This document shows, one piece after another, positions 1 to 64,000 of a stretch of 64,000 nucleotides of DNA (the first letter of the stretch is position 1; every line of letters begins with the position of its first letter). Both the position numbers and the translations under genes were made by a program. The notes beneath the pieces were generated by a model. The model saw nothing but the letters and a program-made list of their open reading frames with translations, was not told the DNA's origin and made no database searches. Location of the stretch: contig JAJYDE010000003.1 in assembly GCA_021777755.1 (NCBI GenBank), forward strand, positions 1 to 64,000. The letters run 5' to 3'. The stretch is from Deltaproteobacteria bacterium. Lineage in GTDB: Bacteria > Desulfobacterota > Syntrophobacteria > Syntrophobacterales > Syntrophobacteraceae.

Positions 1-2810
1 AAATAGGTCAGAGCCATGGAATAATTCTTCTGATTATAGAGGACCCACCCGAGAGTGTCGGCAATGTCTGGATCATCGGGTTTTTGTTGCCTTGCGATTT
101 GCGCCAGGCCAAGGGCCTTTTGGTAAGCGTGATCGTAGACACAATAAATGTAGGCCAGGTTGTTGGCCGCCGAAGCATCGGTCGGATTGACCGCCAGTAC
201 AGCCTCATAAGCCTTCCTGGCATTTGCAATGTCACCTTTTCCCTGGTACAGAATTCCTTTGAGCATCAGGGCGTTGACATTTTTGGGCTCCAGCGTGATC
301 ACTTCTTTGAGCTCTGCCATCGCCTTTTCGAATTCATTTTTTCCGGCATAAAGCTGGGCAAGACTCAGCCGAGCCGGGATGAATTTTGCATCCAGGCCGA
401 TCGCTTTTTGCCAGGCGGCCTCGGCCCGATCGGTTTGATTGCGAAAGGATCGAATCTGGCCCAGGAGCTGATAAGCGTCCACATCCTTCGGATCCGATCC
501 GAGTTGATCCATGACGTATTTCAAGGCCGCATCGGGCTTTTTTTCCGCCATGCTGATCGATACCAGTTGAGCCAGGGCCGCTTTGACAGGGGGTGAGGCA
601 TGCAGGGCCCGCTCGAAATAGGTCGAAGCTTCCCCCCGTTTTCCCCGCGCCCCGAGGGCCATCCCGTAGAGATAGTTCCCACGCCCGTCCTTGGGCTTTT
701 CCTTCAGGTATTTTCCAAGGGCGGCTTGAGCGTCCCCCGGGTCCCTGTTGCCCAGGTAGGCCGTTCCCAACAGCAAATAAAGACCCGGAGCTTTTACCCC
801 CTTATCGATCAGAACCTGCACATTGTCGATTGCCGACTGAAAATCGCCCGATCGAATATCGAGTTCGGCCAGTTGAGCCCTTTGCCCCTGAAGATCGGGA
901 TCAAGGGTAAGAAGATGGCGGAATGACGACTTGGCGTTGCTGATGTCCTCCTGGCGCAGATAGGCAAGGCCCATCAGTTCCAGTGCCGACTCGGAGGCCG
1001 GATTGATCTTCAGGGCTTTATGGAAATCGGCAAGCGCCAGGTCCGTTTTCTTTCGAACAAGGTTCAGCTGCCCCCTGAGGAGCACGGCATCGACATAATC
1101 GGGATTTTTCGCCAGAATCTCGTCCAGAAGTTTTGCCGATTGGTCATAGTCTTTTTCGACGAAAGCAATTTTTGCGAGCAGGAAATTTGCGGGCAAAAAT
1201 CCAGGGGTTGCGGCAACGGCGTCGGAAAGCACTTTTTTCGCCTCAGCCGTTTGATTATCGCCAAGGTAGAATTCGGCGAGCTTTATCTGGGCTATCGAGG
1301 CTTCATGGGACAGCCCGACAGCTTTCTTGTACTCCTGTTCAGCCTCGGCATGTTTGTTTTCCCTGAAATAGCAATCCCCCATCTCCATGTGAGCGTTCAT
1401 GGAATCGGGGGAAAGGGCCAGCACCTTCTTAATGATCGACTGAGCCTTTGCCGTGTCATTTTTCTCGATATAGAGGCCGCTCAGGGCCAATTGAAATTTT
1501 GGGTTGTCTTTGAAATACTGGAGCCCCTTTTCCAGGAGTGCGGTCGCACTTTCAATATCGACCGGCGCCTTGGCCGCCTGGGCCAACAGCAAGTAGCCCT
1601 CCAGGCTGTCTGGCGTCTTCTTCAGCAATTCGGTCAGGCTGTCGGTGGCCGCCCGAAAATCCCCCGTGTGCACGTTGGCATCGGCCAGGAGCAGCACCGC
1701 CGGAGTCAAATCCGGCTCGAGGCTCACCGCTTTTTGAAGCAACGGTTTTGCCTTGAATGCATTATTTTCCTCCATATAGGCCAGCCCCAGCAAATACTTG
1801 GGAACGGCAAGGCCGGGGACCGCGTTTGATAATTGTTCCAGCTCGCCGACAGCTTCAGCTGTTTTACCCCGGGCAAGAAGCATCCGGGCATGAATGGTTT
1901 TCGCATTGAGATCGGAGGGGTTGCTTTTTAAGGCAAGCCCCACGTACTTCGCACATTCATCAAGCTTTCGGCTGTCCAGCGCGATCGAGGCAAGACGATC
2001 GAGGGCCGGGGAAGATCCGGGATATTTTTTGATTATTGCCTCGAGCACTTCTTCGGCCTTGGCCGTGTTCTTCCTGAAAACATAGAAATCGGCCAGCTTC
2101 AAACGCACAGGAGAGTCTTCACCGGTTAGCCCGGCCGCGGTCACGTATTCCTTCTGCGCACCCGCGAAATCATTCCTGCCCATGGCCAGATCTCCGAGTG
2201 CCTCGTGGGCTTCGGCAAAACCGGGGTTGGCTTTAACCGCGCGTTGGAAATAGTCTCCCGCTTTCGCCGGGTCCCCTTTTCTCGCATAAAGTTTACCCAA
2301 AGCCAGCTCCACCCGGACCGACCCGGAAGCCCCGGGCTTAAGCGCCTTTAGCCGCGCGATCGATTCAGCGACTTCGTCCGGCGTTTTTGCAAACTCCGAC
2401 AAAAGTATCGCGGCGCCCACATTTCCGGGGTCCTTATGCAGAATAAAGTCCAACTCCTTGCGACCGTTCTCCGGCTTGCTCAGCCGGGCATAGTCCGCGG
2501 CTATTCTCAGCCTGATCTCCGTGTTGGCCGGGTCGATCCCGCGGGCTTTCTCCAGGTAGGCCAGAGAATCCTTCGGGTCTCCCACCGCGGAAAATACCGA
2601 CGCAAGCTTCAGGTACACTCTCTTGTCGTTTGCGTCCACCCGCAGAGCTTTGCCGTATTCGATCAGCGCATATTTGAATTGCTTTGCGGCAAAAAATTTG
2701 TCCCCGGCCGCAAGGTATCTTGCCTTTTTTACTTGAGGCGACGCGCCGCACGCGGTCATTGAAATCAAAAAGAAGAAAACGATCGCATCAAATCGTATAT
2801 AAGACCTCAT
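1..2810 (-). CDS. prsT: PrsT-type TPR repeat lipoprotein (3' end outside window)
   Basis: The frame is open from an ATG at 2810 to the left edge, at least 936 codons, so the C-terminus is missing. It starts with a short lipoprotein signal whose lipobox is SMTAC followed by G, about residues 18-22. The rest is tandem 34-residue TPR units with the usual small/aromatic pattern (for example YLKLASVFSAVGDPKDSLAYL) and a late unit DTLGWVLYNQKNY. This length, lipobox and TPR content match the PEP-CTERM/exopolysaccharide-associated TPR lipoprotein PrsT. Such proteins sit at the periplasmic face of an envelope membrane and are thought to assist polysaccharide assembly or export. The start is supported by GAGAGG five bases upstream. 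It is the last visible gene of the locus. No exosortase or PEP-CTERM protein lies in the window, so the family name rests on resemblance and context. Confidence 0.85.
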   Translation of the reverse strand, partial: MRSYIRFDAIVFFFLISMTACGASPQVKKARYLAAGDKFFAAKQFKYALIEYGKALRVDANDKRVYLKLASVFSAVGDPKDSLAYLEKARGIDPANTEIRLRIAADYARLSKPENGRKELDFILHKDPGNVGAAILLSEFAKTPDEVAESIARLKALKPGASGSVRVELALGKLYARKGDPAKAGDYFQRAVKANPGFAEAHEALGDLAMGRNDFAGAQKEYVTAAGLTGEDSPVRLKLADFYVFRKNTAKAEEVLEAIIKKYPGSSPALDRLASIALDSRKLDECAKYVGLALKSNPSDLNAKTIHARMLLARGKTAEAVGELEQLSNAVPGLAVPKYLLGLAYMEENNAFKAKPLLQKAVSLEPDLTPAVLLLADANVHTGDFRAATDSLTELLKKTPDSLEGYLLLAQAAKAPVDIESATALLEKGLQYFKDNPKFQLALSGLYIEKNDTAKAQSIIKKVLALSPDSMNAHMEMGDCYFRENKHAEAEQEYKKAVGLSHEASIAQIKLAEFYLGDNQTAEAKKVLSDAVAATPGFLPANFLLAKIAFVEKDYDQSAKLLDEILAKNPDYVDAVLLRGQLNLVRKKTDLALADFHKALKINPASESALELMGLAYLRQEDISNAKSSFRHLLTLDPDLQGQRAQLAELDIRSGDFQSAIDNVQVLIDKGVKAPGLYLLLGTAYLGNRDPGDAQAALGKYLKEKPKDGRGNYLYGMALGARGKRGEASTYFERALHASPPVKAALAQLVSISMAEKKPDAALKYVMDQLGSDPKDVDAYQLLGQIRSFRNQTDRAEAAWQKAIGLDAKFIPARLSLAQLYAGKNEFEKAMAELKEVITLEPKNVNALMLKGILYQGKGDIANARKAYEAVLAVNPTDASAANNLAYIYCVYDHAYQKALGLAQIARQQKPDDPDIADTLGWVLYNQKNYSMALTY

Positions 2811-2932
2811 CAGTGCCTCTCTTTTCCAATTATTCCAGGACTGCGCCTCTGACCGAGCCACCCTCAGCTTTATCGGCCAACATAGGAATATGGTTTAAAC
2901 TATTTTTCTTTCCAGCTTGCTGATTATGGAAA

Positions 2933-2961
2933 ATTATATGAAAAGCGGGATTGTGCTCGAA
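2933..2961 (-). promoter_or_regulatory. possible sigma-70 promoter of prsT
   Basis: Reading the minus strand, a perfect TATAAT lies at 2938-2933, about 120 bases before the prsT ATG. The -35 region at the right distance is poor (TTCGAG), so only the -10 is convincing. The 232-base gap 2811-3042 between rfbA and prsT holds nothing else recognisable. Confidence 0.3.
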
Positions 2962-3042
2962 CCGCGGATAAATTGCCGTCTATGGTACGCCCGGCTCTTT
3001 TTCAACTGATATCAAAAACACTCGAAGGGGGTTTTCCTTCTC

Positions 3043-3924
3043 CTAGCCCAGAAGATCGATCAGATATTGTCCGTAACCGTTTTTCATCAAAGGCTCGGCC
3101 AATTTCCGCAAACGGGCTCCATCGATATAGCCCAGCCGATACGCTATCTCCTCGATGCAGGCAATCTTCAATCCCTGCCGCTTCTCGATGGTTTCAACGA
3201 AGGTGCATGCCTCAAGCAGCGACTCATGCGTGCCCGTATCGAGCCAGGCAAAGCCTCTTCCAAGCAGTTCCACCCGCAGTTCTTTCATCCGCAGATAGGA
3301 GGTCATCACATCGACTATTTCCAGCTCTCCGCGGGCCGAAGGCTTGAGAGCCGAAGCGAACTCCACCGCCCTGTTGTCGAAAAAATAAAGCCCTGGAACA
3401 GCATAACCGGACTTTGGCCGAACCGGTTTTTCCTCGATTCCCAAAACATTTCCGGCCTCATCGAATTCAACCACCCCGTAGCGCTCCGGGTCGCGCACAT
3501 AGTAGCCAAACACCAGTCCCCCGCGGCTAAATGAGGCGGCCCGCCGGACGATATCCTGAAATCCGTGCCCGTAGAAAATATTGTCGCCCAGGATCAGACA
3601 AACCCTGTCGCCGCCGATGAAATCCCTGCCCAAAATAAAAGCCTGGGCAAGCCCGGCGGGATAGTCCTGCTTTATGTAGGAAAAGCGCAGCCCCCACTGG
3701 GAACCGTCTTCGAGCAGGGCTTCAAATCTTGGCAGATCCCAGGGGGTGGAGATGACCAGAATGTCCCGGATCCCGGCGAGCATCAGGGCCGAAAGTGGAT
3801 AATATATCATCGGCTTATCGTAGACCGGAAGAAGCTGTTTACTGACCACCTTGGTTATGGGATGCAGGCGTGTTCCCGATCCACCAGCCAGAATGATTCC
3901 CTTGAGTCCCCGGTTTTCACCCAT
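3043..3924 (-). CDS. rfbA: glucose-1-phosphate thymidylyltransferase RfbA/RmlA
   Basis: Makes dTDP-glucose from glucose-1-phosphate and dTTP in the cytoplasm, the first step of dTDP-deoxysugar synthesis. The N-terminus carries the nucleotidyltransferase signature [14 protein letters not shown], followed by [17 protein letters not shown], and later [10 protein letters not shown] and [20 protein letters not shown], all typical of RmlA. With the ATG at 3924 the length is 293 aa, the usual size. An upstream GTG at 3957 overlaps the rfbB stop, but the ATG has AGGAAGG 11 bases before it and gives the normal family N-terminus, so it is preferred. It is co-transcribed with rfbB. No rmlC or rmlD is present in the window, so the final sugar need not be rhamnose. 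Confidence 0.95.
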
Positions 3925-3953
3925 TATGGAAAAAGCCTTCCTTCGCCCGCCAA

Positions 3954-5036
3954 TCACTGGTGGTCAACCACGATCGCCTCGCCCCCATACCGCTTGGCGA
4001 TCCAATCCCTGTAAGCTCCCGATTTTACGGATTCAATCCATTGGCTATTGTCCAGGTACCACCGGATCGTTTTCCTTAGTCCCGACTCGAAGCTCTCCTT
4101 TGCCCGCCATCCCAATTCCCTCTCGATCCGGGAACAATCGACCGCGTAGCGCCGGTCGTGTCCCAGGCGATCCTCTACAAAGGTGATCAGCCTGCCGTGC
4201 GGGGCCGACCCTGGCACCATCTCATCGAGCAGGGCGCAAATCGTGTTTACGATCTCGATGTTGGTCCTTTGGCAGCCCCCTCCGATGTTGTAGGTCTCAC
4301 CGGGGCGGCCTCTTTGCAAAACCACCCCCAAGGCCGCGCAATGATCCTCGACCTGGAGCCAGTCCCGGATATTGAGACCGTCGCCGTATACCGGCAGTTC
4401 CTTTCCCTCGATGGCGTTTAAAATCATGAGGGGGATCAGTTTTTCAGGAAACTGCCTCGGCCCGTAGTTGTTCGAGCAGTTGGTGATGATCGTGGGCAAC
4501 CCGAAAGTGTGGTGATATGCCCTCACAAGGTGATCGCTTGCGGCCTTGCTCGCCGAATAGGGGCTGTTTGGAGCGTAAGGGGTTTGCTCGGTAAACGGGT
4601 GGTCCGAGGGACCAAGGGAGCCGTAGACTTCATCGGTGGAAACGTGAAGAAACCGGAAGCGGTCCGCGCTTTGCGAAGAAAGCCCGCTCCAGTAGCTTCG
4701 GGCCTCCTCGAGCAGATGATAGGCGCCCACGATATTGGTCTGTATGAAGCTCCCCGGATCGTCAATGGATCTATCCACGTGGGATTCCGCGGCAAAGTTC
4801 ACCACCGCCTCGGGCCGGTGTTGGGCAAACAGTCTTTGCACAAGCCCGCGGTCAGCGATATCTCCTTTGACAAAAATATGATCGGGCTCCCCTTCGAGCT
4901 CCCTCAGATTCAAAAGATTACCGGCGTAGGTGAGACAATCGAGATTGACGATACGGCTTTTTCGAAACCGTTCGCGCAGCACGAAATTGCTTCCAATGAA
5001 GCCCGCCCCGCCTGTCACCAGGATTGTTCCGCTCAT
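3954..5036 (-). CDS. rfbB: dTDP-glucose 4,6-dehydratase RfbB/RmlB
   Basis: Converts dTDP-glucose to dTDP-4-keto-6-deoxyglucose using bound NAD. It is an extended short-chain dehydrogenase: the Rossmann motif [12 protein letters not shown] is at residues 7-18, and the catalytic region contains [10 protein letters not shown] and [12 protein letters not shown] (YxxxK). [15 protein letters not shown] and [16 protein letters not shown] are RmlB signatures. The 360 aa length is normal. AAGGG lies about 12 bases before the ATG. The stop overlaps the possible GTG of rfbA, indicating one operon. The product could feed rhamnose, fucosamine or quinovosamine branches, none of whose dedicated final enzymes is visible here. 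Confidence 0.96.
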
Positions 5037-5090
5037 GTAAAAAGAACCCTTACGTGGTGGATGCTTTGTGTTTTGGGGCCGACGACAAAT

Positions 5091-5852
5091 TTATCGCAAG
5101 CCCCGGCCCAGGGCCAAAGGGCCGACCTCGTCACGCCAAAAACCCTCTTTCGCCATGCACTCGATGATCCGAAATACGATCTCCCGGGTTGAAATTTCCG
5201 CGGTCCGGCAGACAAGCTCCGGGCAAAGAGGCGCTTCGTAAGGGTCGTCCACACCGGTGAATCCTTTGAGAATACCCGCTCTGGCCTTGGCGTAATGCCC
5301 CTTGGGGTCGCGCCCCTCGCACACTTCCACGGGCGTGTCGATATGGACTTCCAAAAAGCGAAAGCCCGCGGCCAGGTGAATCCGCCGGGCAAAATCTCTT
5401 TCCACCCTGTAGGGCGAAATGAAGCTCGTTATGACGACCATGCCGGCATCGGCGAAAAGTTTTGCCGTTTCCGCAACCCGGCGAATATTCTCGGCCCTGT
5501 CAACGGACGAAAAACCAAGATCCTTGTTCAGCCCGTGCCGCACGTTATCGCCATCAAGAACGTATGCCGGAAATCCCCTTTTGAACAGCTCCAGCTCCAG
5601 GGCGTAGGCCGTCGTGCTCTTTCCGGAGGAAGGCAGGCCGGTTAACCAGATTGTTCCTCCACGCTGATTTAGCAATGCCTCGCGTTGCGTTCCGGTTACC
5701 TGCGCATGATGCCATACTATGTTGGTGGCCTTTACTGGCGCGTCTATCAAACTGCATACCCTTTGAAATTGATTGCCGGTTCGAGCCTTTGAGTGCTCCT
5801 TATACGCCTTTTTACCATGAGAGACACCCCGAGCGCCAAGAAATTTTTCCAT
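5091..5852 (-). CDS. cysC: adenylylsulfate kinase CysC
   Basis: APS kinase phosphorylates adenosine 5'-phosphosulfate to PAPS, the sulfate donor for sulfation. The P-loop GLPSSGKSTTAYALE, DGDNVRHGLNKDLGFS, the loop FISPYRVERDFAR and GFTGVDDPYEAPLCPE are diagnostic. The family normally begins close to ATNIVWH, here residue 42, so the 41 preceding residues look foreign. An in-frame TTG at 5750 with AAAGGG eight bases upstream would give a normal-length enzyme. It would also leave room for a promoter after the terminator at 5886-5924; a TATAAG lies near 5797. The drawn start is the longest option. Sulfated exopolysaccharide is a plausible purpose, but no sulfotransferase or cysDN is in the window. 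Confidence 0.9.
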   Translation of the reverse strand: MEKFLGARGVSHGKKAYKEHSKARTGNQFQRVCSLIDAPVKATNIVWHHAQVTGTQREALLNQRGGTIWLTGLPSSGKSTTAYALELELFKRGFPAYVLDGDNVRHGLNKDLGFSSVDRAENIRRVAETAKLFADAGMVVITSFISPYRVERDFARRIHLAAGFRFLEVHIDTPVEVCEGRDPKGHYAKARAGILKGFTGVDDPYEAPLCPELVCRTAEISTREIVFRIIECMAKEGFWRDEVGPLALGRGLR

Positions 5853-5885
5853 TGATCCGGGTTCCCCCGATATGGTCGAAGCAAT

Positions 5886-5924
5886 AAAAAAAGGGGAACC
5901 CTCGCGGTGGAGGGTTCCCCTTTT
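5886..5924 (-). terminator. strong rho-independent terminator after the flippase gene
   Basis: On the minus strand a GC-rich stem (AAAAGGGGAACCCTC paired with its complement, loop of about six bases) is followed by TTTTTTT. It lies 28 bases downstream of the flippase stop and separates the long polysaccharide operon from cysC-rfbB-rfbA. The opposite strand also ends in TTTT, so it could act in both directions. Confidence 0.9.
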
Positions 5925-5951
5925 GCAGACAAAGGCCTCTTGTTGCCAGCC

Positions 5952-7430
5952 TCAGGCGGTCGAGCGGTTTGGTTTCATCAAGACCGCATCGAGGATTTCT
6001 CGCGCGTCCTTCACTATTTTCCACCCCGTGACGCAGCCAAAGATCGAAAGATAGAGCCCGGTTCCCAAAACGAGTTTAGCCGCCAGTGAAAACCATGAGA
6101 CCGGGAAATAGCGGTCATAGGCGACCCCGAAGGCCGCTAGCGCGCCTCCGGCCAACAAAGCCGATCGAACCGCCCCGAAGACCTCGCCGTAGAACAAATC
6201 GAGTTCCCTGCGCAACATGGGAAAATAAATCAGGAATTGAAGCGAATAGGAAAAAGTCACCACAACCGCCACCCCCTGCAATCCCCAATATCTGAGGGCC
6301 GGGTAGAGACAGACGAGTTGGAAAAAGGTTACGACCGCATTGGCTTTGAATATCAGGGCGGGCCATCCGATAGCGGTCACCATGCTTACCACCGGCTCGA
6401 GAATGCCCCTCACGGCCCCGTACACGCACAGTATGCGTAGCGCGTTCATGGCCGGAAGCCACTTGCCCGTCCCCCCCCCCAGCACCAGGATCAGCAGTTC
6501 CCTGGAAAGAATCAACAGAAGCACGTTTGCCAGTACCGCCCCCAGGCTCGCATACTCGAGCACCGCAAGGTATCCGCGCTTCAGCCTCTCGGTTTGGTCC
6601 TGCAACTTCGAAAAAGTGGCGAGAAGAATCCCCCGAGTGGCGGCCTCAATAAAGCCGCAAGCCTTGCTGCCCCAGTTGAAGGCTATTGAATAAAAACCCA
6701 GCATTGCCGCGCCGCCCGCGGCGCCTATGACAAAGTTGTCGGAGTTAAAAAGCACAAACGTCATAAGCCAGGACAAAAACAGGTGGCGTCCGAACTTCAG
6801 GTGCTCCCTTGCGGCCCTTTTGTCCCACTTGAATCTTAATCGCACGGGGCAAAGAACAAACACGATCGCCGCGGAGGCTATCCAGGAGGACATGCTCCCA
6901 AACACAAGGCTCCAGTACCGAAAGCCGCTGTAAACCGAGATTATGGCCACAGCGGTCGCGGCCAACTGTCCTCCGATCTGCGGAATCGTCAGCCGCTTGA
7001 ATTTCAACTCGCGCGACAGTAGTGTATTGGGGATAAACCCGATGGCGTTAATGGAAGAACCAGTCGCAAGGACTACTATTACGGCTCTTACCGCGGAATT
7101 GTCGAAAACCTTCCGACTTAGGCTTCCCCATACAAATGAGAACAAAAATAGGGAAAGGCCAAGAAGGACCTTCAGGCTGAACGCGGTATAAAGCTCGTTT
7201 TCTTCTATCGTTTCCTTTTGGATGATACTCTGGGTGACGCCCAGATCATCGAACATACCCAGGAAGATTACAAATATGCTTGCAAAACCCACAATTCCGT
7301 AATCGCTCGTGCTGAGGTGGCGGGCTAAAATTATGCTGGTTATGGAGGCAAGGGTAAAGACAAACAGCCTGGCCAGAAGATTATAGCTCAGATTGGCCGC
7401 GGTTTTGGATTTGAGAGATTGGGTCATCAA
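5952..7430 (-). CDS. polysaccharide repeat-unit flippase (Wzx, MOP superfamily)
   Basis: A 492-aa, highly hydrophobic protein with about 12-14 predicted membrane segments. The N-terminal region (LARLFVFTLASITSIILARH, then LSTSDYGIVGFASIF) is typical of the lipopolysaccharide translocases of the MOP/MATE superfamily. It would flip polyprenol-linked repeat units across the inner membrane for the Wzy polymerase encoded just upstream. It is the last gene before the terminator at 5886-5924. It contains a run of ten G at 6480-6471 (coding strand), encoding part of LGGGTGK around residue 318. A length change there would truncate the protein; the frame is intact in this sequence. Confidence 0.92.
   Translation of the reverse strand: MMTQSLKSKTAANLSYNLLARLFVFTLASITSIILARHLSTSDYGIVGFASIFVIFLGMFDDLGVTQSIIQKETIEENELYTAFSLKVLLGLSLFLFSFVWGSLSRKVFDNSAVRAVIVVLATGSSINAIGFIPNTLLSRELKFKRLTIPQIGGQLAATAVAIISVYSGFRYWSLVFGSMSSWIASAAIVFVLCPVRLRFKWDKRAAREHLKFGRHLFLSWLMTFVLFNSDNFVIGAAGGAAMLGFYSIAFNWGSKACGFIEAATRGILLATFSKLQDQTERLKRGYLAVLEYASLGAVLANVLLLILSRELLILVLGGGTGKWLPAMNALRILCVYGAVRGILEPVVSMVTAIGWPALIFKANAVVTFFQLVCLYPALRYWGLQGVAVVVTFSYSLQFLIYFPMLRRELDLFYGEVFGAVRSALLAGGALAAFGVAYDRYFPVSWFSLAAKLVLGTGLYLSIFGCVTGWKIVKDAREILDAVLMKPNRSTA
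6471..6480 (-). repeat. G10 homopolymer inside the flippase gene
   Basis: Ten consecutive G on the coding strand within the flippase frame. It is the longest mononucleotide run I noticed in the window; G8 runs occur near 9436, 13772 and 58231. It is a possible slipped-strand (phase variation) site or a sequencing-error hotspot. Confidence 0.85.
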
Positions 7431-7512
7431 TTGGGCCTGTAGCGATTGGAAGCAGGTGCTAGAGTGTGGAAAATCGTTTTACAACCTGTCCAAAATTGGA
7501 ATGCCGCGTACT

Positions 7513-9081
7513 TCACCCGGACTGGCGGCCATGCCGGAGCCAGGCCGGGAAAGCCTCGTTTTGATCACAAACAGCGGCATTGGCTGCGAGGCCGACCTCC
7601 TCTTGTCCCCATTGGCGCCCCGGAGCCTCGGCAACCGCGAGGACCATCAAAAGCCAAAGATTGGAAATTGCATAAAATGAAGCTTCGGTATAATCGTAGA
7701 ACACTGCGACCACGACAAAACAAAGCATCAGCACACCTGCCGCATAGTCGAGGTGAATCAGCCGCCGAATCTTCGCCAGACCCGAAACCATCAGGGCAAT
7801 GATGAAAGCTACGCCAATGTAGCCCAGTTCCAGATATTGCTCCAGATAACCATCGTGAGCCTGAAGAATCTCCGAGCCCGTTTTTTCCCAGATTTCCTTC
7901 AACCTGTCCCCCACCCAAAAGCTCTGGTAGCCGGCGCCCACCCAGGGATTGACGGCCATTTTTTTCAAAAGTAGCCATATCTGCGTTCTGCCGGTCAAAT
8001 TCTCCTTTCGACCCAGCAAGTGAATGACAAACCGGTTGAGATCCAAAAACTCGTTTAGACCAAGGTAAACAAAAACCGCAGTCAGGCTCAAAAGAATTAT
8101 CCGATCCGGTTTCCGTGGTGTTAGGCGGCTCGCAATCAACAGGGCCGCCACCATGGCCGAGCAGCCCAACGAAGTCGAACTCTGCGACATGTGCAAAAGC
8201 CAGATGGCCATTAGCACAAGAACCATGTCAGCAAGGTTGTTCATGGACCGAAACTTCAAATCGGCCCTGCGGCGCAAGATGAAATGCCAGGCGTAATATG
8301 TCAGGGAGATAAGACACATCGAGCCCAGTTCGTTTTTTTGCATCCCTATGCCCGTATAGGTCGGACTGCCCTGTTCGGTGTAGATTCTTCCCACAGCCGG
8401 ATAATACTTGATAAAGAGGACCGACAGGGGAAGCCACACGTAGCTCAGGCGGCGCAGAAGTGCTCCGATCACCTCGTAGGGCTTTTCATCTGTAAGGATG
8501 ACCATAACCATCACAAGGTTTCCAAACTCTTTTAACCATCTTTTGAAAGAGACCAACATCAGATCGGCCCAAAAAATGCTTATGAGGCAGTAAAATATGT
8601 ACAACCATATCAGCTTGTTTCTGGACAGAAACCGTCCCCAGTCTATTTTTCTTTTCGATAGAATGTAGAGGCCTGCCATTATCAGGACCAAAAAGGTCAC
8701 CGCATTGACAGGATTTCCTTCATCGTAGCCCTCTACCGTGGCCAACCCCTTGAGGCCTAAATGCAACCACTCATCCAGGTATCTGCCCGCGCCGAAAAAC
8801 ATCCAGATTAAAGGTATCCAGAGGGCGCGCGAGAAGCGCTCTTCTCTTTTTCTCTCAGTCCGGAAGAGAAAGAGAATAAAAACAATACAAAGTGAGGCGG
8901 CAATTTCGGGAACCATGTCGTAAATACTCTTGACAGTAAGTGTTAACCGCCGGGAAATCGGCTCCAAATCCTCTGGCGCGGTCTTTCCTTCGTATCCTTC
9001 GTGGTGAACAGCTACCCTTGGGAAACTTGGCGCCGAACCTGACTTGACCGAAACCGCAGGTTCCGACCCATTTTTCGACAC
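7513..9081 (-). CDS. O-antigen polymerase/ligase family protein (Wzy)
   Basis: A multi-pass membrane protein with about 10-12 hydrophobic segments and the Wzy_C/O-antigen-ligase landmark AHDGYLEQYLELGYIG around residue 420. This is preceded by NPWVGAGYQSFWVG, the usual sequence before that loop. It probably polymerises the repeat units delivered by the adjacent Wzx. The GTG at 9081 lies inside the preceding FemAB gene and adds about 55 hydrophilic residues. An ATG at 8916 (MVPEIAASLC), immediately before the first membrane segment, is an attractive alternative start. Polymerase and ligase members of this family cannot be separated by sequence alone; the position next to wzx favours polymerase. 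Confidence 0.85.
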   Translation of the reverse strand: MSKNGSEPAVSVKSGSAPSFPRVAVHHEGYEGKTAPEDLEPISRRLTLTVKSIYDMVPEIAASLCIVFILFLFRTERKREERFSRALWIPLIWMFFGAGRYLDEWLHLGLKGLATVEGYDEGNPVNAVTFLVLIMAGLYILSKRKIDWGRFLSRNKLIWLYIFYCLISIFWADLMLVSFKRWLKEFGNLVMVMVILTDEKPYEVIGALLRRLSYVWLPLSVLFIKYYPAVGRIYTEQGSPTYTGIGMQKNELGSMCLISLTYYAWHFILRRRADLKFRSMNNLADMVLVLMAIWLLHMSQSSTSLGCSAMVAALLIASRLTPRKPDRIILLSLTAVFVYLGLNEFLDLNRFVIHLLGRKENLTGRTQIWLLLKKMAVNPWVGAGYQSFWVGDRLKEIWEKTGSEILQAHDGYLEQYLELGYIGVAFIIALMVSGLAKIRRLIHLDYAAGVLMLCFVVVAVFYDYTEASFYAISNLWLLMVLAVAEAPGRQWGQEEVGLAANAAVCDQNEAFPAWLRHGRQSG

Positions 9082-10112
9082 CCCGCCAGCAATCTCTCAC
9101 CTCCACCCGCGACAAGTGAACTAACCGCGCTGCCCGCCACTTGAAATTTCCCGAGCATCTCAAGTTCCATCCCGACTTTTCCCGCAAGTTGTCGTTTGAA
9201 CTGGTAGGTCCCGGGATTTGCCTCCGGATTGATTCCGTTAAGATCGTAATAAAGAAAACCGTTTTCCTTCAGCCATTTGATAAACGTCCAGTGCACCAGG
9301 TAAGAAGCGTAGGTCTTCATGCCTGGGTCGGCGGTGGCCCCGGTCAAATACAGCCCCGTTGAACCGATGACCGAGAAAATGCCTCCGGCGCAAGCAATCC
9401 CGTCTTTGCGGCAAATCACCATTTTAAGCTTGAGCGGGGGGGGCAGACCCCTTTGGACCTTTTTCAGATGAGAAATGTCGTTTAGAGCGCCAAGGCCCTT
9501 GCGCCTGGCCATTTCCATGTAAATCGGCGCGATTTGATCAAACAGCGCCTCCTCTATGCCAAATTCGACTTCCAGCCCTTTTCTTTCCGCCCGGTTCAGA
9601 TGATTTCGCCACATCGGGTGCTGGGCGGCCCGCAACTCCTCGAGCGACCCCTTAAGCTCCATTATCAGCGTCCGCCTCCTCACCGGTTCGCGATAGGTAC
9701 AGTAGCCTTCCTCGGCCAGGATCGGCCTCAACTCATCGTGGACACCCCTGAAGGCCAACACATTGAGTCTTAGGACCAGACCTCTTTTCAAACAAAGTTC
9801 GCTTCGAAGCGCCCTTACAGCCAGCCGAAACGCTTCCACATCCACGGCTTGACTCGTGCGCCGCCACATCGGCCCCCAGAGCACATAGGCAATCCCGGCT
9901 TTGATCCAGGGCGCGCGCCATATTCTGGCCTGCGCCGCCGCAACCGGTTCATCGCCCTTTCTTAAAACCATGTGAAAAACCTTTTCGGCCCCGTGGCGCA
10001 CCACGTCGTATGACCACGCCTGGTAAACATTGGCGTCCTGGAAATGGCACAGGATTTCATACCAGGCCTGCGGGTCCGTGCAGCCCAAATCGATCGTATA
10101 AGCGGTTTTCAT
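9012..10112 (-). CDS. FemAB-family aminoacyl/acyltransferase (copy 1)
   Basis: A 366-aa soluble protein of the FemAB/GNAT double-domain fold. Typical features are WRNHLNRAERKGLEVEFG (basic helix, about residues 168-185), IPAPIYMEMARRKG-like helix content, and the C-terminal YYDLNGINPEANPGTYQFKR, equivalent to the DxxGxxPExNPGxYxFK signature. FemAB proteins move amino acids from aminoacyl-tRNA onto cell-wall peptides. Exopolysaccharide-cluster members are presumed to acylate an amino sugar. This is one of three FemAB genes in the locus. A G8 run occurs near 9436. It overlaps the upstream end of the wzy frame and sits two bases from the preceding GT2 gene. Confidence 0.82.
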   Translation of the reverse strand: MKTAYTIDLGCTDPQAWYEILCHFQDANVYQAWSYDVVRHGAEKVFHMVLRKGDEPVAAAQARIWRAPWIKAGIAYVLWGPMWRRTSQAVDVEAFRLAVRALRSELCLKRGLVLRLNVLAFRGVHDELRPILAEEGYCTYREPVRRRTLIMELKGSLEELRAAQHPMWRNHLNRAERKGLEVEFGIEEALFDQIAPIYMEMARRKGLGALNDISHLKKVQRGLPPPLKLKMVICRKDGIACAGGIFSVIGSTGLYLTGATADPGMKTYASYLVHWTFIKWLKENGFLYYDLNGINPEANPGTYQFKRQLAGKVGMELEMLGKFQVAGSAVSSLVAGGGERLLAGCRKMGRNLRFRSSQVRRQVSQG

Positions 10113-10113
10113 C

Positions 10114-11076
10114 CTACTGGAAGGTCCTTTTGCTAACAGGCTTTATGCCGCAGTAGGCAAGAAGTTTCCCGAGGTGATCGCAGTCCTTGATGAGGTATTT
10201 CATGAAAAGATGATGCCCGGCCAACAACATGAGCGGAAGCGACAATGAATACGAAATGACCGCCACAAAGGATTTGAGCGTTCCCACCCCAAAAGATGGA
10301 AATTGGTCGGCGGTCGTAAGCCCCCGGATCATCGCCCGCCTTAAATGATAAGCGCGGTTTTGCCTGCCTTTGGGGACCTCTTCGTAGACAACCGCCTCGT
10401 CGCACCACACAAACCTGCGCTCCCGATTCAGCATCCGCTCGAAAAAATCCGTGTCTTCCCCCCCTGTTAGTCCAAAACGCGGATCGTAGACCATCGGCGC
10501 CCCCTCCGAAATATCGCGTCGAAACAGCAGGTTTCCGCCCCTCATGTATCTTAGATTGTTCAACTCTACGCCGGTTTGAAAGGTTTTCCGCGTGCACAGA
10601 CCGCTTCTGATCAGCCATCCGGGCGGCGTCCCCTCAAAAGAGGGGATGACCGGACCAAGGACCCCGTCGGCCGAACATGCCCGGCAGGTCTTAAAAAGCT
10701 CCAGCAGCCATCTCGGCTCGGGAAACTCGTCGTCATCTATAAAGGCTATGAAATCCCCTTTGGCGTTGGCGATTGCCCGGTTTCTGGCCAGGGAAATATT
10801 TTGGACCGGTTCGACGAAGTAACTCAGAGCAACCGAAAAGCGGTTGCGATACCCCGTCACAACCTCTTTTGCAGACTCTTCGAGGTCGTTATCCACAACC
10901 ACCACGGAATAGGAAAACCCCCTGCTTTCCAGCTTTTCAATCGCATCAAGGCACCTGCTGAGCAGGCCCGGCCGCTTGAAGGTCGGGATGCACACCGTGA
11001 TGTGCGGCGGGTCGCAATAGAGAATTCTTGTCGGCTCTGCCGAATTTTCTGCCATAAATCGGATTTGTTCGGTCAT
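10114..11076 (-). CDS. family 2 glycosyltransferase
   Basis: A 320-aa GT-A enzyme. It opens its domain with ITVCIPTFKRPGLLSRCLDAI at about residue 26, has VVVDNDLEESAKEV, and a metal-binding acidic cluster FIDDDEFPEP near residue 115. GGEDTDFFERM around residue 185 is the usual catalytic-base ED region. A hydrophobic stretch SFVAVISYSLSLPLMLLAG near the C-terminus suggests membrane association. It likely adds one sugar of the repeat unit on the cytoplasmic face; donor and acceptor cannot be told from sequence. The gap upstream (11077-11266) contains hairpins, so it may begin its own transcript. Confidence 0.9.
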   Translation of the reverse strand: MTEQIRFMAENSAEPTRILYCDPPHITVCIPTFKRPGLLSRCLDAIEKLESRGFSYSVVVVDNDLEESAKEVVTGYRNRFSVALSYFVEPVQNISLARNRAIANAKGDFIAFIDDDEFPEPRWLLELFKTCRACSADGVLGPVIPSFEGTPPGWLIRSGLCTRKTFQTGVELNNLRYMRGGNLLFRRDISEGAPMVYDPRFGLTGGEDTDFFERMLNRERRFVWCDEAVVYEEVPKGRQNRAYHLRRAMIRGLTTADQFPSFGVGTLKSFVAVISYSLSLPLMLLAGHHLFMKYLIKDCDHLGKLLAYCGIKPVSKRTFQ

Positions 11077-11092
11077 CGATAGGCTGTGCAGG

Positions 11093-11113
11093 GGAAAAGC
11101 TTCACGGTGAAGC
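11093..11113 (-). terminator. short palindrome followed by TTTT
   Basis: On the minus strand GCTTCACCGTGAAGC is followed by TTTTCCCC. The stem is 6-7 bp and the U tract is short, so termination would be weak. It lies just before the GT2 start at 11076 and downstream of the beta-helix gene. Confidence 0.4.
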
Positions 11114-11150
11114 CAAAACCATACAAAAGAGGAAGCGGATTTAAGAGGCC

Positions 11151-11181
11151 GGAAGTGGAAAGCCGAAGGCTTCCCACTTCC
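11151..11181 (-). repeat. long imperfect hairpin in the 11077-11266 gap
   Basis: GGAAGTGG pairs with CCACTTCC and, after one mismatch, AAGCC pairs with GGCTT across a three-base loop. No T run follows on either strand. It may protect the mRNA 3' end or act as a rho-assisted terminator of the beta-helix gene. Confidence 0.55.
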
Positions 11182-11218
11182 GAATAGCCGGGAATCCGGA
11201 TTGGTGGTCCACGATAGG

Positions 11219-11237
11219 GCGCGGCTGTTTGCCGCGC
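11219..11237 (-). repeat. perfect 7-bp hairpin after the beta-helix gene
   Basis: GCGCGGC and GCCGCGC are separated by TGTTT, about 30 bases beyond the beta-helix stop. It is the first of three hairpins in this 190-base gap; nothing coding was seen there. Confidence 0.55.
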
Positions 11238-11266
11238 ACCGGCCTGCTTGGAAAGATTTTGCGGCT

Positions 11267-13234
11267 CTAGTTGATCAAACGCACCCCTGTCGGGGCGGAA
11301 AGTTGGTTCTGAGGAGCCCCTTCAAGACAATTGGGCATTTGACCTTCCGCATAGCATACTTGCGCCGGAATATAATTAACATGTCCCGCGGCATCATTTC
11401 CGCCCGTAACATCGGGTCCGATCGCCGGCCAGGCGGTAGAGCCGAAGAAGGCCGGTTTTGAACCCAGATACATCGAACCGGGAAGAGCGTGGTCGGAGGA
11501 GTCGGGGTCCTTGTACCCGCCGTAGCCCCAGTTTGTGGAGCCGTCGGCATAGGAATAGTCGCCCTGGATAATGCCGGTGGTATATGGTTGAGAGTTATCC
11601 GAGCACCACGGGGCGGCCGGGTAGCCGCTCTTGCCGCAGTTTGAAAAACTGCCGGAATCTCCGCCGCCGCCACCGCCAAAACCAAGCGAGTAGCCATATG
11701 CGGTGCCTTCGTAGGCGCGGCTGACCCCTTGTGACCAGACAAGCATCTTGGTCATCTTCATAACGCTTGTGAGCTGCGGACTTCCAACGATATTTCCGGC
11801 CATATTGTCGGCCGTGCTGAGGTAGGACAGATCGACGGGCCTGTTCGCCTGGTAGGACCACCACGCATTGACCCCGCTGCCGCCGTAGGTCCCCACCGGA
11901 GCGCACGTTACGGTCCCCCTGGTGTTGTCCACGGGGCTGCATACCAGTGTGGTTCCCGTGAACCAGTTTCTGAAAAATGTTTCGTCGGAACTGCTGCCCC
12001 AAATTCCGTCATCATTGACCATGGAGGCCACGTTGCCTTCAAAAAGGTTGAACTCGGGATGGGCTCCGTGAAACGCTATCGGGTACATCGTAACCCCCGG
12101 AGAGCCGCTGTCGAAATTTCCGTCGAAATAATTGTATGCGGTTACATTGCCGGATGCCCCCCATTCCAGGAGCACCGAATTGTGCAAACGTCTGAATACG
12201 TTGTTTTGGACAAGACAGGCCGTCGAATAGTAGCGCATGGCCAATTCCGAATCCGAGGTCCCCGAGGTGTGCCTGAAACTGTCATGGAAGTAGCTGTCGG
12301 CCACCGTTATGTGGCTTGAAAAGTCTATTTCCACATGGTCGGCGTCCGAGTAGTTGCTTTCCACATTGTTTATCCAGCAATCGTATGCTCCCTGAAAGGC
12401 GAAATTGGAGGCCAGGCCGCTGTTATTGTCATATACCTGCAAACTCTCGACCCCCGCGCCCGTGGTGGGCGCTTTTGCCGCCATGATGGCCAGAGGCTTG
12501 AGGCCGGCCGAATAGGTAGTGTTCATGGGCGGATCGATGCCGACGGTATTCCCCGCTACCGAGATCACCCGTACGATCTGCCCGAGGTTTCGGACCCCCC
12601 CGAGTCCGTTGTCGCACCAGGTGCATTCGCCTCCCCCGCCATAAGGGGTGACGGGGACCGAAGAGTCGTTCAACTCGCTTAGCCAGAGCAGGCTGCCCGT
12701 CGAAAGCCCTGACAGGGGGCCACTCAGGGTGATCGAGGAAGACCCTTTGGTGAATCCGCCGGAAAGGGCTGTGGAATAGGTCGAGCTTGTGGCGCTTGAG
12801 CCATATGGGGCCTCACCCTGGCCCATCAGTATTCCAATCCCCTTTCCGGTCATGCTTAGGACCGTGCTCTGCGGTCCTGAACCACGCAGGGTCACGTTGG
12901 ACGGGACTTCGATCGTACTCCCGATCTTGAAGGTGCCCGATGAGAGCTCCACGACCTGCCCGGCCGGACAAGCGTACAGAGCGCTGTTTATGGCGCTCGA
13001 TGCGTCGGTCGAGCCGTTGCCGTAGGATGAGGCCAGTATCGTTTTATAGATTGTGGTCCTCGAAGGGATTCCACCGATTACCCCCGCCGCGGACCAATCG
13101 ACGACCCTCGAAGCGGGAAGGGAATAAACGGCTCGTGCCTTTTGCGTAGAGGCGAACAGTAAGGCCAGCATGGCAAGGACAATCATGCGGTTTTTGATTG
13201 CTTTGCCGCCGGAAGTGCACTTCTTCAAATTCAT
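11267..13234 (-). CDS. secreted right-handed beta-helix (pectate-lyase-fold) protein
   Basis: The protein is 655 aa from the ATG at 13234, which has AAGGAG five bases upstream. A longer frame reaching 13384 lacks this support. It has a signal peptide: basic MNLKKCTSGGKAIKNR, hydrophobic MIVLAMLALLFAS, cleavage near KARA. Next comes a pectate-lyase-3-like start (DASSAINSALYACPAGQVVELSSGTFKIGS region) and then repeated Asn/Val/Gly-rich turns such as NNVESNYSDADHVEIDFS and NNVFRRLHNSVLLEW, the pattern of a parallel beta-helix. The C-terminus is Gly/Ser-rich with no membrane anchor or sorting motif. Within an exopolysaccharide locus it could be a lyase, epimerase or polymer-binding protein. I cannot assign catalytic residues. 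Confidence 0.82.
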   Translation of the reverse strand: MNLKKCTSGGKAIKNRMIVLAMLALLFASTQKARAVYSLPASRVVDWSAAGVIGGIPSRTTIYKTILASSYGNGSTDASSAINSALYACPAGQVVELSSGTFKIGSTIEVPSNVTLRGSGPQSTVLSMTGKGIGILMGQGEAPYGSSATSSTYSTALSGGFTKGSSSITLSGPLSGLSTGSLLWLSELNDSSVPVTPYGGGGECTWCDNGLGGVRNLGQIVRVISVAGNTVGIDPPMNTTYSAGLKPLAIMAAKAPTTGAGVESLQVYDNNSGLASNFAFQGAYDCWINNVESNYSDADHVEIDFSSHITVADSYFHDSFRHTSGTSDSELAMRYYSTACLVQNNVFRRLHNSVLLEWGASGNVTAYNYFDGNFDSGSPGVTMYPIAFHGAHPEFNLFEGNVASMVNDDGIWGSSSDETFFRNWFTGTTLVCSPVDNTRGTVTCAPVGTYGGSGVNAWWSYQANRPVDLSYLSTADNMAGNIVGSPQLTSVMKMTKMLVWSQGVSRAYEGTAYGYSLGFGGGGGGDSGSFSNCGKSGYPAAPWCSDNSQPYTTGIIQGDYSYADGSTNWGYGGYKDPDSSDHALPGSMYLGSKPAFFGSTAWPAIGPDVTGGNDAAGHVNYIPAQVCYAEGQMPNCLEGAPQNQLSAPTGVRLIN

Positions 13235-13318
13235 TCGGTCTCCTTCTTGATCCCCAGTTTTGGTTCTCTTTCTCCTCCAACCCTGCCCGGGGACTGGGCG
13301 GGGGTTGCGGCCTGGAGG

Positions 13319-13337
13319 GAGCACAAAATGTGCCAAG
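13319..13337 (-). promoter_or_regulatory. sigma-54-type promoter of the beta-helix gene
   Basis: On the minus strand TTGGCACATTTTGTGCT has GG and GC separated by exactly ten bases. The -24 element is perfect (TTGGCAC) and the -12 element has one mismatch (GTGCT for TTGCT). It lies about 85 bases before the ATG at 13234 and downstream of the preceding stop. The core GCACAAAATGTGC is itself palindromic. Confidence 0.6.
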
Positions 13338-13396
13338 GCCGCTCCCCCGCCAAATGCGGGAGGAAGGGAGGAGGAAGGAGACATATTGTCCCGCCG

Positions 13397-15229
13397 TTAT
13401 GTAACGGCGCTTTCGATCAGACTCCTCTGAATCAGCTCGGCTGTAAGGACCGAGTGGATTTCACCTGTGAAATTGCCCTCTCCCTTCACATGAGCCCTCA
13501 CCATCGAGGCCAGGTGTTTGCCGTCGACATAGGGTCTGGCGAGGCTTCTCGAATCGAGCAGCATCTCGCTCACATAGGGCGACAGTTGGTTTCGATACCA
13601 GGAGCGGAAGTGGTAGAATTTCTGCCTGCCGAGAAAAAGCCTCTCCAGTCGCAGGGGTGAGAAAAAATGATCAACCCTTGCCATCCACTGGGGCATACCA
13701 TAGTCGCAGGCGTATTCAGCCTTATATGTAAATTCCCGGTAGAGGTGCAAAACCTTGGAGACAACAGGCAGGGGGGGGTAGCGAAGACCCCGGTCGGTGG
13801 GGATTTTGCCAAGGCACTCGTTGCCGAGGGCAATAAGGCGAAGGGATAAATCGGCGCTTTTCGCCAGGCTCGGCGGGCTCCGGTAGACCAGAGCGACCAG
13901 ATCGTTGTCCAGAAATGGCGAACGCATGGTGAGCAGGGACTGCTCGATGCAAAGCCGCCCGTAATGGTGCCAGGGGATCTGCTTAAAAGCTATGAAGCTC
14001 AGTTCATGGCCTGTGCGCTCATCTTCATAGATAAGTGAGGATTTGGCTACGAGATCGCGGAAGTCAGGATTGAGCATGGCCGTGCAGGGGCCTCCAGGCC
14101 TGAAGGCGACATTTCTTCTTACTATTTCAGAGCCATAATTTCCGGTAAGACGCACCGGGGCAAGCAGCGCGGCGATCCTGTTGACATAAAGCTCGACCGC
14201 GCCCGACACATCCATCGTCCCATCGGAGATATAAACGGTCTTTTCGGCCAACTCGGGAAACTCGCGGAAAAAAGCGGGGCCGACCGAAATGGTCTCGTGG
14301 GATTGTGCACAGAGCTTGGCGACCCGCCTGGCGATTTTTACGTCACAGCATTCGCGGTACGGCCCGCCGAAAGTGTAACAGGGCAGCTTGACTGGAGGCA
14401 AATGGGCCGCGGCCATGATCATGCGGCCGTCCAGACCTCCGGTAAGAGACATCCCGACCGGTCTTTTCCCCCCGAGGTACCTTGGAAGTATCCGGGCAAA
14501 TGTTTGCCTCAGCTCCTGGAAGTATTCCTCGGGCCCCAGCGGTTCCTGGTTTTCCCATTGCGAAGCGGTGAAGTAGGTCTGCCTTCCGGCAACATCCGAA
14601 AAGTCGAATATCCACCTCGATGCCGGGGGGAGAAGGGAAATTTTTTTAAACAGAGTCCGGTTTCCGAGCACGCAGCCGTAAGAGAAAATTTGCGCCAGGC
14701 AACCGAGGTCGAGTTCACGCAACCGCGGCAAGACCCGCAAAATGGCTTTGGCCTCCGAGGAAAAATAGAAGCCCTCACTGTTTTGGTGAAAATAAATCCG
14801 GCCAAGACCATAACGGTCGTTGAAAAGAATTACGCGGCGCCTGCGAAAGTCTGCCAGCAGGCCTGCAAACCATCCATTCAACTGCTCAATGAACTGCGGA
14901 CCTTTTTCCTCATAGAGGTGAACCAGGTATCCGGGGTCGTCGGGTTGGCAGTTATGCCCTCTGGATCGCAGAAGCTCGATCTCGGAAGGATCGGTGAAAT
15001 CCTCGCCGGAAAATATCAGGCATACGTCTTTTGCTTCGTTCCATACGGGCATGCCAGCCGAAAAGGCGTCTTCATGGGTGGTCCAGGCCGCCCGAAGCCG
15101 CGGATTTTCACACCCGAACTCTCCCGAGAGGTATTGTGGCCGATGTTTCATGCAGGAAAGCATCAACTCCACTTGGGCAACTCTTTCTTCCCGGCGCCCG
15201 CCTCCGATTATTCCCAGTATCCCCGGCAT
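13397..15229 (-). CDS. asparagine-synthase-like protein lacking the glutaminase cysteine
   Basis: A 610-aa protein with an N-terminal class II amidotransferase-like domain and a C-terminal PP-loop synthetase domain. The N-terminus is MPGILGIIGG: the catalytic Cys at position 2 of AsnB is replaced by Pro, so glutamine hydrolysis is not expected. The ATP-pyrophosphatase loop reads SLTGGLDGRMI, near residue 260, instead of SGGLDS. Glycine and aspartate are kept but the serine is changed. It could use free ammonia or an amine nucleophile, or bind without catalysis. A second AsnB-like gene at 24197 keeps both motifs. It lies between a GNAT-like gene (one base away) and the secreted beta-helix gene, and presumably modifies a carboxylated sugar or an amino acid substituent; that role is inference. 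Confidence 0.85.
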   Translation of the reverse strand: MPGILGIIGGGRREERVAQVELMLSCMKHRPQYLSGEFGCENPRLRAAWTTHEDAFSAGMPVWNEAKDVCLIFSGEDFTDPSEIELLRSRGHNCQPDDPGYLVHLYEEKGPQFIEQLNGWFAGLLADFRRRRVILFNDRYGLGRIYFHQNSEGFYFSSEAKAILRVLPRLRELDLGCLAQIFSYGCVLGNRTLFKKISLLPPASRWIFDFSDVAGRQTYFTASQWENQEPLGPEEYFQELRQTFARILPRYLGGKRPVGMSLTGGLDGRMIMAAAHLPPVKLPCYTFGGPYRECCDVKIARRVAKLCAQSHETISVGPAFFREFPELAEKTVYISDGTMDVSGAVELYVNRIAALLAPVRLTGNYGSEIVRRNVAFRPGGPCTAMLNPDFRDLVAKSSLIYEDERTGHELSFIAFKQIPWHHYGRLCIEQSLLTMRSPFLDNDLVALVYRSPPSLAKSADLSLRLIALGNECLGKIPTDRGLRYPPLPVVSKVLHLYREFTYKAEYACDYGMPQWMARVDHFFSPLRLERLFLGRQKFYHFRSWYRNQLSPYVSEMLLDSRSLARPYVDGKHLASMVRAHVKGEGNFTGEIHSVLTAELIQRSLIESAVT

Positions 15230-15230
15230 A

Positions 15231-16121
15231 TTACTTTTGCCTTCCAGCGTAGCGGTTCTTGCGGATTTCGCGCAATTTTACCAGCAAGGGCTCAGGGATG
15301 CGATCCCAGAGCCTTTTGTGGAAGCCCAGACGAAAGGCCATCCACCCAAGGGTCGTAAGCGGCAGGAAATAGCGTGGCACATCGATGCGCTGAAAGGCGT
15401 TGCGTTTCTTGAAGTCGATGATGCCGTCCTGCCGTTTGTTTCCGTAATTGAACTTCGAATATACGAGGTAGGATATCCCGCGCTTCGCACAGGACTCGAC
15501 AGCTCCGGCCACCAAGGCGTTGGTTGGCGCTTTATCCCGATGCGAGACCATGGAGACTATGTTCATCATTCCGGCCTGTGTCAGCGTCTCATCGTGAACC
15601 AGTTTGACAAAGCCGATCAGTTGGTCTTCCCAAAAGGCCCCGATGAATATGCTGCTCTCAAGGAAGGTCGCCTCCTCCCGATAGACCGTCTCGATGTCTT
15701 TGCCGTAATGGGCAAAAGCTCTACCCTGGCGGACGGGGCTTTCGTTATAGACATGCCAGATCCCTCTGGCCAGCGCATCGTCGAAAGGTACCTCACGAAC
15801 GGCAACTCCTTTTTTTTCGGCCTGTTTGGCCTTATTGCGGGCCTTGAATCCGATCTGCTCATTCCACCAGTTATCGAAGGTGGTTACCTGGAGCGCGGCG
15901 AAATTGTCCCATTCCATGGGGTAGTCATACTTGGGCGAGGTTTCGGGCAATCGCTGCAAAAAGGTGAAAAGGTCCACCCTTGTCGAACACGCGCGCAAAT
16001 GCTCAACCATTGAGCCAGGGTCGTCCAGAAATTGAAAGGAATCAGCCTCAAGGCGGGCCATGCGCAGTGACCGGCCCTGAATTCTGACCTGCTTACCACA
16101 TATTGTCGTCAGCAAATCCAT
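15231..16121 (-). CDS. GNAT-fold acyltransferase-like protein
   Basis: A 296-aa soluble protein. A basic helix GFKARNKAKQAEKKGVAVRE around residue 95 is followed by an acyltransferase-like core: SIFIGAFWEDQLIGFVKLVHDE, MMNIVSMVSHRDKAPTNALV and YLVYSKFNYG. The strand-helix order resembles one half of a FemAB protein or a single GNAT domain. CoA-binding glycine residues are not obvious. The C-terminus ends with a basic tail. It is one base from the AsnB-like gene, so the two are almost certainly co-translated. A transfer of an acyl or aminoacyl group to a sugar amine is likely; the substrate is unknown. Confidence 0.65.
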   Translation of the reverse strand: MDLLTTICGKQVRIQGRSLRMARLEADSFQFLDDPGSMVEHLRACSTRVDLFTFLQRLPETSPKYDYPMEWDNFAALQVTTFDNWWNEQIGFKARNKAKQAEKKGVAVREVPFDDALARGIWHVYNESPVRQGRAFAHYGKDIETVYREEATFLESSIFIGAFWEDQLIGFVKLVHDETLTQAGMMNIVSMVSHRDKAPTNALVAGAVESCAKRGISYLVYSKFNYGNKRQDGIIDFKKRNAFQRIDVPRYFLPLTTLGWMAFRLGFHKRLWDRIPEPLLVKLREIRKNRYAGRQK

Positions 16122-16174
16122 AATGAAGGGGGCCCTTCCAGTTGAGCGGCATCAATGCGATTGCTTGTGTCGGG

Positions 16175-17179
16175 CTACCTGTGGTTGGAAAGCAAGTACA
16201 GAAGTCTATCCCAGCTTTTGAAGACCGATTCCCTCATGGCCGGTACGGCTTCCTGAAGCACACCGGAGAGGTTAATTCCAAGCACCCGCGCGAGCAGGCG
16301 GTACTTTGGCCTCAAAGGCGTCATGGAAACGCTGCCTCCGAGTTGCCGTGCCAGACGCCGGGCCTTTTCCTGGACAGGCAGGGCATTGGGGCCGAGGGCG
16401 TCAAAGGTATCCTGCAGGCACTTGACGCACGCCCTTCTTGTTCTGGGACTGTCTTCCAGTGCCCTGAAACAGTTCAAGCTCATAACTGTCGTGGCATACA
16501 TCGCCTCTATGGCCGCATCCGACCTGCCGCGATTCATGCTCTTCACATTTCCGACCCGCCAGTACGATTTCGCCTCCGGGACAAATACGATTCCTTTGGA
16601 GGCGGAAACCACTCGGCTGAAGTATTCGCCGTCGTCGTAGGGCGACCTGATTTCAGACCAGGGGCCGGCCGCCTTGGTTAATTGCCGGCTCACCAACCAG
16701 ACCGAAGGATGTATCCAGGTATTTTGTCCGAACTTGACCAGGAAATAGTCGATGGGATCGAGGTCCCGCCACAAGGGTCCAACGACAAAGCTGGCCCTTG
16801 CAGTGTTGAAATAGAATTGGGCAAACGATCCCGACAGGAGCGTGGCCGGATCGCCGTCGTATTTTTTGCTCTGAAGCTGCTTTTTGATTTTATCCGGGTC
16901 GAGCAGGTCATCGTGATCCAGCCATTGAACGAAATCCCCCTGGGCGTGCAGAAGCGCCGTATTCCGGGCGGCCGGTCCGCCGCTGTTTTGCTGCCTCACG
17001 ACCTTTACGGTCCCGGACTCGAAGGTCTTTAAAATCCTCGAAGTCCCATCCGTCGAACCGTCATCGACGACCAGGATCTCTTTATGCGGCCAGGACTGGT
17101 TGAGCGCGGACTCCATCGTCTTGCGGATCCATTTTTGAGCGTTATAGGCTGGAATCAGTATGGAAACCAGGCTTGACAT
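16175..17179 (-). CDS. family 2 glycosyltransferase
   Basis: A 334-aa GT-A enzyme with the classic N-terminus SILIPAYNAQKWIRKTMESAL (residues 6-26), then EILVVDDGSTDGTSRIL and the metal-binding QWLDHDDLLDPDKI near residue 88. The region SPYDDGEYFSRVV at about 190 supplies the expected acidic residues. It is a cytoplasmic or peripheral enzyme adding one sugar to the lipid-linked repeat unit; the donor is unknown. It sits between a second GT2 gene upstream and the GNAT-like gene downstream, all close together. Confidence 0.92.
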   Translation of the reverse strand: MSSLVSILIPAYNAQKWIRKTMESALNQSWPHKEILVVDDGSTDGTSRILKTFESGTVKVVRQQNSGGPAARNTALLHAQGDFVQWLDHDDLLDPDKIKKQLQSKKYDGDPATLLSGSFAQFYFNTARASFVVGPLWRDLDPIDYFLVKFGQNTWIHPSVWLVSRQLTKAAGPWSEIRSPYDDGEYFSRVVSASKGIVFVPEAKSYWRVGNVKSMNRGRSDAAIEAMYATTVMSLNCFRALEDSPRTRRACVKCLQDTFDALGPNALPVQEKARRLARQLGGSVSMTPLRPKYRLLARVLGINLSGVLQEAVPAMRESVFKSWDRLLYLLSNHR

Positions 17180-17199
17180 GAAGACCCTTTACCGTTTTG

Positions 17200-18081
17200 C
17201 TATCTGTTCACTCTATGTCCGCGGAAAACTTTCGCCCTGAGACGCCTCAATTGCTCCGCCCTGATGAACCGGGTTAAATCTGGCGGAATGGCTCTTTTTT
17301 CCCTCCTCACCGAAGACCAGACGTATCCGCTTAGAATGAGAAGACCCCGGAAGATGTAGGGCTTTGCCCCCGACTGATAGGCCGCCCTGAAAAGCTCCCA
17401 AAGCGGATGGTTGCCGCAACTGTAGTCCTTTCGGCCCTGGGTGAAATGCAGGCGCAGACCGCTCCGGTTGCCCGTTCCCATCGCCCTGTGGTGACAGAAC
17501 GTCTTTCCCGTAAAGGTGCGCGTCTGCCACCCCAGCATCCTGGCGCTTGTTACAGCCACCCAGTCTATGCCGCCTCCCTTGATCGGCCTGTATCCGCCGA
17601 TTTCATCGAAACATTGCCGTCTGAAAAGCTGGCACTGACCCGAGACATGTTCGATGTTGGTAAACCGGTAATCGTAGCGCCCGCCGTTTTCCACAAAAGG
17701 AGTCCCCGCCACCCCCAGGCGCGGGTTTTCCGCAAACCTTTTCAACAGATATTCGAAGTAGTCGGGGCCAAAGGAGACGTCCGCATCGAGGTTTCCTATT
17801 ATGTCGTAGTCGATCCCCGCCAGGAGTTTTTGCCCTGCCGCGAAGGCTTCCACTTTCGCGGCGAAATTTCGCTCCCGGTGCTCGCCAAGTCGTATGAACC
17901 CGACAAAGTCCAGGTTTTCAGTTTGGCTGCGCACGATTTCATCTGTGCGGTCCGTCGATCCGTCGCTTACAATGATCCATCTGAGGGGAAGAATACTTTG
18001 GCAGGCTACCGATCTGATCACCCCCTCCACATACTTCTCCTCGTTTCTGGCCGGAGTGACCAAAACATAGGAAAATCGCAT
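17200..18081 (-). CDS. family 2 glycosyltransferase with C-terminal basic tail
   Basis: A 293-aa GT-A enzyme starting at the ATG at 18081, which has AGGATAG upstream and leaves no overlap with the preceding gene. A longer frame to 18138 would run into that gene. Motifs are YVLVTPARNEEKYVEGVIRS, WIIVSDGSTDRTDEIV, DYDIIGNLDADVSFGPDYF (DAD metal site) and GQCQLFRRQCFDEIGGY, the pattern of dolichyl-phosphate-mannose-synthase-like or ExoA-like enzymes. A hydrophobic segment near residue 240 is followed by many Arg and Lys residues. It is part of the tight run of transferases; the sugar is unknown. Confidence 0.9.
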   Translation of the reverse strand: MRFSYVLVTPARNEEKYVEGVIRSVACQSILPLRWIIVSDGSTDRTDEIVRSQTENLDFVGFIRLGEHRERNFAAKVEAFAAGQKLLAGIDYDIIGNLDADVSFGPDYFEYLLKRFAENPRLGVAGTPFVENGGRYDYRFTNIEHVSGQCQLFRRQCFDEIGGYRPIKGGGIDWVAVTSARMLGWQTRTFTGKTFCHHRAMGTGNRSGLRLHFTQGRKDYSCGNHPLWELFRAAYQSGAKPYIFRGLLILSGYVWSSVRREKRAIPPDLTRFIRAEQLRRLRAKVFRGHRVNR

Positions 18082-18091
18082 CGGCTCTATC

Positions 18092-19267
18092 CTATCCCTC
18101 TTCCCTGCGGGCCCCCAACTTGGACAGCAGGCAGGCAAGAGCCCTGTACATGGTTGCCTGCCCCCAATGAATCAGGGGCACTTTGGCTTTTATGTGAAGC
18201 GGATACATTCGATAGTAGAAATGGCCGTCTTTATCCTGCATGTTCTCGATTGTCCAGTTTGCCACTTTGCAGGCCAAACCCAGGCAGGCCGGATTGTCTT
18301 CAGAGAAAAAGACCAGGGTTTCGATGGCCTGGGAAGCGCATTGAATGTCGAGCGGGTAGGCGCGTTGCCGATAATATTTGGGAAAGCCGTCATCGAGGAT
18401 GAAGGTTTTTCGGAAATAGTCGAGCCCCCTTTTTAGGTTTTCGTCGAAAGTCCGGTCTCCGGAGTAGCGGGCATACCGTTTGAGACTGTCCAGGTTGTAG
18501 CCCGTGTGAAAGTTATCCACCCAGCGGCAGTTGTCATGTTCGGCATAGTACCAGGCTCCCTCGGGCAGTTGCCGGGCGCACGAATACTCCATCGCCTCGC
18601 GGGCCGCCTCCAGCGCCCCGGCCTCACGGGTGTATCGGGCCGCACCCGCCAGAAAGGCCGCCCCGATCATGTTGGAGTTATGAATGGAACCCTGTCCCAT
18701 GGCCGTGTAGCTAAGACACGCGCCCCGCGAAGTCCTCTGTCTGGGCAGCTTGAGGATCCAGTCGCTGATGCTCTTGATCACTTCCAGGTGGCGCTCGGCC
18801 GCGAAAAGCTCGTAAGCCTCCAAAAATACCTGGCCCGCCAAACCGGTCCAAACGGTCGTCGATTCCTGGCCCGGCCTTCGGCCCCCTCGGCTGGCATAGT
18901 CGAAAAGATACCCCCAGCTGTGGTTATCATAATTTGGCGACTTGTTGCGGTCGAGCCAGTCGAGACACTCCAGTGCCTTGCTTTTGTACCTGTCATCTCC
19001 GCTGCTCCGGTATCTTTCCAGGTAGCCCCAGGCGGTGTAGCCTCGGCCCTGCGCGGATTCAAGGGGCTTTATACCCATAATGGGCCTCAGGTTCACCGGA
19101 CTTTGTCTTCCAATCTGCTGAAGAAGCCTTTCCAAAAAGACATTCCTGAAGCTCAGAACACGCAAATACGATGTCAAACCATCCGATGGATCATAGCCCC
19201 TGTACCGATGTTTCTCGATCCAACCCTCTACAGCATTCAGGCTGGTTTCCACTTTTTGGCGCAACAT
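18092..19267 (-). CDS. (alpha/alpha)-barrel protein, possible carbohydrate-active enzyme
   Basis: A 391-aa soluble protein from the ATG at 19267, with AGGA nine bases upstream. An upstream alternative at 19312 overlaps the preceding gene. The sequence is all-helical with recurring aromatic-rich turns: GRGYTAWGYLERY, NYDNHSWGYLFDYASRGG, TTVWTGLAGQVFLEAY, IHNSNMIGAAFLAG, WVDNFHTGYNLDSLKRY and DIQCASQAIETLVFF. This resembles six-hairpin toroids found in unsaturated glucuronyl hydrolases, epimerases and terpenoid-cyclase-fold proteins. There is no signal peptide. I do not recognise a specific family with certainty. Its position between GT2 and FemAB genes suggests work on a nucleotide sugar, lipid-linked sugar or substituent in the cytoplasm. 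Confidence 0.75.
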   Translation of the reverse strand: MLRQKVETSLNAVEGWIEKHRYRGYDPSDGLTSYLRVLSFRNVFLERLLQQIGRQSPVNLRPIMGIKPLESAQGRGYTAWGYLERYRSSGDDRYKSKALECLDWLDRNKSPNYDNHSWGYLFDYASRGGRRPGQESTTVWTGLAGQVFLEAYELFAAERHLEVIKSISDWILKLPRQRTSRGACLSYTAMGQGSIHNSNMIGAAFLAGAARYTREAGALEAAREAMEYSCARQLPEGAWYYAEHDNCRWVDNFHTGYNLDSLKRYARYSGDRTFDENLKRGLDYFRKTFILDDGFPKYYRQRAYPLDIQCASQAIETLVFFSEDNPACLGLACKVANWTIENMQDKDGHFYYRMYPLHIKAKVPLIHWGQATMYRALACLLSKLGARREEG

Positions 19268-19299
19268 GACGGGTCTTCCTACCGCAAGGATTGCTGAAC

Positions 19300-20478
19300 T
19301 CAACCGAAACAACCCGGAAACGGGCTGCTCCCCCCCAACCTCTTCTTGCCGGCCAACTTGTAGCCGAGCCTAACCGCGGCTTGAGCCAGTGAATTGGGCA
19401 AATACAGGCGCGAGGCCGGCAACAGGCGAGGCATTCCGCCAAAGCGGGTGATAAAAGAGTGACGGCTGCGTTCCTGTGCCGTCGTAAGCGGCTCGCGGTT
19501 GCGGATAGCCATGGCCATCTTTTCGTCAAATTCCGAATAGTCGCATAAGTCGAAGCCCTCTTCCGCGGCCATTCTCAGAGCTTCGCCCGTAATCAGTTCA
19601 TTTGGGTGTCGCTCGTCTTCCGCGCCGCTCCATCCTCTTTTCCACATGGTGAATGTCTTGCCGAATGCAATGCAGATGAGACCGCAGACAGGGTTGCCGT
19701 TACACTCGGCGATGAACAGCCTGATGCAGTCGACCGGGTGCGCGGCATCCCACAGGGCGAAAAGATGTCCTATGGTCGGCGGGTTGGGCTGGACCCCCTG
19801 TCGTTGGCAGCTTGCCAGCATGAGTTCAAAGAATAGTCCAAGATCTCGCCTGCTTCCCTCCCTTATGCTGACGCCTCTTTGCGCCGCCTGGCGCAGTTTT
19901 CTGCGCGTTTGCCGCGCCATCCCAAGCCTTAGCGCCTCGACGCCCTCCCCGAGGTTGAAAATCCAGGTGGCTCTGTACACGGTTACGGGCGAGTCGAGCC
20001 TGAAGCCTCCGCTCGCAAGACTTGCCGGAATGTGCGCACAACAATCCGGAGGTTGCACCACCAGGGCCAGCAGCTTTTCACTCCGCCCGACCTTGCGCAG
20101 AAGCTCGGTGGCATAATCGGCCATCCACGCTTGTTGGTCCGACACTACCGGTCCTTTGCTCACGTAGCCGATCCTGCCCCACCACCGCAAACCCGCCAGA
20201 ATCTGAAAACCGCCAATGATCCGTCGATCCATCGTGATTACGACCCGAACCGGTTTCCAGCCGTCTATCGCCTTGGCTCGCGCCCACATGGAGGACTGTT
20301 GAAATTGTCCAGGCGGACTTTTTTGCAGGAAGCTGTCCCAGCAGGTGTCTTCAAAACTCCTCGATATCCAGGCGCGGGCCGTTTCGCCTTGAAACACCGA
20401 CTGGTGAAGCTTCTCATATCCGCATGAAGCCTCAAACCTCAACTCCCGGCCGATCCCGCGCTTCTCCGAGCGTCTCAA
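19300..20478 (-). CDS. FemAB-family aminoacyl/acyltransferase (copy 2)
   Basis: A 392-aa protein of the FemAB type. Features are FQQSSMWARAKAIDGWKPVRVV (the xQxxxWxxxK start, about residue 58), a basic helix MARQTRRKLRQAAQRGVSIREGS at about 184, CGLICIAFGKTFTMWKRGWSG, HPNELITGEALRMAAEEGFDLCDYSEFDEK, and a basic C-terminus. It most likely transfers an aminoacyl or acyl group to an amino sugar. The start overlaps the stop of the upstream GT2 gene by four bases, so translation is coupled. Copies 1 and 3, at 9012 and 29391, are clearly divergent from it rather than recent duplicates. Confidence 0.8.
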   Translation of the reverse strand: MRRSEKRGIGRELRFEASCGYEKLHQSVFQGETARAWISRSFEDTCWDSFLQKSPPGQFQQSSMWARAKAIDGWKPVRVVITMDRRIIGGFQILAGLRWWGRIGYVSKGPVVSDQQAWMADYATELLRKVGRSEKLLALVVQPPDCCAHIPASLASGGFRLDSPVTVYRATWIFNLGEGVEALRLGMARQTRRKLRQAAQRGVSIREGSRRDLGLFFELMLASCQRQGVQPNPPTIGHLFALWDAAHPVDCIRLFIAECNGNPVCGLICIAFGKTFTMWKRGWSGAEDERHPNELITGEALRMAAEEGFDLCDYSEFDEKMAMAIRNREPLTTAQERSRHSFITRFGGMPRLLPASRLYLPNSLAQAAVRLGYKLAGKKRLGGSSPFPGCFG

Positions 20479-21434
20479 TTTTCGATATTCCCGGCGAAAG
20501 TCAATACCAAGGAGCCGTCCCGGTCAAGCCTCCCCACTTCCACCCGCCGGCGGCCATGGATGACCACGATCGATTTTCGCAAAACCGCGACCATTATCAT
20601 CGGCCATCCCCGCGCGGCCAGTTTGAGCGCACTCCGATAGAGACCCGCATTGAGGCCTTTCACCGTCCAAAAGAACACCATGCCGCCATGGAAGGCATAT
20701 CTTTCCAGCCGTTTTTCGGGGCCTCCCGGATAGAGGCCGGCGCGCTCCCTGTCGATTATCAGGCGAGCCGAGCGCAGAAAAGGAGGGACAAAATGCGAGG
20801 TGTTTCCGGCATGTTTCCGGTAGAGCGCGGTACAGGGCGAAAAGATCAGAATACACTTTCCGCAGTAACCCAGTTTGGAAACCATGTCCAGATCATCGAG
20901 CTGGAAGATTCCCGGGGTCCAGCCACCCACCTCCTCAAAGGCCCGCCTTGAAATCACCATTGCGTTCGTATACCAGCCGTGGGGCCTGTCTTTGGCCATG
21001 AGGGCGTCATATTCCACGAACTCGAGTCTGTCAGGCTTCTCGAAGGCCCCCAAGGCTGGCACAGGGCCCTCAAAGTGGCGCACCGTGGAGACGATAACGG
21101 CCGGGCGCCTCAGTTCCACGAGCTGTTCGTAGACATCCAGGGTCCAGGGCAAAAACAGATCGTCTCCGTCCAGGAAAATAAGGTATTCTCCCCTGGCAAG
21201 GGCCGCCCCCCGGTTGCGCGCCTCGATCGCTCCCCGGTTGGAGCAAAGCCCCAGCAGGCGAATGGAGTCCTCGTATCGTTTCAAAATCTCCGCCGAGCCG
21301 TCTTTGGAGGCGTCGTCAACAACGATGACTTCTCTAATGGAAGCCTCTTGCGATAGGGCCGACTCGACCGCATCCCTTATGAATTCACGCTGATTGAAGC
21401 AGGTGATGACAATGCTGTAACGGATATCCGACAT
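20475..21434 (-). CDS. family 2 glycosyltransferase
   Basis: A 319-aa GT-A enzyme from the ATG at 21434. The longer frame to 21521 adds an Arg-rich leader that overlaps the NadE-like gene. Motifs: YSIVITCFNQREFIRDAVESAL, REVIVVDDASKDGSAEIL and the metal site YLIFLDGDDLFLPWTLDVY. GIFQLDDLDMVSKLGY holds the later acidic residues. A hydrophobic stretch precedes the C-terminus. It belongs to the same operon as the NadE-like gene, 44 bases downstream of it. The sugar transferred is unknown. Confidence 0.9.
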   Translation of the reverse strand: MSDIRYSIVITCFNQREFIRDAVESALSQEASIREVIVVDDASKDGSAEILKRYEDSIRLLGLCSNRGAIEARNRGAALARGEYLIFLDGDDLFLPWTLDVYEQLVELRRPAVIVSTVRHFEGPVPALGAFEKPDRLEFVEYDALMAKDRPHGWYTNAMVISRRAFEEVGGWTPGIFQLDDLDMVSKLGYCGKCILIFSPCTALYRKHAGNTSHFVPPFLRSARLIIDRERAGLYPGGPEKRLERYAFHGGMVFFWTVKGLNAGLYRSALKLAARGWPMIMVAVLRKSIVVIHGRRRVEVGRLDRDGSLVLTFAGNIEN

Positions 21435-21478
21435 GTCTTCGCCGATTGACGCAGACCGCCTGCGGCCGCGACTAAATT

Positions 21479-22489
21479 TCAAACCTCGCCGTGTAACCGA
21501 TCGCCGTTGAGATTGTTCCATGCTTTCAAGACAAAAGGCGCCCGGCGCATATGTTGGGAAAACCTGCGTTTACTTTCGATATCGCGATAGACCCGTTTGC
21601 AGCCCTCCAGCGGAAGGCCGAGAACCGCTGTTGCCTCCTCGACTCCAATGCCTGCGGCTTCGGCGTACAGCAAAGGATCGAGCAGCTCGAAAGGAAGACT
21701 GAAAAAGAACTCCTGCTCGGTTTGAGGCGCCGGGAAGGTCCCCGAGGACGGGGCACGGGCAATGATGGCCTCCGGAATTCCCAGATAGGCCGCAAGCTCG
21801 TAAATCTGCACCTTGAAAAGTCCGGCCAGAGGGTGAACGTCCACCCCGATATCGCCATGTCTCACCATGAAGCCCAAATCGTATTCGGTGCGGTTGTGTG
21901 TCCCCACCACCGCATACTGCAAGCCTTCCGCATGGTAGTACTGCATGATCATGCGGCTGCGCTGCTTCATGTTGGTTGCCGCGACAATTTCGAGGTACTC
22001 GCGAACCGGAAGACGGCGCCGCAGCGCTTCCGCGCCGTCGGGAGAAAACACCTCCAGGAAGAAAATATTGAACCCCTCGCACTCAAGCGGATTGTGTCCC
22101 AGGACGATCCTGGACGTCCAACCCTCGGCGAACTCGCCCACCACGCGGCAAACGGCCTCATCTCTTCGCCTGTAGCACCCGAGTCCCTCCAGGGCCGCCG
22201 TCAGGTCCTCCCGCAACCATCTCACGCCCAGCCCGGCGAGAAGATCTTTTCCAAGCCTCTCGCCTTCCTTCTCCACCTCGCGCTCCGGAAGAATCAACCC
22301 CAAAACCTTTTCCGGGCCAAAGGCCCTGGCCGCCAGACTCACCGCGACCGCCGAGTCCACCCCTCCGCTCACCGCGACCACGGCACCTTTTCGCCGCAGA
22401 TTTCCCAACACCTCTTCCCGCAGAGCTTTCTCGATATCCGCGGCCACGGTGGCCGGATCTATTCGAAGCGCATCCTTTGAAAAAGTCAT
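21479..22489 (-). CDS. NadE-like ATP-pyrophosphatase amide ligase
   Basis: A 336-aa PP-loop enzyme related to ammonia-dependent NAD synthetase. The loop AVSGGVDSAVAVSLAARAFG lies at residues 38-57, and YAVVGTHNRTEYDLGFMVRHG with GVDVHPLAGLFKVQIYELA matches NadE. After PSS the usual AGLW segment is replaced by GTFPAPQTEQEFFFSLPFE and the C-terminus is longer, so it is divergent. NadE adenylates a carboxylate and forms an amide with ammonia. Placed in a polysaccharide operon beside an AMP ligase, an ACP and AsnB, it may amidate a sugar acid or an amino-acid substituent. A housekeeping NAD role cannot be excluded. There is no glutaminase domain, so ammonia must come from elsewhere, possibly the AsnB-like protein. 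Confidence 0.8.
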   Translation of the reverse strand: MTFSKDALRIDPATVAADIEKALREEVLGNLRRKGAVVAVSGGVDSAVAVSLAARAFGPEKVLGLILPEREVEKEGERLGKDLLAGLGVRWLREDLTAALEGLGCYRRRDEAVCRVVGEFAEGWTSRIVLGHNPLECEGFNIFFLEVFSPDGAEALRRRLPVREYLEIVAATNMKQRSRMIMQYYHAEGLQYAVVGTHNRTEYDLGFMVRHGDIGVDVHPLAGLFKVQIYELAAYLGIPEAIIARAPSSGTFPAPQTEQEFFFSLPFELLDPLLYAEAAGIGVEEATAVLGLPLEGCKRVYRDIESKRRFSQHMRRAPFVLKAWNNLNGDRLHGEV

Positions 22490-22513
22490 ATATCACCAGA
22501 CAGGTTTGAGAAG

Positions 22514-24139
22514 TCAGGGTCTTGGGAGTCTTTGGCCGGGGGGATTTTCGCCCGGGCCCTTCGTGCCGGCCCCGAGCCTTTTTAAAATACCGCGGTCTAT
22601 TTTTCCGTGTGGGCTGCAAGGCATCCGGGGCAGGAATTCAATATGCCTTGGGACCATGAAGGGCTCCATATTGCAGGCACAATGCCTGATGATGTCCTTT
22701 TCTCCGATTTGCGCGCCCGGCCGAAGGACGATGAAACACTTTATCGCCTGGCCAAGAATTTCGTCTTCCACTCCGATCACCGCCGCTTCAAGGACTCCAT
22801 CGAGTTCACACAGGATGTTTTCGATTTCCCTCGGGCTCACCCTCTCCCCCTTGGTCTTTATCTGATCGTCCTTGCGCGCAACAAAGTAGAGAAAGCCATC
22901 CTGGTCAGTTTTGAAAAGATCGCCCGAATATAAAAGGGTTTCCCACGGGTATCGACCCCGCCGGAAGGTTTTCTCGCTAAGCTCGGGCGCATTCCAGTAG
23001 CCGCCCATGACATTGGCGCCCCTTACCACCAGTTCGCCCACCTGCCCCGGCCCCGCTTCCTCTCCGTCCTCACCGATTATAGACACCCGGCAGTTGGGCA
23101 TGGGCTTTCCCACCGAGGAAGGCCTGAACTCCAAATCCCCGGGCGCGAGGAAGGAAACCCGCTTGCACTCGGTCAGGCCGTACATGGAGTATATCTTTCC
23201 CGAGTGAAAAAACCCTTGCAGCTTCCGGATATGTTCCACAGGCAAAACGCCGCCCGTGTTGGTCACATACCTCACCGAGCCGAGGTCGTATTTGCCGGGG
23301 TGATCCATCTTCAGCAGCAGCGCGGCAATCGTGGGCACGATCGGCAGCCCCGTAATCCTTTCTCTCTCTATGGTTTCCAGTATCCTCACGGGAAAGGCGA
23401 AGGACCTTTCGAGCACAACGGTCCCCGCGAACATGAAAGCCATCAGGATCTGATAGAGGCCGTAGTCGAATGAAAGGGGCAAAACGTTAAGGATTTTGTC
23501 TTCGCGGCTGTTTTCAAGATATTCAATGATGCTTCGGGCCGCCGAGACCATGTTCAGATGGGATGACACAACCCCCTTGGGCTCCCCGGTTGATCCGGAG
23601 GTGTATATCAGGGCGGCAAGATCCAGATCTATGCATCGATGCGCTCCCCTGGGCCGCAAAGAGGGCGCCGCGCTCGAAGCTCCCAAAGCCTCTTTCCACG
23701 AAAAAGAGCGCTTCGCCAAGCCGGCGGGCGCCGGGGAAGCCTCCCCCACCCAGATCGTCGCAATCTCTTCGATGCCTTTTACGGCCTCCCCCACAAGCCC
23801 CTCCCGGGCCGCGTCCGCCACCAGAATCGAAGCCCCGCTGTCGCGCAGGATATACTCGAGCTTCCTCGCCTTTACCGAACCGTTTACAACTAAAAATACC
23901 CCCGCTGCCCGAAGGGTCGCATAGATCGAAATGACCGCCTCGGCCGAATTATCCAGAAATATGGCCACCCGCTGCCGCGGGCCGAGCCCGATCCGGGATA
24001 AGAAATCGGCCAGCCGATCGCAAGCCTCATCAAGTTCGGCGTAGGTCCAACGCCTTTGATCGCAAATTAGCGCTTCCTTTTCGGCGGAAAGCTCCGCCGA
24101 GCGTTTCAGACAGTCGTGAACAAGCACGGGCCAGAACAT
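22514..24139 (-). CDS. AMP-forming acyl/aminoacyl ligase (adenylation enzyme)
   Basis: A 541-aa stand-alone member of the acyl-CoA synthetase/adenylation-domain superfamily. It has the P-loop YTSGSTGEPKGVVSSHLNM (A3, about residue 187), IYSMYGLTECKRVSFL (A5), LYSGDLFKTDQDGFLYFVARKDDQIKTKGERVSP (A7-A8), and a C-terminal PHGKIDRGIL Lys motif (A10), so it should be active. It matches the type found in exosortase/exopolysaccharide loci. It probably activates a carboxylic acid and loads it onto the small acyl carrier protein at 26206. The gene sits 25 bases from the NadE-like gene and 57 bases from the AsnB-like gene. Its substrate cannot be read from the sequence. Confidence 0.9.
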   Translation of the reverse strand: MFWPVLVHDCLKRSAELSAEKEALICDQRRWTYAELDEACDRLADFLSRIGLGPRQRVAIFLDNSAEAVISIYATLRAAGVFLVVNGSVKARKLEYILRDSGASILVADAAREGLVGEAVKGIEEIATIWVGEASPAPAGLAKRSFSWKEALGASSAAPSLRPRGAHRCIDLDLAALIYTSGSTGEPKGVVSSHLNMVSAARSIIEYLENSREDKILNVLPLSFDYGLYQILMAFMFAGTVVLERSFAFPVRILETIERERITGLPIVPTIAALLLKMDHPGKYDLGSVRYVTNTGGVLPVEHIRKLQGFFHSGKIYSMYGLTECKRVSFLAPGDLEFRPSSVGKPMPNCRVSIIGEDGEEAGPGQVGELVVRGANVMGGYWNAPELSEKTFRRGRYPWETLLYSGDLFKTDQDGFLYFVARKDDQIKTKGERVSPREIENILCELDGVLEAAVIGVEDEILGQAIKCFIVLRPGAQIGEKDIIRHCACNMEPFMVPRHIEFLPRMPCSPHGKIDRGILKRLGAGTKGPGENPPGQRLPRP

Positions 24140-24196
24140 GATGGTAGCCTCGGGTGATTGTCGAGTGGCGGGGCGGTGGAACTAAAAGCTTACGGA

Positions 24197-26218
24197 CTAC
24201 CCCGTGGCGCCCGTATTTTCAGCGTCGGGACCCGTTGATCCCATGCCTTTCGCCCCGGCCCTGTAATCGAACCTGAGCGCGGGGGAAACTTTGCGGGATC
24301 CCTCGAAGGGATTTCCGGCAACAAACCGCTCATGGAGCAATTGAGAGGACAAAATCCCGGCAAGGGCCATGCTGTCTATTTCGCCAAGCTTTTTTGCAGA
24401 ACGCAATTTGTCCGCAAGGCTTTTCACCCTGGATTTATTGAAAAGCCCCGCCCGGTCGATGGAGCAATCCGAAAGCACATCCTCCCACATGTTCCCGCTA
24501 AGAATCATCGGCGTTATGGGCGCCCGGTAAGGTTGTTTGGGCCGCCCTAGTATCGGAGCCGGCAAAAGCTTCCTTACGGCCTGTTTCATGATGTACTTTT
24601 CTTGCAGACCACGCATTTTCATACTGGCGGGCAGAAGGCAGGCGAACTCGATAATGCGGTGATCGAGAAAGGGCGGCCGCAGTTCGAGAGAATGGGCCAT
24701 CGCCACCCGGTCCCCCTGAGTGGAAAGCAGGTAGTTGCTCATAAATACCGTCATCTCGATATATTGAGCCCTGGTAACGACGTCGAGCCGCTCAAAGCCG
24801 GGTGGAAGTCCCTGCCGCATATCCTCGAAGCCGTTGTATCGGCCGATCGCGGCCCGCAGGTCGTCGGAAAAAAAGGTTCTGGTCCTGCCGGTATTTTCCC
24901 ACCTCACAAGATGGGAATAAAGAGGGTCTTGCGTATGCTCGATGCCTTTGGAAAAGAAAGCGGGCAGAATTTTTTTCAAACGCTCGTCTTCGAAAACATA
25001 GGGATAGAGTCTTTCAAGCAGACGCGGCCGCCATTTGGAATCGGGTCTTTTAGCACAAAAGGCCCTTATTTTGGCTTCCTTGAAGATATTGTAGCCGCAA
25101 AAAACTTCGTCCGCCCCCTCCCCGGTCAAAACGACCTTGTAGCCTTGCCCGCGAACAATATCGGACAGCAGGTATAGAGGCGCGGGGGCGGTCCGCAACA
25201 TGGGCCTTTCGCAGTGTCGCACGACCGCCGGGAGACAATCGAGCAGCCGCCGGTTTTCAGCCAGAAAACTTACGTGGTCCGTACCCAGGTGAGCGACGAT
25301 CAGGTCCTGGAACTCGCCCTCGTCGTAGGAGCTTTCCTCGAACTTGATCCCGAAGGTCTTCAGTTCATTATTGAAACGCTTCTTTACAACCGCGGTGATC
25401 GTCGATGAATCAAGGCCGCCGCTGATATAGCAACCCACCTTCACATCGGCCCGCAGCCTGATCCGAACCGAATCGACAATCAACTCCTCGAGTTGTTCCC
25501 CGATTTCGTGCTCATCCTTGCCAAGCGATTGCTCCGGGGGAACGCACGGTATTTGCCAGTATCTTTTCAGGCAAACCCCTCTTTTCGTGACTTTCAGGTG
25601 ATTGCCGGGGGGAATTTCGAAAACATTTTTAAACGCGGTTCTTTCTTTCAGTGTGGTCCAGAAAGTAAAGACCTGGTCCATGGCGACGGGGTCGATCTCG
25701 CGGGGGATTTCAGCCAGAGTGAACAAGGCCTTGATTTCCGAGGCGAACACAAAGCGGCCCCCGTTCATCGCATAATGCAGAGGAACTATTCCAAGCCTGT
25801 CTCTGGCCAGAAACAGTTCATGATTCCTGTTATCCCATATCGCCAGGGCGAACTGCCCGTTCAAATCCTCCAAACACCTTTCTTTTTTTTCCTCGAAAAG
25901 GTGCACGATGACTTCGGTATCGGTTGAGGTGTAAAAGCGGTGTCCCCTTTCCAACAGTTCGCACTTGAGCTCCAGGTAATTAAATATCTCTCCGTTGAAG
26001 CTGATCCACAGGTCACGGTCTTCGTTATGGATGGGTTGGGCCCCGTCCTGGAGGCCGATTATCGAAAGCCTGTTATGACCGAGCGCCACCCGGTCGTCCA
26101 TATAGATGCCCGACACGTCGGGCCCCCGGTGGGTGAGCGCCCCGAGCATCCCCTCCATCTCCCGGGCATCGGGTTTTCGGCCTCCGTTCAAAGCCAGGAT
26201 TCCGGCTATTGCGCACAT
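24197..26218 (-). CDS. glutamine-dependent asparagine-synthase-type amidotransferase
   Basis: A 673-aa AsnB-family protein. The N-terminus MCAIAGILALNGG keeps the catalytic Cys2, and RGPDVSG, NHNRLSIIGLQ-like and SFNGEIFNYLEL complete the glutaminase domain. The synthetase domain has CYISGGLDSSTITAVVKKRF near residue 256, then LTGEGADEVFCGYNIFK and FLDHRIIEFACLLP. All key motifs are present, so it should use glutamine. Polysaccharide-linked members include WbpS/WbtH-like enzymes that turn uronic acids into uronamides, and exosortase-A-associated amidotransferases. Its start overlaps the end of the ACP gene by 13 bases, implying coupled translation. It may amidate the diacetamido-uronic acid predicted from the genes at 30428-33126; this is inference. 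Confidence 0.9.
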   Translation of the reverse strand: MCAIAGILALNGGRKPDAREMEGMLGALTHRGPDVSGIYMDDRVALGHNRLSIIGLQDGAQPIHNEDRDLWISFNGEIFNYLELKCELLERGHRFYTSTDTEVIVHLFEEKKERCLEDLNGQFALAIWDNRNHELFLARDRLGIVPLHYAMNGGRFVFASEIKALFTLAEIPREIDPVAMDQVFTFWTTLKERTAFKNVFEIPPGNHLKVTKRGVCLKRYWQIPCVPPEQSLGKDEHEIGEQLEELIVDSVRIRLRADVKVGCYISGGLDSSTITAVVKKRFNNELKTFGIKFEESSYDEGEFQDLIVAHLGTDHVSFLAENRRLLDCLPAVVRHCERPMLRTAPAPLYLLSDIVRGQGYKVVLTGEGADEVFCGYNIFKEAKIRAFCAKRPDSKWRPRLLERLYPYVFEDERLKKILPAFFSKGIEHTQDPLYSHLVRWENTGRTRTFFSDDLRAAIGRYNGFEDMRQGLPPGFERLDVVTRAQYIEMTVFMSNYLLSTQGDRVAMAHSLELRPPFLDHRIIEFACLLPASMKMRGLQEKYIMKQAVRKLLPAPILGRPKQPYRAPITPMILSGNMWEDVLSDCSIDRAGLFNKSRVKSLADKLRSAKKLGEIDSMALAGILSSQLLHERFVAGNPFEGSRKVSPALRFDYRAGAKGMGSTGPDAENTGATG

Positions 26219-26475
26219 ATACTCGCCCCGTTTCGCGCCTGTTTGGACTCCAGGTAATTGGAGATGTTTCGCAGACTGTCGAGGTTTTCCGGTATGACCT
26301 CCTCGTCTTCGACCCGGATGTGGAAAGTTTTCTCCAAATATTCGATAAGTTCCAAAACACCGGTCGAATCGACTATCCCCTTTCCCAGAAAAGAGGCGTC
26401 TTCGGGCAGATCGATGTGATCGCCGAACAAGAAGTTTTCGACCACGAATCCACGCACGATTTCAACGAAGTTCAT
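26206..26475 (-). CDS. acyl carrier protein
   Basis: An 89-aa free-standing carrier protein. The phosphopantetheine site is GIVDSTGVLELIEYLE, with the modified Ser at about residue 37. The acidic helices before and after (DLPEDASFLG, HIRVEDEEVIPENLDSLRNI) are typical. The ATG at 26475 has AAAAGGAG about ten bases upstream; a longer frame to 26541 overlaps the GNAT gene and lacks support. It presumably carries the acid activated by the AMP ligase at 22514 while GNAT, FemAB or AsnB-like partners act on it. It is unlikely to serve fatty-acid synthesis because no fab genes surround it. Confidence 0.92.
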   Translation of the reverse strand: MNFVEIVRGFVVENFLFGDHIDLPEDASFLGKGIVDSTGVLELIEYLEKTFHIRVEDEEVIPENLDSLRNISNYLESKQARNGASICAQ

Positions 26476-27202
26476 GCTGGCGGTCTCCTTTTCCCTCAGC
26501 CGCCGCTCCCGGACAAGATGATCCAGCCGGGGCGCCGGCATCTTTGCGCCGGCCCGGGCGGCCCCTCTCCAGGGCCCTTCGAGTAAACCCGAGCACTTTG
26601 TACTCCGGCACCACCTTCGTGATGCAAAAACCCAGTCGAATCAATTCGTTTAAAGAGGCGAACTTTTCCGAGCGCACGTATGTGACGGCTTTCCTGTATC
26701 CCCGCCGCCCCGCAAGATTCAACAGATGCCTGCTGGCATGGGTCAACAACCCCAGCCCCCTGAATCTCGGGAATGTAAAGGCGTTTTCGATCATTATTTC
26801 ATGGTCGCCCAAGGGGTTGAAAAAGTGTCGGTAACGGCCCGACATCACCTCGTTTTCCTCCGGGAATACTATCCACTGGATATGGGCTATGAGACCCGAT
26901 TGGTTTCTGACCGCAAAACAGTTTTTCAAGTCGTTTCTGAAAAAATTGGCCCGGGCCAAAATTTCTCGCCTCGACTCGACATCCAGGCAGTGCGCCTGCC
27001 GAAAGATCGCCTCCCAGTCCCGCTCATCGACCGGCGCTATCGAAAGTTGCATCCTGTGCGGATTTGGAGCCGCGATTGCGGAAAGGCTCTTCTGCAGAAT
27101 GAAGACTTTATTGAAACTAAGAAGCCTGCCGAGTATTAATTTCGTCGTTCCCCGCGGCCCAAGGTATCGAACCGTCTGACGGCAGACGTTAAAACCAGCC
27201 AT
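26462..27202 (-). CDS. GNAT-family N-acyltransferase
   Basis: A 246-aa protein from the ATG at 27202, chosen because GGAGG stands nine bases upstream. Earlier in-frame starts reach 27271 but overlap the GT4 gene. The C-terminal half is a GNAT domain: NCFAVRNQSGLIAHIQWIVF, IENAFTFPRFRGLGLLTHASR (acetyl-CoA-binding R/Q-x-x-G-x-G/A-like RFRGLGL) and VRSEKFASLNELIRLGF. The N-terminus is basic. The gene end overlaps the ACP start by 14 bases. An acetyl-CoA or ACP-thioester donor is possible; location next to the ACP favours transfer of the activated group to an amino sugar. Confidence 0.75.
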   Translation of the reverse strand: MAGFNVCRQTVRYLGPRGTTKLILGRLLSFNKVFILQKSLSAIAAPNPHRMQLSIAPVDERDWEAIFRQAHCLDVESRREILARANFFRNDLKNCFAVRNQSGLIAHIQWIVFPEENEVMSGRYRHFFNPLGDHEIMIENAFTFPRFRGLGLLTHASRHLLNLAGRRGYRKAVTYVRSEKFASLNELIRLGFCITKVVPEYKVLGFTRRALERGRPGRRKDAGAPAGSSCPGAAAEGKGDRQHELR

Positions 27203-27221
27203 ACAGGCCATCCTCCGGCAA

Positions 27222-28919
27222 CTAAATTCTTTTATTGTCCTTTCCGCGATCAACGCCCGAAAGAGCGTCAACCATGTCCAGGTACTTTCCTTTCTTCAGG
27301 TCCCAGGAATAATCGTGCGCCATCTCAAGGGCGCCGGCCGAAAGAGTCTGCCTGAAAGATTGGTTTTTGAGCAGGAAAAGAAGTTTTTCGACCAGATCGT
27401 CTTCATCCTGAGCTTTAAAAAATTGCACCACCTTATCGCTGAAATAAAACCGGTCGATGCGCGTCGAAGATACGAGCACCGGGACCCCCAGGCTCATGAA
27501 TTCGAGTATCTTGGTGCTGAATGCTTCGTTTCCGAAAGCGTTGTCGCGCTTGGGAACGATTCCAAGATCCGAATCGGCCATGGCAACGGCTATATCCTTT
27601 ATGGGCACCCCGCCAAAGAACCTCACCCGTCCATCGAGCTCCAGCGAGTCGGCCAGTTCGGCCAGCCTTTCCTTTTCCGCCCCGTCTCCATAAATGTGCA
27701 ATTCAGCTTCCGGAAACTCCCCGGAAATTCTTGAAAATGCCCGGATGGCGATATCGAGTCCCTGGTGATAGTTTAGCGAGCCCGGATACATGACTATCTG
27801 TTTCCCGTCCGTTCTCGTTTTTTCGCGCCTGTGAAATATCGCCGGGTCCGGATAATTCAGGATGACGCTGCACTTGTCGGCTGGAACGGAGCGCCCGATC
27901 AGCTTTTGTTCCCAAAGATGGTTGGAAATGATCACGTGGTTGGAAAATCGGATTGAAAGCCTTTCGATTGCCACAAGGATTTTGAACAGCGCTCCCGCGG
28001 GGCTCTCCTCGAACTTGCTGGCATAGAACTCCGGAACGATATCATGAATGTCCAAAATGACCTTCGAACCGGTCAGCTTCGGCACCAGGGCCACAAAGAC
28101 CTCGAAATCGGGTACCGAATGAACGTGAATCAGATCATACGGGGCTCTCAGATGGTTTGCCGTAATCACTTTTGCCGAACGGAAAAAGAACCTGAGCAGC
28201 CGCAAAAGGTAGTCGAGTTTGCCCTTTTCGTTGAGGATTCTTTCCTGGATGCGGAAGACCCGTACGCCGTTTATCTCCTCGAACTCCGACTGGCCCGATT
28301 GCCGCAAAGCGATAACGTCAACCCGGTCGCCCCGTTTTGCAAGCGTCTCGGCATAGCGAATCACCCGGTTGTCCGTTTCGTAGAAGGAATAGGCGGGCAT
28401 GCAGACCCTGAGATTCCGGCGGCGCGGCACCCCCGAGCAAAGTTTGCCGTCCTTGTGTCTTTCCTTCCAAAACCGGGCTATTTCTCTTGGCAATACGTTC
28501 CAGTACTGTCCCCCATACCTGGAGTTGACATAGTCCAGAAACTGCTTGTAGTACTCCACCGGGTATTGTCCCAGCCTGGCTCTGCGCGTACCAAAATCCA
28601 TATAATCCGGATGGGTGATTATGAGCGCCATTCCCCCGTGTTTGACGATCCAGTCGAGTTTTTCTTTCCAGGTGGAGATGCTTTTTTCTTTGAGCAGTAC
28701 AAACAAGGTGAAATCCTGAGGCAGGGTGTAAGGAAGCTCGACGTATTGCGCCCCGTTTTGGCCCCCGTTGACGGCAAACGGGAAAATGGTCCTCACCGCG
28801 GTTGCCTCCAGTTCGAAAGGATCGGTGTCAAAGGTTGAAGAATCGTATTCTATCGCCAGCTCGTGGAGCCAGTCGTGCCTGCAGTACATGGCGGGAGCGC
28901 GGAACCCTTCGCCTGCCAT
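27222..28919 (-). CDS. C-terminal part of a deacetylase-glycosyltransferase fusion (GT4)
   Basis: A 565-aa frame. Residues 1-160 are the C-terminal portion of a polysaccharide deacetylase: GFRAPAMYCRHDWLHELAIEYDSSTFDTDPF, HGGMALIITHPDYMDFG. Residues 170-555 form a GT-B family 4 glycosyltransferase: RVCMPAYSFYETDNRVIRYAETLAKRG, DLIHVHSVPDFEVFVALV, VMYPGSLNYHQGLDIAIRAF and EAFSTKILEFMSLGVPVLVS (catalytic E-x7-E region). The missing deacetylase N-terminus lies in another frame just upstream (28850-29362), and the two sequences join smoothly at 28910/28911 if one base is restored. The GT4 half looks intact. The ATG at 28919 could reinitiate translation, giving a functional transferase without deacetylase activity. 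Confidence 0.85.
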   Translation of the reverse strand: MAGEGFRAPAMYCRHDWLHELAIEYDSSTFDTDPFELEATAVRTIFPFAVNGGQNGAQYVELPYTLPQDFTLFVLLKEKSISTWKEKLDWIVKHGGMALIITHPDYMDFGTRRARLGQYPVEYYKQFLDYVNSRYGGQYWNVLPREIARFWKERHKDGKLCSGVPRRRNLRVCMPAYSFYETDNRVIRYAETLAKRGDRVDVIALRQSGQSEFEEINGVRVFRIQERILNEKGKLDYLLRLLRFFFRSAKVITANHLRAPYDLIHVHSVPDFEVFVALVPKLTGSKVILDIHDIVPEFYASKFEESPAGALFKILVAIERLSIRFSNHVIISNHLWEQKLIGRSVPADKCSVILNYPDPAIFHRREKTRTDGKQIVMYPGSLNYHQGLDIAIRAFSRISGEFPEAELHIYGDGAEKERLAELADSLELDGRVRFFGGVPIKDIAVAMADSDLGIVPKRDNAFGNEAFSTKILEFMSLGVPVLVSSTRIDRFYFSDKVVQFFKAQDEDDLVEKLLFLLKNQSFRQTLSAGALEMAHDYSWDLKKGKYLDMVDALSGVDRGKDNKRI

Positions 28920-29362
28920 TCCTTCAAACGCCTATTGATTATCGTCGCCCTTTTTTCGAAAATCCGCCTGGTCTTGAAATCCTTGCCGTCATGATAGACG
29001 CCGTGAATTCCAACCTCGTAGCCGTTTGCGACCAGATAGCGCCTGAGCTCCGGCGAGACTTCGTAGCCCTCGATCACGAAATTGAAGGAGGACCGAAAAC
29101 CCATGGTCATTTCCATGGCAGCCAGTTCGACGCATTTGGCGTGCCCCGCGGACGACTCGACATCGTGGGTGAGAACCAGCGCGAATCTTTTGTCCCCTGG
29201 CCAACCTTCCCAGAAAGGCGGCGCCCCCGCGGCCCCCGGGTCTATGGGCCATTTGTCCTGTTCGAGCCTGCGCCTGGCCGCGGCCACTCGCTGCCTCAAA
29301 ACCACCTGCACAGGCCTTGGGACAAACGGTCGCACTTCGTAGTAGATCTCTCTTAGATACAT
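28850..29362 (-). pseudogene. N-terminal fragment of polysaccharide deacetylase, frameshifted
   Basis: A 170-aa frame with NodB-type deacetylase landmarks. FALVLTHDVESSAG supplies the metal-site Asp motif at about residue 63, and YEVGIHGVYHDGKD the HxxxH motif at about 118. After INRRLKEWQA it continues into meaningless residues (KGSALPPCTAG) while the true continuation, EGFRAPAMYC, is in the other frame. One missing base near 28911 explains this. Alternatives are a sequencing error, a real mutation, or programmed shifting; no clear slippery heptamer is present. Intact, the product would be a fusion of about 730 aa that deacetylates a sugar and extends the chain. Confidence 0.8.
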
Positions 29363-29390
29363 GGAAACCCCTGCGGCGATGGGCGGTTTT

Positions 29391-30431
29391 TCAACCGAAA
29401 TGTCTGTAGGCGGCTCCGATGGCCTTCAGGCCGCAAATCGGCATGAGCCTCATGAGTCCTGATAAATGGTGGCGCCTCTTTGAACCTCCGGCCACGAACC
29501 CGTTGGTTGAAACCATCAAGCGATGATAGTCGAGAAGAGATTCCTCGCAACCAAATCCGAGCTTGAACCGCCTGAGCCCCAGGTTTTCCGGATCGGTTCG
29601 CCCGAAACAAAAGCGACTGTATCCTTCACTTGCATAGAGTCTTATCGCCTCCCACATGATGGCCGCGTTAGCCCCCGGCCCGCCGAGGCTTCTGTCCGAA
29701 GCCCCGTACTTGTACATGGCCTTTCGTCCGAAATGGAAAAAGATCCCCCCCGCCACAGCCTTTCCGTCAAGATGGGCAAGGATAATCCGGCCCTTTCCCT
29801 TCGAACAGATATGCTCGTAAATCTTTTGAAAAAAGGTGAAGGGCTGGGGGGGCGCACCCTGCCTTTTCCTGGTAATGCAGTGAAGCCCGTAATATTGCCG
29901 CATCGCCTCGATGGAATTGAAGACCCCGGTGCTCACTCCGGATTTGCGGGCCCTTTTGAGGTTTCGCACCGTATTTTCGTGCAACCCCGAAAGGAGCTCT
30001 TTTTCCTCCGCCAGCTCGAGTCTGTGGCACACATAGCGTGAATGGACGGGAACCCGGAAGGGGAAATCTCCTCCCCCCCTGAAGTCCAGGTGCTTCCACC
30101 CGCTTTTTTCAGCCCTCTGCCTTGCCACCCCCACAAGCTTTAAAAACCCCGTGGAGCGCTGAAATCGGATCGGCTCGCAGCAATCGCTAAAGGGCAGAGA
30201 CACACCCCTTTTGCCCGTAAGGAAACTCTCCACTTCCAACATCGGGATCACCAGGGAAAACTCCCCACCGCGTGACAGGGCCAAAAACGAGGGCCTGTAC
30301 CCGTAGGATTCGCAAAGAACTCTTGTCCAGGCCGATGAGTGAAAAAACGAATAATTGCGGGCGCAAAGGATCCGTTCGTCCCATCCGGGAAAAGTGGTTG
30401 GATCGAGGATTTCAAACTGGTCCCGGCTCAT
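29391..30431 (-). CDS. FemAB-family aminoacyl/acyltransferase (copy 3)
   Basis: A 346-aa FemAB-type protein from the ATG at 30431, which overlaps the aminotransferase stop as ATGA. Features are FFHSSAWTRVLCESYGYRP at the N-terminus, SGLHENTVRNLKRARKSGVSTG (basic helix), GRIILAHLDGKAVAGGIFFHFGRKAMYKYGASD and the signature SRFCFGRTDPENLGLRRFKLGFG. This resembles exopolysaccharide-locus FemAB proteins thought to transfer an aminoacyl or acyl group. Because it is translationally coupled to the sugar aminotransferase, the most economical idea is that it acylates the amino group made there. No experimental function is implied by sequence. Confidence 0.82.
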   Translation of the reverse strand: MSRDQFEILDPTTFPGWDERILCARNYSFFHSSAWTRVLCESYGYRPSFLALSRGGEFSLVIPMLEVESFLTGKRGVSLPFSDCCEPIRFQRSTGFLKLVGVARQRAEKSGWKHLDFRGGGDFPFRVPVHSRYVCHRLELAEEKELLSGLHENTVRNLKRARKSGVSTGVFNSIEAMRQYYGLHCITRKRQGAPPQPFTFFQKIYEHICSKGKGRIILAHLDGKAVAGGIFFHFGRKAMYKYGASDRSLGGPGANAAIMWEAIRLYASEGYSRFCFGRTDPENLGLRRFKLGFGCEESLLDYHRLMVSTNGFVAGGSKRRHHLSGLMRLMPICGLKAIGAAYRHFG

Positions 30432-31648
30432 TGTCCGCCTCGCCCGGACATGAACCGGACGATGAGTTCGCAGACGTATTCCACCTGGCTGCTCGTCAGG
30501 GCCGGCCCCATCGGGAGTGAAAGTATGCACCGGGCGGCGGCTTCGGCCACAGGATAGGAGCCTGCGCCAACGTTCATCGGGCGATAGCTTTTTTGCAGAT
30601 GGAGCGGCACGGGGTAATGCAATCCGGTGACAACCCCGTGGTCGCCCAGATGCTTTTGAAGTTCATCTCTTCGCTGCGTGCGTATCACGTAGAGATGCCA
30701 GACCGGTCTCATTCCGGGACCGACCCCGGGCGCGATCACGCCCGGCGCTTTGCCCAAAAGCTCATTGTAGAGGGCCGCGCGTTCTCGCCGGATGCGGTTC
30801 CATTCGGACAGGTGTTTGAGCTTTACACTCAAAATGCCGGCTTGAATCGCGTCGAGCCTGCCGTTGTAGCCTTCCATGTCATGATGATATTTGCGGACCT
30901 GGCCGTGATCGCGGATCATGCCCACCTTGGCCGAAAGAGCCCCGTCATTGGTGGTGACCGCCCCGGCCTCTCCGCAGGCCCCGAGATTCTTGCCCGGGTA
31001 GAAGCTGAAGGCCGCAGCCGCTCCAAGCGAACCGATCCTTTTCCACCTGTTTTGCCGCCTCGAAAAATACTCGGCCCCGTGAGCCTGGCAGGCGTCCTCG
31101 ATGACCTTGAGCCCGTATTTTTCGGCCAAATCCAAAATGGGGTCCATTTCCGCAGGCTGCCCGTAGAGGTGCACCGGGACCACCGCTGTCACCGGTCGCC
31201 CCTTTTGGCGATGGGTCAATCGGCCGGACTTGTCAAAGTAGCAGCGCGTTTCCAGGTACTCGCGAAGTTTTTCCGGATCCATATTGCCGCTCGCCTCCAG
31301 GACGTCGACAAAATCGGCTGTGGCCCCGGCCTGCGTGATGGCTTCGGTTGTGGCGATAAAGGTGTTTGGGACCGTCACCGCGATGTCACCCGGACAGATT
31401 CCAGCGGCCATGAGGGCAAATCGCAGTCCATCGGTTCCGCTTCCCACCCCCCGGCAATGGTTTGTGCCGCAATAGGAGGCAAAATCGGCCTCAAAGCGCT
31501 CGAGCACTTTTCCGCCGACAAAGCTCGCGGTTCTTAGAGCCAGGCGAAAGACCTCCGTCAGCTCCTCTTCGAGTTCCCGGTGGGGGGAGGCCAGATCCAG
31601 GAAAGGGACTTCGCGGCGCAAAGGCTCCAAATTCGTCTTGCTCATCAT
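30428..31648 (-). CDS. DegT/DnrJ/EryC1/StrS sugar aminotransferase (WbpE-like)
   Basis: A 406-aa PLP enzyme that transfers an amino group from glutamate to a keto-sugar nucleotide. The PLP lysine lies in FSFYPGKNLGACGEAGAV near residue 220. VIEDACQAHGAEYF carries the conserved ED region, and SGTDGLRFALMA and NTFIATTEAITQAGA are family motifs. Together with the oxidoreductase at 32125 and the N-acetyltransferase at 31649 it reproduces the WbpB-WbpE-WbpD set, which makes UDP-2,3-diacetamido-2,3-dideoxy-glucuronic acid. WbpA (UDP-GlcNAc 6-dehydrogenase) is not in the window. An alternative substrate is the dTDP-4-keto-6-deoxyglucose made by RfbB. Confidence 0.93.
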   Translation of the reverse strand: MMSKTNLEPLRREVPFLDLASPHRELEEELTEVFRLALRTASFVGGKVLERFEADFASYCGTNHCRGVGSGTDGLRFALMAAGICPGDIAVTVPNTFIATTEAITQAGATADFVDVLEASGNMDPEKLREYLETRCYFDKSGRLTHRQKGRPVTAVVPVHLYGQPAEMDPILDLAEKYGLKVIEDACQAHGAEYFSRRQNRWKRIGSLGAAAAFSFYPGKNLGACGEAGAVTTNDGALSAKVGMIRDHGQVRKYHHDMEGYNGRLDAIQAGILSVKLKHLSEWNRIRRERAALYNELLGKAPGVIAPGVGPGMRPVWHLYVIRTQRRDELQKHLGDHGVVTGLHYPVPLHLQKSYRPMNVGAGSYPVAEAAARCILSLPMGPALTSSQVEYVCELIVRFMSGRGGQ

Positions 31649-32134
31649 CTAGTCCCTTTCGATAAATCTGACCAGGCGCGCCGGGTTGCCCGCCACCACC
31701 CCGCCGGGGGGAACGTCGGCGGTCACAATCGCCCCGGCCCCCACAATCGCATCTTCCCCGATTGTCACATTTGCCAGAAGCACCGCCCCCGAGCCGATCG
31801 AAGCGCCTTTTTTCACCAGCGTGGGTTCGATCTTCCAATCGGCTTCGGTCTGAAGCGCCCCCGCGGAATTGGTCGCCCTCGGGTAGGTGTCGTTTATGAA
31901 AACGACTCCATGGCCGACGAACACATCGTCTTCGATCGTCACACCCTCGCAGATGAAAGCATGACTCGATACCTTGCAGTTTCTCCCCACGGTCGCGTTT
32001 TTCTGGATTTCAACAAAGGCGCCGATTTTGGAATTGTCCCCGATCCTGCAGCCATAAAGGTTTATGAAACTGGCAAGGCTTACATTTTCTCCAAGCGTCA
32101 CGTCGGCGGCAACACAGAGAAATTTCAAATCCAA
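31649..32134 (-). CDS. left-handed beta-helix N-acetyltransferase (WbpD-like)
   Basis: A hexapeptide-repeat acyltransferase of about 161 aa with imperfect I/V-G-x-x-x-x repeats: VTLGENVSLASFINLYGCRIGDNSKIG, ATVGRNCKVSSHAFI, VTIEDDVFVGHGVVFINDTYPRA, ASIGSGAVLLANVTIGEDAIVGAGAIV, GNPARLVRFIERD. The Asn-Asp segment with DTYPRA is characteristic of WbpD-type UDP-3-amino-GlcNAcA acetyltransferases. The open frame reaches 32206 but no ATG with a ribosome site exists. The TTG at 32134, with AAGGGGGGG six bases upstream, or the TTG at 32128 is likely. The region before it is a run of seven A and seven G that could also allow a -1 shift from the upstream oxidoreductase. Confidence 0.88.
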   Translation of the reverse strand: MDLKFLCVAADVTLGENVSLASFINLYGCRIGDNSKIGAFVEIQKNATVGRNCKVSSHAFICEGVTIEDDVFVGHGVVFINDTYPRATNSAGALQTEADWKIEPTLVKKGASIGSGAVLLANVTIGEDAIVGAGAIVTADVPPGGVVAGNPARLVRFIERD

Positions 32135-33126
32135 ATGAGGCCCCCCCTTTTTTTGAGCGACTTGTCGGCGGCCTCCAGCATGCTCACCACCATGTAGCCG
32201 GCCCAACCATCGTTAATGGGATCGCCGCCGCCAAGCACACAGTCGATAAACTGCCGGGTCTCCAGCTTCAGGGCTTCGGTCGGGTCCAGCTTGGGCGACC
32301 ACATGTCGCCCGATCGGTAGCTCACCAGTAAATCGTACAAGCCCAGCCGGTTGCCGATCTCCACCCCCTTGTCGTAGACCTTCACCTTCTCGTCCGCGTC
32401 AAGGTCGTTCCAGACCACCATCTTCTTTTCGCCCCCGAGCAGCGTGGTCCTCACCTTCACCGGGGAGAGCCAGTTGACGTTGATGTGAGCGATCACGTTG
32501 TCCGGAAAATACACCGTTACGTAAGCCACATATTCGTGCTCGCAGACGTGGTTTCCCCCGGTTGCCACCACAGCCTCGGGCTTTCGCCCGATCAGGTGGT
32601 TCATGATGGAAATGTCGTGCGGGGCAAGATCCCAGATGACGTTTACATCGTGCTGGAACAAACCGAGGTTGACCCGCGTCGAATCATAATAATAGAGCTG
32701 GCCCAGTACGCCGTCCTCGACCAGTTGCTTGATCTTGCGCACCGCCCCGGTAAACAGAAAGGTGTGGTCGACCATGATCTTGAGGTTCCGCCGTTCGGCA
32801 ATCTCGATGAGTTCCAGGGCCTGCTCGGAATTGGCGGTAAAAGGCTTTTCCACAAAAACGTGCTTGCCGTTTTCAAGCGCCCTTCTTGCCACCTCGAAAT
32901 GAGTCGATACGGGGGTCACGACCGCCACCACGTCTATATCGGGCGCCTCGACGAGCGCCCTCAACTCGGTTGTCGTATCGACTCCGGGCAAAGACTTCAG
33001 CGCACGCCCCAGGGCATCCCTGTTTGCGTCACAAACCCTTACGACCCTGCAGCCGTCAAGCCTGTCGAAATTCCTGGCGATGTTGGGCCCCCAATAGCCG
33101 TATCCGACAATGCCCACCCGGATCAT
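32125..33126 (-). CDS. Gfo/Idh/MocA sugar-nucleotide oxidoreductase (WbpB-like)
   Basis: A 333-aa NAD-dependent dehydrogenase. The Rossmann motif VGIVGYGYWGPNIARNF is at residues 4-20. VTPVSTHFEVARRALENGKHVFVEKPFT holds the conserved EKP triad at about residue 96. DLAPHDISIMNHLIG carries the catalytic His region. WbpB-type enzymes oxidise C3 of UDP-GlcNAcA to supply the aminotransferase. The C-terminus reads KKRGGLIWI and is encoded across AAAAAAAGGGGGGG, just before the stop, overlapping the acetyltransferase start. It is the first gene of the predicted diamino-uronate set. Confidence 0.93.
   Translation of the reverse strand: MIRVGIVGYGYWGPNIARNFDRLDGCRVVRVCDANRDALGRALKSLPGVDTTTELRALVEAPDIDVVAVVTPVSTHFEVARRALENGKHVFVEKPFTANSEQALELIEIAERRNLKIMVDHTFLFTGAVRKIKQLVEDGVLGQLYYYDSTRVNLGLFQHDVNVIWDLAPHDISIMNHLIGRKPEAVVATGGNHVCEHEYVAYVTVYFPDNVIAHINVNWLSPVKVRTTLLGGEKKMVVWNDLDADEKVKVYDKGVEIGNRLGLYDLLVSYRSGDMWSPKLDPTEALKLETRQFIDCVLGGGDPINDGWAGYMVVSMLEAADKSLKKRGGLIWI
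32141..32154 (-). repeat. A7G7 homopolymer pair at a gene junction
   Basis: The coding strand reads seven A then seven G within the last codons of the oxidoreductase. The acetyltransferase frame is open across it in the -1 register, so slippage would fuse the two proteins. Confidence 0.8.
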
Positions 33127-33179
33127 TTCCTCCTCCTTTCAGGCAAAACACTTTTTTCATGCCTCGGCTCGATCGGCTC

Positions 33180-34298
33180 TCAATATGCTCCCTTGCCGCT
33201 CAAAACGGCCAGGGGCGTCTTGAAGATAAGTTTGAGGTCCAGCCACAGACTCCAGTGTGTCATGTAGTGGATGTCAAGGCGCACCATCTCGTCAAAAGTG
33301 GTTCTGCTCCTGCCGCTTACCTGCCATATTCCGGTGATTCCCGGCTTCATCTCCAGCACGCGCCTCCAGTGCCACGGGTCATAATTTTCAACCTCGTAGG
33401 GAATCGGCGGGCGAGGCCCCACAAGAGACATCTCCCCCGTGAGCACCTTCAGAAACTGTGGAATTTCATCAAGACTCGTACTTCTCAAAAACCTTCCCAA
33501 CCGGGTAATGCGCGGATCGTCACGCAGCTTGAAAAGCCGCTCACCACCGTCGGCCGCCTTCGCTTCTCCAAGGATCAGGCTCTTCGTATATTCCATGTGG
33601 GGCGAAGGATCGCTATCCACATACATTGACCTGAATTTGAGAAAGGTGAACATCCTGCCGCATTGCCCCACCCGCTGCTGGCGAAAAAAGACCGGTCCCT
33701 TCGAACCGAGTTTGATCATTGCCGCAAAGATGAGGAAAACAGGAGATAACACAACCAGGGCGGCCAGAGCCCCGAAGATATCAAGGACACGTTTTAGCCA
33801 AAGACCCTTTTCATGCGAATCGAGCCTTTGCCTGATATCCGGATAAAGGGTCAGATCCCCTGGCAAAACCAGTCCGTCGGGCTTTTCAGGAAAGAATCGA
33901 AAACCTATCCGGACCCTTTTGACCTCATCGGGCCCCAGCTCCAGGGCGAGCCTCGCCTTGACTCTTGCCGCGATCGACTTTATTGGCGCAGATCCGCTCC
34001 CGCCTGATATCTCGGTCAGAATAACGCCCGCAATCAAATCCTGCCGATACCATCCAAGGACGTCTATCTCCCTCTTGGTTGCCGCAAGAGATGAAAAAAT
34101 CCTTTCGCCGATGTCCGCGATCTCCTCCGCCGGGCCATCGAGTGCCAGCAGCATCAAGGCAAAACCCCTCTTCGACCGTTCCGACCGCTTACGTTCCAAC
34201 TCGAGAATCCTGTTGAAAGACTGTTCACTGTATCCCGGCCAGGGTTTTCCGCCTTCGGACGCAACTGGAACGGTCAACGCCTTCGACACAACCTTCAT
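33180..34298 (-). CDS. initiating sugar-1-phosphate transferase (polyprenol phosphate)
   Basis: A 372-aa protein from the ATG at 34298, which has GGAAGG five bases upstream. Earlier TTG and ATG codons to 34340 lack such a site. The C-terminal 200 residues are a bacterial sugar transferase: KRVLDIFGALAALVVLSPVFLIFAA (membrane hairpin), KGPVFFRQQRVGQ, FTFLKFRSMYVDSD, GRFLRSTSLDEIPQFLKVLTGEMSLVGPRPP and MKPGITGIWQVSGRS. It loads the first sugar phosphate onto undecaprenyl phosphate. The N-terminal 150 residues (SFNRILELERKRSERSKRGFALMLLALDG) resemble a degenerate GGDEF-type domain without the signature, as in some delta-proteobacterial homologs. That raises the possibility of nucleotide control, which is inference. 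Confidence 0.92.
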   Translation of the reverse strand: MKVVSKALTVPVASEGGKPWPGYSEQSFNRILELERKRSERSKRGFALMLLALDGPAEEIADIGERIFSSLAATKREIDVLGWYRQDLIAGVILTEISGGSGSAPIKSIAARVKARLALELGPDEVKRVRIGFRFFPEKPDGLVLPGDLTLYPDIRQRLDSHEKGLWLKRVLDIFGALAALVVLSPVFLIFAAMIKLGSKGPVFFRQQRVGQCGRMFTFLKFRSMYVDSDPSPHMEYTKSLILGEAKAADGGERLFKLRDDPRITRLGRFLRSTSLDEIPQFLKVLTGEMSLVGPRPPIPYEVENYDPWHWRRVLEMKPGITGIWQVSGRSRTTFDEMVRLDIHYMTHWSLWLDLKLIFKTPLAVLSGKGAY

Positions 34299-34400
34299 AG
34301 TTGCCTTCCGATCCACAGGTTGAAAAGCCATTGAATCCAATATTGACCAATTTTAAGCTGAGATGAGCCGAGGATTGGGTCGCCCTGAGGTTTCAGAGCT

Positions 34401-35132
34401 TCATAGATACTTGTAGACGGACTCGGGAATGTAAAAACGTCTTTTGTTAAGCGCGACTCCCAAAATATTTCCACCCACCCTGGAAATACTGTCCCGCAAT
34501 CTTGCGACCGTTTGCCATCGCGTCTTTTCAGCCTCGACCACCAGCACCACTCCATCGACCTTGGATGCGATTGCCAAACCGTCGGGAGAAGTCGCCAAAG
34601 GAGCTGAATCGATTAGCACCAGGTCGAAATTGGCCCTGAGTTTTTCGCACATCCTGTCAAAGGAGGCGTTGAAAATCTCGGGGGTGGAAACCGAGGAATT
34701 CGAACATCCGCTGACGAACAATTTGGACTCCCCGGCGAGTTGAAAAGCTTCCTCGATATTCCTCCCGCTTCGAAGCACATCCACCCAATCGATTCCGCTA
34801 CCTATATCGAAAAAACGATCCTGGCTGTGATTGAGTCTGTCCGCGTCCATCAGAAGCACCGAATGGCCTATCAGATCGGCTACCACCTTGGCAAATTCTC
34901 TGGAAATCGTCGAAGTTCCCTCTCCCTCGCGCGCGCTTATGAATTGAATGATCCTGGATTTGAGATGAGGCAAAATGGTCTCGATGACCTTGTAGAGGCT
35001 AAGCATTTCGTCTTCCAACCCCAACCCCGCCCGGGCCGGCGGAGCGAAGGGAACCGGAGCCGCACGATCGCTCTCACCCCTGAGCTTCTTTTCACGATGA
35101 ACGTTTTGCAGCGCTTCGTAGACCTTGCTCAT
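34401..35132 (-). CDS. CpsD/Wzc-type BY-kinase-like ATPase with altered Walker A
   Basis: A 243-aa ParA/MinD-like protein. MSKVYEALQNVHREKK is the usual N-terminus of such proteins in exopolysaccharide loci. The P-loop region is SAREGEGTSTISREFA (about residue 67), where the Lys of GxGKST is replaced by Thr. VLLMDADRLNHSQDRFF (Walker A') and FDLVLIDSAPLATSPDGLAIAS (Walker B) are clear. There is no C-terminal tyrosine cluster; it ends SVYKYL. It would partner the Wzc-like protein at 36778, whose cytoplasmic kinase domain is lacking. The missing Lys suggests weak or regulatory ATP use. A promoter overlapping a palindrome lies just upstream. Confidence 0.85.
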   Translation of the reverse strand: MSKVYEALQNVHREKKLRGESDRAAPVPFAPPARAGLGLEDEMLSLYKVIETILPHLKSRIIQFISAREGEGTSTISREFAKVVADLIGHSVLLMDADRLNHSQDRFFDIGSGIDWVDVLRSGRNIEEAFQLAGESKLFVSGCSNSSVSTPEIFNASFDRMCEKLRANFDLVLIDSAPLATSPDGLAIASKVDGVVLVVEAEKTRWQTVARLRDSISRVGGNILGVALNKRRFYIPESVYKYL

Positions 35133-35176
35133 TGCCGCGTTCCTTTATCGATAAACCCTGGCATCGCCTGTATTCA

Positions 35177-35193
35177 ACTCCTTTATAAGGAGT
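35177..35193. promoter_or_regulatory. 17-bp palindrome overlapping a -10 element (operator candidate)
   Basis: ACTCCTT and AAGGAGT flank a three-base centre, a perfect 7-bp inverted repeat. On the minus strand it covers the TATAAA of the promoter at 35182-35209, the position expected for a repressor site. No T run follows, so it is not a terminator. Confidence 0.5.
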
Positions 35194-35209
35194 AAAAACA
35201 ATTACTCAA
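35182..35209 (-). promoter_or_regulatory. sigma-70 promoter before the CpsD-like gene
   Basis: Minus strand: TTGAGT (35209-35204), 16-base spacer, TATAAA (35187-35182), about 50 bases before the ATG at 35132. AAAGGA lies about nine bases before that ATG. It would start a new transcript within the locus. Confidence 0.5.
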
Positions 35210-35285
35210 GGCTGGACAGGTTAAAATAAATTTCACCGCGAAAATTCCCTCCGTACAATACCCTTCTCACAGCCGGATCGTCGGG

Positions 35286-36767
35286 CTAGGGAATAACGAT
35301 CTTTTCCCCCACCATTATTTTGTTGATATCCCTCACCCGGGGGTTGAGTTCTTTGAAGCGCAGCAGCTTGTCATCGCTCACGCCACCGTAGATGCCGATC
35401 AAAAGTTTGCTGACGCTGTCACCTTGCCTGACGGTTACCGCATGCCCGGCCTGCGGCCCCGGAGGGCTCACCGGGGGGGCGGTAACGGGGGCGGGGGCTT
35501 CATCTTCGCTCTTGGCCCTCTTTTCGACTGCGGGCTTATTGTCCTTGTTAGCAACCGTCGGCGCGCCAAGTCCCGGTTTGTCCTTTGGCGCACTTGTTTT
35601 CACCGGCCCGGCCGCGGCATTGCCAGCTTCCGTGGTTACCCCCGGCACGTTGCGGGCAGCTTTCTCAAGGCCTTCCGCACCGCGGGAGGCCTTTGGCTTC
35701 ACCGGCGTCTCGGGTTGGTGCCCCGCTGTGGCAGCCGCCTCCTCTTTCGTCCCCTTCGCAAACTTCACCCCGGAATCGACCGGCTGCGTTTTTCCGCTTT
35801 TGATAATGGCCCGCAAGGGTCCGGCCCCGATGACCCGTTTACCCGGTCCAAGATTTGCCCGACCGGTCACAGTGGCCCTGGCGGCCCAAAAGGCCGCCCA
35901 CACACAACCCGCAAGAACCGGGACGAAGATGATTTTCCATCCCCAACCCCAACGGGTTCGCCTTTGTGCGAAATCTCCGGCCACCTCTTTGACGATCCGG
36001 TGATCGACCCGCTTTCGCTGATACCCGTATGCGGTCACAAGCGCATTGTCACACAGGATGTTTATGGTTCGCGGAATTCCGCGGGCCATTTTGACGATCC
36101 GCTTTAGCGCCCTCTGGCTGAAAACCTCATTATGGAACGAAGAAGCCCGCATCAGCCGGTGCTGGACATAGGCAACGCTTTCTTCCTCCGTTAGCGATTC
36201 GATCCGGGAGCGAATCGCAATCCGCTGCTTCAGCTGCCGCAACTCGGGCAACTCCAGCCGGCTCTCGAACTCGGGCTGGCCGACCAGAATGATTTGTATC
36301 AGCTTGTCCCGCGAGGTCTCGAGATTGGACAACATCCGCAGCCGCTCCAGGGTCTGGACGGGCATGTTCTGCGCCTCGTCGATTATCAGCACGACATTGC
36401 GGTCATTCCTGTATTCGTCGACAAGGTAATGCAGAAGGAGGTCCACAAGTTCGGCGGGCTCTTCCACCGGGGCCCCCAATCCAAGCTCCGAGCAAATCTG
36501 CTTTAGAAGCCGCTCGAAGGTAAGGATCGCATTGAATATGTAGACGATCCTGATCTTTTCCGGATCGGTGCCCTCCAGGTATGACCTGAGGATGGTCGTC
36601 TTTCCCACACCCACTTCACCGGTAACGGCAATGAACCCCTTTCTGGTTTCAATGCCGTAGAAAATCGAGGCGGAGGCCTCCTTGTGACTCGGACTGAGAA
36701 AGAGAAAATCCGGATCCGGAGTGATGTGAAAAGGACTTTTGGTGAACTTGAAATACTCGAGATACAT
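35286..36767 (-). CDS. ExeA/GspA-type AAA ATPase with C-terminal LysM
   Basis: A 493-aa protein. The N-terminal AAA domain begins MYLEYFKFTKSPFHITPDPDFLFLS and has Walker A GEVGVGKTTILRSYL (about residue 51) and Walker B NVVLIIDEAQNMPVQTLERLRML, as in the exopolysaccharide/exosortase-associated ATPase of the ExeA family. One membrane segment (IIFVPVLAGCVWAAFWAA) lies near residue 280. It is followed by about 140 low-complexity Lys/Ala/Pro residues and a LysM domain (VTVRQGDSVSKLLIGIYG ... INKIMVGEKIVIP) in the periplasm. It probably couples cytoplasmic ATP use to the periplasmic secretion apparatus through peptidoglycan binding. It starts ten bases after the chain-length gene. Confidence 0.9.
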   Translation of the reverse strand: MYLEYFKFTKSPFHITPDPDFLFLSPSHKEASASIFYGIETRKGFIAVTGEVGVGKTTILRSYLEGTDPEKIRIVYIFNAILTFERLLKQICSELGLGAPVEEPAELVDLLLHYLVDEYRNDRNVVLIIDEAQNMPVQTLERLRMLSNLETSRDKLIQIILVGQPEFESRLELPELRQLKQRIAIRSRIESLTEEESVAYVQHRLMRASSFHNEVFSQRALKRIVKMARGIPRTINILCDNALVTAYGYQRKRVDHRIVKEVAGDFAQRRTRWGWGWKIIFVPVLAGCVWAAFWAARATVTGRANLGPGKRVIGAGPLRAIIKSGKTQPVDSGVKFAKGTKEEAAATAGHQPETPVKPKASRGAEGLEKAARNVPGVTTEAGNAAAGPVKTSAPKDKPGLGAPTVANKDNKPAVEKRAKSEDEAPAPVTAPPVSPPGPQAGHAVTVRQGDSVSKLLIGIYGGVSDDKLLRFKELNPRVRDINKIMVGEKIVIP

Positions 36768-36777
36768 CCCGGCAACC

Positions 36778-38319
36778 TCAGTCCCTGGTCGCTATGGCGA
36801 TCAGCACCGGAAGGGCAAGTCTCTTTTCGGCCTCCATGGCGGTGCTCATCCCCTGTTTGTTGATTTCCAAGCCGTAGGCGATCGCAAGGCTTGCGAACGC
36901 GGCAAAAACCAGGGCGGCGGCAATCAAAAGGGCCAGGGGCTTGGGTGGATTAACCGGCGAAAGCGGCGCCCGGGCGGGCTCTATGACGCTCACACTGGTC
37001 ATTTTGTCCCTGCCCAGCTCGTTGTAGACGTTTGCCGCTTCGAGCTTTTGCCCGTAATCCCCGCAGATTCGTTTATAGGAGGCCACAGCCGCCGCCAGCA
37101 TTCTGTACCGGTTTTCGTTGGATTCAAAAAACTGCAGTTCCTTATTGATCTCATCAAGCTGTCCCTGGGTGCCCGTCAACCTCACCGAAAGCGCGCCCAG
37201 TTTGGCCTTGTTGCCCAGGACCTGCTTTTGAATCTCCTGGTAGACAGGGTCTGCGGGAGCAACACCCGGATTCGAAAAATTCTGCTTGATGTAGTTTTCC
37301 ACCGTTGCGATCTGGGAGCGAACGGCCCCGATCAGGGGGTTGTTTCCCTTGTACTTGGCCGCCAGCGCCTGCTCCTGAAGCTTCAGGCCGAGTAATCTGG
37401 ATCTCGCGTCTCCGGCCCGGTCCGAAGCGGCGGCGGTCAGCTCTGAGAGCGGCAGCGACTTCAATTCCTTTTCCAGTTCGGCACTCATTTGCTCCACTTC
37501 CTTTATTTCGTTTGCCGTATTGTCCAATGCCACGTGTATTTTCAAACGTTGATCCAGGAGCATCTTGCGTTGCTGGTCGAAGTCCATTATTTTGGTGCGC
37601 TCCGAAAAGACCCTCATGTCGTTTAGGGATTCCTTAAGTTTTTGCTGGTAGTAATCGACCTTGTTTTGCAGAAATAACGAAGACTTGGGGTCCTTATAGA
37701 CCTCGCCGCGCTTTTCGATGTAATCGCTTACCAGCTGGTTTACCACGGCCGCGGCGCTTACGGGATCGGCTCCCTCGAATGTGACGTCGATCACGTCACC
37801 CTTCTTGGCAGGTTTCACCTTCATATATTTGTCCAGCAGCAAGAGCGCCTCGCCCTGCCTGCCAAGGCCGTTGGAATTGACTGAACCGAGCCCCGGGAAA
37901 ATTATTTCCGGCCTCAAAGCCCTGATCACTTTCTCCTTGAGGTCTCGGCTCTCCAGAATGCTGATTTCCGCCCCCAGCATCTGCGCATGATCCACCGCGG
38001 GCCCATCCCGCTTGACAAGCGACGGATCGGGATAATAATTTTCCCAGCCGAACTTCACCAGAATCGAAGACTTGGCTTCAAACCTGGGCGAGTAGATCAT
38101 TTCATCGTATGCAACGGAGAAAGCGCAAAGTAGTACGCTCAACACCAGAAACGATATGATGATAGTCCTCTTATGCTTGAAAAATATCGCAAGGTAGTCG
38201 CGAAGGTTGTTAGCCTGACGCACCTGTCGCACCATGAGCATTCGTTCGGATTGCAGCATTGAATCGGACCCGTTCGACGCGGCGGGGACATTTCGATCCT
38301 GATATTGGGAATCACTCAT
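36778..38319 (-). CDS. Wzc/GumC-type chain-length determinant protein (no kinase domain)
   Basis: A 513-aa inner-membrane co-polymerase. After RDYLAIFFKHKRTIIISFLVLSVLLCAF (first membrane segment, about residues 42-66) come the Wzz-domain sequences KSSILVKFGWENYYP and VIDVTFEGADPVSAAAVVNQLVSDYIEKRG. A long coiled-coil region, about 215-400, contains VDYYQQKLKESLNDMRVFSERT and RLTGTQGQLDEINKELQFFES. SVIEPARAPLSPVNPPKPLALLIAAALVF is the Pro-rich loop and second membrane segment. It controls polymer length together with Wzy and stacks with the export protein encoded 10 bases upstream. The separate CpsD-like protein may supply the ATPase part. Confidence 0.93.
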   Translation of the reverse strand: MSDSQYQDRNVPAASNGSDSMLQSERMLMVRQVRQANNLRDYLAIFFKHKRTIIISFLVLSVLLCAFSVAYDEMIYSPRFEAKSSILVKFGWENYYPDPSLVKRDGPAVDHAQMLGAEISILESRDLKEKVIRALRPEIIFPGLGSVNSNGLGRQGEALLLLDKYMKVKPAKKGDVIDVTFEGADPVSAAAVVNQLVSDYIEKRGEVYKDPKSSLFLQNKVDYYQQKLKESLNDMRVFSERTKIMDFDQQRKMLLDQRLKIHVALDNTANEIKEVEQMSAELEKELKSLPLSELTAAASDRAGDARSRLLGLKLQEQALAAKYKGNNPLIGAVRSQIATVENYIKQNFSNPGVAPADPVYQEIQKQVLGNKAKLGALSVRLTGTQGQLDEINKELQFFESNENRYRMLAAAVASYKRICGDYGQKLEAANVYNELGRDKMTSVSVIEPARAPLSPVNPPKPLALLIAAALVFAAFASLAIAYGLEINKQGMSTAMEAEKRLALPVLIAIATRD

Positions 38320-38329
38320 TTTGTGTACC

Positions 38330-39034
38330 TTACTGTTTAATGTAATAGTACATTAGAACTTCATTGCCGAAAACGCCTATCGTTCTGCCAAGGTACTGAT
38401 CGACCCACAAGTCCACATCGGCTATATTACTTCTTGGTACGATCACCATATCGTAGGGCTGCAAATAGATGTCCTGCGACAGATCCACGCCTTTCATCGC
38501 ATCCTTTATGTTGAGCGCGATCTGAAAGGGCTTGTTGTCGGCCCCCCTGCGAAAAACGATCACTTCGTCAGTGCGGGCTCCGGGCAAAAATCCGCCGGCC
38601 ATGTAAACGGCTTGCAAAACGGTTGTCGGGCCGCCGAGAAGCTCCATGGTCGGCTTTGCCACCTCGCCTCCCACAAAGATTTTGTTGCCGGCCGCATTTC
38701 TTACCACCACGGAAACCTCGGCTTGCTGAAGATATTTGGTGTAATCCCTTGCCACAATTTTTCGCAATTCCTCGCTGCTAAGCCCCGCGACCCTTACTTC
38801 ATGCACCAGAAGCAGCGAAATCGTCCCGTCGGGTTGCACCGTCACATCCTGGTTCAAATCGGGATTATAAAACAGCTTGACGCTGATCTTGTCACCGGGG
38901 ACGATTCGATAAACCCCGGGACAGGCTGGCGCACCGGTGCCGGGCGCCCCGACCTTGACCGCGCTCTTGTTGTAGGCTCCACAACCGCATAGACCAAACG
39001 AAATCACCAAGAATAGGAAAAGTGTGGTTTTCAT
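38330..39034 (-). CDS. Wza-type polysaccharide export lipoprotein
   Basis: A 234-aa lipoprotein. The signal MKTTLFLFLVISFGLCGCG has lipobox LCGC at about residue 18. The Poly_export domain follows: YRIVPGDKISVKLFYNPDLNQDVTVQPDGTISLLLV, then ELRKIVARDYTKYL and VGGEVAKPTMELLGGPTTVLQAVYMAGGF (SLBB). The C-terminus lacks an obvious amphipathic helix of Wza but contains IVPRSNIADVDLWVDQYL. It should form the outer-membrane export channel for the polymer. It is the first gene of the polysaccharide locus. The 129-base upstream gap holds no convincing promoter. Confidence 0.93.
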   Translation of the reverse strand: MKTTLFLFLVISFGLCGCGAYNKSAVKVGAPGTGAPACPGVYRIVPGDKISVKLFYNPDLNQDVTVQPDGTISLLLVHEVRVAGLSSEELRKIVARDYTKYLQQAEVSVVVRNAAGNKIFVGGEVAKPTMELLGGPTTVLQAVYMAGGFLPGARTDEVIVFRRGADNKPFQIALNIKDAMKGVDLSQDIYLQPYDMVIVPRSNIADVDLWVDQYLGRTIGVFGNEVLMYYYIKQ

Positions 39035-39163
39035 TTTTCCCGCCTGTGATTATGTACAGCACTGCTTATCGAATCGTAATTGACCTGGATTACAGGGAAG
39101 CGGGGTGTAAAAGTTGGTCCAAGGAAAGAAAAACAGATGGTGGGAAGGCCGGACTCCGGAAGG

Positions 39164-39682
39164 CTATTTCTTTTTGTCCGCGGCTTTCATGCGGTCCAGT
39201 ATCATCATTCGTTGCGCCTTTTGCCAGTCCCAGGGAGCAATCGCGGGCGGCTGCGCCCAAAGTCCGACAAAACTCATCTGGGCAAGCCCCTCGAGCTTTT
39301 TCCATTCCCGGCACAGGCGGGATTTGTCACCACAGGGCTTAACCCATGCCAGCCCGTATGTCACAAGTTTATAGTTCAAATACCCCGCCGAACCGTCCAC
39401 TCTGACAAGCCCGTTTTCGACACCGTAGTTGTCCTTGAAAACAGGGGTGATCTCCACCTCTTTTTGAAGCGACAAAAATTTGGTCATAAAAAGCGCCTTC
39501 TCGTGAAAAGGTTGGCCAAATAGAGGGCAGGCCACCCCGTAGAGACGAAGTTTTCGGCTGGAACCGTTTGCGGAAACCGTAAGCAAATCCCCCGCGGTGA
39601 CATCCACGACTTTGCCCGTGTAGGCGTAAGAGGGGGAAACAAATAGGAAAAAGCTCCCCAGAACCACGGCAACAAAAATCAT
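39164..39682 (-). CDS. secreted thermonuclease-like (SNase-fold) protein, catalytic residues altered
   Basis: About 172 aa from the ATG at 39682; a GTG at 39709 is the longer option without a ribosome site. The signal peptide MIFVAVVLGSFFLFVSPSYA is clear. The OB-fold core TGKVVDVTAGDLLTVSANGSSRKLRLYGVACP matches staphylococcal-nuclease family proteins. However, the usual DxPE segment reads ACPLF and the distal YGR region reads NYGVENG, so the general-base Glu and the second Arg appear to be missing. GQPFHEKA and VTYGLAWVKP are conserved family positions. It may be an inactive binding protein in the periplasm. It lies directly before the export gene and could share its transcript. Confidence 0.75.
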   Translation of the reverse strand: MIFVAVVLGSFFLFVSPSYAYTGKVVDVTAGDLLTVSANGSSRKLRLYGVACPLFGQPFHEKALFMTKFLSLQKEVEITPVFKDNYGVENGLVRVDGSAGYLNYKLVTYGLAWVKPCGDKSRLCREWKKLEGLAQMSFVGLWAQPPAIAPWDWQKAQRMMILDRMKAADKKK

Positions 39683-39709
39683 GACCTTAGATTCACCCCT
39701 TGACCTCAC

Positions 39710-40224
39710 AACACTTGCTCCCTTGATTCAAGGTTTACCTGCAGCTCCGCCAACTCGGTTACAGCCTCGATAAAATTAAAAAATTTTCTCTAATGGGTAG
39801 GACTTGCCACAAGTTGAGCCTTGAGCAACAAAATAGAGTGTTATCGAGGAAGGTAAAGGGTGAGCGAAAGTGGTAGGAATGGGGTAACAGGAATACCTTC
39901 TCATAAGCTAAATCCCCTTATATCGAGCAATTAAATTATCCACTCCGAATGGAAGAATTTTTGTAAAATCCCGGCCTCGACCAGGATTTTGCCGGCGGGG
40001 TTTTCCCGCCGACTTTGTTTCCATATCACACTTTAATATTTTACAACACATTTGCGGCTCGAAAGCAGAACGAATTCATTCGCACGCAGATAACGGGAAA
40101 ATTCCACGACGGAGCCAGGAAAATTCGAGGGGGTCCGCCTTTTTCGGGGACCGGCCGGGAGCCGACGACCGCTCAAAGAGCCGGCCGTCGGCGGACGGGA
40201 GGTGCGGCACGATTCGAGGGGGCC
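39710..40224. other. 515-base gap without a recognised gene
   Basis: AT-rich sequence with several inverted repeats. One, at 39991-40013, has GGCGGG and CCCGCC around a GTTTT loop. Another, about 39966-39989, pairs AAATCC with GGATTT. A third, about 40160-40193, pairs GCCGACG with CGTCGGC. None has a proper T run on the minus strand, so termination of the repeat-protein gene here is uncertain. No coding frame is convincing. Confidence 0.5.
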
Positions 40225-42597
40225 TTACAAACTCGGCTTTGCACCGGATGGCTGCGGGTTGCCCACCGAGACCGTACATCTTGAGGTCGAACTCAACCGG
40301 TCCTCACTGTTTCTGACCGTCAGCATGAAAACCAGCTCCGAGGTTTGCCCCCTTGTAAGGTCCGGCGCCCTGAAAGTCGGGCTGCCCGAGGTCGGATCGG
40401 AAAGGCTCACCGGCACACCGCTGATTTGTGTCCATCGGTAGGTGTCCGAAGAGCCCGCCAGGTCTTGGGAGCCCGTGCCGTTCAGTTGCACGACACGACC
40501 GGGTCCTGTGCCGATATCGGCGCCCGCATCGGCAACCGGCGGCTCATAGTCGCCAACCACACTCACCGTCCACTGACCTCTTGCCTGCAATCCGTACTGG
40601 TCCCGCACACTCAGTTCGAACACAAGCGTAGCCCCGACCGCACCGGCGTCTGGAGCCACAAACGATGCCGCAGGCGTATTCGCGTTGAGAATCGCAACCG
40701 AGGGTCCGGCGATTTGCGTCCACCGGTAAGAGGCTACCGGAGCGTAGCTGTCCGAGGATGACGATCCATCCAAAGTGACGTTTGTGAAAGCCGAAACCGT
40801 TTGGTCCCGTCCACCTGTGACCAGGGGACCTCCGCCGCTGGAACTTACGTTTACCAGGCAGTAGTCGCTGGCGCTAACTCCATCGGAGTCCGTAACGCTC
40901 AGTTTGAAGGCGAGCGGCTCAGCCGTTGTGACATCTTGAGCCCGGAAGGTGCAACTCGAAGAAGCCGGGTTTGACATGGACACCGCGGGCCCCGAGATCT
41001 GGGTCCACTTGAAAGAGGTGATCCGGCCGCCCGGAGCCGTCGAGTTCGAACCATCCAGGGTGACCGTTGCACCGCTTTTAACATCCTGATCGGCTCCGGC
41101 GTCCGCCACCACCTCGCCGGCCGGAACGAAGACCGCGCTGATCACATGATCGCGATCCAGATTCGAGAAGGCATACGTTGCCCCCCCGGCGCCTCTTGCC
41201 GATGAAACCGCCGCGTCCAGTTGTCCGCTTGACAGCTCGATGCCATCGACCATAATCCCTTGGAGCCTGTACCCCTTGGAGGGAGTTATCGCGTAGGAGG
41301 CCTTCGTACCGGCGCCAAATCGGGATGTCCCCGGGGGTGAAATGGTCCCGCCCCCCTGGACGGATGCCGAAATCGCACATTTCGAGGCGGCAAACAAAAC
41401 CTTTATGTTGTGATTTTGGGTCACATTGGTCAAAGAGTAGCTGGAAACCGCGCCAACCGATCTATTGTCCACCTGTACCCCCGAGATTTGGTACCCGGCG
41501 CAGGGGGTTATCGCAAATGTCGCGCTCGCACCCGAACTGAGGCGAACCGATCCGGAGGGCGAAATCGATCCGCCGCCCTGGAAAGAGGTCGATATCGTGT
41601 AGGTCGGAACGGCCCTGAAAACCGCCACAATTTTATGATTGGAGGCTACATTGCTGAAGGTGAAGCTTGATACCGCACCTTTGGAAGCACCATCGACCTT
41701 GACGGCCGAAATCTCGTAATTGGCCCCAGGGGTTATGTTGAATGTCTGGCTTGCCCCCGACGCCACACTCACCACGCCGGAGGGGGAAATCGCCCCCCTG
41801 CCCTGGAAAGTCGCCGATATCTTATGGGGGGTCGAGGTTGGCAAGATCCCGTTGACGAGCGCAAACTTCGCCACGATGCTGTGAGCGGATACGACCTTTT
41901 TGAACGTGTAGCTCGATGCCGCGCGCTTTGAAGCCCCGTCCACCAAGAGATTGGAAATCTTGTAATTGGCCGCGGGGACAATTTTGAATGTCTGGTTCGC
42001 CCCCGGCGCCACTACCACCGCGCCGGACGGGGCAATCGATCCACCGGTCTGGCTGCTTGCCGAAATGATGTTTCCCGCGGCGACAAAGGTGGCCGCGATC
42101 GTATGGCTGCCGTTCACGTTGGAAAATGTATAGCTCGAAGCTGGACTCACCTGCTGGCCGTCTATCAAAAGAGCGCCTATCTGGTAGCCCGGATTGGGGA
42201 CTATGGAGTAGGTCTGCGATCCTCCGCCGACAACCGCGGTCGTTCCGGCAGGCGTAATTTGACCGTTCGAAACCGCCGCGGTCGTTATGAAATTACAGCT
42301 CAACTCCTGGGATAAAGGACTCTCCTGTGTACTCGAATACGCGGTTACCGCAAAGTAGTAGGTCTGCGTCTCCGAGAGCCCCGTCACCGTATAGGTGGTG
42401 GTGTTGCCCGCGTCAATCGGCGCCTGGTAACTTCCGCTTTGAGTTCCGAAGTAAACTTTGTAACCGCTGACTGTTGCGTCGGTGGATACGTTCCACCCCA
42501 ACACCGCTTGCGCGGCCCGCACCAAGCGCGAAGAACCGATCAGCAGTGCCAGTGTAACCATCAGGATTGTCATAAGGTATGCAACGTGACGCCCCAT
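40225..42597 (-). CDS. large secreted FN3 / InlB-B-repeat / PKD-like surface protein
   Basis: A 790-aa exported protein. The signal peptide MGRHVAYLMTILMVTLALLIG ends near LVRAAQA. A fibronectin type III domain (LGWNVSTDATVSGYKVYFGT ... TYYFAVTAYSS) spans about residues 32-100. Five repeats of about 70 residues follow, about 108-485. They are built like SFQGGGSISPSGSVRLSSG with a later YQISGVQVDN and SYSLTNVTQNHNIKVLF part, the divergent InlB-B-repeat type. Three PKD/K319L-like domains (VADAGADQDVKSGATVTLDG and relatives) occupy about 490-780. There is no C-terminal anchor. It is probably an adhesive matrix protein. Upstream sit a sigma-54-type promoter, a c-di-GMP riboswitch and a hairpin that can hide its AGGAGG site. 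Confidence 0.9.
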   Translation of the reverse strand: MGRHVAYLMTILMVTLALLIGSSRLVRAAQAVLGWNVSTDATVSGYKVYFGTQSGSYQAPIDAGNTTTYTVTGLSETQTYYFAVTAYSSTQESPLSQELSCNFITTAAVSNGQITPAGTTAVVGGGSQTYSIVPNPGYQIGALLIDGQQVSPASSYTFSNVNGSHTIAATFVAAGNIISASSQTGGSIAPSGAVVVAPGANQTFKIVPAANYKISNLLVDGASKRAASSYTFKKVVSAHSIVAKFALVNGILPTSTPHKISATFQGRGAISPSGVVSVASGASQTFNITPGANYEISAVKVDGASKGAVSSFTFSNVASNHKIVAVFRAVPTYTISTSFQGGGSISPSGSVRLSSGASATFAITPCAGYQISGVQVDNRSVGAVSSYSLTNVTQNHNIKVLFAASKCAISASVQGGGTISPPGTSRFGAGTKASYAITPSKGYRLQGIMVDGIELSSGQLDAAVSSARGAGGATYAFSNLDRDHVISAVFVPAGEVVADAGADQDVKSGATVTLDGSNSTAPGGRITSFKWTQISGPAVSMSNPASSSCTFRAQDVTTAEPLAFKLSVTDSDGVSASDYCLVNVSSSGGGPLVTGGRDQTVSAFTNVTLDGSSSSDSYAPVASYRWTQIAGPSVAILNANTPAASFVAPDAGAVGATLVFELSVRDQYGLQARGQWTVSVVGDYEPPVADAGADIGTGPGRVVQLNGTGSQDLAGSSDTYRWTQISGVPVSLSDPTSGSPTFRAPDLTRGQTSELVFMLTVRNSEDRLSSTSRCTVSVGNPQPSGAKPSL

Positions 42598-42601
42598 TTT
42601 G

Positions 42602-42645
42602 ACCTCCTCGTAAGTCGCCCGGCAAATTCAGCGCCCCGAGGAGGT
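42602..42645 (-). promoter_or_regulatory. Shine-Dalgarno-sequestering hairpin (riboswitch expression platform)
   Basis: In the minus-strand RNA ACCUCCUCG (42645-42637) is a perfect complement of CGAGGAGGU (42610-42602). The latter is the ribosome site four bases before the ATG at 42597. The 26-base loop lies between. Pairing would block translation, so ligand binding to the aptamer next to it could switch access to this site. Confidence 0.7.
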
Positions 42646-42654
42646 GCCGCATCC

Positions 42655-42745
42655 GCCCAGCAGTCCTGCTACCCTATTCCCATGCCCCGGAACTTAGGCC
42701 AGTGACTTTGCGTCCCGCGCTTTCACGCGGTTTGCCTTTTATGGT
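42655..42745 (-). ncRNA. c-di-GMP-I (GEMM) riboswitch aptamer
   Basis: The minus strand reads AAAAGGCAAACC, a GCG/CGC hairpin with GAAA tetraloop, then GGGACGCAAAGTCACTGGCC and TAAG. These match the invariant GEMM-I core (GGCAAACC, GAAA loop, GGGACGCAAAG, GGCCUAA), followed by a second hairpin containing GGGTAGCAGG. It lies in the leader of the secreted repeat protein, between a sigma-54-type promoter and a ribosome-site hairpin. Binding of c-di-GMP is expected from the class; the direction of control is not visible. Confidence 0.88.
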
Positions 42746-42774
42746 TGGTGCCAAATATCCTTGCCCCATTCCAA

Positions 42775-42792
42775 TAGCAAAATGAGTGCCTG
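42775..42792 (-). promoter_or_regulatory. sigma-54-type promoter of the riboswitch-controlled gene
   Basis: Minus strand AGGCACTCATTTTGCT: GG and GC are separated by ten bases, with GGCAC at -24 and TTGCT at -12. Transcription would start near 42765, about 20 bases before the aptamer, which fits. Confidence 0.7.
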
Positions 42793-43269
42793 GCCGACCA
42801 CCGACCTGCCGGCTTTCAGCAAATCGCCCGCCGCAACAGCTTGACGTTTTTCGAGTCCCTCCCGCCTCGGGCGGTTCAATTCCATTTTCCGCTTTTGGTG
42901 TTTCATTCGATTACGATTTGGTGGTTGCTTGCAGCCTTGTAATCGCTACGCTTCACGGCGAAGAGGGCTCCAACCACAGCGACATCATTGGGTAAATTGT
43001 CTAATGAAGGCAAAACCGCCACCGCCTCGGGGTTATTTTTCCCCCGACTTTGGCCCCGGGGCAAAAACTGGTAAAACCTCGGTTGGAAAGCTGAACCTTT
43101 TAGAACAATATGTCGGAAATTTTTACACTCAAAAACCCGCAGCCTGTAACGCTCGACTGTATTCTCTTCACTACATGGTGTAGGTTTTTTTTACACCCGC
43201 GCCCCGGGCGCCCCTGGCCTTGAACCATAAAATACCTTTGCAATCCATTGGTTACGGCTAATAGGGCAA
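42793..43269. other. intergenic region between divergent sigma-54 promoters
   Basis: About 480 bases with no supported gene, placed where an enhancer-binding activator of sigma-54 promoters would bind. Candidate sites are GTGTA and TACAC around a T-rich spacer near 43178-43197, and the related TTTTTACAC near 43119-43128. I cannot tell which, if any, is used. Confidence 0.4.
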
Positions 43270-43287
43270 ACGGCACTCAAATTGCTA
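43270..43287 (+). promoter_or_regulatory. sigma-54-type promoter of the PilZ gene
   Basis: ACGGCACTCAAATTGCTA has GG and GC ten bases apart, with GGCAC (-24) and TTGCT (-12) matching the consensus. It closely resembles the divergent site at 42775-42792. The start would be near 43300, about 50 bases before the ATG. Confidence 0.72.
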
Positions 43288-43351
43288 GAGATCCTTGCAC
43301 CGTGATATCGACTGTCCCCAGTTCACAGGCTGTTACCGAAGGGAATTTTTC

Positions 43352-43729
43352 ATGAATCGGGAAAGGCGCAGGACCAAAAGAGTCCAAATCCAAAAAGAGG
43401 TTTTTGCCGCGTTTGTCCTCTCCGACGGACCGGTCATTGTGGGCAGGGTGATGGATGCCAGTCTGAACGGTTTGTCCGTCCAGTATCTGGCCACGGAAAA
43501 GCTTCGAAAAGGTCAAGTGAGCATCAGTATATTTGCCGCGGGTTCACCGGGACTCAATCGCCTGCAAACGAACGTTATGTACGATCTGGAAGTGCCCGGA
43601 ACGTCCTGGAGCGCGCACCAGACAAGACGTTGCGGAATCTGTTTTACACAATACCGCTCGGAGTTCAGGGCCTGGTTCAAAGGGTTTTTGGGCTCCAACA
43701 GAGAAGCGGGTTGCTCGCAAGCCCACTGA
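43352..43729 (+). CDS. PilZ-domain c-di-GMP-binding protein
   Basis: A 125-aa protein from the ATG at 43352, with AAGGGA seven bases upstream. A longer frame from 43295 starts upstream of or at the predicted transcript start. The two c-di-GMP motifs are present: RRRTKR (RxxxR) at residues 4-9 and DASLNG (DxSxxG) about 30 residues later. The remainder is beta-rich with no other domain. It lies divergent from the c-di-GMP riboswitch gene, and both have near-identical sigma-54-type promoters, so it probably senses the same signal. Its partner protein is unknown. Confidence 0.85.
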   Translation: MNRERRRTKRVQIQKEVFAAFVLSDGPVIVGRVMDASLNGLSVQYLATEKLRKGQVSISIFAAGSPGLNRLQTNVMYDLEVPGTSWSAHQTRRCGICFTQYRSEFRAWFKGFLGSNREAGCSQAH

Positions 43730-43830
43730 AATTGGGGACATCCCCAAAGGGGCAAAGAGGAACACGGTAAGGGCATTTCCTATGCATCGCCCCTGCAGGG
43801 CTGAGATTACGTTGGTATGCTCCACACCCG

Positions 43831-43853
43831 GGGCGTGACATAACGCCCTTTCC
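43831..43853 (+). terminator. weak terminator-like hairpin after the PilZ gene
   Basis: GGGCGT and ACGCCC flank a six-base loop and are followed by TTTCC. The stretch 43740-43860 around it has a short-repeat look with several small inverted repeats (CCCCAAAGGGG, CCCTGCAGGG). Confidence 0.4.
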
Positions 43854-43894
43854 AGGCTGAAATCCCTCATTCCTATTTATACTTTCTCTAAATA

Positions 43895-43923
43895 TTGACA
43901 TCAGTCACATTCTCATCTATCAA
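43895..43923 (+). promoter_or_regulatory. sigma-70 promoter of the M48 peptidase gene
   Basis: TTGACA at 43895-43900, a 17-base spacer and TATCAA at 43918-43923. The leader to the ATG at 43972 is about 40 bases. Confidence 0.55.
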
Positions 43924-43971
43924 TTTAAATCCACATAAATTCAAACAGCCTTCCAGCCATTAAGGACGGTG

Positions 43972-46668
43972 ATGAAAAAGCGCATCACGCGGAAATTTGC
44001 CATTTTTTTTGCCGTTTTTATTGCTTTCCTTATGCACACGGCACTGGTTTTCGCCATGAGGGACCATGCTCCCTCAGCCTCACTTGCCCAATGGTTCATC
44101 GACATCGATGCCAGAGGAAATGTCCAAACAAAATTGATCTATTTCTCCGGGCCCAATGGGCTTGGCGCCATGGGCAATGTAAAAGATGAGCTTTTGCTCG
44201 CTCTTCAAAAGACCCGTTTGCGCCGAACCACGGTATTACACTTTAGCTCGAGCAAATCAGGCCTTCTATTTTCGGCGTATGGCCTTGCGCCCCTTGAAAG
44301 GCGCGCGAACAACGTCGCCGGACTGATCAGGCCGGACCCGATCCTAAGGCTTCTCAGTAAGGCTGGACCAGTCCACATGTACATCCACCTGACAATACCA
44401 AGGCTCGGCACGCCGCGAGGTCCGATAGGCAGCCGCGAACCGGCCGGCCGCTACGAACACGCCTATTATGTAGTCAATATCGATCCGGGGCAGACGAATG
44501 TCGAGGACCTCTCATTCGAGTTCGGTTACTCCGCGGGCTACAATAGATGGATCGCGTCGCTTCCCATCCTTATTCTTTCGATCCCCGTGGCACTTGTGCT
44601 GTTTTTCAGGAAGAGGTCCATCGCCCTGGCCCAAGCGGATGCCGCCGCGGCCTGGTTCGGCTATTGGCGGCTCCAGCTCTGGATCGGGCAAGGCGTCTGG
44701 ATTGCCTGGATCATTTTCCTTGAACTGCCGGCAAGCCAATCCTTTGTCGTTTCCATTTTCGGATTAAATCCGGTGATGAAAGCCGCACTGCTGGTACTGC
44801 CTCCATCTGCCGTACTGCTGCTGACCCAATGGCTCGCCCGCCCAGTCTGGCGGCAAGTCCGCGGTGTGGAGCGCGGCAGCCGTGAAATGCTGCTGGGCGG
44901 TTTCTTGGCAATAGCTGCGAGATCCCTCCCGCTTTGTTTCATCCTCATCGGCATCAATTCCCTTTACCTTGGTGCGGGGGCAATGCTCTGGTTTGCCGCG
45001 GCGATGGTTTCGGCCATGATGTTCGCATGGTTGTATGGCAAGGTTTCCCGGACCACGCCTCGAACCCTGCACGGCGGAGAAATGCGCAAACGCGTAATGG
45101 AGTTGGCCGCGAAGGCGGGCGTGAAAATCAACCAGGTGCGCCTCATGCCCGCGCAACATTACCAGATGGGCAACGCCTTTGCAGCCAGAGGCAGGACGAT
45201 CGTGATCACCGATTATCTGCTGAGGCGGCTGACCAAAAGAGAAACGGACAGCGTCCTGGCCCATGAGATCGGACATCTTGAACGTCGCCACCTGTTGTTC
45301 CTGGCGCTGGGGTTTATTTTCTTTTTATTCGCGCTTGAAAGAGTGCTCGGTTTTGGCCTCGAGTTCGTTTCCGCGCTCGGGGCTTACCACAATGCGTTTG
45401 CCGACTCGCATGTGATTGAAAACCTCCACTGGTTCCAGTCCACAATGCTTTTTCCCGTATCGCTGATTGCCGCCTGGCTTCTCTACTACTTCATGGCCCG
45501 AAGGTTCGAATACTCCGCCGATCAGTTTTCCACCCTTCTTACCGGCGACCCGGAGAGTATGATCACCGCACTGGTCAAGCTTTCAAAAATGAACCTGACG
45601 CCCATCTACTGGGGCCGCCTTGGCGGCAAGCTGATGACGCATCCCTCAACGATTAACAGAGTGGGGAGGATAGCCAGAAGGCACGGCATCACGGAGCAAC
45701 GGCTCCAATCCCTTATCACCATGCCGGACCAGGGCGACCAGGAGGGCTACTCGATACCCGATGAAGCAACCTCACCCGATCAGGTCTACTCGTCGGAGCT
45801 CAGGCGCCGGGACGTGCTTTCAAGAACCCTGGGCCTGGTTTTGACGGCGGCGGCGACGCCGATCTTCATTGCCTGGCTGGTCGGCAAGGCGGCTCTTCCT
45901 TCCGCTTCCTACGGTGCGGGTCTCATTCTGGCGCCGGGCCTCTGCCTGCTTTTCCTCAAGTTCAATGGCCAACGCATATGCGGGGTTTTAAGATGCAACA
46001 TGGCCAAGAAGCTTGCACAGGAGGGAATCGAGAGTCGAGGATTGCATTTTGTGGCTCTTTCCCCTGAAGACCGTCCGCGCATGTATGAAAATGGAACCTT
46101 CTGGGACGTTGGTTTCCTGGCGTTGGACAGGGACGCTTTTGTCTACATCGGGGACAAGATCCGCTTCAGCGCGCCCCGCCCGAACATAGTTTCCATCGCA
46201 CAGGGGGTGTCGCACCCGAGCTGGTTTCCGCCCCCGGAAACCTATGTGACCTGGAGCGATGGCAACGGCGAACATGTCTTTCACCTCCATTCTCTTGACG
46301 AAAGCTCCATGGCGGCCGGAAAGCAGTCACAAGCTCTGCTGCGGGAGATGCTCGACTGGCGGGAGGGAACCTCGGGCGTTGACCGGCAGTTGCCGCTTCA
46401 CCCGCCGCTGCCCGTTTTCCCGGACGTAGGCGGGGTCCACCCGCGCGAATCGCTGGCTTCGGGGACAATTGCGGCCGGCCTTATACTAATCGCATTTTTG
46501 ACCTTCGGCGCCTCATCGGCATTGCAACTGGGACGTTTTGCCTCATGGTATGCTTTCGCCATCGGCGGGGGGGCTTTGCTCATGATGCTGATGCCCGTCC
46601 TGAGGTACAAGGAAGCGGACGACGGACGGGACTCTCGGAGGTGGACCGCCCCTGTAAAGCGATCTTGA
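43972..46668 (+). CDS. large membrane M48-family metallopeptidase
   Basis: An 898-aa integral membrane protein from the ATG at 43972, with AAGGA five bases upstream; a GTG one codon earlier is less likely. An N-terminal signal anchor (FAIFFAVFIAFLMHTALVFA) is followed by a roughly 170-residue extracytoplasmic domain. Several membrane segments follow between about 190 and 360. The peptidase domain has zinc motif SVLAHEIGHLERRHLLFL (HExxH) near residue 433 and the downstream glutamate region YYFMARRFEYSADQFS. Further membrane segments lie near 630-670 and at the C-terminus, with a soluble domain between. HtpX/Ste24-like quality control of membrane proteins is the family role. The flanking domains are unfamiliar, so the substrate is unknown. 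Confidence 0.88.
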   Translation: MKKRITRKFAIFFAVFIAFLMHTALVFAMRDHAPSASLAQWFIDIDARGNVQTKLIYFSGPNGLGAMGNVKDELLLALQKTRLRRTTVLHFSSSKSGLLFSAYGLAPLERRANNVAGLIRPDPILRLLSKAGPVHMYIHLTIPRLGTPRGPIGSREPAGRYEHAYYVVNIDPGQTNVEDLSFEFGYSAGYNRWIASLPILILSIPVALVLFFRKRSIALAQADAAAAWFGYWRLQLWIGQGVWIAWIIFLELPASQSFVVSIFGLNPVMKAALLVLPPSAVLLLTQWLARPVWRQVRGVERGSREMLLGGFLAIAARSLPLCFILIGINSLYLGAGAMLWFAAAMVSAMMFAWLYGKVSRTTPRTLHGGEMRKRVMELAAKAGVKINQVRLMPAQHYQMGNAFAARGRTIVITDYLLRRLTKRETDSVLAHEIGHLERRHLLFLALGFIFFLFALERVLGFGLEFVSALGAYHNAFADSHVIENLHWFQSTMLFPVSLIAAWLLYYFMARRFEYSADQFSTLLTGDPESMITALVKLSKMNLTPIYWGRLGGKLMTHPSTINRVGRIARRHGITEQRLQSLITMPDQGDQEGYSIPDEATSPDQVYSSELRRRDVLSRTLGLVLTAAATPIFIAWLVGKAALPSASYGAGLILAPGLCLLFLKFNGQRICGVLRCNMAKKLAQEGIESRGLHFVALSPEDRPRMYENGTFWDVGFLALDRDAFVYIGDKIRFSAPRPNIVSIAQGVSHPSWFPPPETYVTWSDGNGEHVFHLHSLDESSMAAGKQSQALLREMLDWREGTSGVDRQLPLHPPLPVFPDVGGVHPRESLASGTIAAGLILIAFLTFGASSALQLGRFASWYAFAIGGGALLMMLMPVLRYKEADDGRDSRRWTAPVKRS

Positions 46669-46724
46669 AGATTTTGCCGCCTTGAACATTGATGCAGCCA
46701 GAGGGCGGATGGCTGATAAGCCGC

Positions 46725-46751
46725 GCCCCCGACCTGATCACGGTCGGGGGC
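46725..46751. terminator. strong hairpin between convergent genes
   Basis: GCCCCCGACC and GGTCGGGGGC form a perfect 10-bp stem around a seven-base loop, midway between the M48 and fumarase stops. There is no T run on either side, so it may block read-through or protect 3' ends rather than act as a classical terminator. Confidence 0.5.
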
Positions 46752-46782
46752 ATCCCGGTGAAGGAGCGCGGCATGTTTTACC

Positions 46783-48396
46783 TCAAACCAACTGAGTGAA
46801 GAAATCGTTTCCCTTGTCGTCTACCAGAATGAAGGCGGGGAAGTCCTCGACTTCGATCTTCCAGACCGCTTCCATGCCCAGTTCGGGGTATTCGAGCACT
46901 TCGACCTTCCGGATGTTTTCCTTGGCCAGTATGGCGGCGGCCCCGCCAATCGAGCCAAGATAGAAACCGCCGTGTTTTTTGCACGCATCACTGACCTGCT
47001 TTGAGCGGTTGCCCTTGGCGATCATAATGAGAGATCCACCCTGAGACTGGAAAAGATCGACGTAGGAATCCATGCGGCCGGCCGTCGTCGGCCCGAAGGA
47101 ACCCGAAGGAGCGCCCTCGGGGGTCTTTGCCGGACCGGCGTAGTACACCGGGTGGTCTTTTATGTACGAGGGTAGACCTTCGCCCTTGTCGATCCGCTCC
47201 TTGAGTTTGGCGTGCGCGATGTCCCTGGCGACCACGATGGTTCCGCTCAAGGACACCCTGGTTTTAATCGGATGTTTGCTCAGTTCGGCCAGAATGTCTT
47301 TCATCGGTCGGTTGAGATCGATTTTGACAACGCCATGATCGTGTTTGCCCCGATAGGCTTCGGGGATGAACTTTGCGGGGTTTTTCTCCAACTGCTCCAT
47401 CCAGATACCGTCCCGGTTGATTTTGGCCAGGATGTTTCTGTCCGCCGAACAGGAAACTCCCATCCCCACCGGGCAGGAGGCGCCGTGGCGAGGAAGCCGG
47501 ACGACTCTAACGTCCAAGGCGAAATGTTTTCCTCCGAACTGGGCGCCAAAGCCCGATTTGAAGGCCGCTTCAAGGACCCTCTCCTCCATCTCGAGGTCCC
47601 GGAACGCACGACCGCCCTCGTTTCCGCTGGTGGGCAGATTGTCGAGATAACCCGTGCTCGCAAGTTTTACAGTCTTCAGGCAGGTTTCGGCCGATGTTCC
47701 GCCCACCACGAAGGCGACATGGTAAGGCGGACAGGCCGCCGTGCCCAGGGTCTTCATTTTTTCCACCAGGAATTTTTCCAGGCTCGCGGGGTTTAAAAGC
47801 GCCTTGGTCTCCTGGTAGAGCATGCTCTTGTTGGCCGACCCGCCGCCCTTGGCGACGAACAGGAACTTGTACTCAGCCCCGCGGGTCGCGTAGATGTCGA
47901 TCTGGGCCGGAAGATTGCAACCCGAGTTTTTCTCCTCGTACATGGTGAGCGGCACGGTCTGGGAGTAACGCAGGTTTTCCTCCGTGTAGGTCTTGTGGAC
48001 GCCCTGCGAAAGATACTCCTCGTCGCGGGCTTCAGTCCAGACCTGCTGGCCCTTTTTGGCCACAATGGTCGCGGTGCCCGTATCCTGGCAAAGCGGCAGG
48101 ACGAATTCCGAGGCGATTTCCGCATTGTTTAACAGAGCTATGGCCACTCCGCGGTCATTGGGAGACGATTGGGGGTCGCTCAGGATTTCGGCCCATTTGC
48201 GCAACTGTTTGGGGCGAAGCAGAAAGGAAACATCGCGCATGGCACGATTGGCGAGAAATTCAAGCCCCGCAGGATCGACCTTCAGAATTTCCCGTCCCTC
48301 GAAATTGGCAACCGAAACATAGTCTTTGGTAAGGAGCACGTAGTCGGTATCGTCTTTTTCCACCGGAAACGGGTCCTGATAACTGAAATCTGGCAT
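46783..48396 (-). CDS. class I (iron-sulfur) fumarate hydratase
   Basis: A 537-aa single-chain class I fumarase interconverting fumarate and malate with a [4Fe-4S] cluster. Cluster cysteines are expected at [11 protein letters not shown] (about residue 103), [18 protein letters not shown] and [16 protein letters not shown]. The C-terminal beta domain has [28 protein letters not shown] and [12 protein letters not shown], all canonical. AAGGAG lies just before the ATG. Fumarase works in the reverse or oxidative citric-acid and methylmalonyl-CoA routes of syntrophic and sulfate-reducing bacteria. It follows an unknown 395-aa gene by 23 bases, apparently in one operon. Confidence 0.95.
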
Positions 48397-48419
48397 TTTC
48401 CACTCCTTGCGGCATCGAC

Positions 48420-49607
48420 TCAGTAAAAGAGATCATATTCGGGAAGCTCGAAGAGTTTCCGCACAAACATTCCAAGCGTATCGGGCAAATACCTCCCCCA
48501 CAGTTTTACGGGGACCTCCGAAATCCGCGCCTTCGGGCTGAACCCCACAGCAAAGATATATTCGAGCAAAAATTCGACGTTTTCGGGGATGTATCCCTTG
48601 TAGGGCTTGAAGTCCCGCTGGGCAATCATCCTTTCTTCATGCAAACTGTTTCCCAGTTCGGATTCGACGAGCGCCTCGGGGGTGCAAAGAATCAGTTCCA
48701 CCCTGATTCGCTCCTCGGCGTTTTCAAGCCAGGGCTCGATTCCCTTTTTGAGTTCGCTGGCTTCGATGCCGCGGTTTTCGAACCTTTCCCACATCCGCAA
48801 ATCCCTGTACTTTTTGCAGATTGGCTCCGGTGCCCACGCAAGATCGAGAATCAAACTGGTGGCTTCGAAGTTTCCATGAAAACGTTGCCGTTCGACCACG
48901 ACTATGCGAGGATCGGCGCCCAGGGCGCCCTCGATCAGTTCGAGTCGAGGCTTCGAACCGATCACCTTCATCCCCCCCACATCATTTATAGTGATGGAGG
49001 CACGGTCGAACCGGACGTCGCCCCGACGGAAACTGTCCGCGATACTTTGCTCCGCATCGATGAATTCCCGCTCCATCTCCTCACGCGAAGTAAGGAGACG
49101 ATCGAGCGGCACGCCGTACTTTTCAGCCCGCCCCCTGGCCATGTGAGACGCCCTGTTTCGAACCGTTTGAAAAATCCAGTCGGCAATCCGCCTGTTGGCT
49201 TTTTCCGCTATTCTTTGGGGCCGTTTGATCCGATAGGAGGCGACCAGACGGTCCCGTTGGTCCATGAAAAGAACTCCGCTTACCGGAGTCTGGCAAAAGA
49301 AATAGTCCGGATTTTTGCGATAGCAGCCCAAAAGATATTCAATCCTGGGACTGACCTCGCCCGGGAGGTGGGAGAGCGCGTCTCTTAATTCTCCCTTGGA
49401 GCTGATGCGCACACTTCGAAGTTCGCAGGGGTCGCACCGGCCTGTGATCTCGCCCAGCGTTTGGTCCAGCACCTGCCCCAGCACATAGCCATCGCAGATA
49501 AAAATCTTGGTGAGCAGAAGCGCGTCGTGCGGATCGGGCCTGGCGCAAAGCCACCTTTCCACGATCCGCAACAGCTCTTCACGGTGGATAAAAGAGGTCA
49601 GGTACAA
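48420..49607 (-). CDS. conserved-looking protein of unknown function, 395 aa
   Basis: I do not recognise the family. The protein is soluble, charged and has no signal peptide. It contains a stretch, about residues 200-260, reading [24 protein letters not shown], then [29 protein letters not shown]. This loosely resembles the ordering of RelA/SpoT-type nucleotidyltransferase strands, but key synthetase motifs are not evident. Cys residues occur near 58-61 (CDPC) and [11 protein letters not shown]. The end (EYDLFY) is acidic and aromatic. It precedes the fumarase gene by 23 bases on the same strand, so a role in the same process or regulation is possible. Confidence 0.7.
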
Positions 49608-49735
49608 TTTTCCTCACTCCCCGTCCGAGGTTACTTGTGAAGAATTTCATCATATCACGTTTTCGAGCAAAGTGGAATTTTTCAGCCAGGGGCAGGAAGG
49701 CCGGGAGAAAACCACGTGGCGGGTTTCGTCAAACC

Positions 49736-49764
49736 TTGTAGATTTGGCGGAAAACAGCTATATT
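49736..49764 (+). promoter_or_regulatory. possible sigma-70 promoter of the corrinoid-activator gene
   Basis: TTGTAG, 17-base spacer, TATATT, about 65 bases before the ATG at 49831. The -10 is good, the -35 weak. The rest of the 223-base divergent gap 49608-49830 shows nothing clear. Confidence 0.35.
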
Positions 49765-49830
49765 TTTGCGCCGCCGAGGCTTTCTTGACGGCGGTACGGA
49801 ACAGATCGAATTTTTCCATGCGAGGACCTG

Positions 49831-51780
49831 ATGGGCAAAGTCAAGGTAACTTTCCAGCCGGAATCGATCGAAGTTGAAGCGCAGACCGGTGAAAAGCTGA
49901 TCGATGTGGCGGCAAAAGCGGCCATCGACGTCAACAATCTGTGCGGGGGCCTGGGCGTTTGCGGCAGATGCCGGGTAAAGGTGACCAAGGGCAAGGTTGG
50001 TCTTAGCGACAAGGTGACAGCCAAGCTGAGCCGCAAGGAAATCGAACAGGGTTATACACTGGCCTGTCAGGCCGAAGTGATTGAAGAAGACGTCGAGGTG
50101 AGGGTTCCGCCGGAATCGAGGACCGACGTCCAAATTCAAATTTCCGACTATGTGATCGCTTCGGATGAACAGGCGCCGCTTATCAGCCCGGAGTACGAAC
50201 CGGCCCCGATTATCAGGCCGCTTAGCCAGAAGTATTTCCTGGAGCTTCCCCATCCTTCCCTGGAAGACTGCCTGTCGGATCTTGAGCGTGTCTACCGGGC
50301 AATCAGGAAGAAGATCCCCGAATATCCATACATGCACGCCCATTTTTCCTGCCTTTGGGGGCTGCCGGGCCTGCTTCGCGCAAACGAGTGGAAAATCACC
50401 GCAACGGTTCACCTCCGTGACGCCGACTGCCCCATGATTCGCAATCTGGAAGGCGGCGACACCACTTCGACCAACATGGGGGTGGCCATCGATGTGGGGA
50501 CAACGACCATCGCGGCCCAGTTGATCGATTTGGGCACCGGGCGGATTCTGGGCGCCCAGGCAAGCCACAACTCCCAGGCTCGCTACGGAGAAGACGTGGT
50601 CTCGCGCATGATCGCGGCCTGCGGCCCCAACGGTATTTCGCCCCTGACCGACGCGGTGACGTTCACGATAAATTCGCTCATCGACTCGCTAGTCAAAAAA
50701 CACAAGATCAAGCGCAAGGACATCACCTCCATCGTGGCCGCGGGCAACACGGTCATGACCCATTTGCTGCTGGGCATCGAGCCTTGCAATATCCGCCACC
50801 ATCCTTATATCCCTGCGGCCGCCCGGTTTCCCCAGTTTCAGAGCGAAGAAGTGGGACTGCGGGCCAACTCCAAGGCCTTTCTACACTGTGTGCCATGCGT
50901 TAGCAGCTATGTGGGCGGCGATATCACGGCGGGCGTTTACGCCTGCGGGATGCACGATCACAAGGAAATAAGCGCTTTAATAGATGTTGGAACAAACGGC
51001 GAGATCGTTATCGGCAACAACGAATGGCTCGTGTGCTGTTCGGCCTCGGCGGGTCCGGCATTTGAGGGCGCGGGGATAAAGTGCGGCACAAAGGCCATCC
51101 TGGGGGCAATTGAAAAGATCGCGATCGAGGGCGACCGTATCCACTACGAGACCATAGGCCGCCAGAAACCCCTCGGGGTCTGCGGTTCGGCGATAATCGA
51201 CGGAATCGCGGAGCTTCTTTCCTCGGGGATCATCGATCAGAGTGGAAAGTTTATCGACCTGGACCATCCCTTGGTGCAAGTAGTCGACGACGTCCCCGAG
51301 TTGATCATCGCACCCTCTGGGGAAACGGCCTCCGGAGAGCCGATCGTCATAACCGAAGACGACATAAGCAATCTTATCAAGACCAAGGGGGCGGTGCTGG
51401 CGGCTGTGCGCGTTCTTTTAAAGACTCTCCAGATGGACTTCATGGATCTCGAAAAGCTCTACGTGGCCGGGGGATTCGGGGCACATCTGGACATAGAGAA
51501 GGCAATTTTTATCGGCCTTCTGCCCGATATACCCAAGGAGCGAATCCGCTTCATCGGAAACAGCTCTCTTGCCGGCGCAAGAATGGCCCTGATGTCCGCC
51601 AGGGCATTCCACCGCATGGAAGAGATCGCAAACCGCATGACCTATATCGAGTTGAGCGTGCATCCCGACTTCATGAACGAGTTCATTGCCGCCCTTTTTC
51701 TCCCGCACACCGACGTTGAACTCTTTCCATCGGTTACCGGGAAACTCAAGCAAGGCAAAAACGGATTTCCGCCACCCTGA
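49831..51780 (+). CDS. RACo-like reductive activator of corrinoid protein (2Fe-2S, ASKHA)
   Basis: A 649-aa protein. The N-terminal plant-type ferredoxin domain has its cluster cysteines in NLCGGLGVCGRCRVKV (about residues 32-47) and YTLACQAEV (about 74). A linker (about 100-205) leads to an ASKHA/DUF4445 domain beginning MGVAIDVGTTTIAAQLIDLG, with ALIDVGTNGEIVIGN and YVAGGFGAHLDIEKAIF. Members use ATP to reduce inactive Co(II) corrinoid proteins to Co(I), as needed in methyl-transfer pathways such as Wood-Ljungdahl (AcsV/RACo). AGGACCTG precedes the ATG. No methyltransferase or corrinoid protein is adjacent, so the target is unknown. Confidence 0.9.
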   Translation: MGKVKVTFQPESIEVEAQTGEKLIDVAAKAAIDVNNLCGGLGVCGRCRVKVTKGKVGLSDKVTAKLSRKEIEQGYTLACQAEVIEEDVEVRVPPESRTDVQIQISDYVIASDEQAPLISPEYEPAPIIRPLSQKYFLELPHPSLEDCLSDLERVYRAIRKKIPEYPYMHAHFSCLWGLPGLLRANEWKITATVHLRDADCPMIRNLEGGDTTSTNMGVAIDVGTTTIAAQLIDLGTGRILGAQASHNSQARYGEDVVSRMIAACGPNGISPLTDAVTFTINSLIDSLVKKHKIKRKDITSIVAAGNTVMTHLLLGIEPCNIRHHPYIPAAARFPQFQSEEVGLRANSKAFLHCVPCVSSYVGGDITAGVYACGMHDHKEISALIDVGTNGEIVIGNNEWLVCCSASAGPAFEGAGIKCGTKAILGAIEKIAIEGDRIHYETIGRQKPLGVCGSAIIDGIAELLSSGIIDQSGKFIDLDHPLVQVVDDVPELIIAPSGETASGEPIVITEDDISNLIKTKGAVLAAVRVLLKTLQMDFMDLEKLYVAGGFGAHLDIEKAIFIGLLPDIPKERIRFIGNSSLAGARMALMSARAFHRMEEIANRMTYIELSVHPDFMNEFIAALFLPHTDVELFPSVTGKLKQGKNGFPPP

Positions 51781-51844
51781 ATGAGAACAGCGACGAGTAG
51801 AGCGGGAGATAACGGATAGACCCACTGGGGAGGGGGAATCGGCC

Positions 51845-52684
51845 ATGAGCATTCTATTGCGGCTCATTTCGCTTCTGCTGCTAGTTTCTTTTTGGGCATC
51901 GGCTTCGACCTATGCCTTTTTTTGGTTCGAAAACGCATGGAAGCCGGCTCACGAACCACTGGGCGCACTGGTCCTGCGCGGTTTTCTTTCCTCTTTTGCA
52001 AGTATCATTTTCACCATCTTGATCTACCCGCTCGTTTTTTTGGACAAGCGATGGAATTTGGAAGCCGGCCCCGGCCCCGGCCCCGGGCCAGTTGTCGTGC
52101 TCACCCACGGTCTCTATCACAATGCCACTGGATGGCTGCTCTTCTCCAGACGCCTGAGAAGGGCGGGCTTCAGGAACATTTTCTTCATGAATTACGGCAG
52201 TTTTTTCACCGATTTTGAAAAGACTTTCGAAAAATTCGACAAATTTGTCACCGCTGTGTCTGCGGCTGCCCCCGGAAGGCCACTGTTTCTCATAGGCCAC
52301 AGCCTGGGAGGGCTTTTGACGCGGGTGTATGCCGAAAGGGCCACCGGGGCTGCGATCCCGGCCGGGGTGATCACCATCGGAAGCCCCCACCGGGGGACGA
52401 AGCTCGCCGCCTTCGGGCTGGGCAAACTGACCTCGGACATCATCTACCGGGGACCTCTTTTCACCAGGTTGGAGTCCGGCTCGCCCGAACTTCATTGCCC
52501 GGCGCTGGCCCTCATTTCTCCGGCCGATAACACGGTGTTCCCCTCCGAGGCCCTCGAGGTTCCCCATGAGGGATGGAGCTATTTTCAAACCAGTGCTTTG
52601 AGTCACATTGCGATGCTTTATTCAAAGTCGGTCGCCGGGAAAGCCATTGAATTTCTCGAAGCTGCGCAAATCCGCGACAAATGA
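51845..52684 (+). CDS. membrane-anchored alpha/beta hydrolase (lipase-like)
   Basis: A 279-aa protein with two N-terminal membrane segments (LLRLISLLLLVSFWASASTYAFFWF and FASIIFTILIYPLVFL) and an alpha/beta-hydrolase domain. GPVVVLTHGLYHNATGWLLF contains the oxyanion HG, and LFLIGHSLGGLLTRVYAE is the nucleophile elbow GHSLGG with Ser near residue 154. Candidate acid and base are Asp in LALISPADNTVFPSEAL and His in SALSHIAMLYS near the end. An esterase or lipase acting at the envelope is likely. It follows the RACo-like gene by 64 bases and may be co-transcribed, but no functional link is obvious. Confidence 0.85.
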   Translation: MSILLRLISLLLLVSFWASASTYAFFWFENAWKPAHEPLGALVLRGFLSSFASIIFTILIYPLVFLDKRWNLEAGPGPGPGPVVVLTHGLYHNATGWLLFSRRLRRAGFRNIFFMNYGSFFTDFEKTFEKFDKFVTAVSAAAPGRPLFLIGHSLGGLLTRVYAERATGAAIPAGVITIGSPHRGTKLAAFGLGKLTSDIIYRGPLFTRLESGSPELHCPALALISPADNTVFPSEALEVPHEGWSYFQTSALSHIAMLYSKSVAGKAIEFLEAAQIRDK

Positions 52685-52757
52685 GTTTCTTGCAACCCTT
52701 TCGCGGGTCAAATAATTTGGCGCTCCACGGTTTCTTTCCAGGGTTTTCTTCTTAAAT

Positions 52758-52791
52758 TTGACAAAAACCCTCTGGCCGCCGATGTTACAAT
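52758..52791 (+). promoter_or_regulatory. possible extended -10 promoter of the HPr-ptsI genes
   Basis: TTGACA at 52758 is followed, at a too-long spacing of 22 bases, by TGTTACAAT, an extended -10 with TACAAT at 52786-52791. A start near 52798 would favour the ATG at 52829 over the upstream GTG at 52802. Confidence 0.35.
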
Positions 52792-52828
52792 TAAGGTCAC
52801 CGTGGAGGTTGACTTGTCCGGAGCTTGT

Positions 52829-53167
52829 ATGCTATTAGACCGGCGAACTTTTTCTAACAGAAGGGAAACCGCTTTGATACAGAGTGACGAAGAATCTCCC
52901 GCCTTGACGCAGGAGTTCATAGTCGCCAATCGAATGGGAATCCACGCTCGAGTCGCGGCTCAAATTGTCAAAGTAGCCTGCCGGTTTGAATCCGAAGTCT
53001 TAATCGCCAAGTCCGAGGTTAGCGCAAACGCAAAAAGTATCCTGGATGTGATGACACTTTTTTGCCCGTACGGCAGCAAAGTCTTTGTCACCGCCAGAGG
53101 TTCGGATGCCGCTCAAGCTCTAAACGCCCTTGCCGCTCTTTTTCAAACCAAGTTCGGCGAACCGTAA
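52829..53167 (+). CDS. HPr-like phosphocarrier protein
   Basis: A 112-aa protein from the ATG at 52829, with GGAG five bases upstream. After an extra 23-25 residue N-terminal tail comes the HPr domain. RMGIHARVAAQIVKVACRF has the phosphorylatable His near residue 40, but the usual Pro after Arg (HARP) is Val. KSILDVMTLFCPYGSKVFVTA keeps the regulatory Ser region. It would accept phosphate from enzyme I encoded 70 bases downstream. With no EII genes near, a regulatory phosphorelay of the NPr type is likely rather than sugar uptake. Confidence 0.85.
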   Translation: MLLDRRTFSNRRETALIQSDEESPALTQEFIVANRMGIHARVAAQIVKVACRFESEVLIAKSEVSANAKSILDVMTLFCPYGSKVFVTARGSDAAQALNALAALFQTKFGEP

Positions 53168-53240
53168 AGCATCTTTCCTCCGTCGGCAAAATAGACTAAG
53201 TAAGAGAGCAGTACTTTTTCTTGCCAGGAAGGTCCGGCTG

Positions 53241-55061
53241 ATGAACGACAATTCATCATTGACTATCAGGGGCATAGGGGCCGCTCCCGGTATAGCGATC
53301 GGCAAGGCGATCCTGCTGGAGCGGGGGCGCGTACCGGTGCCGCATTACCGGCTTTTCGGAGAGCAGGCCGTCGCCGAGGAATGCAAGCGGTTCGAAGAGG
53401 CCGTCTGCGAGGCCGAATCGGATCTGGAAACCATAAAAAAGAGCATCCGGTCTGAATTTCAGGAACACGCAAGGCTTCTTGAAGTCCAGCAGATGATTTT
53501 GCGAGATCCGTCCATCTATAACGAATCCCTCCGGTATATCCGGGAAGAGCGCTCCAACGCTCAGCTTGCGATCATAAAGACGCTCAGGAAAGCCAAAGAG
53601 CTTTTCAACAGCCTCAGCAACGACGAATATGCGATGAGTCGGATCGCCGACGTCAACGCGGCCGGAGACCGGGTGATCGGCATCCTCGCCGGCCAGAACC
53701 ACACCAACCTGGAGCACATTCACCAGCGCGCCGTTCTGGTGGCCCACGATCTTACGCCCGCCGACGCCATCCAGTTGCAGGCGGGCCGCACACTGGGCAT
53801 CGTGACCGAAATCGGGGGAAGCTTCTCCCACACATCCATCGTGGCCCGCTCGCTGGGGATTCCCGCGGTAACGGGGGTCGAAAACGCCGCCCGGCTCATC
53901 GCGGAAAACGACCTCCTCATCGTCGACGGCAGGACCGGGATCATTATCATAAATCCCTGCGACAGGGAGTTGCAGTTTTATACAAACCTCCAGGATGAAA
54001 TCCGCGAGTATCTTAAACAGATCAGCAGGCATGCCCATCTGACGGCTGAAACCCTCGACGGCCACAGGGTTGGCGCCGAGGCCAATATTGAAGCCGTTGA
54101 GGAGGTAGTGGCGGCAAAAGACAACGGGGCGGAGGCCATCGGCCTCTACAGGACCGAATTTTTCTTCATGAACCGGGTGGAACTGCCCGATGAGGAATCC
54201 CTCTACAGGGACTACCACGACCTGGCCGAACTTATGGCGCCCTCTCAGGTTACGATTCGAACCCTTGATCTGGGGGCCGAGAAATTAACCTCCTGGTGTC
54301 CGACGCTGGAAGAGGCGAATCCCGCGCTGGGGCTCCGCTCGATACGACTTTGCCTGCATTACAAGGAAATATTCAAAACGCAGCTCAGGGCAATTCTTCG
54401 CGCTAGCGCCTCGACCAGAAACATCCGGCTTATGCTGCCTCTTATCTCCGGGATGGGTGAGATCTTCGAGGCCAAGCGCATCTTCAAGGAGGTCCAGGCC
54501 GAGCTTACTCAAAAGCGCATTGCCTTCGACAAGGACCTGCCCTTCGGAGTGATGATCGAGGTCCCCTCGGCTGTGGCGGTGGCCGATCTGCTGGCCAGGG
54601 AAGTCGATTTTTTCAGCATCGGCACAAACGACCTCATCCAGTACTCGATTGGCATAGACCGATCCAACGAGCACGTGGCCTATCTCTACGAGCCTCTTCA
54701 CCCGGGCGTTCTAAGGTTCATCAAACAGGCCGTCGATGCGGGCCACGACGCCGGCATCCCGGTGGCCGTGTGCGGCGAGATGGCCGGAGAGCCCCTGTAT
54801 GTGCCCATTCTTCTGGGCCTCAAGATCGATTCCTTCAGCATGAACCCGGTGGCGCTTCCCAGGGTCAAAAACCTTGTCAGGCGTTCCTCGATGAAGGAAT
54901 GCTGCCGGTTTGTGGAAAAAATCATCCGCATGAGAACCGCCTCGGAAATTCAACAGGCGGTGAGCAAAATGGTGATGAGAAAATTTCCGGAAGAATTTCA
55001 CGTCTTCGATCCCAACTGGATCGGAAACACAACCCTTCCGGTCATGAAAAACCCCGGTTGA
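53241..55061 (+). CDS. ptsI: PTS enzyme I (phosphoenolpyruvate-protein phosphotransferase)
   Basis: A 606-aa enzyme from the ATG at 53241, with AGGAAGG eight bases upstream; the longer frame from 53130 overlaps the HPr gene and has no site. GIGAAPGIAIGKAILL is the normal start. The phospho-His lies in GGSFSHTSIVARSLGIPAVTG near residue 197. The PEP-binding barrel has YRTEFFFMNR, PLISGMGEIFEAKRIF, GVMIEVPSAVAVADLL and the Cys-containing PVAVCGEMAGEP. Full-length and intact. It transfers phosphate from PEP to the HPr-like protein. The absence of a GAF domain distinguishes it from PtsP. Confidence 0.95.
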   Translation: MNDNSSLTIRGIGAAPGIAIGKAILLERGRVPVPHYRLFGEQAVAEECKRFEEAVCEAESDLETIKKSIRSEFQEHARLLEVQQMILRDPSIYNESLRYIREERSNAQLAIIKTLRKAKELFNSLSNDEYAMSRIADVNAAGDRVIGILAGQNHTNLEHIHQRAVLVAHDLTPADAIQLQAGRTLGIVTEIGGSFSHTSIVARSLGIPAVTGVENAARLIAENDLLIVDGRTGIIIINPCDRELQFYTNLQDEIREYLKQISRHAHLTAETLDGHRVGAEANIEAVEEVVAAKDNGAEAIGLYRTEFFFMNRVELPDEESLYRDYHDLAELMAPSQVTIRTLDLGAEKLTSWCPTLEEANPALGLRSIRLCLHYKEIFKTQLRAILRASASTRNIRLMLPLISGMGEIFEAKRIFKEVQAELTQKRIAFDKDLPFGVMIEVPSAVAVADLLAREVDFFSIGTNDLIQYSIGIDRSNEHVAYLYEPLHPGVLRFIKQAVDAGHDAGIPVAVCGEMAGEPLYVPILLGLKIDSFSMNPVALPRVKNLVRRSSMKECCRFVEKIIRMRTASEIQQAVSKMVMRKFPEEFHVFDPNWIGNTTLPVMKNPG

Positions 55062-55133
55062 GCAACCGAACCCTTAAAAACTCCGGCCCCCCGAGGCCAT
55101 TAACATAAGAATTGCGAGGAATTGCCCCCCGAC

Positions 55134-55616
55134 ATGTCTAAACCCGCCGACCAATCGGAAAGAACAAAGTTGATCGCGCAAAACAAGAAGGCCTATCACG
55201 ATTTTGAAATTGGTGAAAAATTCGAAGCCGGTATTGTTTTGCTCGGCACCGAGGTCAAATCGCTTCGCGAGGGGCGAGCCAACCTCAAAGACAGCTACGC
55301 CAGGGTGAAGAAAAACGAGGTGTTTTTGTTCGGCCTGCATATCAGCCCCTATTCCCATGCATCCTTTGATAATCACGACCCCGAACGGGTAAGAAAGCTC
55401 CTTTTGCACGGAGCGGAAATCAGAAAACTGGTGGGAAAAACTCAGGAAAGGGGCTATTCACTTGTCCCCCTGAAGCTCTATTTCAAGGAAGGCAAGGCGA
55501 AGGTGGAAATCGCCCTGGCCAGGGGCAAAAAAGAATACGACAAGAGGGAAAGCTTGAAGCGAAAAGAAGAAACACGCGAAATGGATCGCATGAGAAAGCA
55601 GCGAAAACTGTCCTGA
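55134..55616 (+). CDS. smpB: SsrA-binding protein SmpB
   Basis: A 160-aa tmRNA-binding protein needed for trans-translation rescue of stalled ribosomes. [62 protein letters not shown] and [32 protein letters not shown] are canonical, followed by the basic tail ending RKQRKLS. The start is set at the ATG at 55134; a TTG at 55122 is possible, and GAGGA lies at 55116-55120, somewhat far. No tmRNA gene was seen nearby. Confidence 0.96.
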
Positions 55617-55737
55617 GAAAAAGGGCTGCTGGAGTTTGGCGGAACAATTCGCCTGGCCGCGGTCGTGTTTGCCAAGGCTGATACCACTTTGGGGCATCGG
55701 GTGACCAAGGGCCAAGAATGCGAGTTCGCCCGAGGCT

Positions 55738-56754
55738 CTAAAAACCCTTTGCGGCGATTGCCTCCAGGACCTTCTCGGGGGTTATATCCCTCATGCATCT
55801 CCAGTCGGCGCAAGGTTTTCTCGTATAGCAGGGAGAACAAGGAATTTCCAGTCGGATGACCGTGTGGATGCTGCCGTAGGGGCCGGTTCGCACCGGGCTG
55901 GTGGGACCGAAAATGGAAAAGGCCGGAACTCCGAGAGCCGAGGCAAGGTGCATCGGCCCTGAATCGCAGGTCACCACAAACTGCGCCCCCCCGATCAGCG
56001 CCCCCAGCTCTTTCAAGCTCGTCTTTCCCGCCAGGGAAACAGCCCTGCCGCCCGAAAGGCGCGCGATTTCATTTCCCGGCTCGGCGTCGCCGCGGCCCGC
56101 GACGATAACAGAGGGAAAAGGCAGAAGAGCGGCAAGTCGTGCGAAATGTTCGGCGGGCCACCTCTTGACAAGGGTTGCGGCCGAGGGGGCGATAACCGCA
56201 TAGCGACCCAGATCTTTAGCGATCCGCGGGACCTCCCCCAAACGGGGCAGTGGAAACCGGGGCTCACTCGTCTCGCAGCCCAAAAAGCGGGCAATCAGCA
56301 GGTTTTTTTCCACGGCGTGCAGTTCGGGTTCGGTTTCCACCCTGTATTTATAAAAAGCCGGGGCCCCCTCGCGTGCGCTTTTAAAACCGACGCTTTCCCG
56401 CGCGCCCGCAAAGCTTACGATCATAGCGCTGCGAAAAAGCCCCTGCAGATCGATTACCAGATCGAATTTTTCATCTCGAAGCCCCCGGCGAAGCCTTTTC
56501 AGTTCCAAAAAGGTGCCGGCAAGCCTGCCCGGCCGCTTCCAGGAATCCTTGTCCATCACCCAGAGCCTGTCAATCAGGGGATGATCTTCCAGAATGGAGG
56601 CGAAAGCCCTGGCCACCACCCAGTGGATTCGGGCGCCGGGAAACCTGGTGCTTAACGCCTGTAGCACCGGAAGGCCGTGAATGACATCGCCGAAGGAACT
56701 TGGCTTTACGATGAGAATCTTACGGAAATCTTCTCTAAGCCCAGGGGGGTTCAT
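55738..56754 (-). CDS. GT9 heptosyltransferase (WaaC-like)
   Basis: A 338-aa ADP-heptose:LPS heptosyltransferase family protein. KILIVKPSSFGDVIHGLPVLQALSTRFP is the canonical start, with DLVIDLQGLFRSAMI in the N-domain and FVVTCDSGPMHLASALGVPAFSIFGPTSPVRTGPYG in the nucleotide-binding C-domain. It adds heptose to the LPS inner core at the inner face of the inner membrane. The resemblance is best to heptosyltransferase I. It overlaps the stop of the next gene as ATGA, so the two transferases are translationally coupled. It converges with smpB across 120 bases without a clear terminator. Confidence 0.9.
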   Translation of the reverse strand: MNPPGLREDFRKILIVKPSSFGDVIHGLPVLQALSTRFPGARIHWVVARAFASILEDHPLIDRLWVMDKDSWKRPGRLAGTFLELKRLRRGLRDEKFDLVIDLQGLFRSAMIVSFAGARESVGFKSAREGAPAFYKYRVETEPELHAVEKNLLIARFLGCETSEPRFPLPRLGEVPRIAKDLGRYAVIAPSAATLVKRWPAEHFARLAALLPFPSVIVAGRGDAEPGNEIARLSGGRAVSLAGKTSLKELGALIGGAQFVVTCDSGPMHLASALGVPAFSIFGPTSPVRTGPYGSIHTVIRLEIPCSPCYTRKPCADWRCMRDITPEKVLEAIAAKGF

Positions 56755-57800
56755 GGCCGATCCTTGATCAAGGCATCGACGGCCCCAAGGACCTCTTCGA
56801 CGCTAATTTCGGCCATGCAGCGGTGGTCGCGCGGACATTGCCTCTTGAGACAGGGCGCGCACTCGGTTTCCTTTCGCACCAAAGAAAAGCTGGAGCAAAC
56901 CGGGGAAGTGACCTTGTGGTCGGTAGGGCCAAACAATGCCACCACGGGCCGATCGAAGGCCGCCGCGACGTGCATCGGACCCGAGTCGTTGGTGATCACC
57001 AGTTGCGTGGAGGCAAGAAGGGCCATAAGTTCGCGAACGGAAGTCTTGCCAACCATGTTGAGGACATCGGAGCTCATGGTGGATTCGATTTCGGAGCCGA
57101 TGCCCGATTCTGCCGGGCTGCCCACCAGCAGCAGCTTGAAGCCAAAATCGGAGGCCAGGGCATCGGCGACCCCGGCAAATCTTTGAGGATACCATCTTTT
57201 GGCCGCCCCGTAAGCGGCTCCGGGATTTATGGCCGCCCACCGCCCCGGCCCCAGAAGGGCGACCGCACGGTTTATCTCGGCTTGCGTGCACTCAAGCCTC
57301 GGTTGGACTCCGGCCGAAGGGATACCCAACCCGGCGAGCATTTCCAGATAATATTGCGTATGGTGGAGCCCGAGGGCCTGCTTGGACAGTCTAACCGGAT
57401 GGGTAAGCAAAAATCCGCGCCCGTCGGTATTGTAGCCCGCCCTGGTTTCAATCCCGGCCATGGCGGCCATCAGCCCCGCCCCGATCGCATTTTGCAGCAG
57501 GATCGCCAGGTCGAAGCCTTCCGCGGCAATTCCCCGGCTGAATTTCCAAAGACCCGCGACTCCGCGGTGCGGCCCCATTTTGTCAAAAGCAACGACCGAA
57601 TCGCAATAGGGGTGGGGACTCATCAGTTCGCAGACAACCGGGTTTGCGGCAAGCACGATCCGCGAGGAGGGGAAAGCGGCCCTGATCGCACCCAGGGCCG
57701 GAGTGCTCATCACCGCATCCCCGATCCAGTTCGGGAAACGCACCAGTATTTTACCGGGAATAAGTTTCAAAACCCCGCCCTGGCAAGCAGAGCTTGCCAT
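56751..57800 (-). CDS. waaF: lipopolysaccharide heptosyltransferase II (WaaF-like)
   Basis: A 349-aa GT9 enzyme. ILVRFPNWIGDAVMSTPALGAIRAAFP is the WaaF start. AINPGAAYGAAKRWYPQRFAGVADAL and LVITNDSGPMHVAAAFDRPVVALFGPTDHKVTSP are typical, as is the C-terminal CAPCLKRQCPRDHRCMAEISVEEVL. It adds the second heptose of LPS core. The drawn ATG at 57800 overlaps porB by 34 bases. An in-frame TTG at 57770, overlapping the porB stop as TTGA with GGCGGGG upstream, would give a more usual N-terminus. It is co-transcribed with porAB, an unusual partnership. Confidence 0.92.
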   Translation of the reverse strand: MASSACQGGVLKLIPGKILVRFPNWIGDAVMSTPALGAIRAAFPSSRIVLAANPVVCELMSPHPYCDSVVAFDKMGPHRGVAGLWKFSRGIAAEGFDLAILLQNAIGAGLMAAMAGIETRAGYNTDGRGFLLTHPVRLSKQALGLHHTQYYLEMLAGLGIPSAGVQPRLECTQAEINRAVALLGPGRWAAINPGAAYGAAKRWYPQRFAGVADALASDFGFKLLLVGSPAESGIGSEIESTMSSDVLNMVGKTSVRELMALLASTQLVITNDSGPMHVAAAFDRPVVALFGPTDHKVTSPVCSSFSLVRKETECAPCLKRQCPRDHRCMAEISVEEVLGAVDALIKDRP

Positions 57801-58672
57801 TGTTTATCCACCTGCTTTTGGAATTGAGCCACCTGCTCGGGGGTAATTTTCTTGAATCGTCCCTGGAGGGCGATGTATTCGTCAACCGGCTTTTTGCCGC
57901 CGCTTCTTGCGATGCTAAGACTTTTACCCGTAAGGCTCAAACGCCCCTCTTCAATCTCATAGAGGGGGAATATGCAGGATTCGACCATCATGCGGCCGAT
58001 TTTGACCGTGTCTTTGGTGGGATACCACCAGCCTGTGGGACAGGGTGCGGCGAGGTGGAAAAACCTGGTTCCCCCGATATCGCGGGCCTTGACGAACTTT
58101 TTGTAGACATCGCCCGGATAGGCGCTCGACACGCCGGCCATATAGGGCAGCCAGTGGGCCTCCATGATCTTCATGAAATCTTTTTTCAGTTGCTGCTTGG
58201 GAGTTACCGGGGTCGTGGAGGTCAAGGCGCCGGGGGGGGTTGCGCTGGAGCGCTGAGAGCCCGTATTCATATAGGCTTCGTTGTCATAGCAGACATAGAT
58301 GATGTTTTCGCCCCGCTCGGCGGCGCCGCTAAGGGATTGGAGCCCCATATCGAAGGTCCCGCCGTCGCCGGCCATGGCCAAAACGTGCCAGTCTTCGCGT
58401 CCGGTCGCCTTGAGGCCGGCGGCGAACCCGGAAGCCGCCGAGGCTGTGCCCGCGAAGGTGTTGTTGACAGTGGTGGCCATGATCGGGGTTTTGGGGTAAA
58501 TGCCGTGCAAAATGGTAAGACAGCAGGCCGGAACGCAGATGATGGTCTTTTTGCCCAACGCCTTTAAAATGAATCTGTATGCTATGGTCACCCCGCAGCC
58601 CGCGCAAAGCCGGTTGCCGGGGAGGATGAATTCTTGCTCGGGATAGTCCAAAATTGCAGTTTGCCCAGACAT
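57767..58672 (-). CDS. porB: pyruvate/2-oxoacid:ferredoxin oxidoreductase beta subunit
   Basis: A 301-aa TPP-binding subunit. RLCAGCGVTIAYR supplies two cluster cysteines (residues 23-26) and VPACCLTILHG a further one. The TPP motif is MAGDGGTFDMGLQSLSGAAERGENIIYVCYDNEAYMNTGSQRS, starting near residue 98. APCPTGWWYPT and the Cys further on fit the PorB family. It forms the catalytic core with PorA, converting pyruvate and CoA to acetyl-CoA with ferredoxin reduction. It lies 26 bases after porA. Confidence 0.93.
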   Translation of the reverse strand: MSGQTAILDYPEQEFILPGNRLCAGCGVTIAYRFILKALGKKTIICVPACCLTILHGIYPKTPIMATTVNNTFAGTASAASGFAAGLKATGREDWHVLAMAGDGGTFDMGLQSLSGAAERGENIIYVCYDNEAYMNTGSQRSSATPPGALTSTTPVTPKQQLKKDFMKIMEAHWLPYMAGVSSAYPGDVYKKFVKARDIGGTRFFHLAAPCPTGWWYPTKDTVKIGRMMVESCIFPLYEIEEGRLSLTGKSLSIARSGGKKPVDEYIALQGRFKKITPEQVAQFQKQVDKQWQALLARAGF

Positions 58673-58698
58673 TGCCCACCTGTGCCTTTAAATTTTGA

Positions 58699-59901
58699 TC
58701 AACATCCGATCCACTGCGCTCTTTCGGGCGGTGTGGAGTTTCGGGCCGCCGCAATGCTCGCATTGGCCGCCTGCATCAAGTCCGAGGTTGCCACTTCCTT
58801 GCCGCCAAGGCCGGCTATGAAGTTGGAAATGACCGGGGCCGGGCCGCCCTTTCCATAAAAGGAGGCCTTGAGTTCCGAGGTCAGAGCCCCCTCGTAGCCG
58901 TAGCTGATCGCCTTTTCGATAACAGCCACCGCGCGCCTTTCCCGAAGCGCCTCGTAGAGTTGCCGTGCGGGGAATGGCCGGTAGACTCGCAACCCGAAGA
59001 CCCCGGCCTTGACGCCCTGCTCTCTTAAAGCGTCGGCGGCTTCGGCGGCCTCTCCTACAATGGCTCCCATGGCCACAAAGACAAAATCGGCATCATCCGT
59101 GCGGTAGCCGAAAAGCGGTTCGGCGTAGGAACGGCCGAAAAGCTCGCCAAATTCACGACCGGTTTGCCCGATGACCTCCAGGGCTTGCTCATGGGTTTTT
59201 TGAAGCCTATGGCGAAATCCCATATAGCCTGGAGACAGGACGCCGTCCGGGTCGGCAAGAGGCTCGCTTGTGACCACCGGATTTATGTTCACCGGGTTTT
59301 CAGGATCAAGAGCGTGAAAGGGAACATAGGGGGGAAGAAAAGAATCGACTTCCCGCTGGCCTGGGATTGCCACGGGCATGAAGGTATGGGAGAGCAAAAA
59401 TCCGTCGAAGCAGACCATGCAGGGAATGAGCAGTTTTTCAGCCGCCTTGAAGGCCACCACAACCAGATCGAGGACCTCCTGGTTATTCATGCAGTAGAAC
59501 TGCATCCAGCCCGTGTCTCGCTGCGATACGCTATCCTGGCAATCATTTAGGATCGTCCAGGGGGCACCCACCCCGCGGTTGGCCACCGGCATGACGATCG
59601 GAACGCGCGATCCGGCCGCCCAATGAAGCTGCTCATGCATGTAGGCAAGACCATTGGAGGCGGTGGCGGTAAAAGCCCTGGCGCCCACAGTGGATGCGGC
59701 GATGCACACCCCGAGCGCGGAATGCTCGGATTCCACCCGCACGAATTGCGCCTTCAGCATCCCCCGCTCCACATACCCGGCAAGAGTCTCGGGTATTTTG
59801 GACTGAGGCGTGATCGGATAGGCGGCAACCACCTGAACGCGGCACAACCTTGCGGCTTCCGCGGCCGCCTGTGCGCCGGTCAAAATCAAGGTTTGTTCCA
59901 C
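58699..59901 (-). CDS. porA: pyruvate/2-oxoacid:ferredoxin oxidoreductase alpha subunit
   Basis: A 400-aa subunit from the GTG at 59901, with AAAGGA about nine bases upstream; a longer frame to 59940 has no ribosome site. AAYPITPQSKIPETLAGYVERG, FVRVESEHSALGVCIAASTVGARAFTATASNGLAYMHE and NDCQDSVSQRDTGWMQFYC are PorA landmarks. The C-terminal half contains VFGLRVYRPFPARQLYEAL. The usual gamma and ferredoxin-like delta subunits are not encoded next to it in this window: upstream is only a PxxKW protein. It may use subunits encoded elsewhere or be a related 2-oxoacid enzyme; pyruvate is the best guess. Confidence 0.93.
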   Translation of the reverse strand: MEQTLILTGAQAAAEAARLCRVQVVAAYPITPQSKIPETLAGYVERGMLKAQFVRVESEHSALGVCIAASTVGARAFTATASNGLAYMHEQLHWAAGSRVPIVMPVANRGVGAPWTILNDCQDSVSQRDTGWMQFYCMNNQEVLDLVVVAFKAAEKLLIPCMVCFDGFLLSHTFMPVAIPGQREVDSFLPPYVPFHALDPENPVNINPVVTSEPLADPDGVLSPGYMGFRHRLQKTHEQALEVIGQTGREFGELFGRSYAEPLFGYRTDDADFVFVAMGAIVGEAAEAADALREQGVKAGVFGLRVYRPFPARQLYEALRERRAVAVIEKAISYGYEGALTSELKASFYGKGGPAPVISNFIAGLGGKEVATSDLMQAANASIAAARNSTPPERAQWIGC

Positions 59902-60096
59902 TGTTGTGCATCCTTTCTCGGGCGTCTCCGTGCAAAGCACTTCTTTGGGGACCTACCACGCAATCTGCCGAAGCACAGGACCTTCCCCCGATTTGCATAA
60001 CGGATGGACGGCTGAGAAGTCAAATGAAAACGAAGATCATAAATGACCGCATTGGAATCGGGAACCACGGTCCGGGCAAAATGGACCGCTGGATCG

Positions 60097-60141
60097 GCGA
60101 GAGCGAACCTTCCGGGCAAAAGCCCCCCGGGCCGCTCTCGC
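60097..60141. repeat. compound hairpin between the PxxKW gene and porA
   Basis: GCGAGAGC pairs with GCTCTCGC, and inside it CCGGG pairs with CCCGG. It lies 16 bases beyond the PxxKW stop. No T run follows, so termination is uncertain. The rest of the 255-base gap 59902-60156 shows nothing clear. Confidence 0.5.
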
Positions 60142-60156
60142 GAACCGGTGACGGGT

Positions 60157-60438
60157 CTACTTCTTTTTGTTGTTTCTCTTGGAAGCCTTGAGAGGATTGA
60201 TTTTCTGCTTGTCTTGCACTTCCAGCTTGGTATGAGTTGCAAAATTGCAAGCGCTGGCCTTCCATTTAACGGAAGGATTCGGATAGCTGGAGCAAAACTT
60301 CCCGGCAGGAAATTCAACAGCGCGCTGGCACCCCTCGCACTGTTCGACGATCGTTGAGCAGGCGCCGCCAGCATAGCCGCATCCTGCTTTGGTCATGAAG
60401 GCGCATTCCGTTCCCGCCTTCACCGTTGAGCAAACCAT
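60157..60438 (-). CDS. PxxKW family cysteine-rich protein
   Basis: A 93-aa protein from the ATG at 60438, nine bases after AGGGG. Eight to nine cysteines occur in pairs and triplets: MVCSTVKAGTEC, AGCGYAGGAC, QCEGCQRAV, FCSSYPNPSVKW and SACNF. The C-terminus is Lys/Arg/Asn-rich. The NPSVKW motif defines the PxxKW family, found mainly in Desulfobacterota and of unknown function; metal or Fe-S binding is likely. It has its own promoter and lies upstream of porAB on the same strand. Confidence 0.85.
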   Translation of the reverse strand: MVCSTVKAGTECAFMTKAGCGYAGGACSTIVEQCEGCQRAVEFPAGKFCSSYPNPSVKWKASACNFATHTKLEVQDKQKINPLKASKRNNKKK

Positions 60439-60495
60439 GACAACCACCCCCTAATCTGTTATCATTGCTTCTCTCCATGGAAGCAAGCGTTGCGA

Positions 60496-60523
60496 ATGAT
60501 AACCGGGAATGATTTGCTGTCAA
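60496..60523 (-). promoter_or_regulatory. sigma-70 promoter of the PxxKW gene
   Basis: Minus strand: TTGACA (60523-60518), a 16-base spacer and TATCAT (60501-60496), about 58 bases before the ATG. Both elements are close to consensus. Confidence 0.65.
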
Positions 60524-60662
60524 GTTTTTTTTGAAGCTTTTTATGGATTTTGTCTCCATATTCAATTATATGTCTTAATTTTGCTGCGCCTACACAAAGG
60601 TTGCGAACAACAGGATCGGGCGTCGGCCTTATGATAAGGCTTGAACGGGAGGACTTTGAGCT

Positions 60663-62378
60663 GTGGCGAAGAAGATAGGCGAGCTGCTCATTCAGGAGGG
60701 CCTGGTCAACGCCGAACAGCTTAACCGAGCGCTCGACGAGCAGCGCCACAGCGGAGAGCGCATCGGCGCGGCCCTGGTAAAGCAGGGCATTATCGATGAG
60801 AACACCCTCAGCGAGTTCATTGCCAGGCAGTATAACTGCCCCCAAGTCAGTCTTTCCAGAATCAGTGTCGAAAAGGCAATCGCGGGGCTGATCCCTCTGG
60901 ACATCATGCACAAATACCAGACCGTGCCCTTCGGGCTCATGGGCAATACGCTCCACGTGGCCATGGCCGATCCCGGCAACCTCTTCATCATTGACGACCT
61001 TCGCTTCCTCACCCGCAAAAACATTCAGATTCATGTGGCGGCCGATTCAACGCTGAAACTGGTCATCGGCAATTTTCTCGCCGAACAAACCCCCGAGGAC
61101 GATGACAACGACTCGCTCGACGACCTGCTCGGGGCCATCAAGGACGAAGTGGAGGTCGACCTTTCGCAGGTTGCCGAAGAGGTGGACCTCTCAAGGCTTG
61201 AAGACGCGGCCGGTCAGGCCCCGGTCGTCAAGCTGGTCAATCTGATCCTTATGGACGCCATCCGAAAGCATGCGAGCGACATTCATGTCGAACCCTATGA
61301 GAGGCTGATGCGGATCCGATTCCGCATTGACGGGGTGCTCTACGAGGTGATGCGGCCCCCCATCCAGCTCAAAAACGCCATCATCTCGCGGCTTAAAATT
61401 CTTTCCCGCCTCGATATCGCCGAAAGAAGACTGCCCCAGGACGGGCGTATAAAACTCAAGGCCAAGGGCAAGGAGATGGATTTCCGGGTCTCGATCCTGC
61501 CCACGCTTTTTGGCGAAAAGGTCGTTTTGCGCCTGCTCGACAAGTCCAACCTGCAACTCGACATGACCAAACTCGGATTTGAAGAGCTTCAGTACAAAAA
61601 TTTCCGGGACGCCATCTATTTGCCCTATGGAATGGTGCTGGTGACCGGTCCTACCGGCAGCGGCAAGACCACCACCCTCTACAGCGCCCTTTCGGACCTC
61701 AACCGGGTGGGCCAAAACATCTCGACGGCCGAAGACCCCATCGAATTCAACCTGGTCGGAATCAACCAGGTCCAGATGCACGAGTCGATCGGCCTCACTT
61801 TCGCCGCGGCGTTGCGCGCATTTCTGCGCCAGGACCCCGACATCCTGATGGTGGGAGAAATTAGGGACTTTGAAACCGCCGAGATCGCCGTCAAGGCGGC
61901 CCTTACCGGCCACATGGTGCTGAGCACCCTTCACACCAACGACGCACCCAGCACCATCAACCGGCTGCTCAACATGGGCGTGGAAGCCTTCCTGGTCGCC
62001 TCGGCGGTCAATCTCGTGGTCGCCCAAAGGCTGGTGCGCAAGGTATGCTCGGTCTGCAAGACCGTCGAAGAGGTCACCGCGGAGACCCTGCTCGACCTCG
62101 GGCTCACCGATGAGGAACTTGGCACCTTTACCTGCTATCACGGCACGGGATGCTCGGCTTGTAACGATACCGGATATCGGGGACGTATCGCACTCTATGA
62201 GGTCATGCCGCTCTATGACCAGATCCGCGAACTCGTGCTCATGGGCGCTTCGGCCGCGGAGATCAAGAAGGAATCCATCCGACTCGGGATGACCACCCTC
62301 AGGCAGGCGGGAATTAACAAGCTCAAGGATGGAGTGACCACAGTCGAGGAAGTCATCAGGTCTTCAGCCAAGGATTGA
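60663..62378 (+). CDS. pilB: type IV pilus assembly ATPase PilB
   Basis: A 571-aa GspE/PilB ATPase. The N-terminal MshEN-like domain (KKIGELLIQEGLVNAEQLNRALDEQ, and a second such unit) is typical of PilB and, in some relatives, binds c-di-GMP. Walker A is VLVTGPTGSGKTTTLYSAL near residue 325. The Asp box (AEDPIEFNLVGINQVQMH), Walker B (LRQDPDILMVGEIRD) and His box (GHMVLSTLHTNDAPSTINRLL) follow. The zinc tetracysteine CSVC and CSAC lies near 460-500. It starts at GTG 60663, with GGAGG ten bases upstream, and powers pilus extension with PilC encoded next. Confidence 0.95.
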   Translation: MAKKIGELLIQEGLVNAEQLNRALDEQRHSGERIGAALVKQGIIDENTLSEFIARQYNCPQVSLSRISVEKAIAGLIPLDIMHKYQTVPFGLMGNTLHVAMADPGNLFIIDDLRFLTRKNIQIHVAADSTLKLVIGNFLAEQTPEDDDNDSLDDLLGAIKDEVEVDLSQVAEEVDLSRLEDAAGQAPVVKLVNLILMDAIRKHASDIHVEPYERLMRIRFRIDGVLYEVMRPPIQLKNAIISRLKILSRLDIAERRLPQDGRIKLKAKGKEMDFRVSILPTLFGEKVVLRLLDKSNLQLDMTKLGFEELQYKNFRDAIYLPYGMVLVTGPTGSGKTTTLYSALSDLNRVGQNISTAEDPIEFNLVGINQVQMHESIGLTFAAALRAFLRQDPDILMVGEIRDFETAEIAVKAALTGHMVLSTLHTNDAPSTINRLLNMGVEAFLVASAVNLVVAQRLVRKVCSVCKTVEEVTAETLLDLGLTDEELGTFTCYHGTGCSACNDTGYRGRIALYEVMPLYDQIRELVLMGASAAEIKKESIRLGMTTLRQAGINKLKDGVTTVEEVIRSSAKD

Positions 62379-62437
62379 TTTGCCTGCGCCCTGCTCTTCC
62401 GCCCGGATTACCAGCTTTCAAGCCTTAAGCACCGGCT

Positions 62438-62454
62438 TTGGACTGCAAATTGCA
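62438..62454 (+). promoter_or_regulatory. sigma-54-like promoter before pilC
   Basis: TTGGACTGCAAATTGCA has GG and GC ten bases apart, with a perfect TTGCA at -12 and TTGG at -24. It is about 50 bases before the pilC ATG, in the 125-base gap after pilB. Confidence 0.5.
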
Positions 62455-62503
62455 GGGCTTATGGTTACATGGAACTTATTACAGACACCACAGGAGAGTT
62501 GGA

Positions 62504-63715
62504 ATGCCGATCTATTTATGGACAGGCAAAGATCGCTCTGGCAAGAAGCAAAAAGGCGAAATCGAGGCCGACAATCTCCCCCTGGCCCGCCAGATGGTCG
62601 TCAAAAAGGGCGTGACCATCCAGAATATCAAAGTCAAGCCCAAGGACCTCCTGGAGTTCCTGCCGGCCATTGGCGGAGGGATCAAGGACAAGGACAAAGT
62701 CATTTTCGTCAGACAGTTTGCAACCATGATCGATGCCGGACTGCCGCTTGTGCAGTGTTTGGATATCCTCCAGGACCAACAGGAAAACGACAATTTCAAA
62801 AGAGTTATTCGACAGATCCAAAAAAGTGTCGAAGAAGGCTCGACACTGTCGGACGCCATCAAAAATCACCCCAAAGTCTTTGACAACCTGTTTCACAACC
62901 TTGTGGCCGCGGGCGAGGTCGGAGGTATACTGGACGTCATTTTGAACAGGCTCGCCCAATACATAGAAAAAATGGCCAATCTGAAAAGAAAGGTCAAGGG
63001 CGCCCTTACCTACCCGGCCATCGTGGTTTCGATCGCCGTTATCGTGGTGGCGGTCATCCTGATCTTTGTCATTCCGGTCTTTACCAAGCTTTTCACCGAC
63101 GCCGGAGTCAAGTTGCCCGTAATGACGGTAATAGTGATGAACCTGAGCGACTTCGTGAAGCACTATATCCACTGGATCATCATTGGATTTGGTCTTTTGA
63201 TGTACGGGTTTCACCGGGTTCGCAAAACCCCGAAAGGACGTCACCTTTTTGACAAGATGTTTCTAAGGGCCCCGGTTTTCGGCATCCTGCTGCGAAAGAT
63301 TGCCGTAGCCCGCTTTACAAGGACCCTCGGGACCATGCTCTCCAGCGGGGTGCCGATTCTGGACGGCTTGGAGGTCGTTGCGGCCACGGCCGGAAACGCG
63401 GTTGTGGAACAGGCCATACGAAACGCGCGCCTCGCCATTTCCGAAGGCCGTTCGGTGGCCGAACCTCTGGCCGAAACAAACGTGTTTCCGACAATGGTGA
63501 CCCAGATGATTGCCGTGGGGGAAGCAACGGGGGCTCTGGACACCATGCTTGGCAAAATTGCCGATTTCTACGACGAGGAAGTCGATACGGCCGTCGGGTC
63601 CCTGACATCCCTGCTCGAACCCTTGCTGATTCTTTTCCTCGGCGTTACGATCGGCTTTTTGCTGGTGGCCATGTACATGCCGATCTTTCAATTGGCAGAC
63701 GTCGTTTCGAGATAG
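62504..63715 (+). CDS. pilC: type IV pilus inner-membrane platform protein PilC
   Basis: A 403-aa GspF/PilC protein from the ATG at 62504, with AGGAGAG five bases upstream; the longer frame from 62438 runs into the sigma-54-like site. Two GspF domains are seen: FVRQFATMIDAGLPLVQCLDIL at about residue 70, and RFTRTLGTMLSSGVPILDGLEVVA at about 275. Three membrane segments follow or separate them (ALTYPAIVVSIAVIVVAVILIFVI, HWIIIGFGLLMYG and PLLILFLGVTIGFLLVAMYMP). It forms the pilus platform with PilB. Confidence 0.95.
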   Translation: MPIYLWTGKDRSGKKQKGEIEADNLPLARQMVVKKGVTIQNIKVKPKDLLEFLPAIGGGIKDKDKVIFVRQFATMIDAGLPLVQCLDILQDQQENDNFKRVIRQIQKSVEEGSTLSDAIKNHPKVFDNLFHNLVAAGEVGGILDVILNRLAQYIEKMANLKRKVKGALTYPAIVVSIAVIVVAVILIFVIPVFTKLFTDAGVKLPVMTVIVMNLSDFVKHYIHWIIIGFGLLMYGFHRVRKTPKGRHLFDKMFLRAPVFGILLRKIAVARFTRTLGTMLSSGVPILDGLEVVAATAGNAVVEQAIRNARLAISEGRSVAEPLAETNVFPTMVTQMIAVGEATGALDTMLGKIADFYDEEVDTAVGSLTSLLEPLLILFLGVTIGFLLVAMYMPIFQLADVVSR

Positions 63716-63723
63716 AAGGCCGC

Positions 63724-64000
63724 ATGGCCAAAACGGTTGAACAACACCTTGGCGAGGTCGATTCGAGTCGTCTGCGGAGCAAGCTCAAAAAGCTCCTGCT
63801 CTACCGGTTGGTGCTCGCCTTTTTTTTCCTCATCGTAACGATCGGCGTGGAAAGCCGCCGAAACGGGGCTCTTCCTTCCGGGCTCTTTCGCCCTCTCTAT
63901 CTGTTTTCGTGCATTCTTTTTCTGTTTACCATCATAGGGGCACTCGGTCTCAAGCGGATTCGCCGCCTGGAGCGCTTCGCCCTGGTCCAGATCCTTTTCG
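63724..64000 (+). CDS. PilS-like sensor histidine kinase, N-terminus only
   Basis: Only the first 92 codons are in the window. The ATG at 63724 is eight bases after the pilC stop. The sequence MAKTVEQHLGEVDSSRLRSK is followed by membrane segments (LLLYRLVLAFFFLIVTIGVE and LYLFSCILFLFTIIGALGL). A multi-pass sensor directly after pilC suggests PilS, the kinase that with PilR activates pilin transcription through sigma-54. The catalytic domains lie outside the window, so the call rests on context and N-terminal layout. Confidence 0.6.
   Translation, partial: MAKTVEQHLGEVDSSRLRSKLKKLLLYRLVLAFFFLIVTIGVESRRNGALPSGLFRPLYLFSCILFLFTIIGALGLKRIRRLERFALVQILF

Follow-up and report, generated by a model that had tools for sequence, protein, structure and literature searches.

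Predicted sigma-54 and c-di-GMP control of a riboswitch-led surface-protein gene and a divergent PilZ-type gene, apparently through different activators

Analysis of a 64-kb stretch of DNA (the window), contig 6 of the 4.2-Mb assembly of a Syntrophobacteraceae bacterium, revealed two divergent sigma-54-type sites positioned 480 bp apart at the head of an exopolysaccharide locus. On the minus strand, the site precedes a c-di-GMP-I (GEMM-I) aptamer and a gene encoding a secreted protein of 790 amino acids with an fn3 (FN3) domain, InlB-like repeats and three PKD domains. On the plus strand, it precedes a gene for a putative PilZ-type c-di-GMP receptor. The features of the region are listed in Table 1.

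Table 1. Features at the surface-protein/PilZ region and the basis of their assignment.
Feature	Position in window	Strand	Basis or remark
Exopolysaccharide locus	3954..39709	-	Downstream of the surface-protein gene; Wzx and Wzy_C present
Surface-protein gene, 790 aa	40225..42597	-	fn3 and three K319L-like PKD domains (Pfam); signal-peptide-like start
Helix B, SD-bearing strand CGAGGAGGT	42602..42610	-	Sequence and own-versus-swapped pairing test
Hairpin A	42623..42655	-	CGGATGCGGC (42655-42646) with GCTGAATTTG (42632-42623); competes with helix B; predicted in the free fold
Helix B, anti-SD strand ACCTCCTCG	42637..42645	-	Sequence and own-versus-swapped pairing test
c-di-GMP-I (GEMM-I) aptamer	42656..42746	-	RF01051, 77.1 bits, E 2e-13 within the window
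Sigma-54 site of the riboswitch transcript, AGGCACTCATTTTGCT	42776..42791	-	Score 14.0; start predicted at about 42765
Palindromic upstream element ACCACCAAATCGTAAT, presumed activator site	42910..42925	-	Leave-one-out score 13.1, p 0.002
Distal PEP-CTERM box TGTCGGAAATTTTTACA	43111..43127	+	6/6 orthologs; sole exact genome match of the 18-nt pattern
Proximal PEP-CTERM box TGTAGGTTTTTTTTACA	43179..43195	+	75 nt before the sigma-54 site; 6/6 orthologs
Sigma-54 site of the PilZ transcript, CGGCACTCAAATTGCT	43271..43286	+	Score 12.6; start predicted at about 43297
PilZ-type c-di-GMP receptor gene, 125 aa	43352..43729	+	Pfam PilZ below cut-off; RxxxR and DxSxxG

Relatives of the surface protein were found in 22 of 26 genomes of the family. 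The protein was considered as an exosortase substrate and rejected, as its C terminus carries no PEP-CTERM. The exopolysaccharide locus comprises genes for Wzx, Wzy_C, Wza-like, Wzz-like, kinase-like, priming-transferase and glycosyltransferase proteins. A preliminary description of this DNA had called the adjoining locus complete, which is fair because the set from Wzx and Wzy_C through the Wza-like, Wzz-like and kinase-like genes to the priming transferase is present. Several of the genes are closest to XrtA-type families, all below the curated cut-offs (TIGR03015, 276.8 versus 324.5), and no exosortase was found in the 64-kb window; the locus was therefore not classified as an XrtA/PEP-CTERM locus. 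Between the surface-protein gene and the polysaccharide genes lies a gene for an SNase-fold protein (39164-39709, minus strand; PF00565, 34 bits), whose place is apparently kept in relatives.

The aptamer proposed earlier ahead of the surface-protein gene was confirmed by an Rfam covariance search, in which RF01051 matched over its full length (model positions 1 to 87) with 77.1 bits (gathering score 35). It is the only Rfam riboswitch in the window. Its P1 helix pairs CCA (42744-42742) with TGG (42659-42657), being limited to three pairs in this clade, and its end lies 58 nt from the ATG of the 790-aa protein. Alignment of AAAAGGCAAACC to the RF01051 model showed a G where Vc2 has G20, a selectivity factor for c-di-GMP aptamers but no hard filter (PMC9262584). 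Because of this G, c-di-GMP is the likelier ligand. The same residue makes 3',3'-cGAMP highly improbable as the ligand, despite the frequent sensing of cGAMP among GEMM-I aptamers of Geobacter (PMC8835794), a genus once also classed in the Deltaproteobacteria. The segment between the predicted transcript start and the aptamer (42765-42747, minus strand; GGATATTTGGCACC) is unusually strongly conserved in the clade; no role was found for it.

Further GEMM-type elements were noted outside the window. A c-di-GMP-I riboswitch of the same genome (L153, about 3001-3739; G000 C11:7739-8477) is located 77 nt ahead of a PEP-CTERM gene and ties c-di-GMP directly to the exosortase system. The other two GEMM-like elements of the genome, L129 (G000 C10) and L149 (G000 C8), belong to the c-di-GMP-I-GGC family (RF03167). 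At L126 (G012 C1:3041694-3041895), tandem GEMM-type aptamers about 50 nt apart precede one gene.

Sigma-54 sites were scored with an approximate matrix drawn from general knowledge of the consensus. The riboswitch site (14.0) and the PilZ site (12.6) ranked second and third of all sites in the 64 kb. A Markov null predicted about 0.6 site per 64 kb at scores of at least 14 and 2.2 to 5.4 sites around 12.6, so that the PilZ site taken alone is within chance expectation. The sites were accepted because they are conserved among relatives. In nine of nine same-genus riboswitch-FN3/PKD loci (G000, G001, G002, G003, G004, G006, G008, G009 and G010), a sigma-54 site with a score of 13.0 to 16.5 is positioned 24 to 37 nt upstream of the aptamer, and 0 of 100 shuffles were as good. 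A riboswitch with an upstream sigma-54 site thus occurs in 9 of 11 same-genus genomes. In all six PilZ orthologs, the site is the top match within 500 bp upstream. The GG-N10-GC core is present in both promoters and conserved in the orthologs, and the genome contains an RpoN gene. If the sites were chance matches, the genes would use other promoters, and a few sites equal to that of PilZ are indeed expected per 64 kb. However, both sequence and position are kept in nine and six genomes, respectively, and each site is accompanied upstream by an element that is itself conserved at a nearly constant distance, which makes chance extremely improbable. The sigma-54-type promoters originally assigned to both genes therefore stand, and the starts given with them (42765 and 43300) agree within 3 nt with the positions expected from the -12 elements (about 42765 and 43297). 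The highest-scoring sigma-54-like site of the window is found elsewhere (13320-13335, minus strand; TGGCACATTTTGTGCT; score 14.9), within a pectate-lyase-like gene of the exopolysaccharide locus and about 50 nt past the listed start of that gene, the true start of which may be downstream.

Comparison of the regions upstream of the riboswitch promoters revealed a palindrome with a consensus near ATTACCAAATSGTAAT. Leave-one-out scoring detected it in 14 of 15 GEMM loci with a sigma-54 site, 145 to 253 nt before the aptamer (scores 13.1 to 24.0, p <= 0.002); four of the matching loci were not used in building the matrix. In 25 control GEMM loci without a sigma-54 site, the score reached at most 7.8 bits. 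The palindrome is presumed to be the site of an enhancer-binding protein. A gene for such an activator was sought beside other strong matches (G011 C53, G002 C69 and C61, G000 C96, G009 C97), and no candidate was found there. Most of these other matches look like chance occurrences or repeats.

The 125-aa protein scored 18.1 bits with the Pfam PilZ model (PF07238), below the cut-off of 22.5, and it is for this reason called PilZ-type here. PF07238 matched five of six orthologs at E values up to 10, the best being 1.5e-4. The PilZ motifs RxxxR and (D/N)xSxxG, the latter as DxSxxG, are present, with R6, R10, D35, S37 and G40 invariant in the six orthologs. In a Foldseek search with a low-confidence structure model (pLDDT 61), almost all of the top 40 PDB hits were PilZ proteins, led by the PilZ domains of YcgR, BcsA and Alg44. 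Despite the low Pfam score, the original assignment as a PilZ-type receptor is thus upheld by the motifs; a PilZ beta-barrel fold is suggested by the hits of the low-confidence model, and the protein presumably binds c-di-GMP. Elsewhere in the window, a PilB-type pilus ATPase (60663-62378, plus strand) carries an MshE-type c-di-GMP-binding domain (NF053729, 65 bits, cut-off 38) and represents a third kind of c-di-GMP output within it.

Analysis of the PilZ promoter revealed a pair of 17-nt boxes, which are present in six of six orthologs 143 to 158 nt and 75 to 78 nt before the sigma-54 site. The preliminary description had seen near-identical sigma-54 sites on the two sides; it was correct about the site at PilZ and missed the box pair upstream. 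The boxes fit motif 1 of Haft 2006, which is 17 nt long, ends in TTTACA and is sometimes repeated; its distance to the sigma-54 motif averages 62.8 nt (s.d. 10.6, range 32 to 92), and that from the sigma-54 motif to the start codon averages 71 nt (s.d. 38.5) (PMC1569441). The 75-nt spacing found here lies inside the published 32 to 92 nt. The phylogenetic profile of the motif matches that of the response regulator PrsR (PMC1569441), and the genome encodes PrsR (587 bits, cut-off 502.6) together with RpoN and exosortases, the latter on contigs other than that of the window. In related systems, pepA of Aquincola is RpoN dependent (PMC9850573), and PEP-CTERM targets are enriched by DVUA0057 of D. 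vulgaris (PMC3333781). A genome-wide search for the box pattern with up to three mismatches yielded ten places, one of them exact (43111). Besides PilZ, two of these have a strong downstream sigma-54 site (scores 17.2 and 11.3, at 96 and 145 nt), and in each case the gene that follows is a PEP-CTERM gene (TIGR02595). For this reason the PilZ gene is predicted to be a member of the PrsR regulon. As its product is PilZ-like and lacks a PEP-CTERM, it was classified as a predicted target of the regulator and not as a PEP-CTERM gene. On the riboswitch side, a search for a PrsR box in register found none.

In the leader RNA, ACCTCCTCG (42645-42637) is perfectly complementary over 9 bp to CGAGGAGGT (42610-42602), which contains the Shine-Dalgarno (SD) sequence directly before the ATG at 42597. 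This pairing (helix B) was evaluated in 23 loci by comparing the energy of each anti-SD strand with its own SD strand and with strands swapped among loci. Own pairs had a mean of -20.4 kcal/mol versus -16.6 kcal/mol for swapped pairs, and none of 20,000 permutations was as good (2 of 20,000 inside the genus, 0 outside). The perfect 9-bp hairpin previously said to mask the ribosome site is backed by this result. P1 of the aptamer covaries as well (0/20,000 permutations as good). Hairpin A (CGGAUGCRGC with GCUGRAUUUG) is strongly conserved right after P1 and brackets the anti-SD. Because it hardly varies within the genus, the pairing test is silent on it there; outside the genus its covariation is weak (141/20,000). 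The base of hairpin A shares nucleotides with the 3' strand of P1, and helix B runs into the CAGC of hairpin A outside the genus, which suggests that P1, hairpin A and helix B compete. No transcription terminator was found on the coding strand between the aptamer and the start codon, and a translational platform is therefore likelier.

The effect of the aptamer fold on the SD was calculated from secondary-structure energies, without pseudoknots or kinetics. When P1 was imposed in the covarying register, SD accessibility dropped in 6 of 21 loci, for example from 0.42 to 0.00 in the window and from 0.70 to 0.00 in G008, and was unchanged in the other 15. The model thus predicts that c-di-GMP switches translation of the surface protein off; this polarity is the weakest step of the proposal. 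The same anatomy could also work in the opposite direction, with c-di-GMP turning translation on, as would be expected of a matrix protein, by way of a fold missed by the secondary-structure calculation, such as a pseudoknot in which the hairpin A loop pairs with the SD only without ligand. In the genus, an H-type pseudoknot can be drawn from hairpin A and helix B, A is conserved, and closely similar cyclic-dinucleotide aptamers include both ON and OFF switches (PMC9262584). In none of the 21 loci, however, did imposing P1 raise SD accessibility, and the extension of B into the CAGC of A makes the two helices mutually exclusive outside the genus. An ON switch is accordingly considered unlikely, though far from negligible, and the OFF polarity is retained.

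The gene order around the two promoters varies among the eleven same-genus genomes. PilZ adjoins the riboswitch gene in five, and a direct divergent pair with no gene between is found in two (G000, the genome of the window, and G009). An epimerase gene lies between the two genes, about 1.6 kb apart, in G008 and G010. In G004, PilZ follows downstream in the same orientation, and it is the epimerase gene that is divergent. G007 keeps PilZ with its promoter and boxes and, by position, an adjoining SNase-type gene, and the riboswitch gene is absent from that place. In G001, G002, G003 and G006, the riboswitch gene occurs without this PilZ alongside. The arrangement is therefore a frequent neighborhood and not an obligatory unit. 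In G010, gene order and sequence starts show the surface gene followed by a small exported protein and Wza-, Wzz-, ATPase- and kinase-like frames as in the window; this relative, at least, thus retains the link to the polysaccharide locus.

Enhancer-binding proteins can act across distances of about 480 bp. A single activator bound between the genes could thus drive both sigma-54 promoters, which are divergent and 480 bp apart here and in G009. Against this, each gene keeps its own upstream element when the two are separated by about 1.6 kb and an epimerase gene (G008, G010) or when the riboswitch gene is absent (G007), and the riboswitch side lacks a PrsR box in register. One activator for both promoters is consequently improbable. 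The different, separately conserved upstream elements point to two activators, and together with the restriction of direct adjacency to G000 and G009 they led us to abandon the single shared control node of the preliminary description. The layered control of the region is considered real, with each gene apparently under a different activator.

Scanning 395 genomes of the phylum for the DNA pattern returned mostly chance matches; among 21 loci checked, riboswitches beyond that of the window were found only at L220, L249 and L250. L249, from another family of the order, and L250, from another part of the phylum, contain true c-di-GMP-I aptamers (60.3 and 87.3 bits), each preceded by a sigma-54 site and followed by an anti-SD and, downstream, an FN3-like protein. 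In L249, ATTACAATTGTAAT is present upstream in addition. By these predicted elements, two other families of the phylum share the sigma-54/GEMM-I/anti-SD/FN3 arrangement. At L220 (G302 C122, near 4285), a sigma-54 site and a c-di-GMP-I aptamer are followed by a sigma-54-activator-like frame, and this riboswitch may control an enhancer-binding protein.

The following mechanism is proposed. From the minus-strand promoter, a leader RNA with the c-di-GMP-I aptamer would be transcribed for the secreted FN3/PKD surface protein. Comparison among relatives establishes this candidate sigma-54 site, its upstream element, the aptamer, P1 and helix B as conserved. We infer that an enhancer-binding protein bound to the ATTACC palindrome, which lies about 120 nt ahead of the promoter, activates transcription together with RpoN. 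Without ligand, hairpin A would tie up the anti-SD region and leave the ribosome site partly free. With c-di-GMP, P1 would form, the base of hairpin A would be lost, helix B would form and translation would fall. From the plus-strand promoter, whose sigma-54 site and boxes are likewise established by comparison, the mRNA of the PilZ receptor would be transcribed, presumably activated through the two boxes by PrsR of the PEP-CTERM/exosortase system. A functional link to the polysaccharide is probable. To this explanation as a whole, with separate activators, an OFF riboswitch and a PrsR-driven PilZ gene, we assign a probability of about 0.6. It is proposed more tentatively, at less than even odds, that the PilZ receptor belongs to the PrsR regulon while a separate sigma-54 activator and a c-di-GMP OFF riboswitch govern the neighboring matrix protein. 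If true, a single exopolysaccharide locus would have two sigma-54 signaling systems and one second messenger acting in opposition, by means of a sigma-54/GEMM-I/anti-SD unit found repeatedly on FN3 surface proteins across the phylum.

Enhancer-dependent transcription, c-di-GMP riboswitches and PilZ receptors are usually studied apart and are here tied to one exopolysaccharide locus, with a testable sequence element for each of the three output layers. The findings predict an activator with a defined binding site used ahead of riboswitch-controlled surface proteins, and the predicted exosortase regulon gains a signaling protein. The layered arrangement had been described as not being a standard unit. 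Its parts are known, and the combination was not found described in the literature on GEMM with RpoN and on PEP-CTERM with riboswitches, in a search that covered mainly open-access journals. As judged from the predicted elements, the novelty lies in the conserved association, on these genes, of a GEMM-I/anti-SD leader with a sigma-54 promoter and a specific activator site; the inclusion of a PilZ receptor in the predicted PrsR regulon is likewise new.

Part of the account of Geobacter bemidjiensis (PMC2996986) describes a GEMM riboswitch on genes of fibronectin type III surface proteins, and the window resembles it in having a GEMM aptamer ahead of a predicted outer-surface FN3 protein. Relative to that part of the account, the sigma-54 promoter, enhancer element, anti-SD platform and PilZ neighbor are found only here. 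The PilZ side resembles the published PEP-CTERM-box/PrsR/sigma-54 promoters (PMC1569441, PMC9850573, PMC3333781) in its repeated 17-nt box ending in TTTACA, the sigma-54 site that follows and the spacings. It differs from promoters of exosortase substrates in that the gene behind the boxes encodes a PilZ receptor without a PEP-CTERM. In Methylophaga nitratireducenticrescens (PMC12530212), as here, c-di-GMP riboswitches are found on genes of exported matrix proteins in an exopolysaccharide neighborhood. There, the riboswitch gene is the PEP-CTERM gene, whereas in the window it is an FN3/PKD gene and the box belongs to the neighboring PilZ gene.
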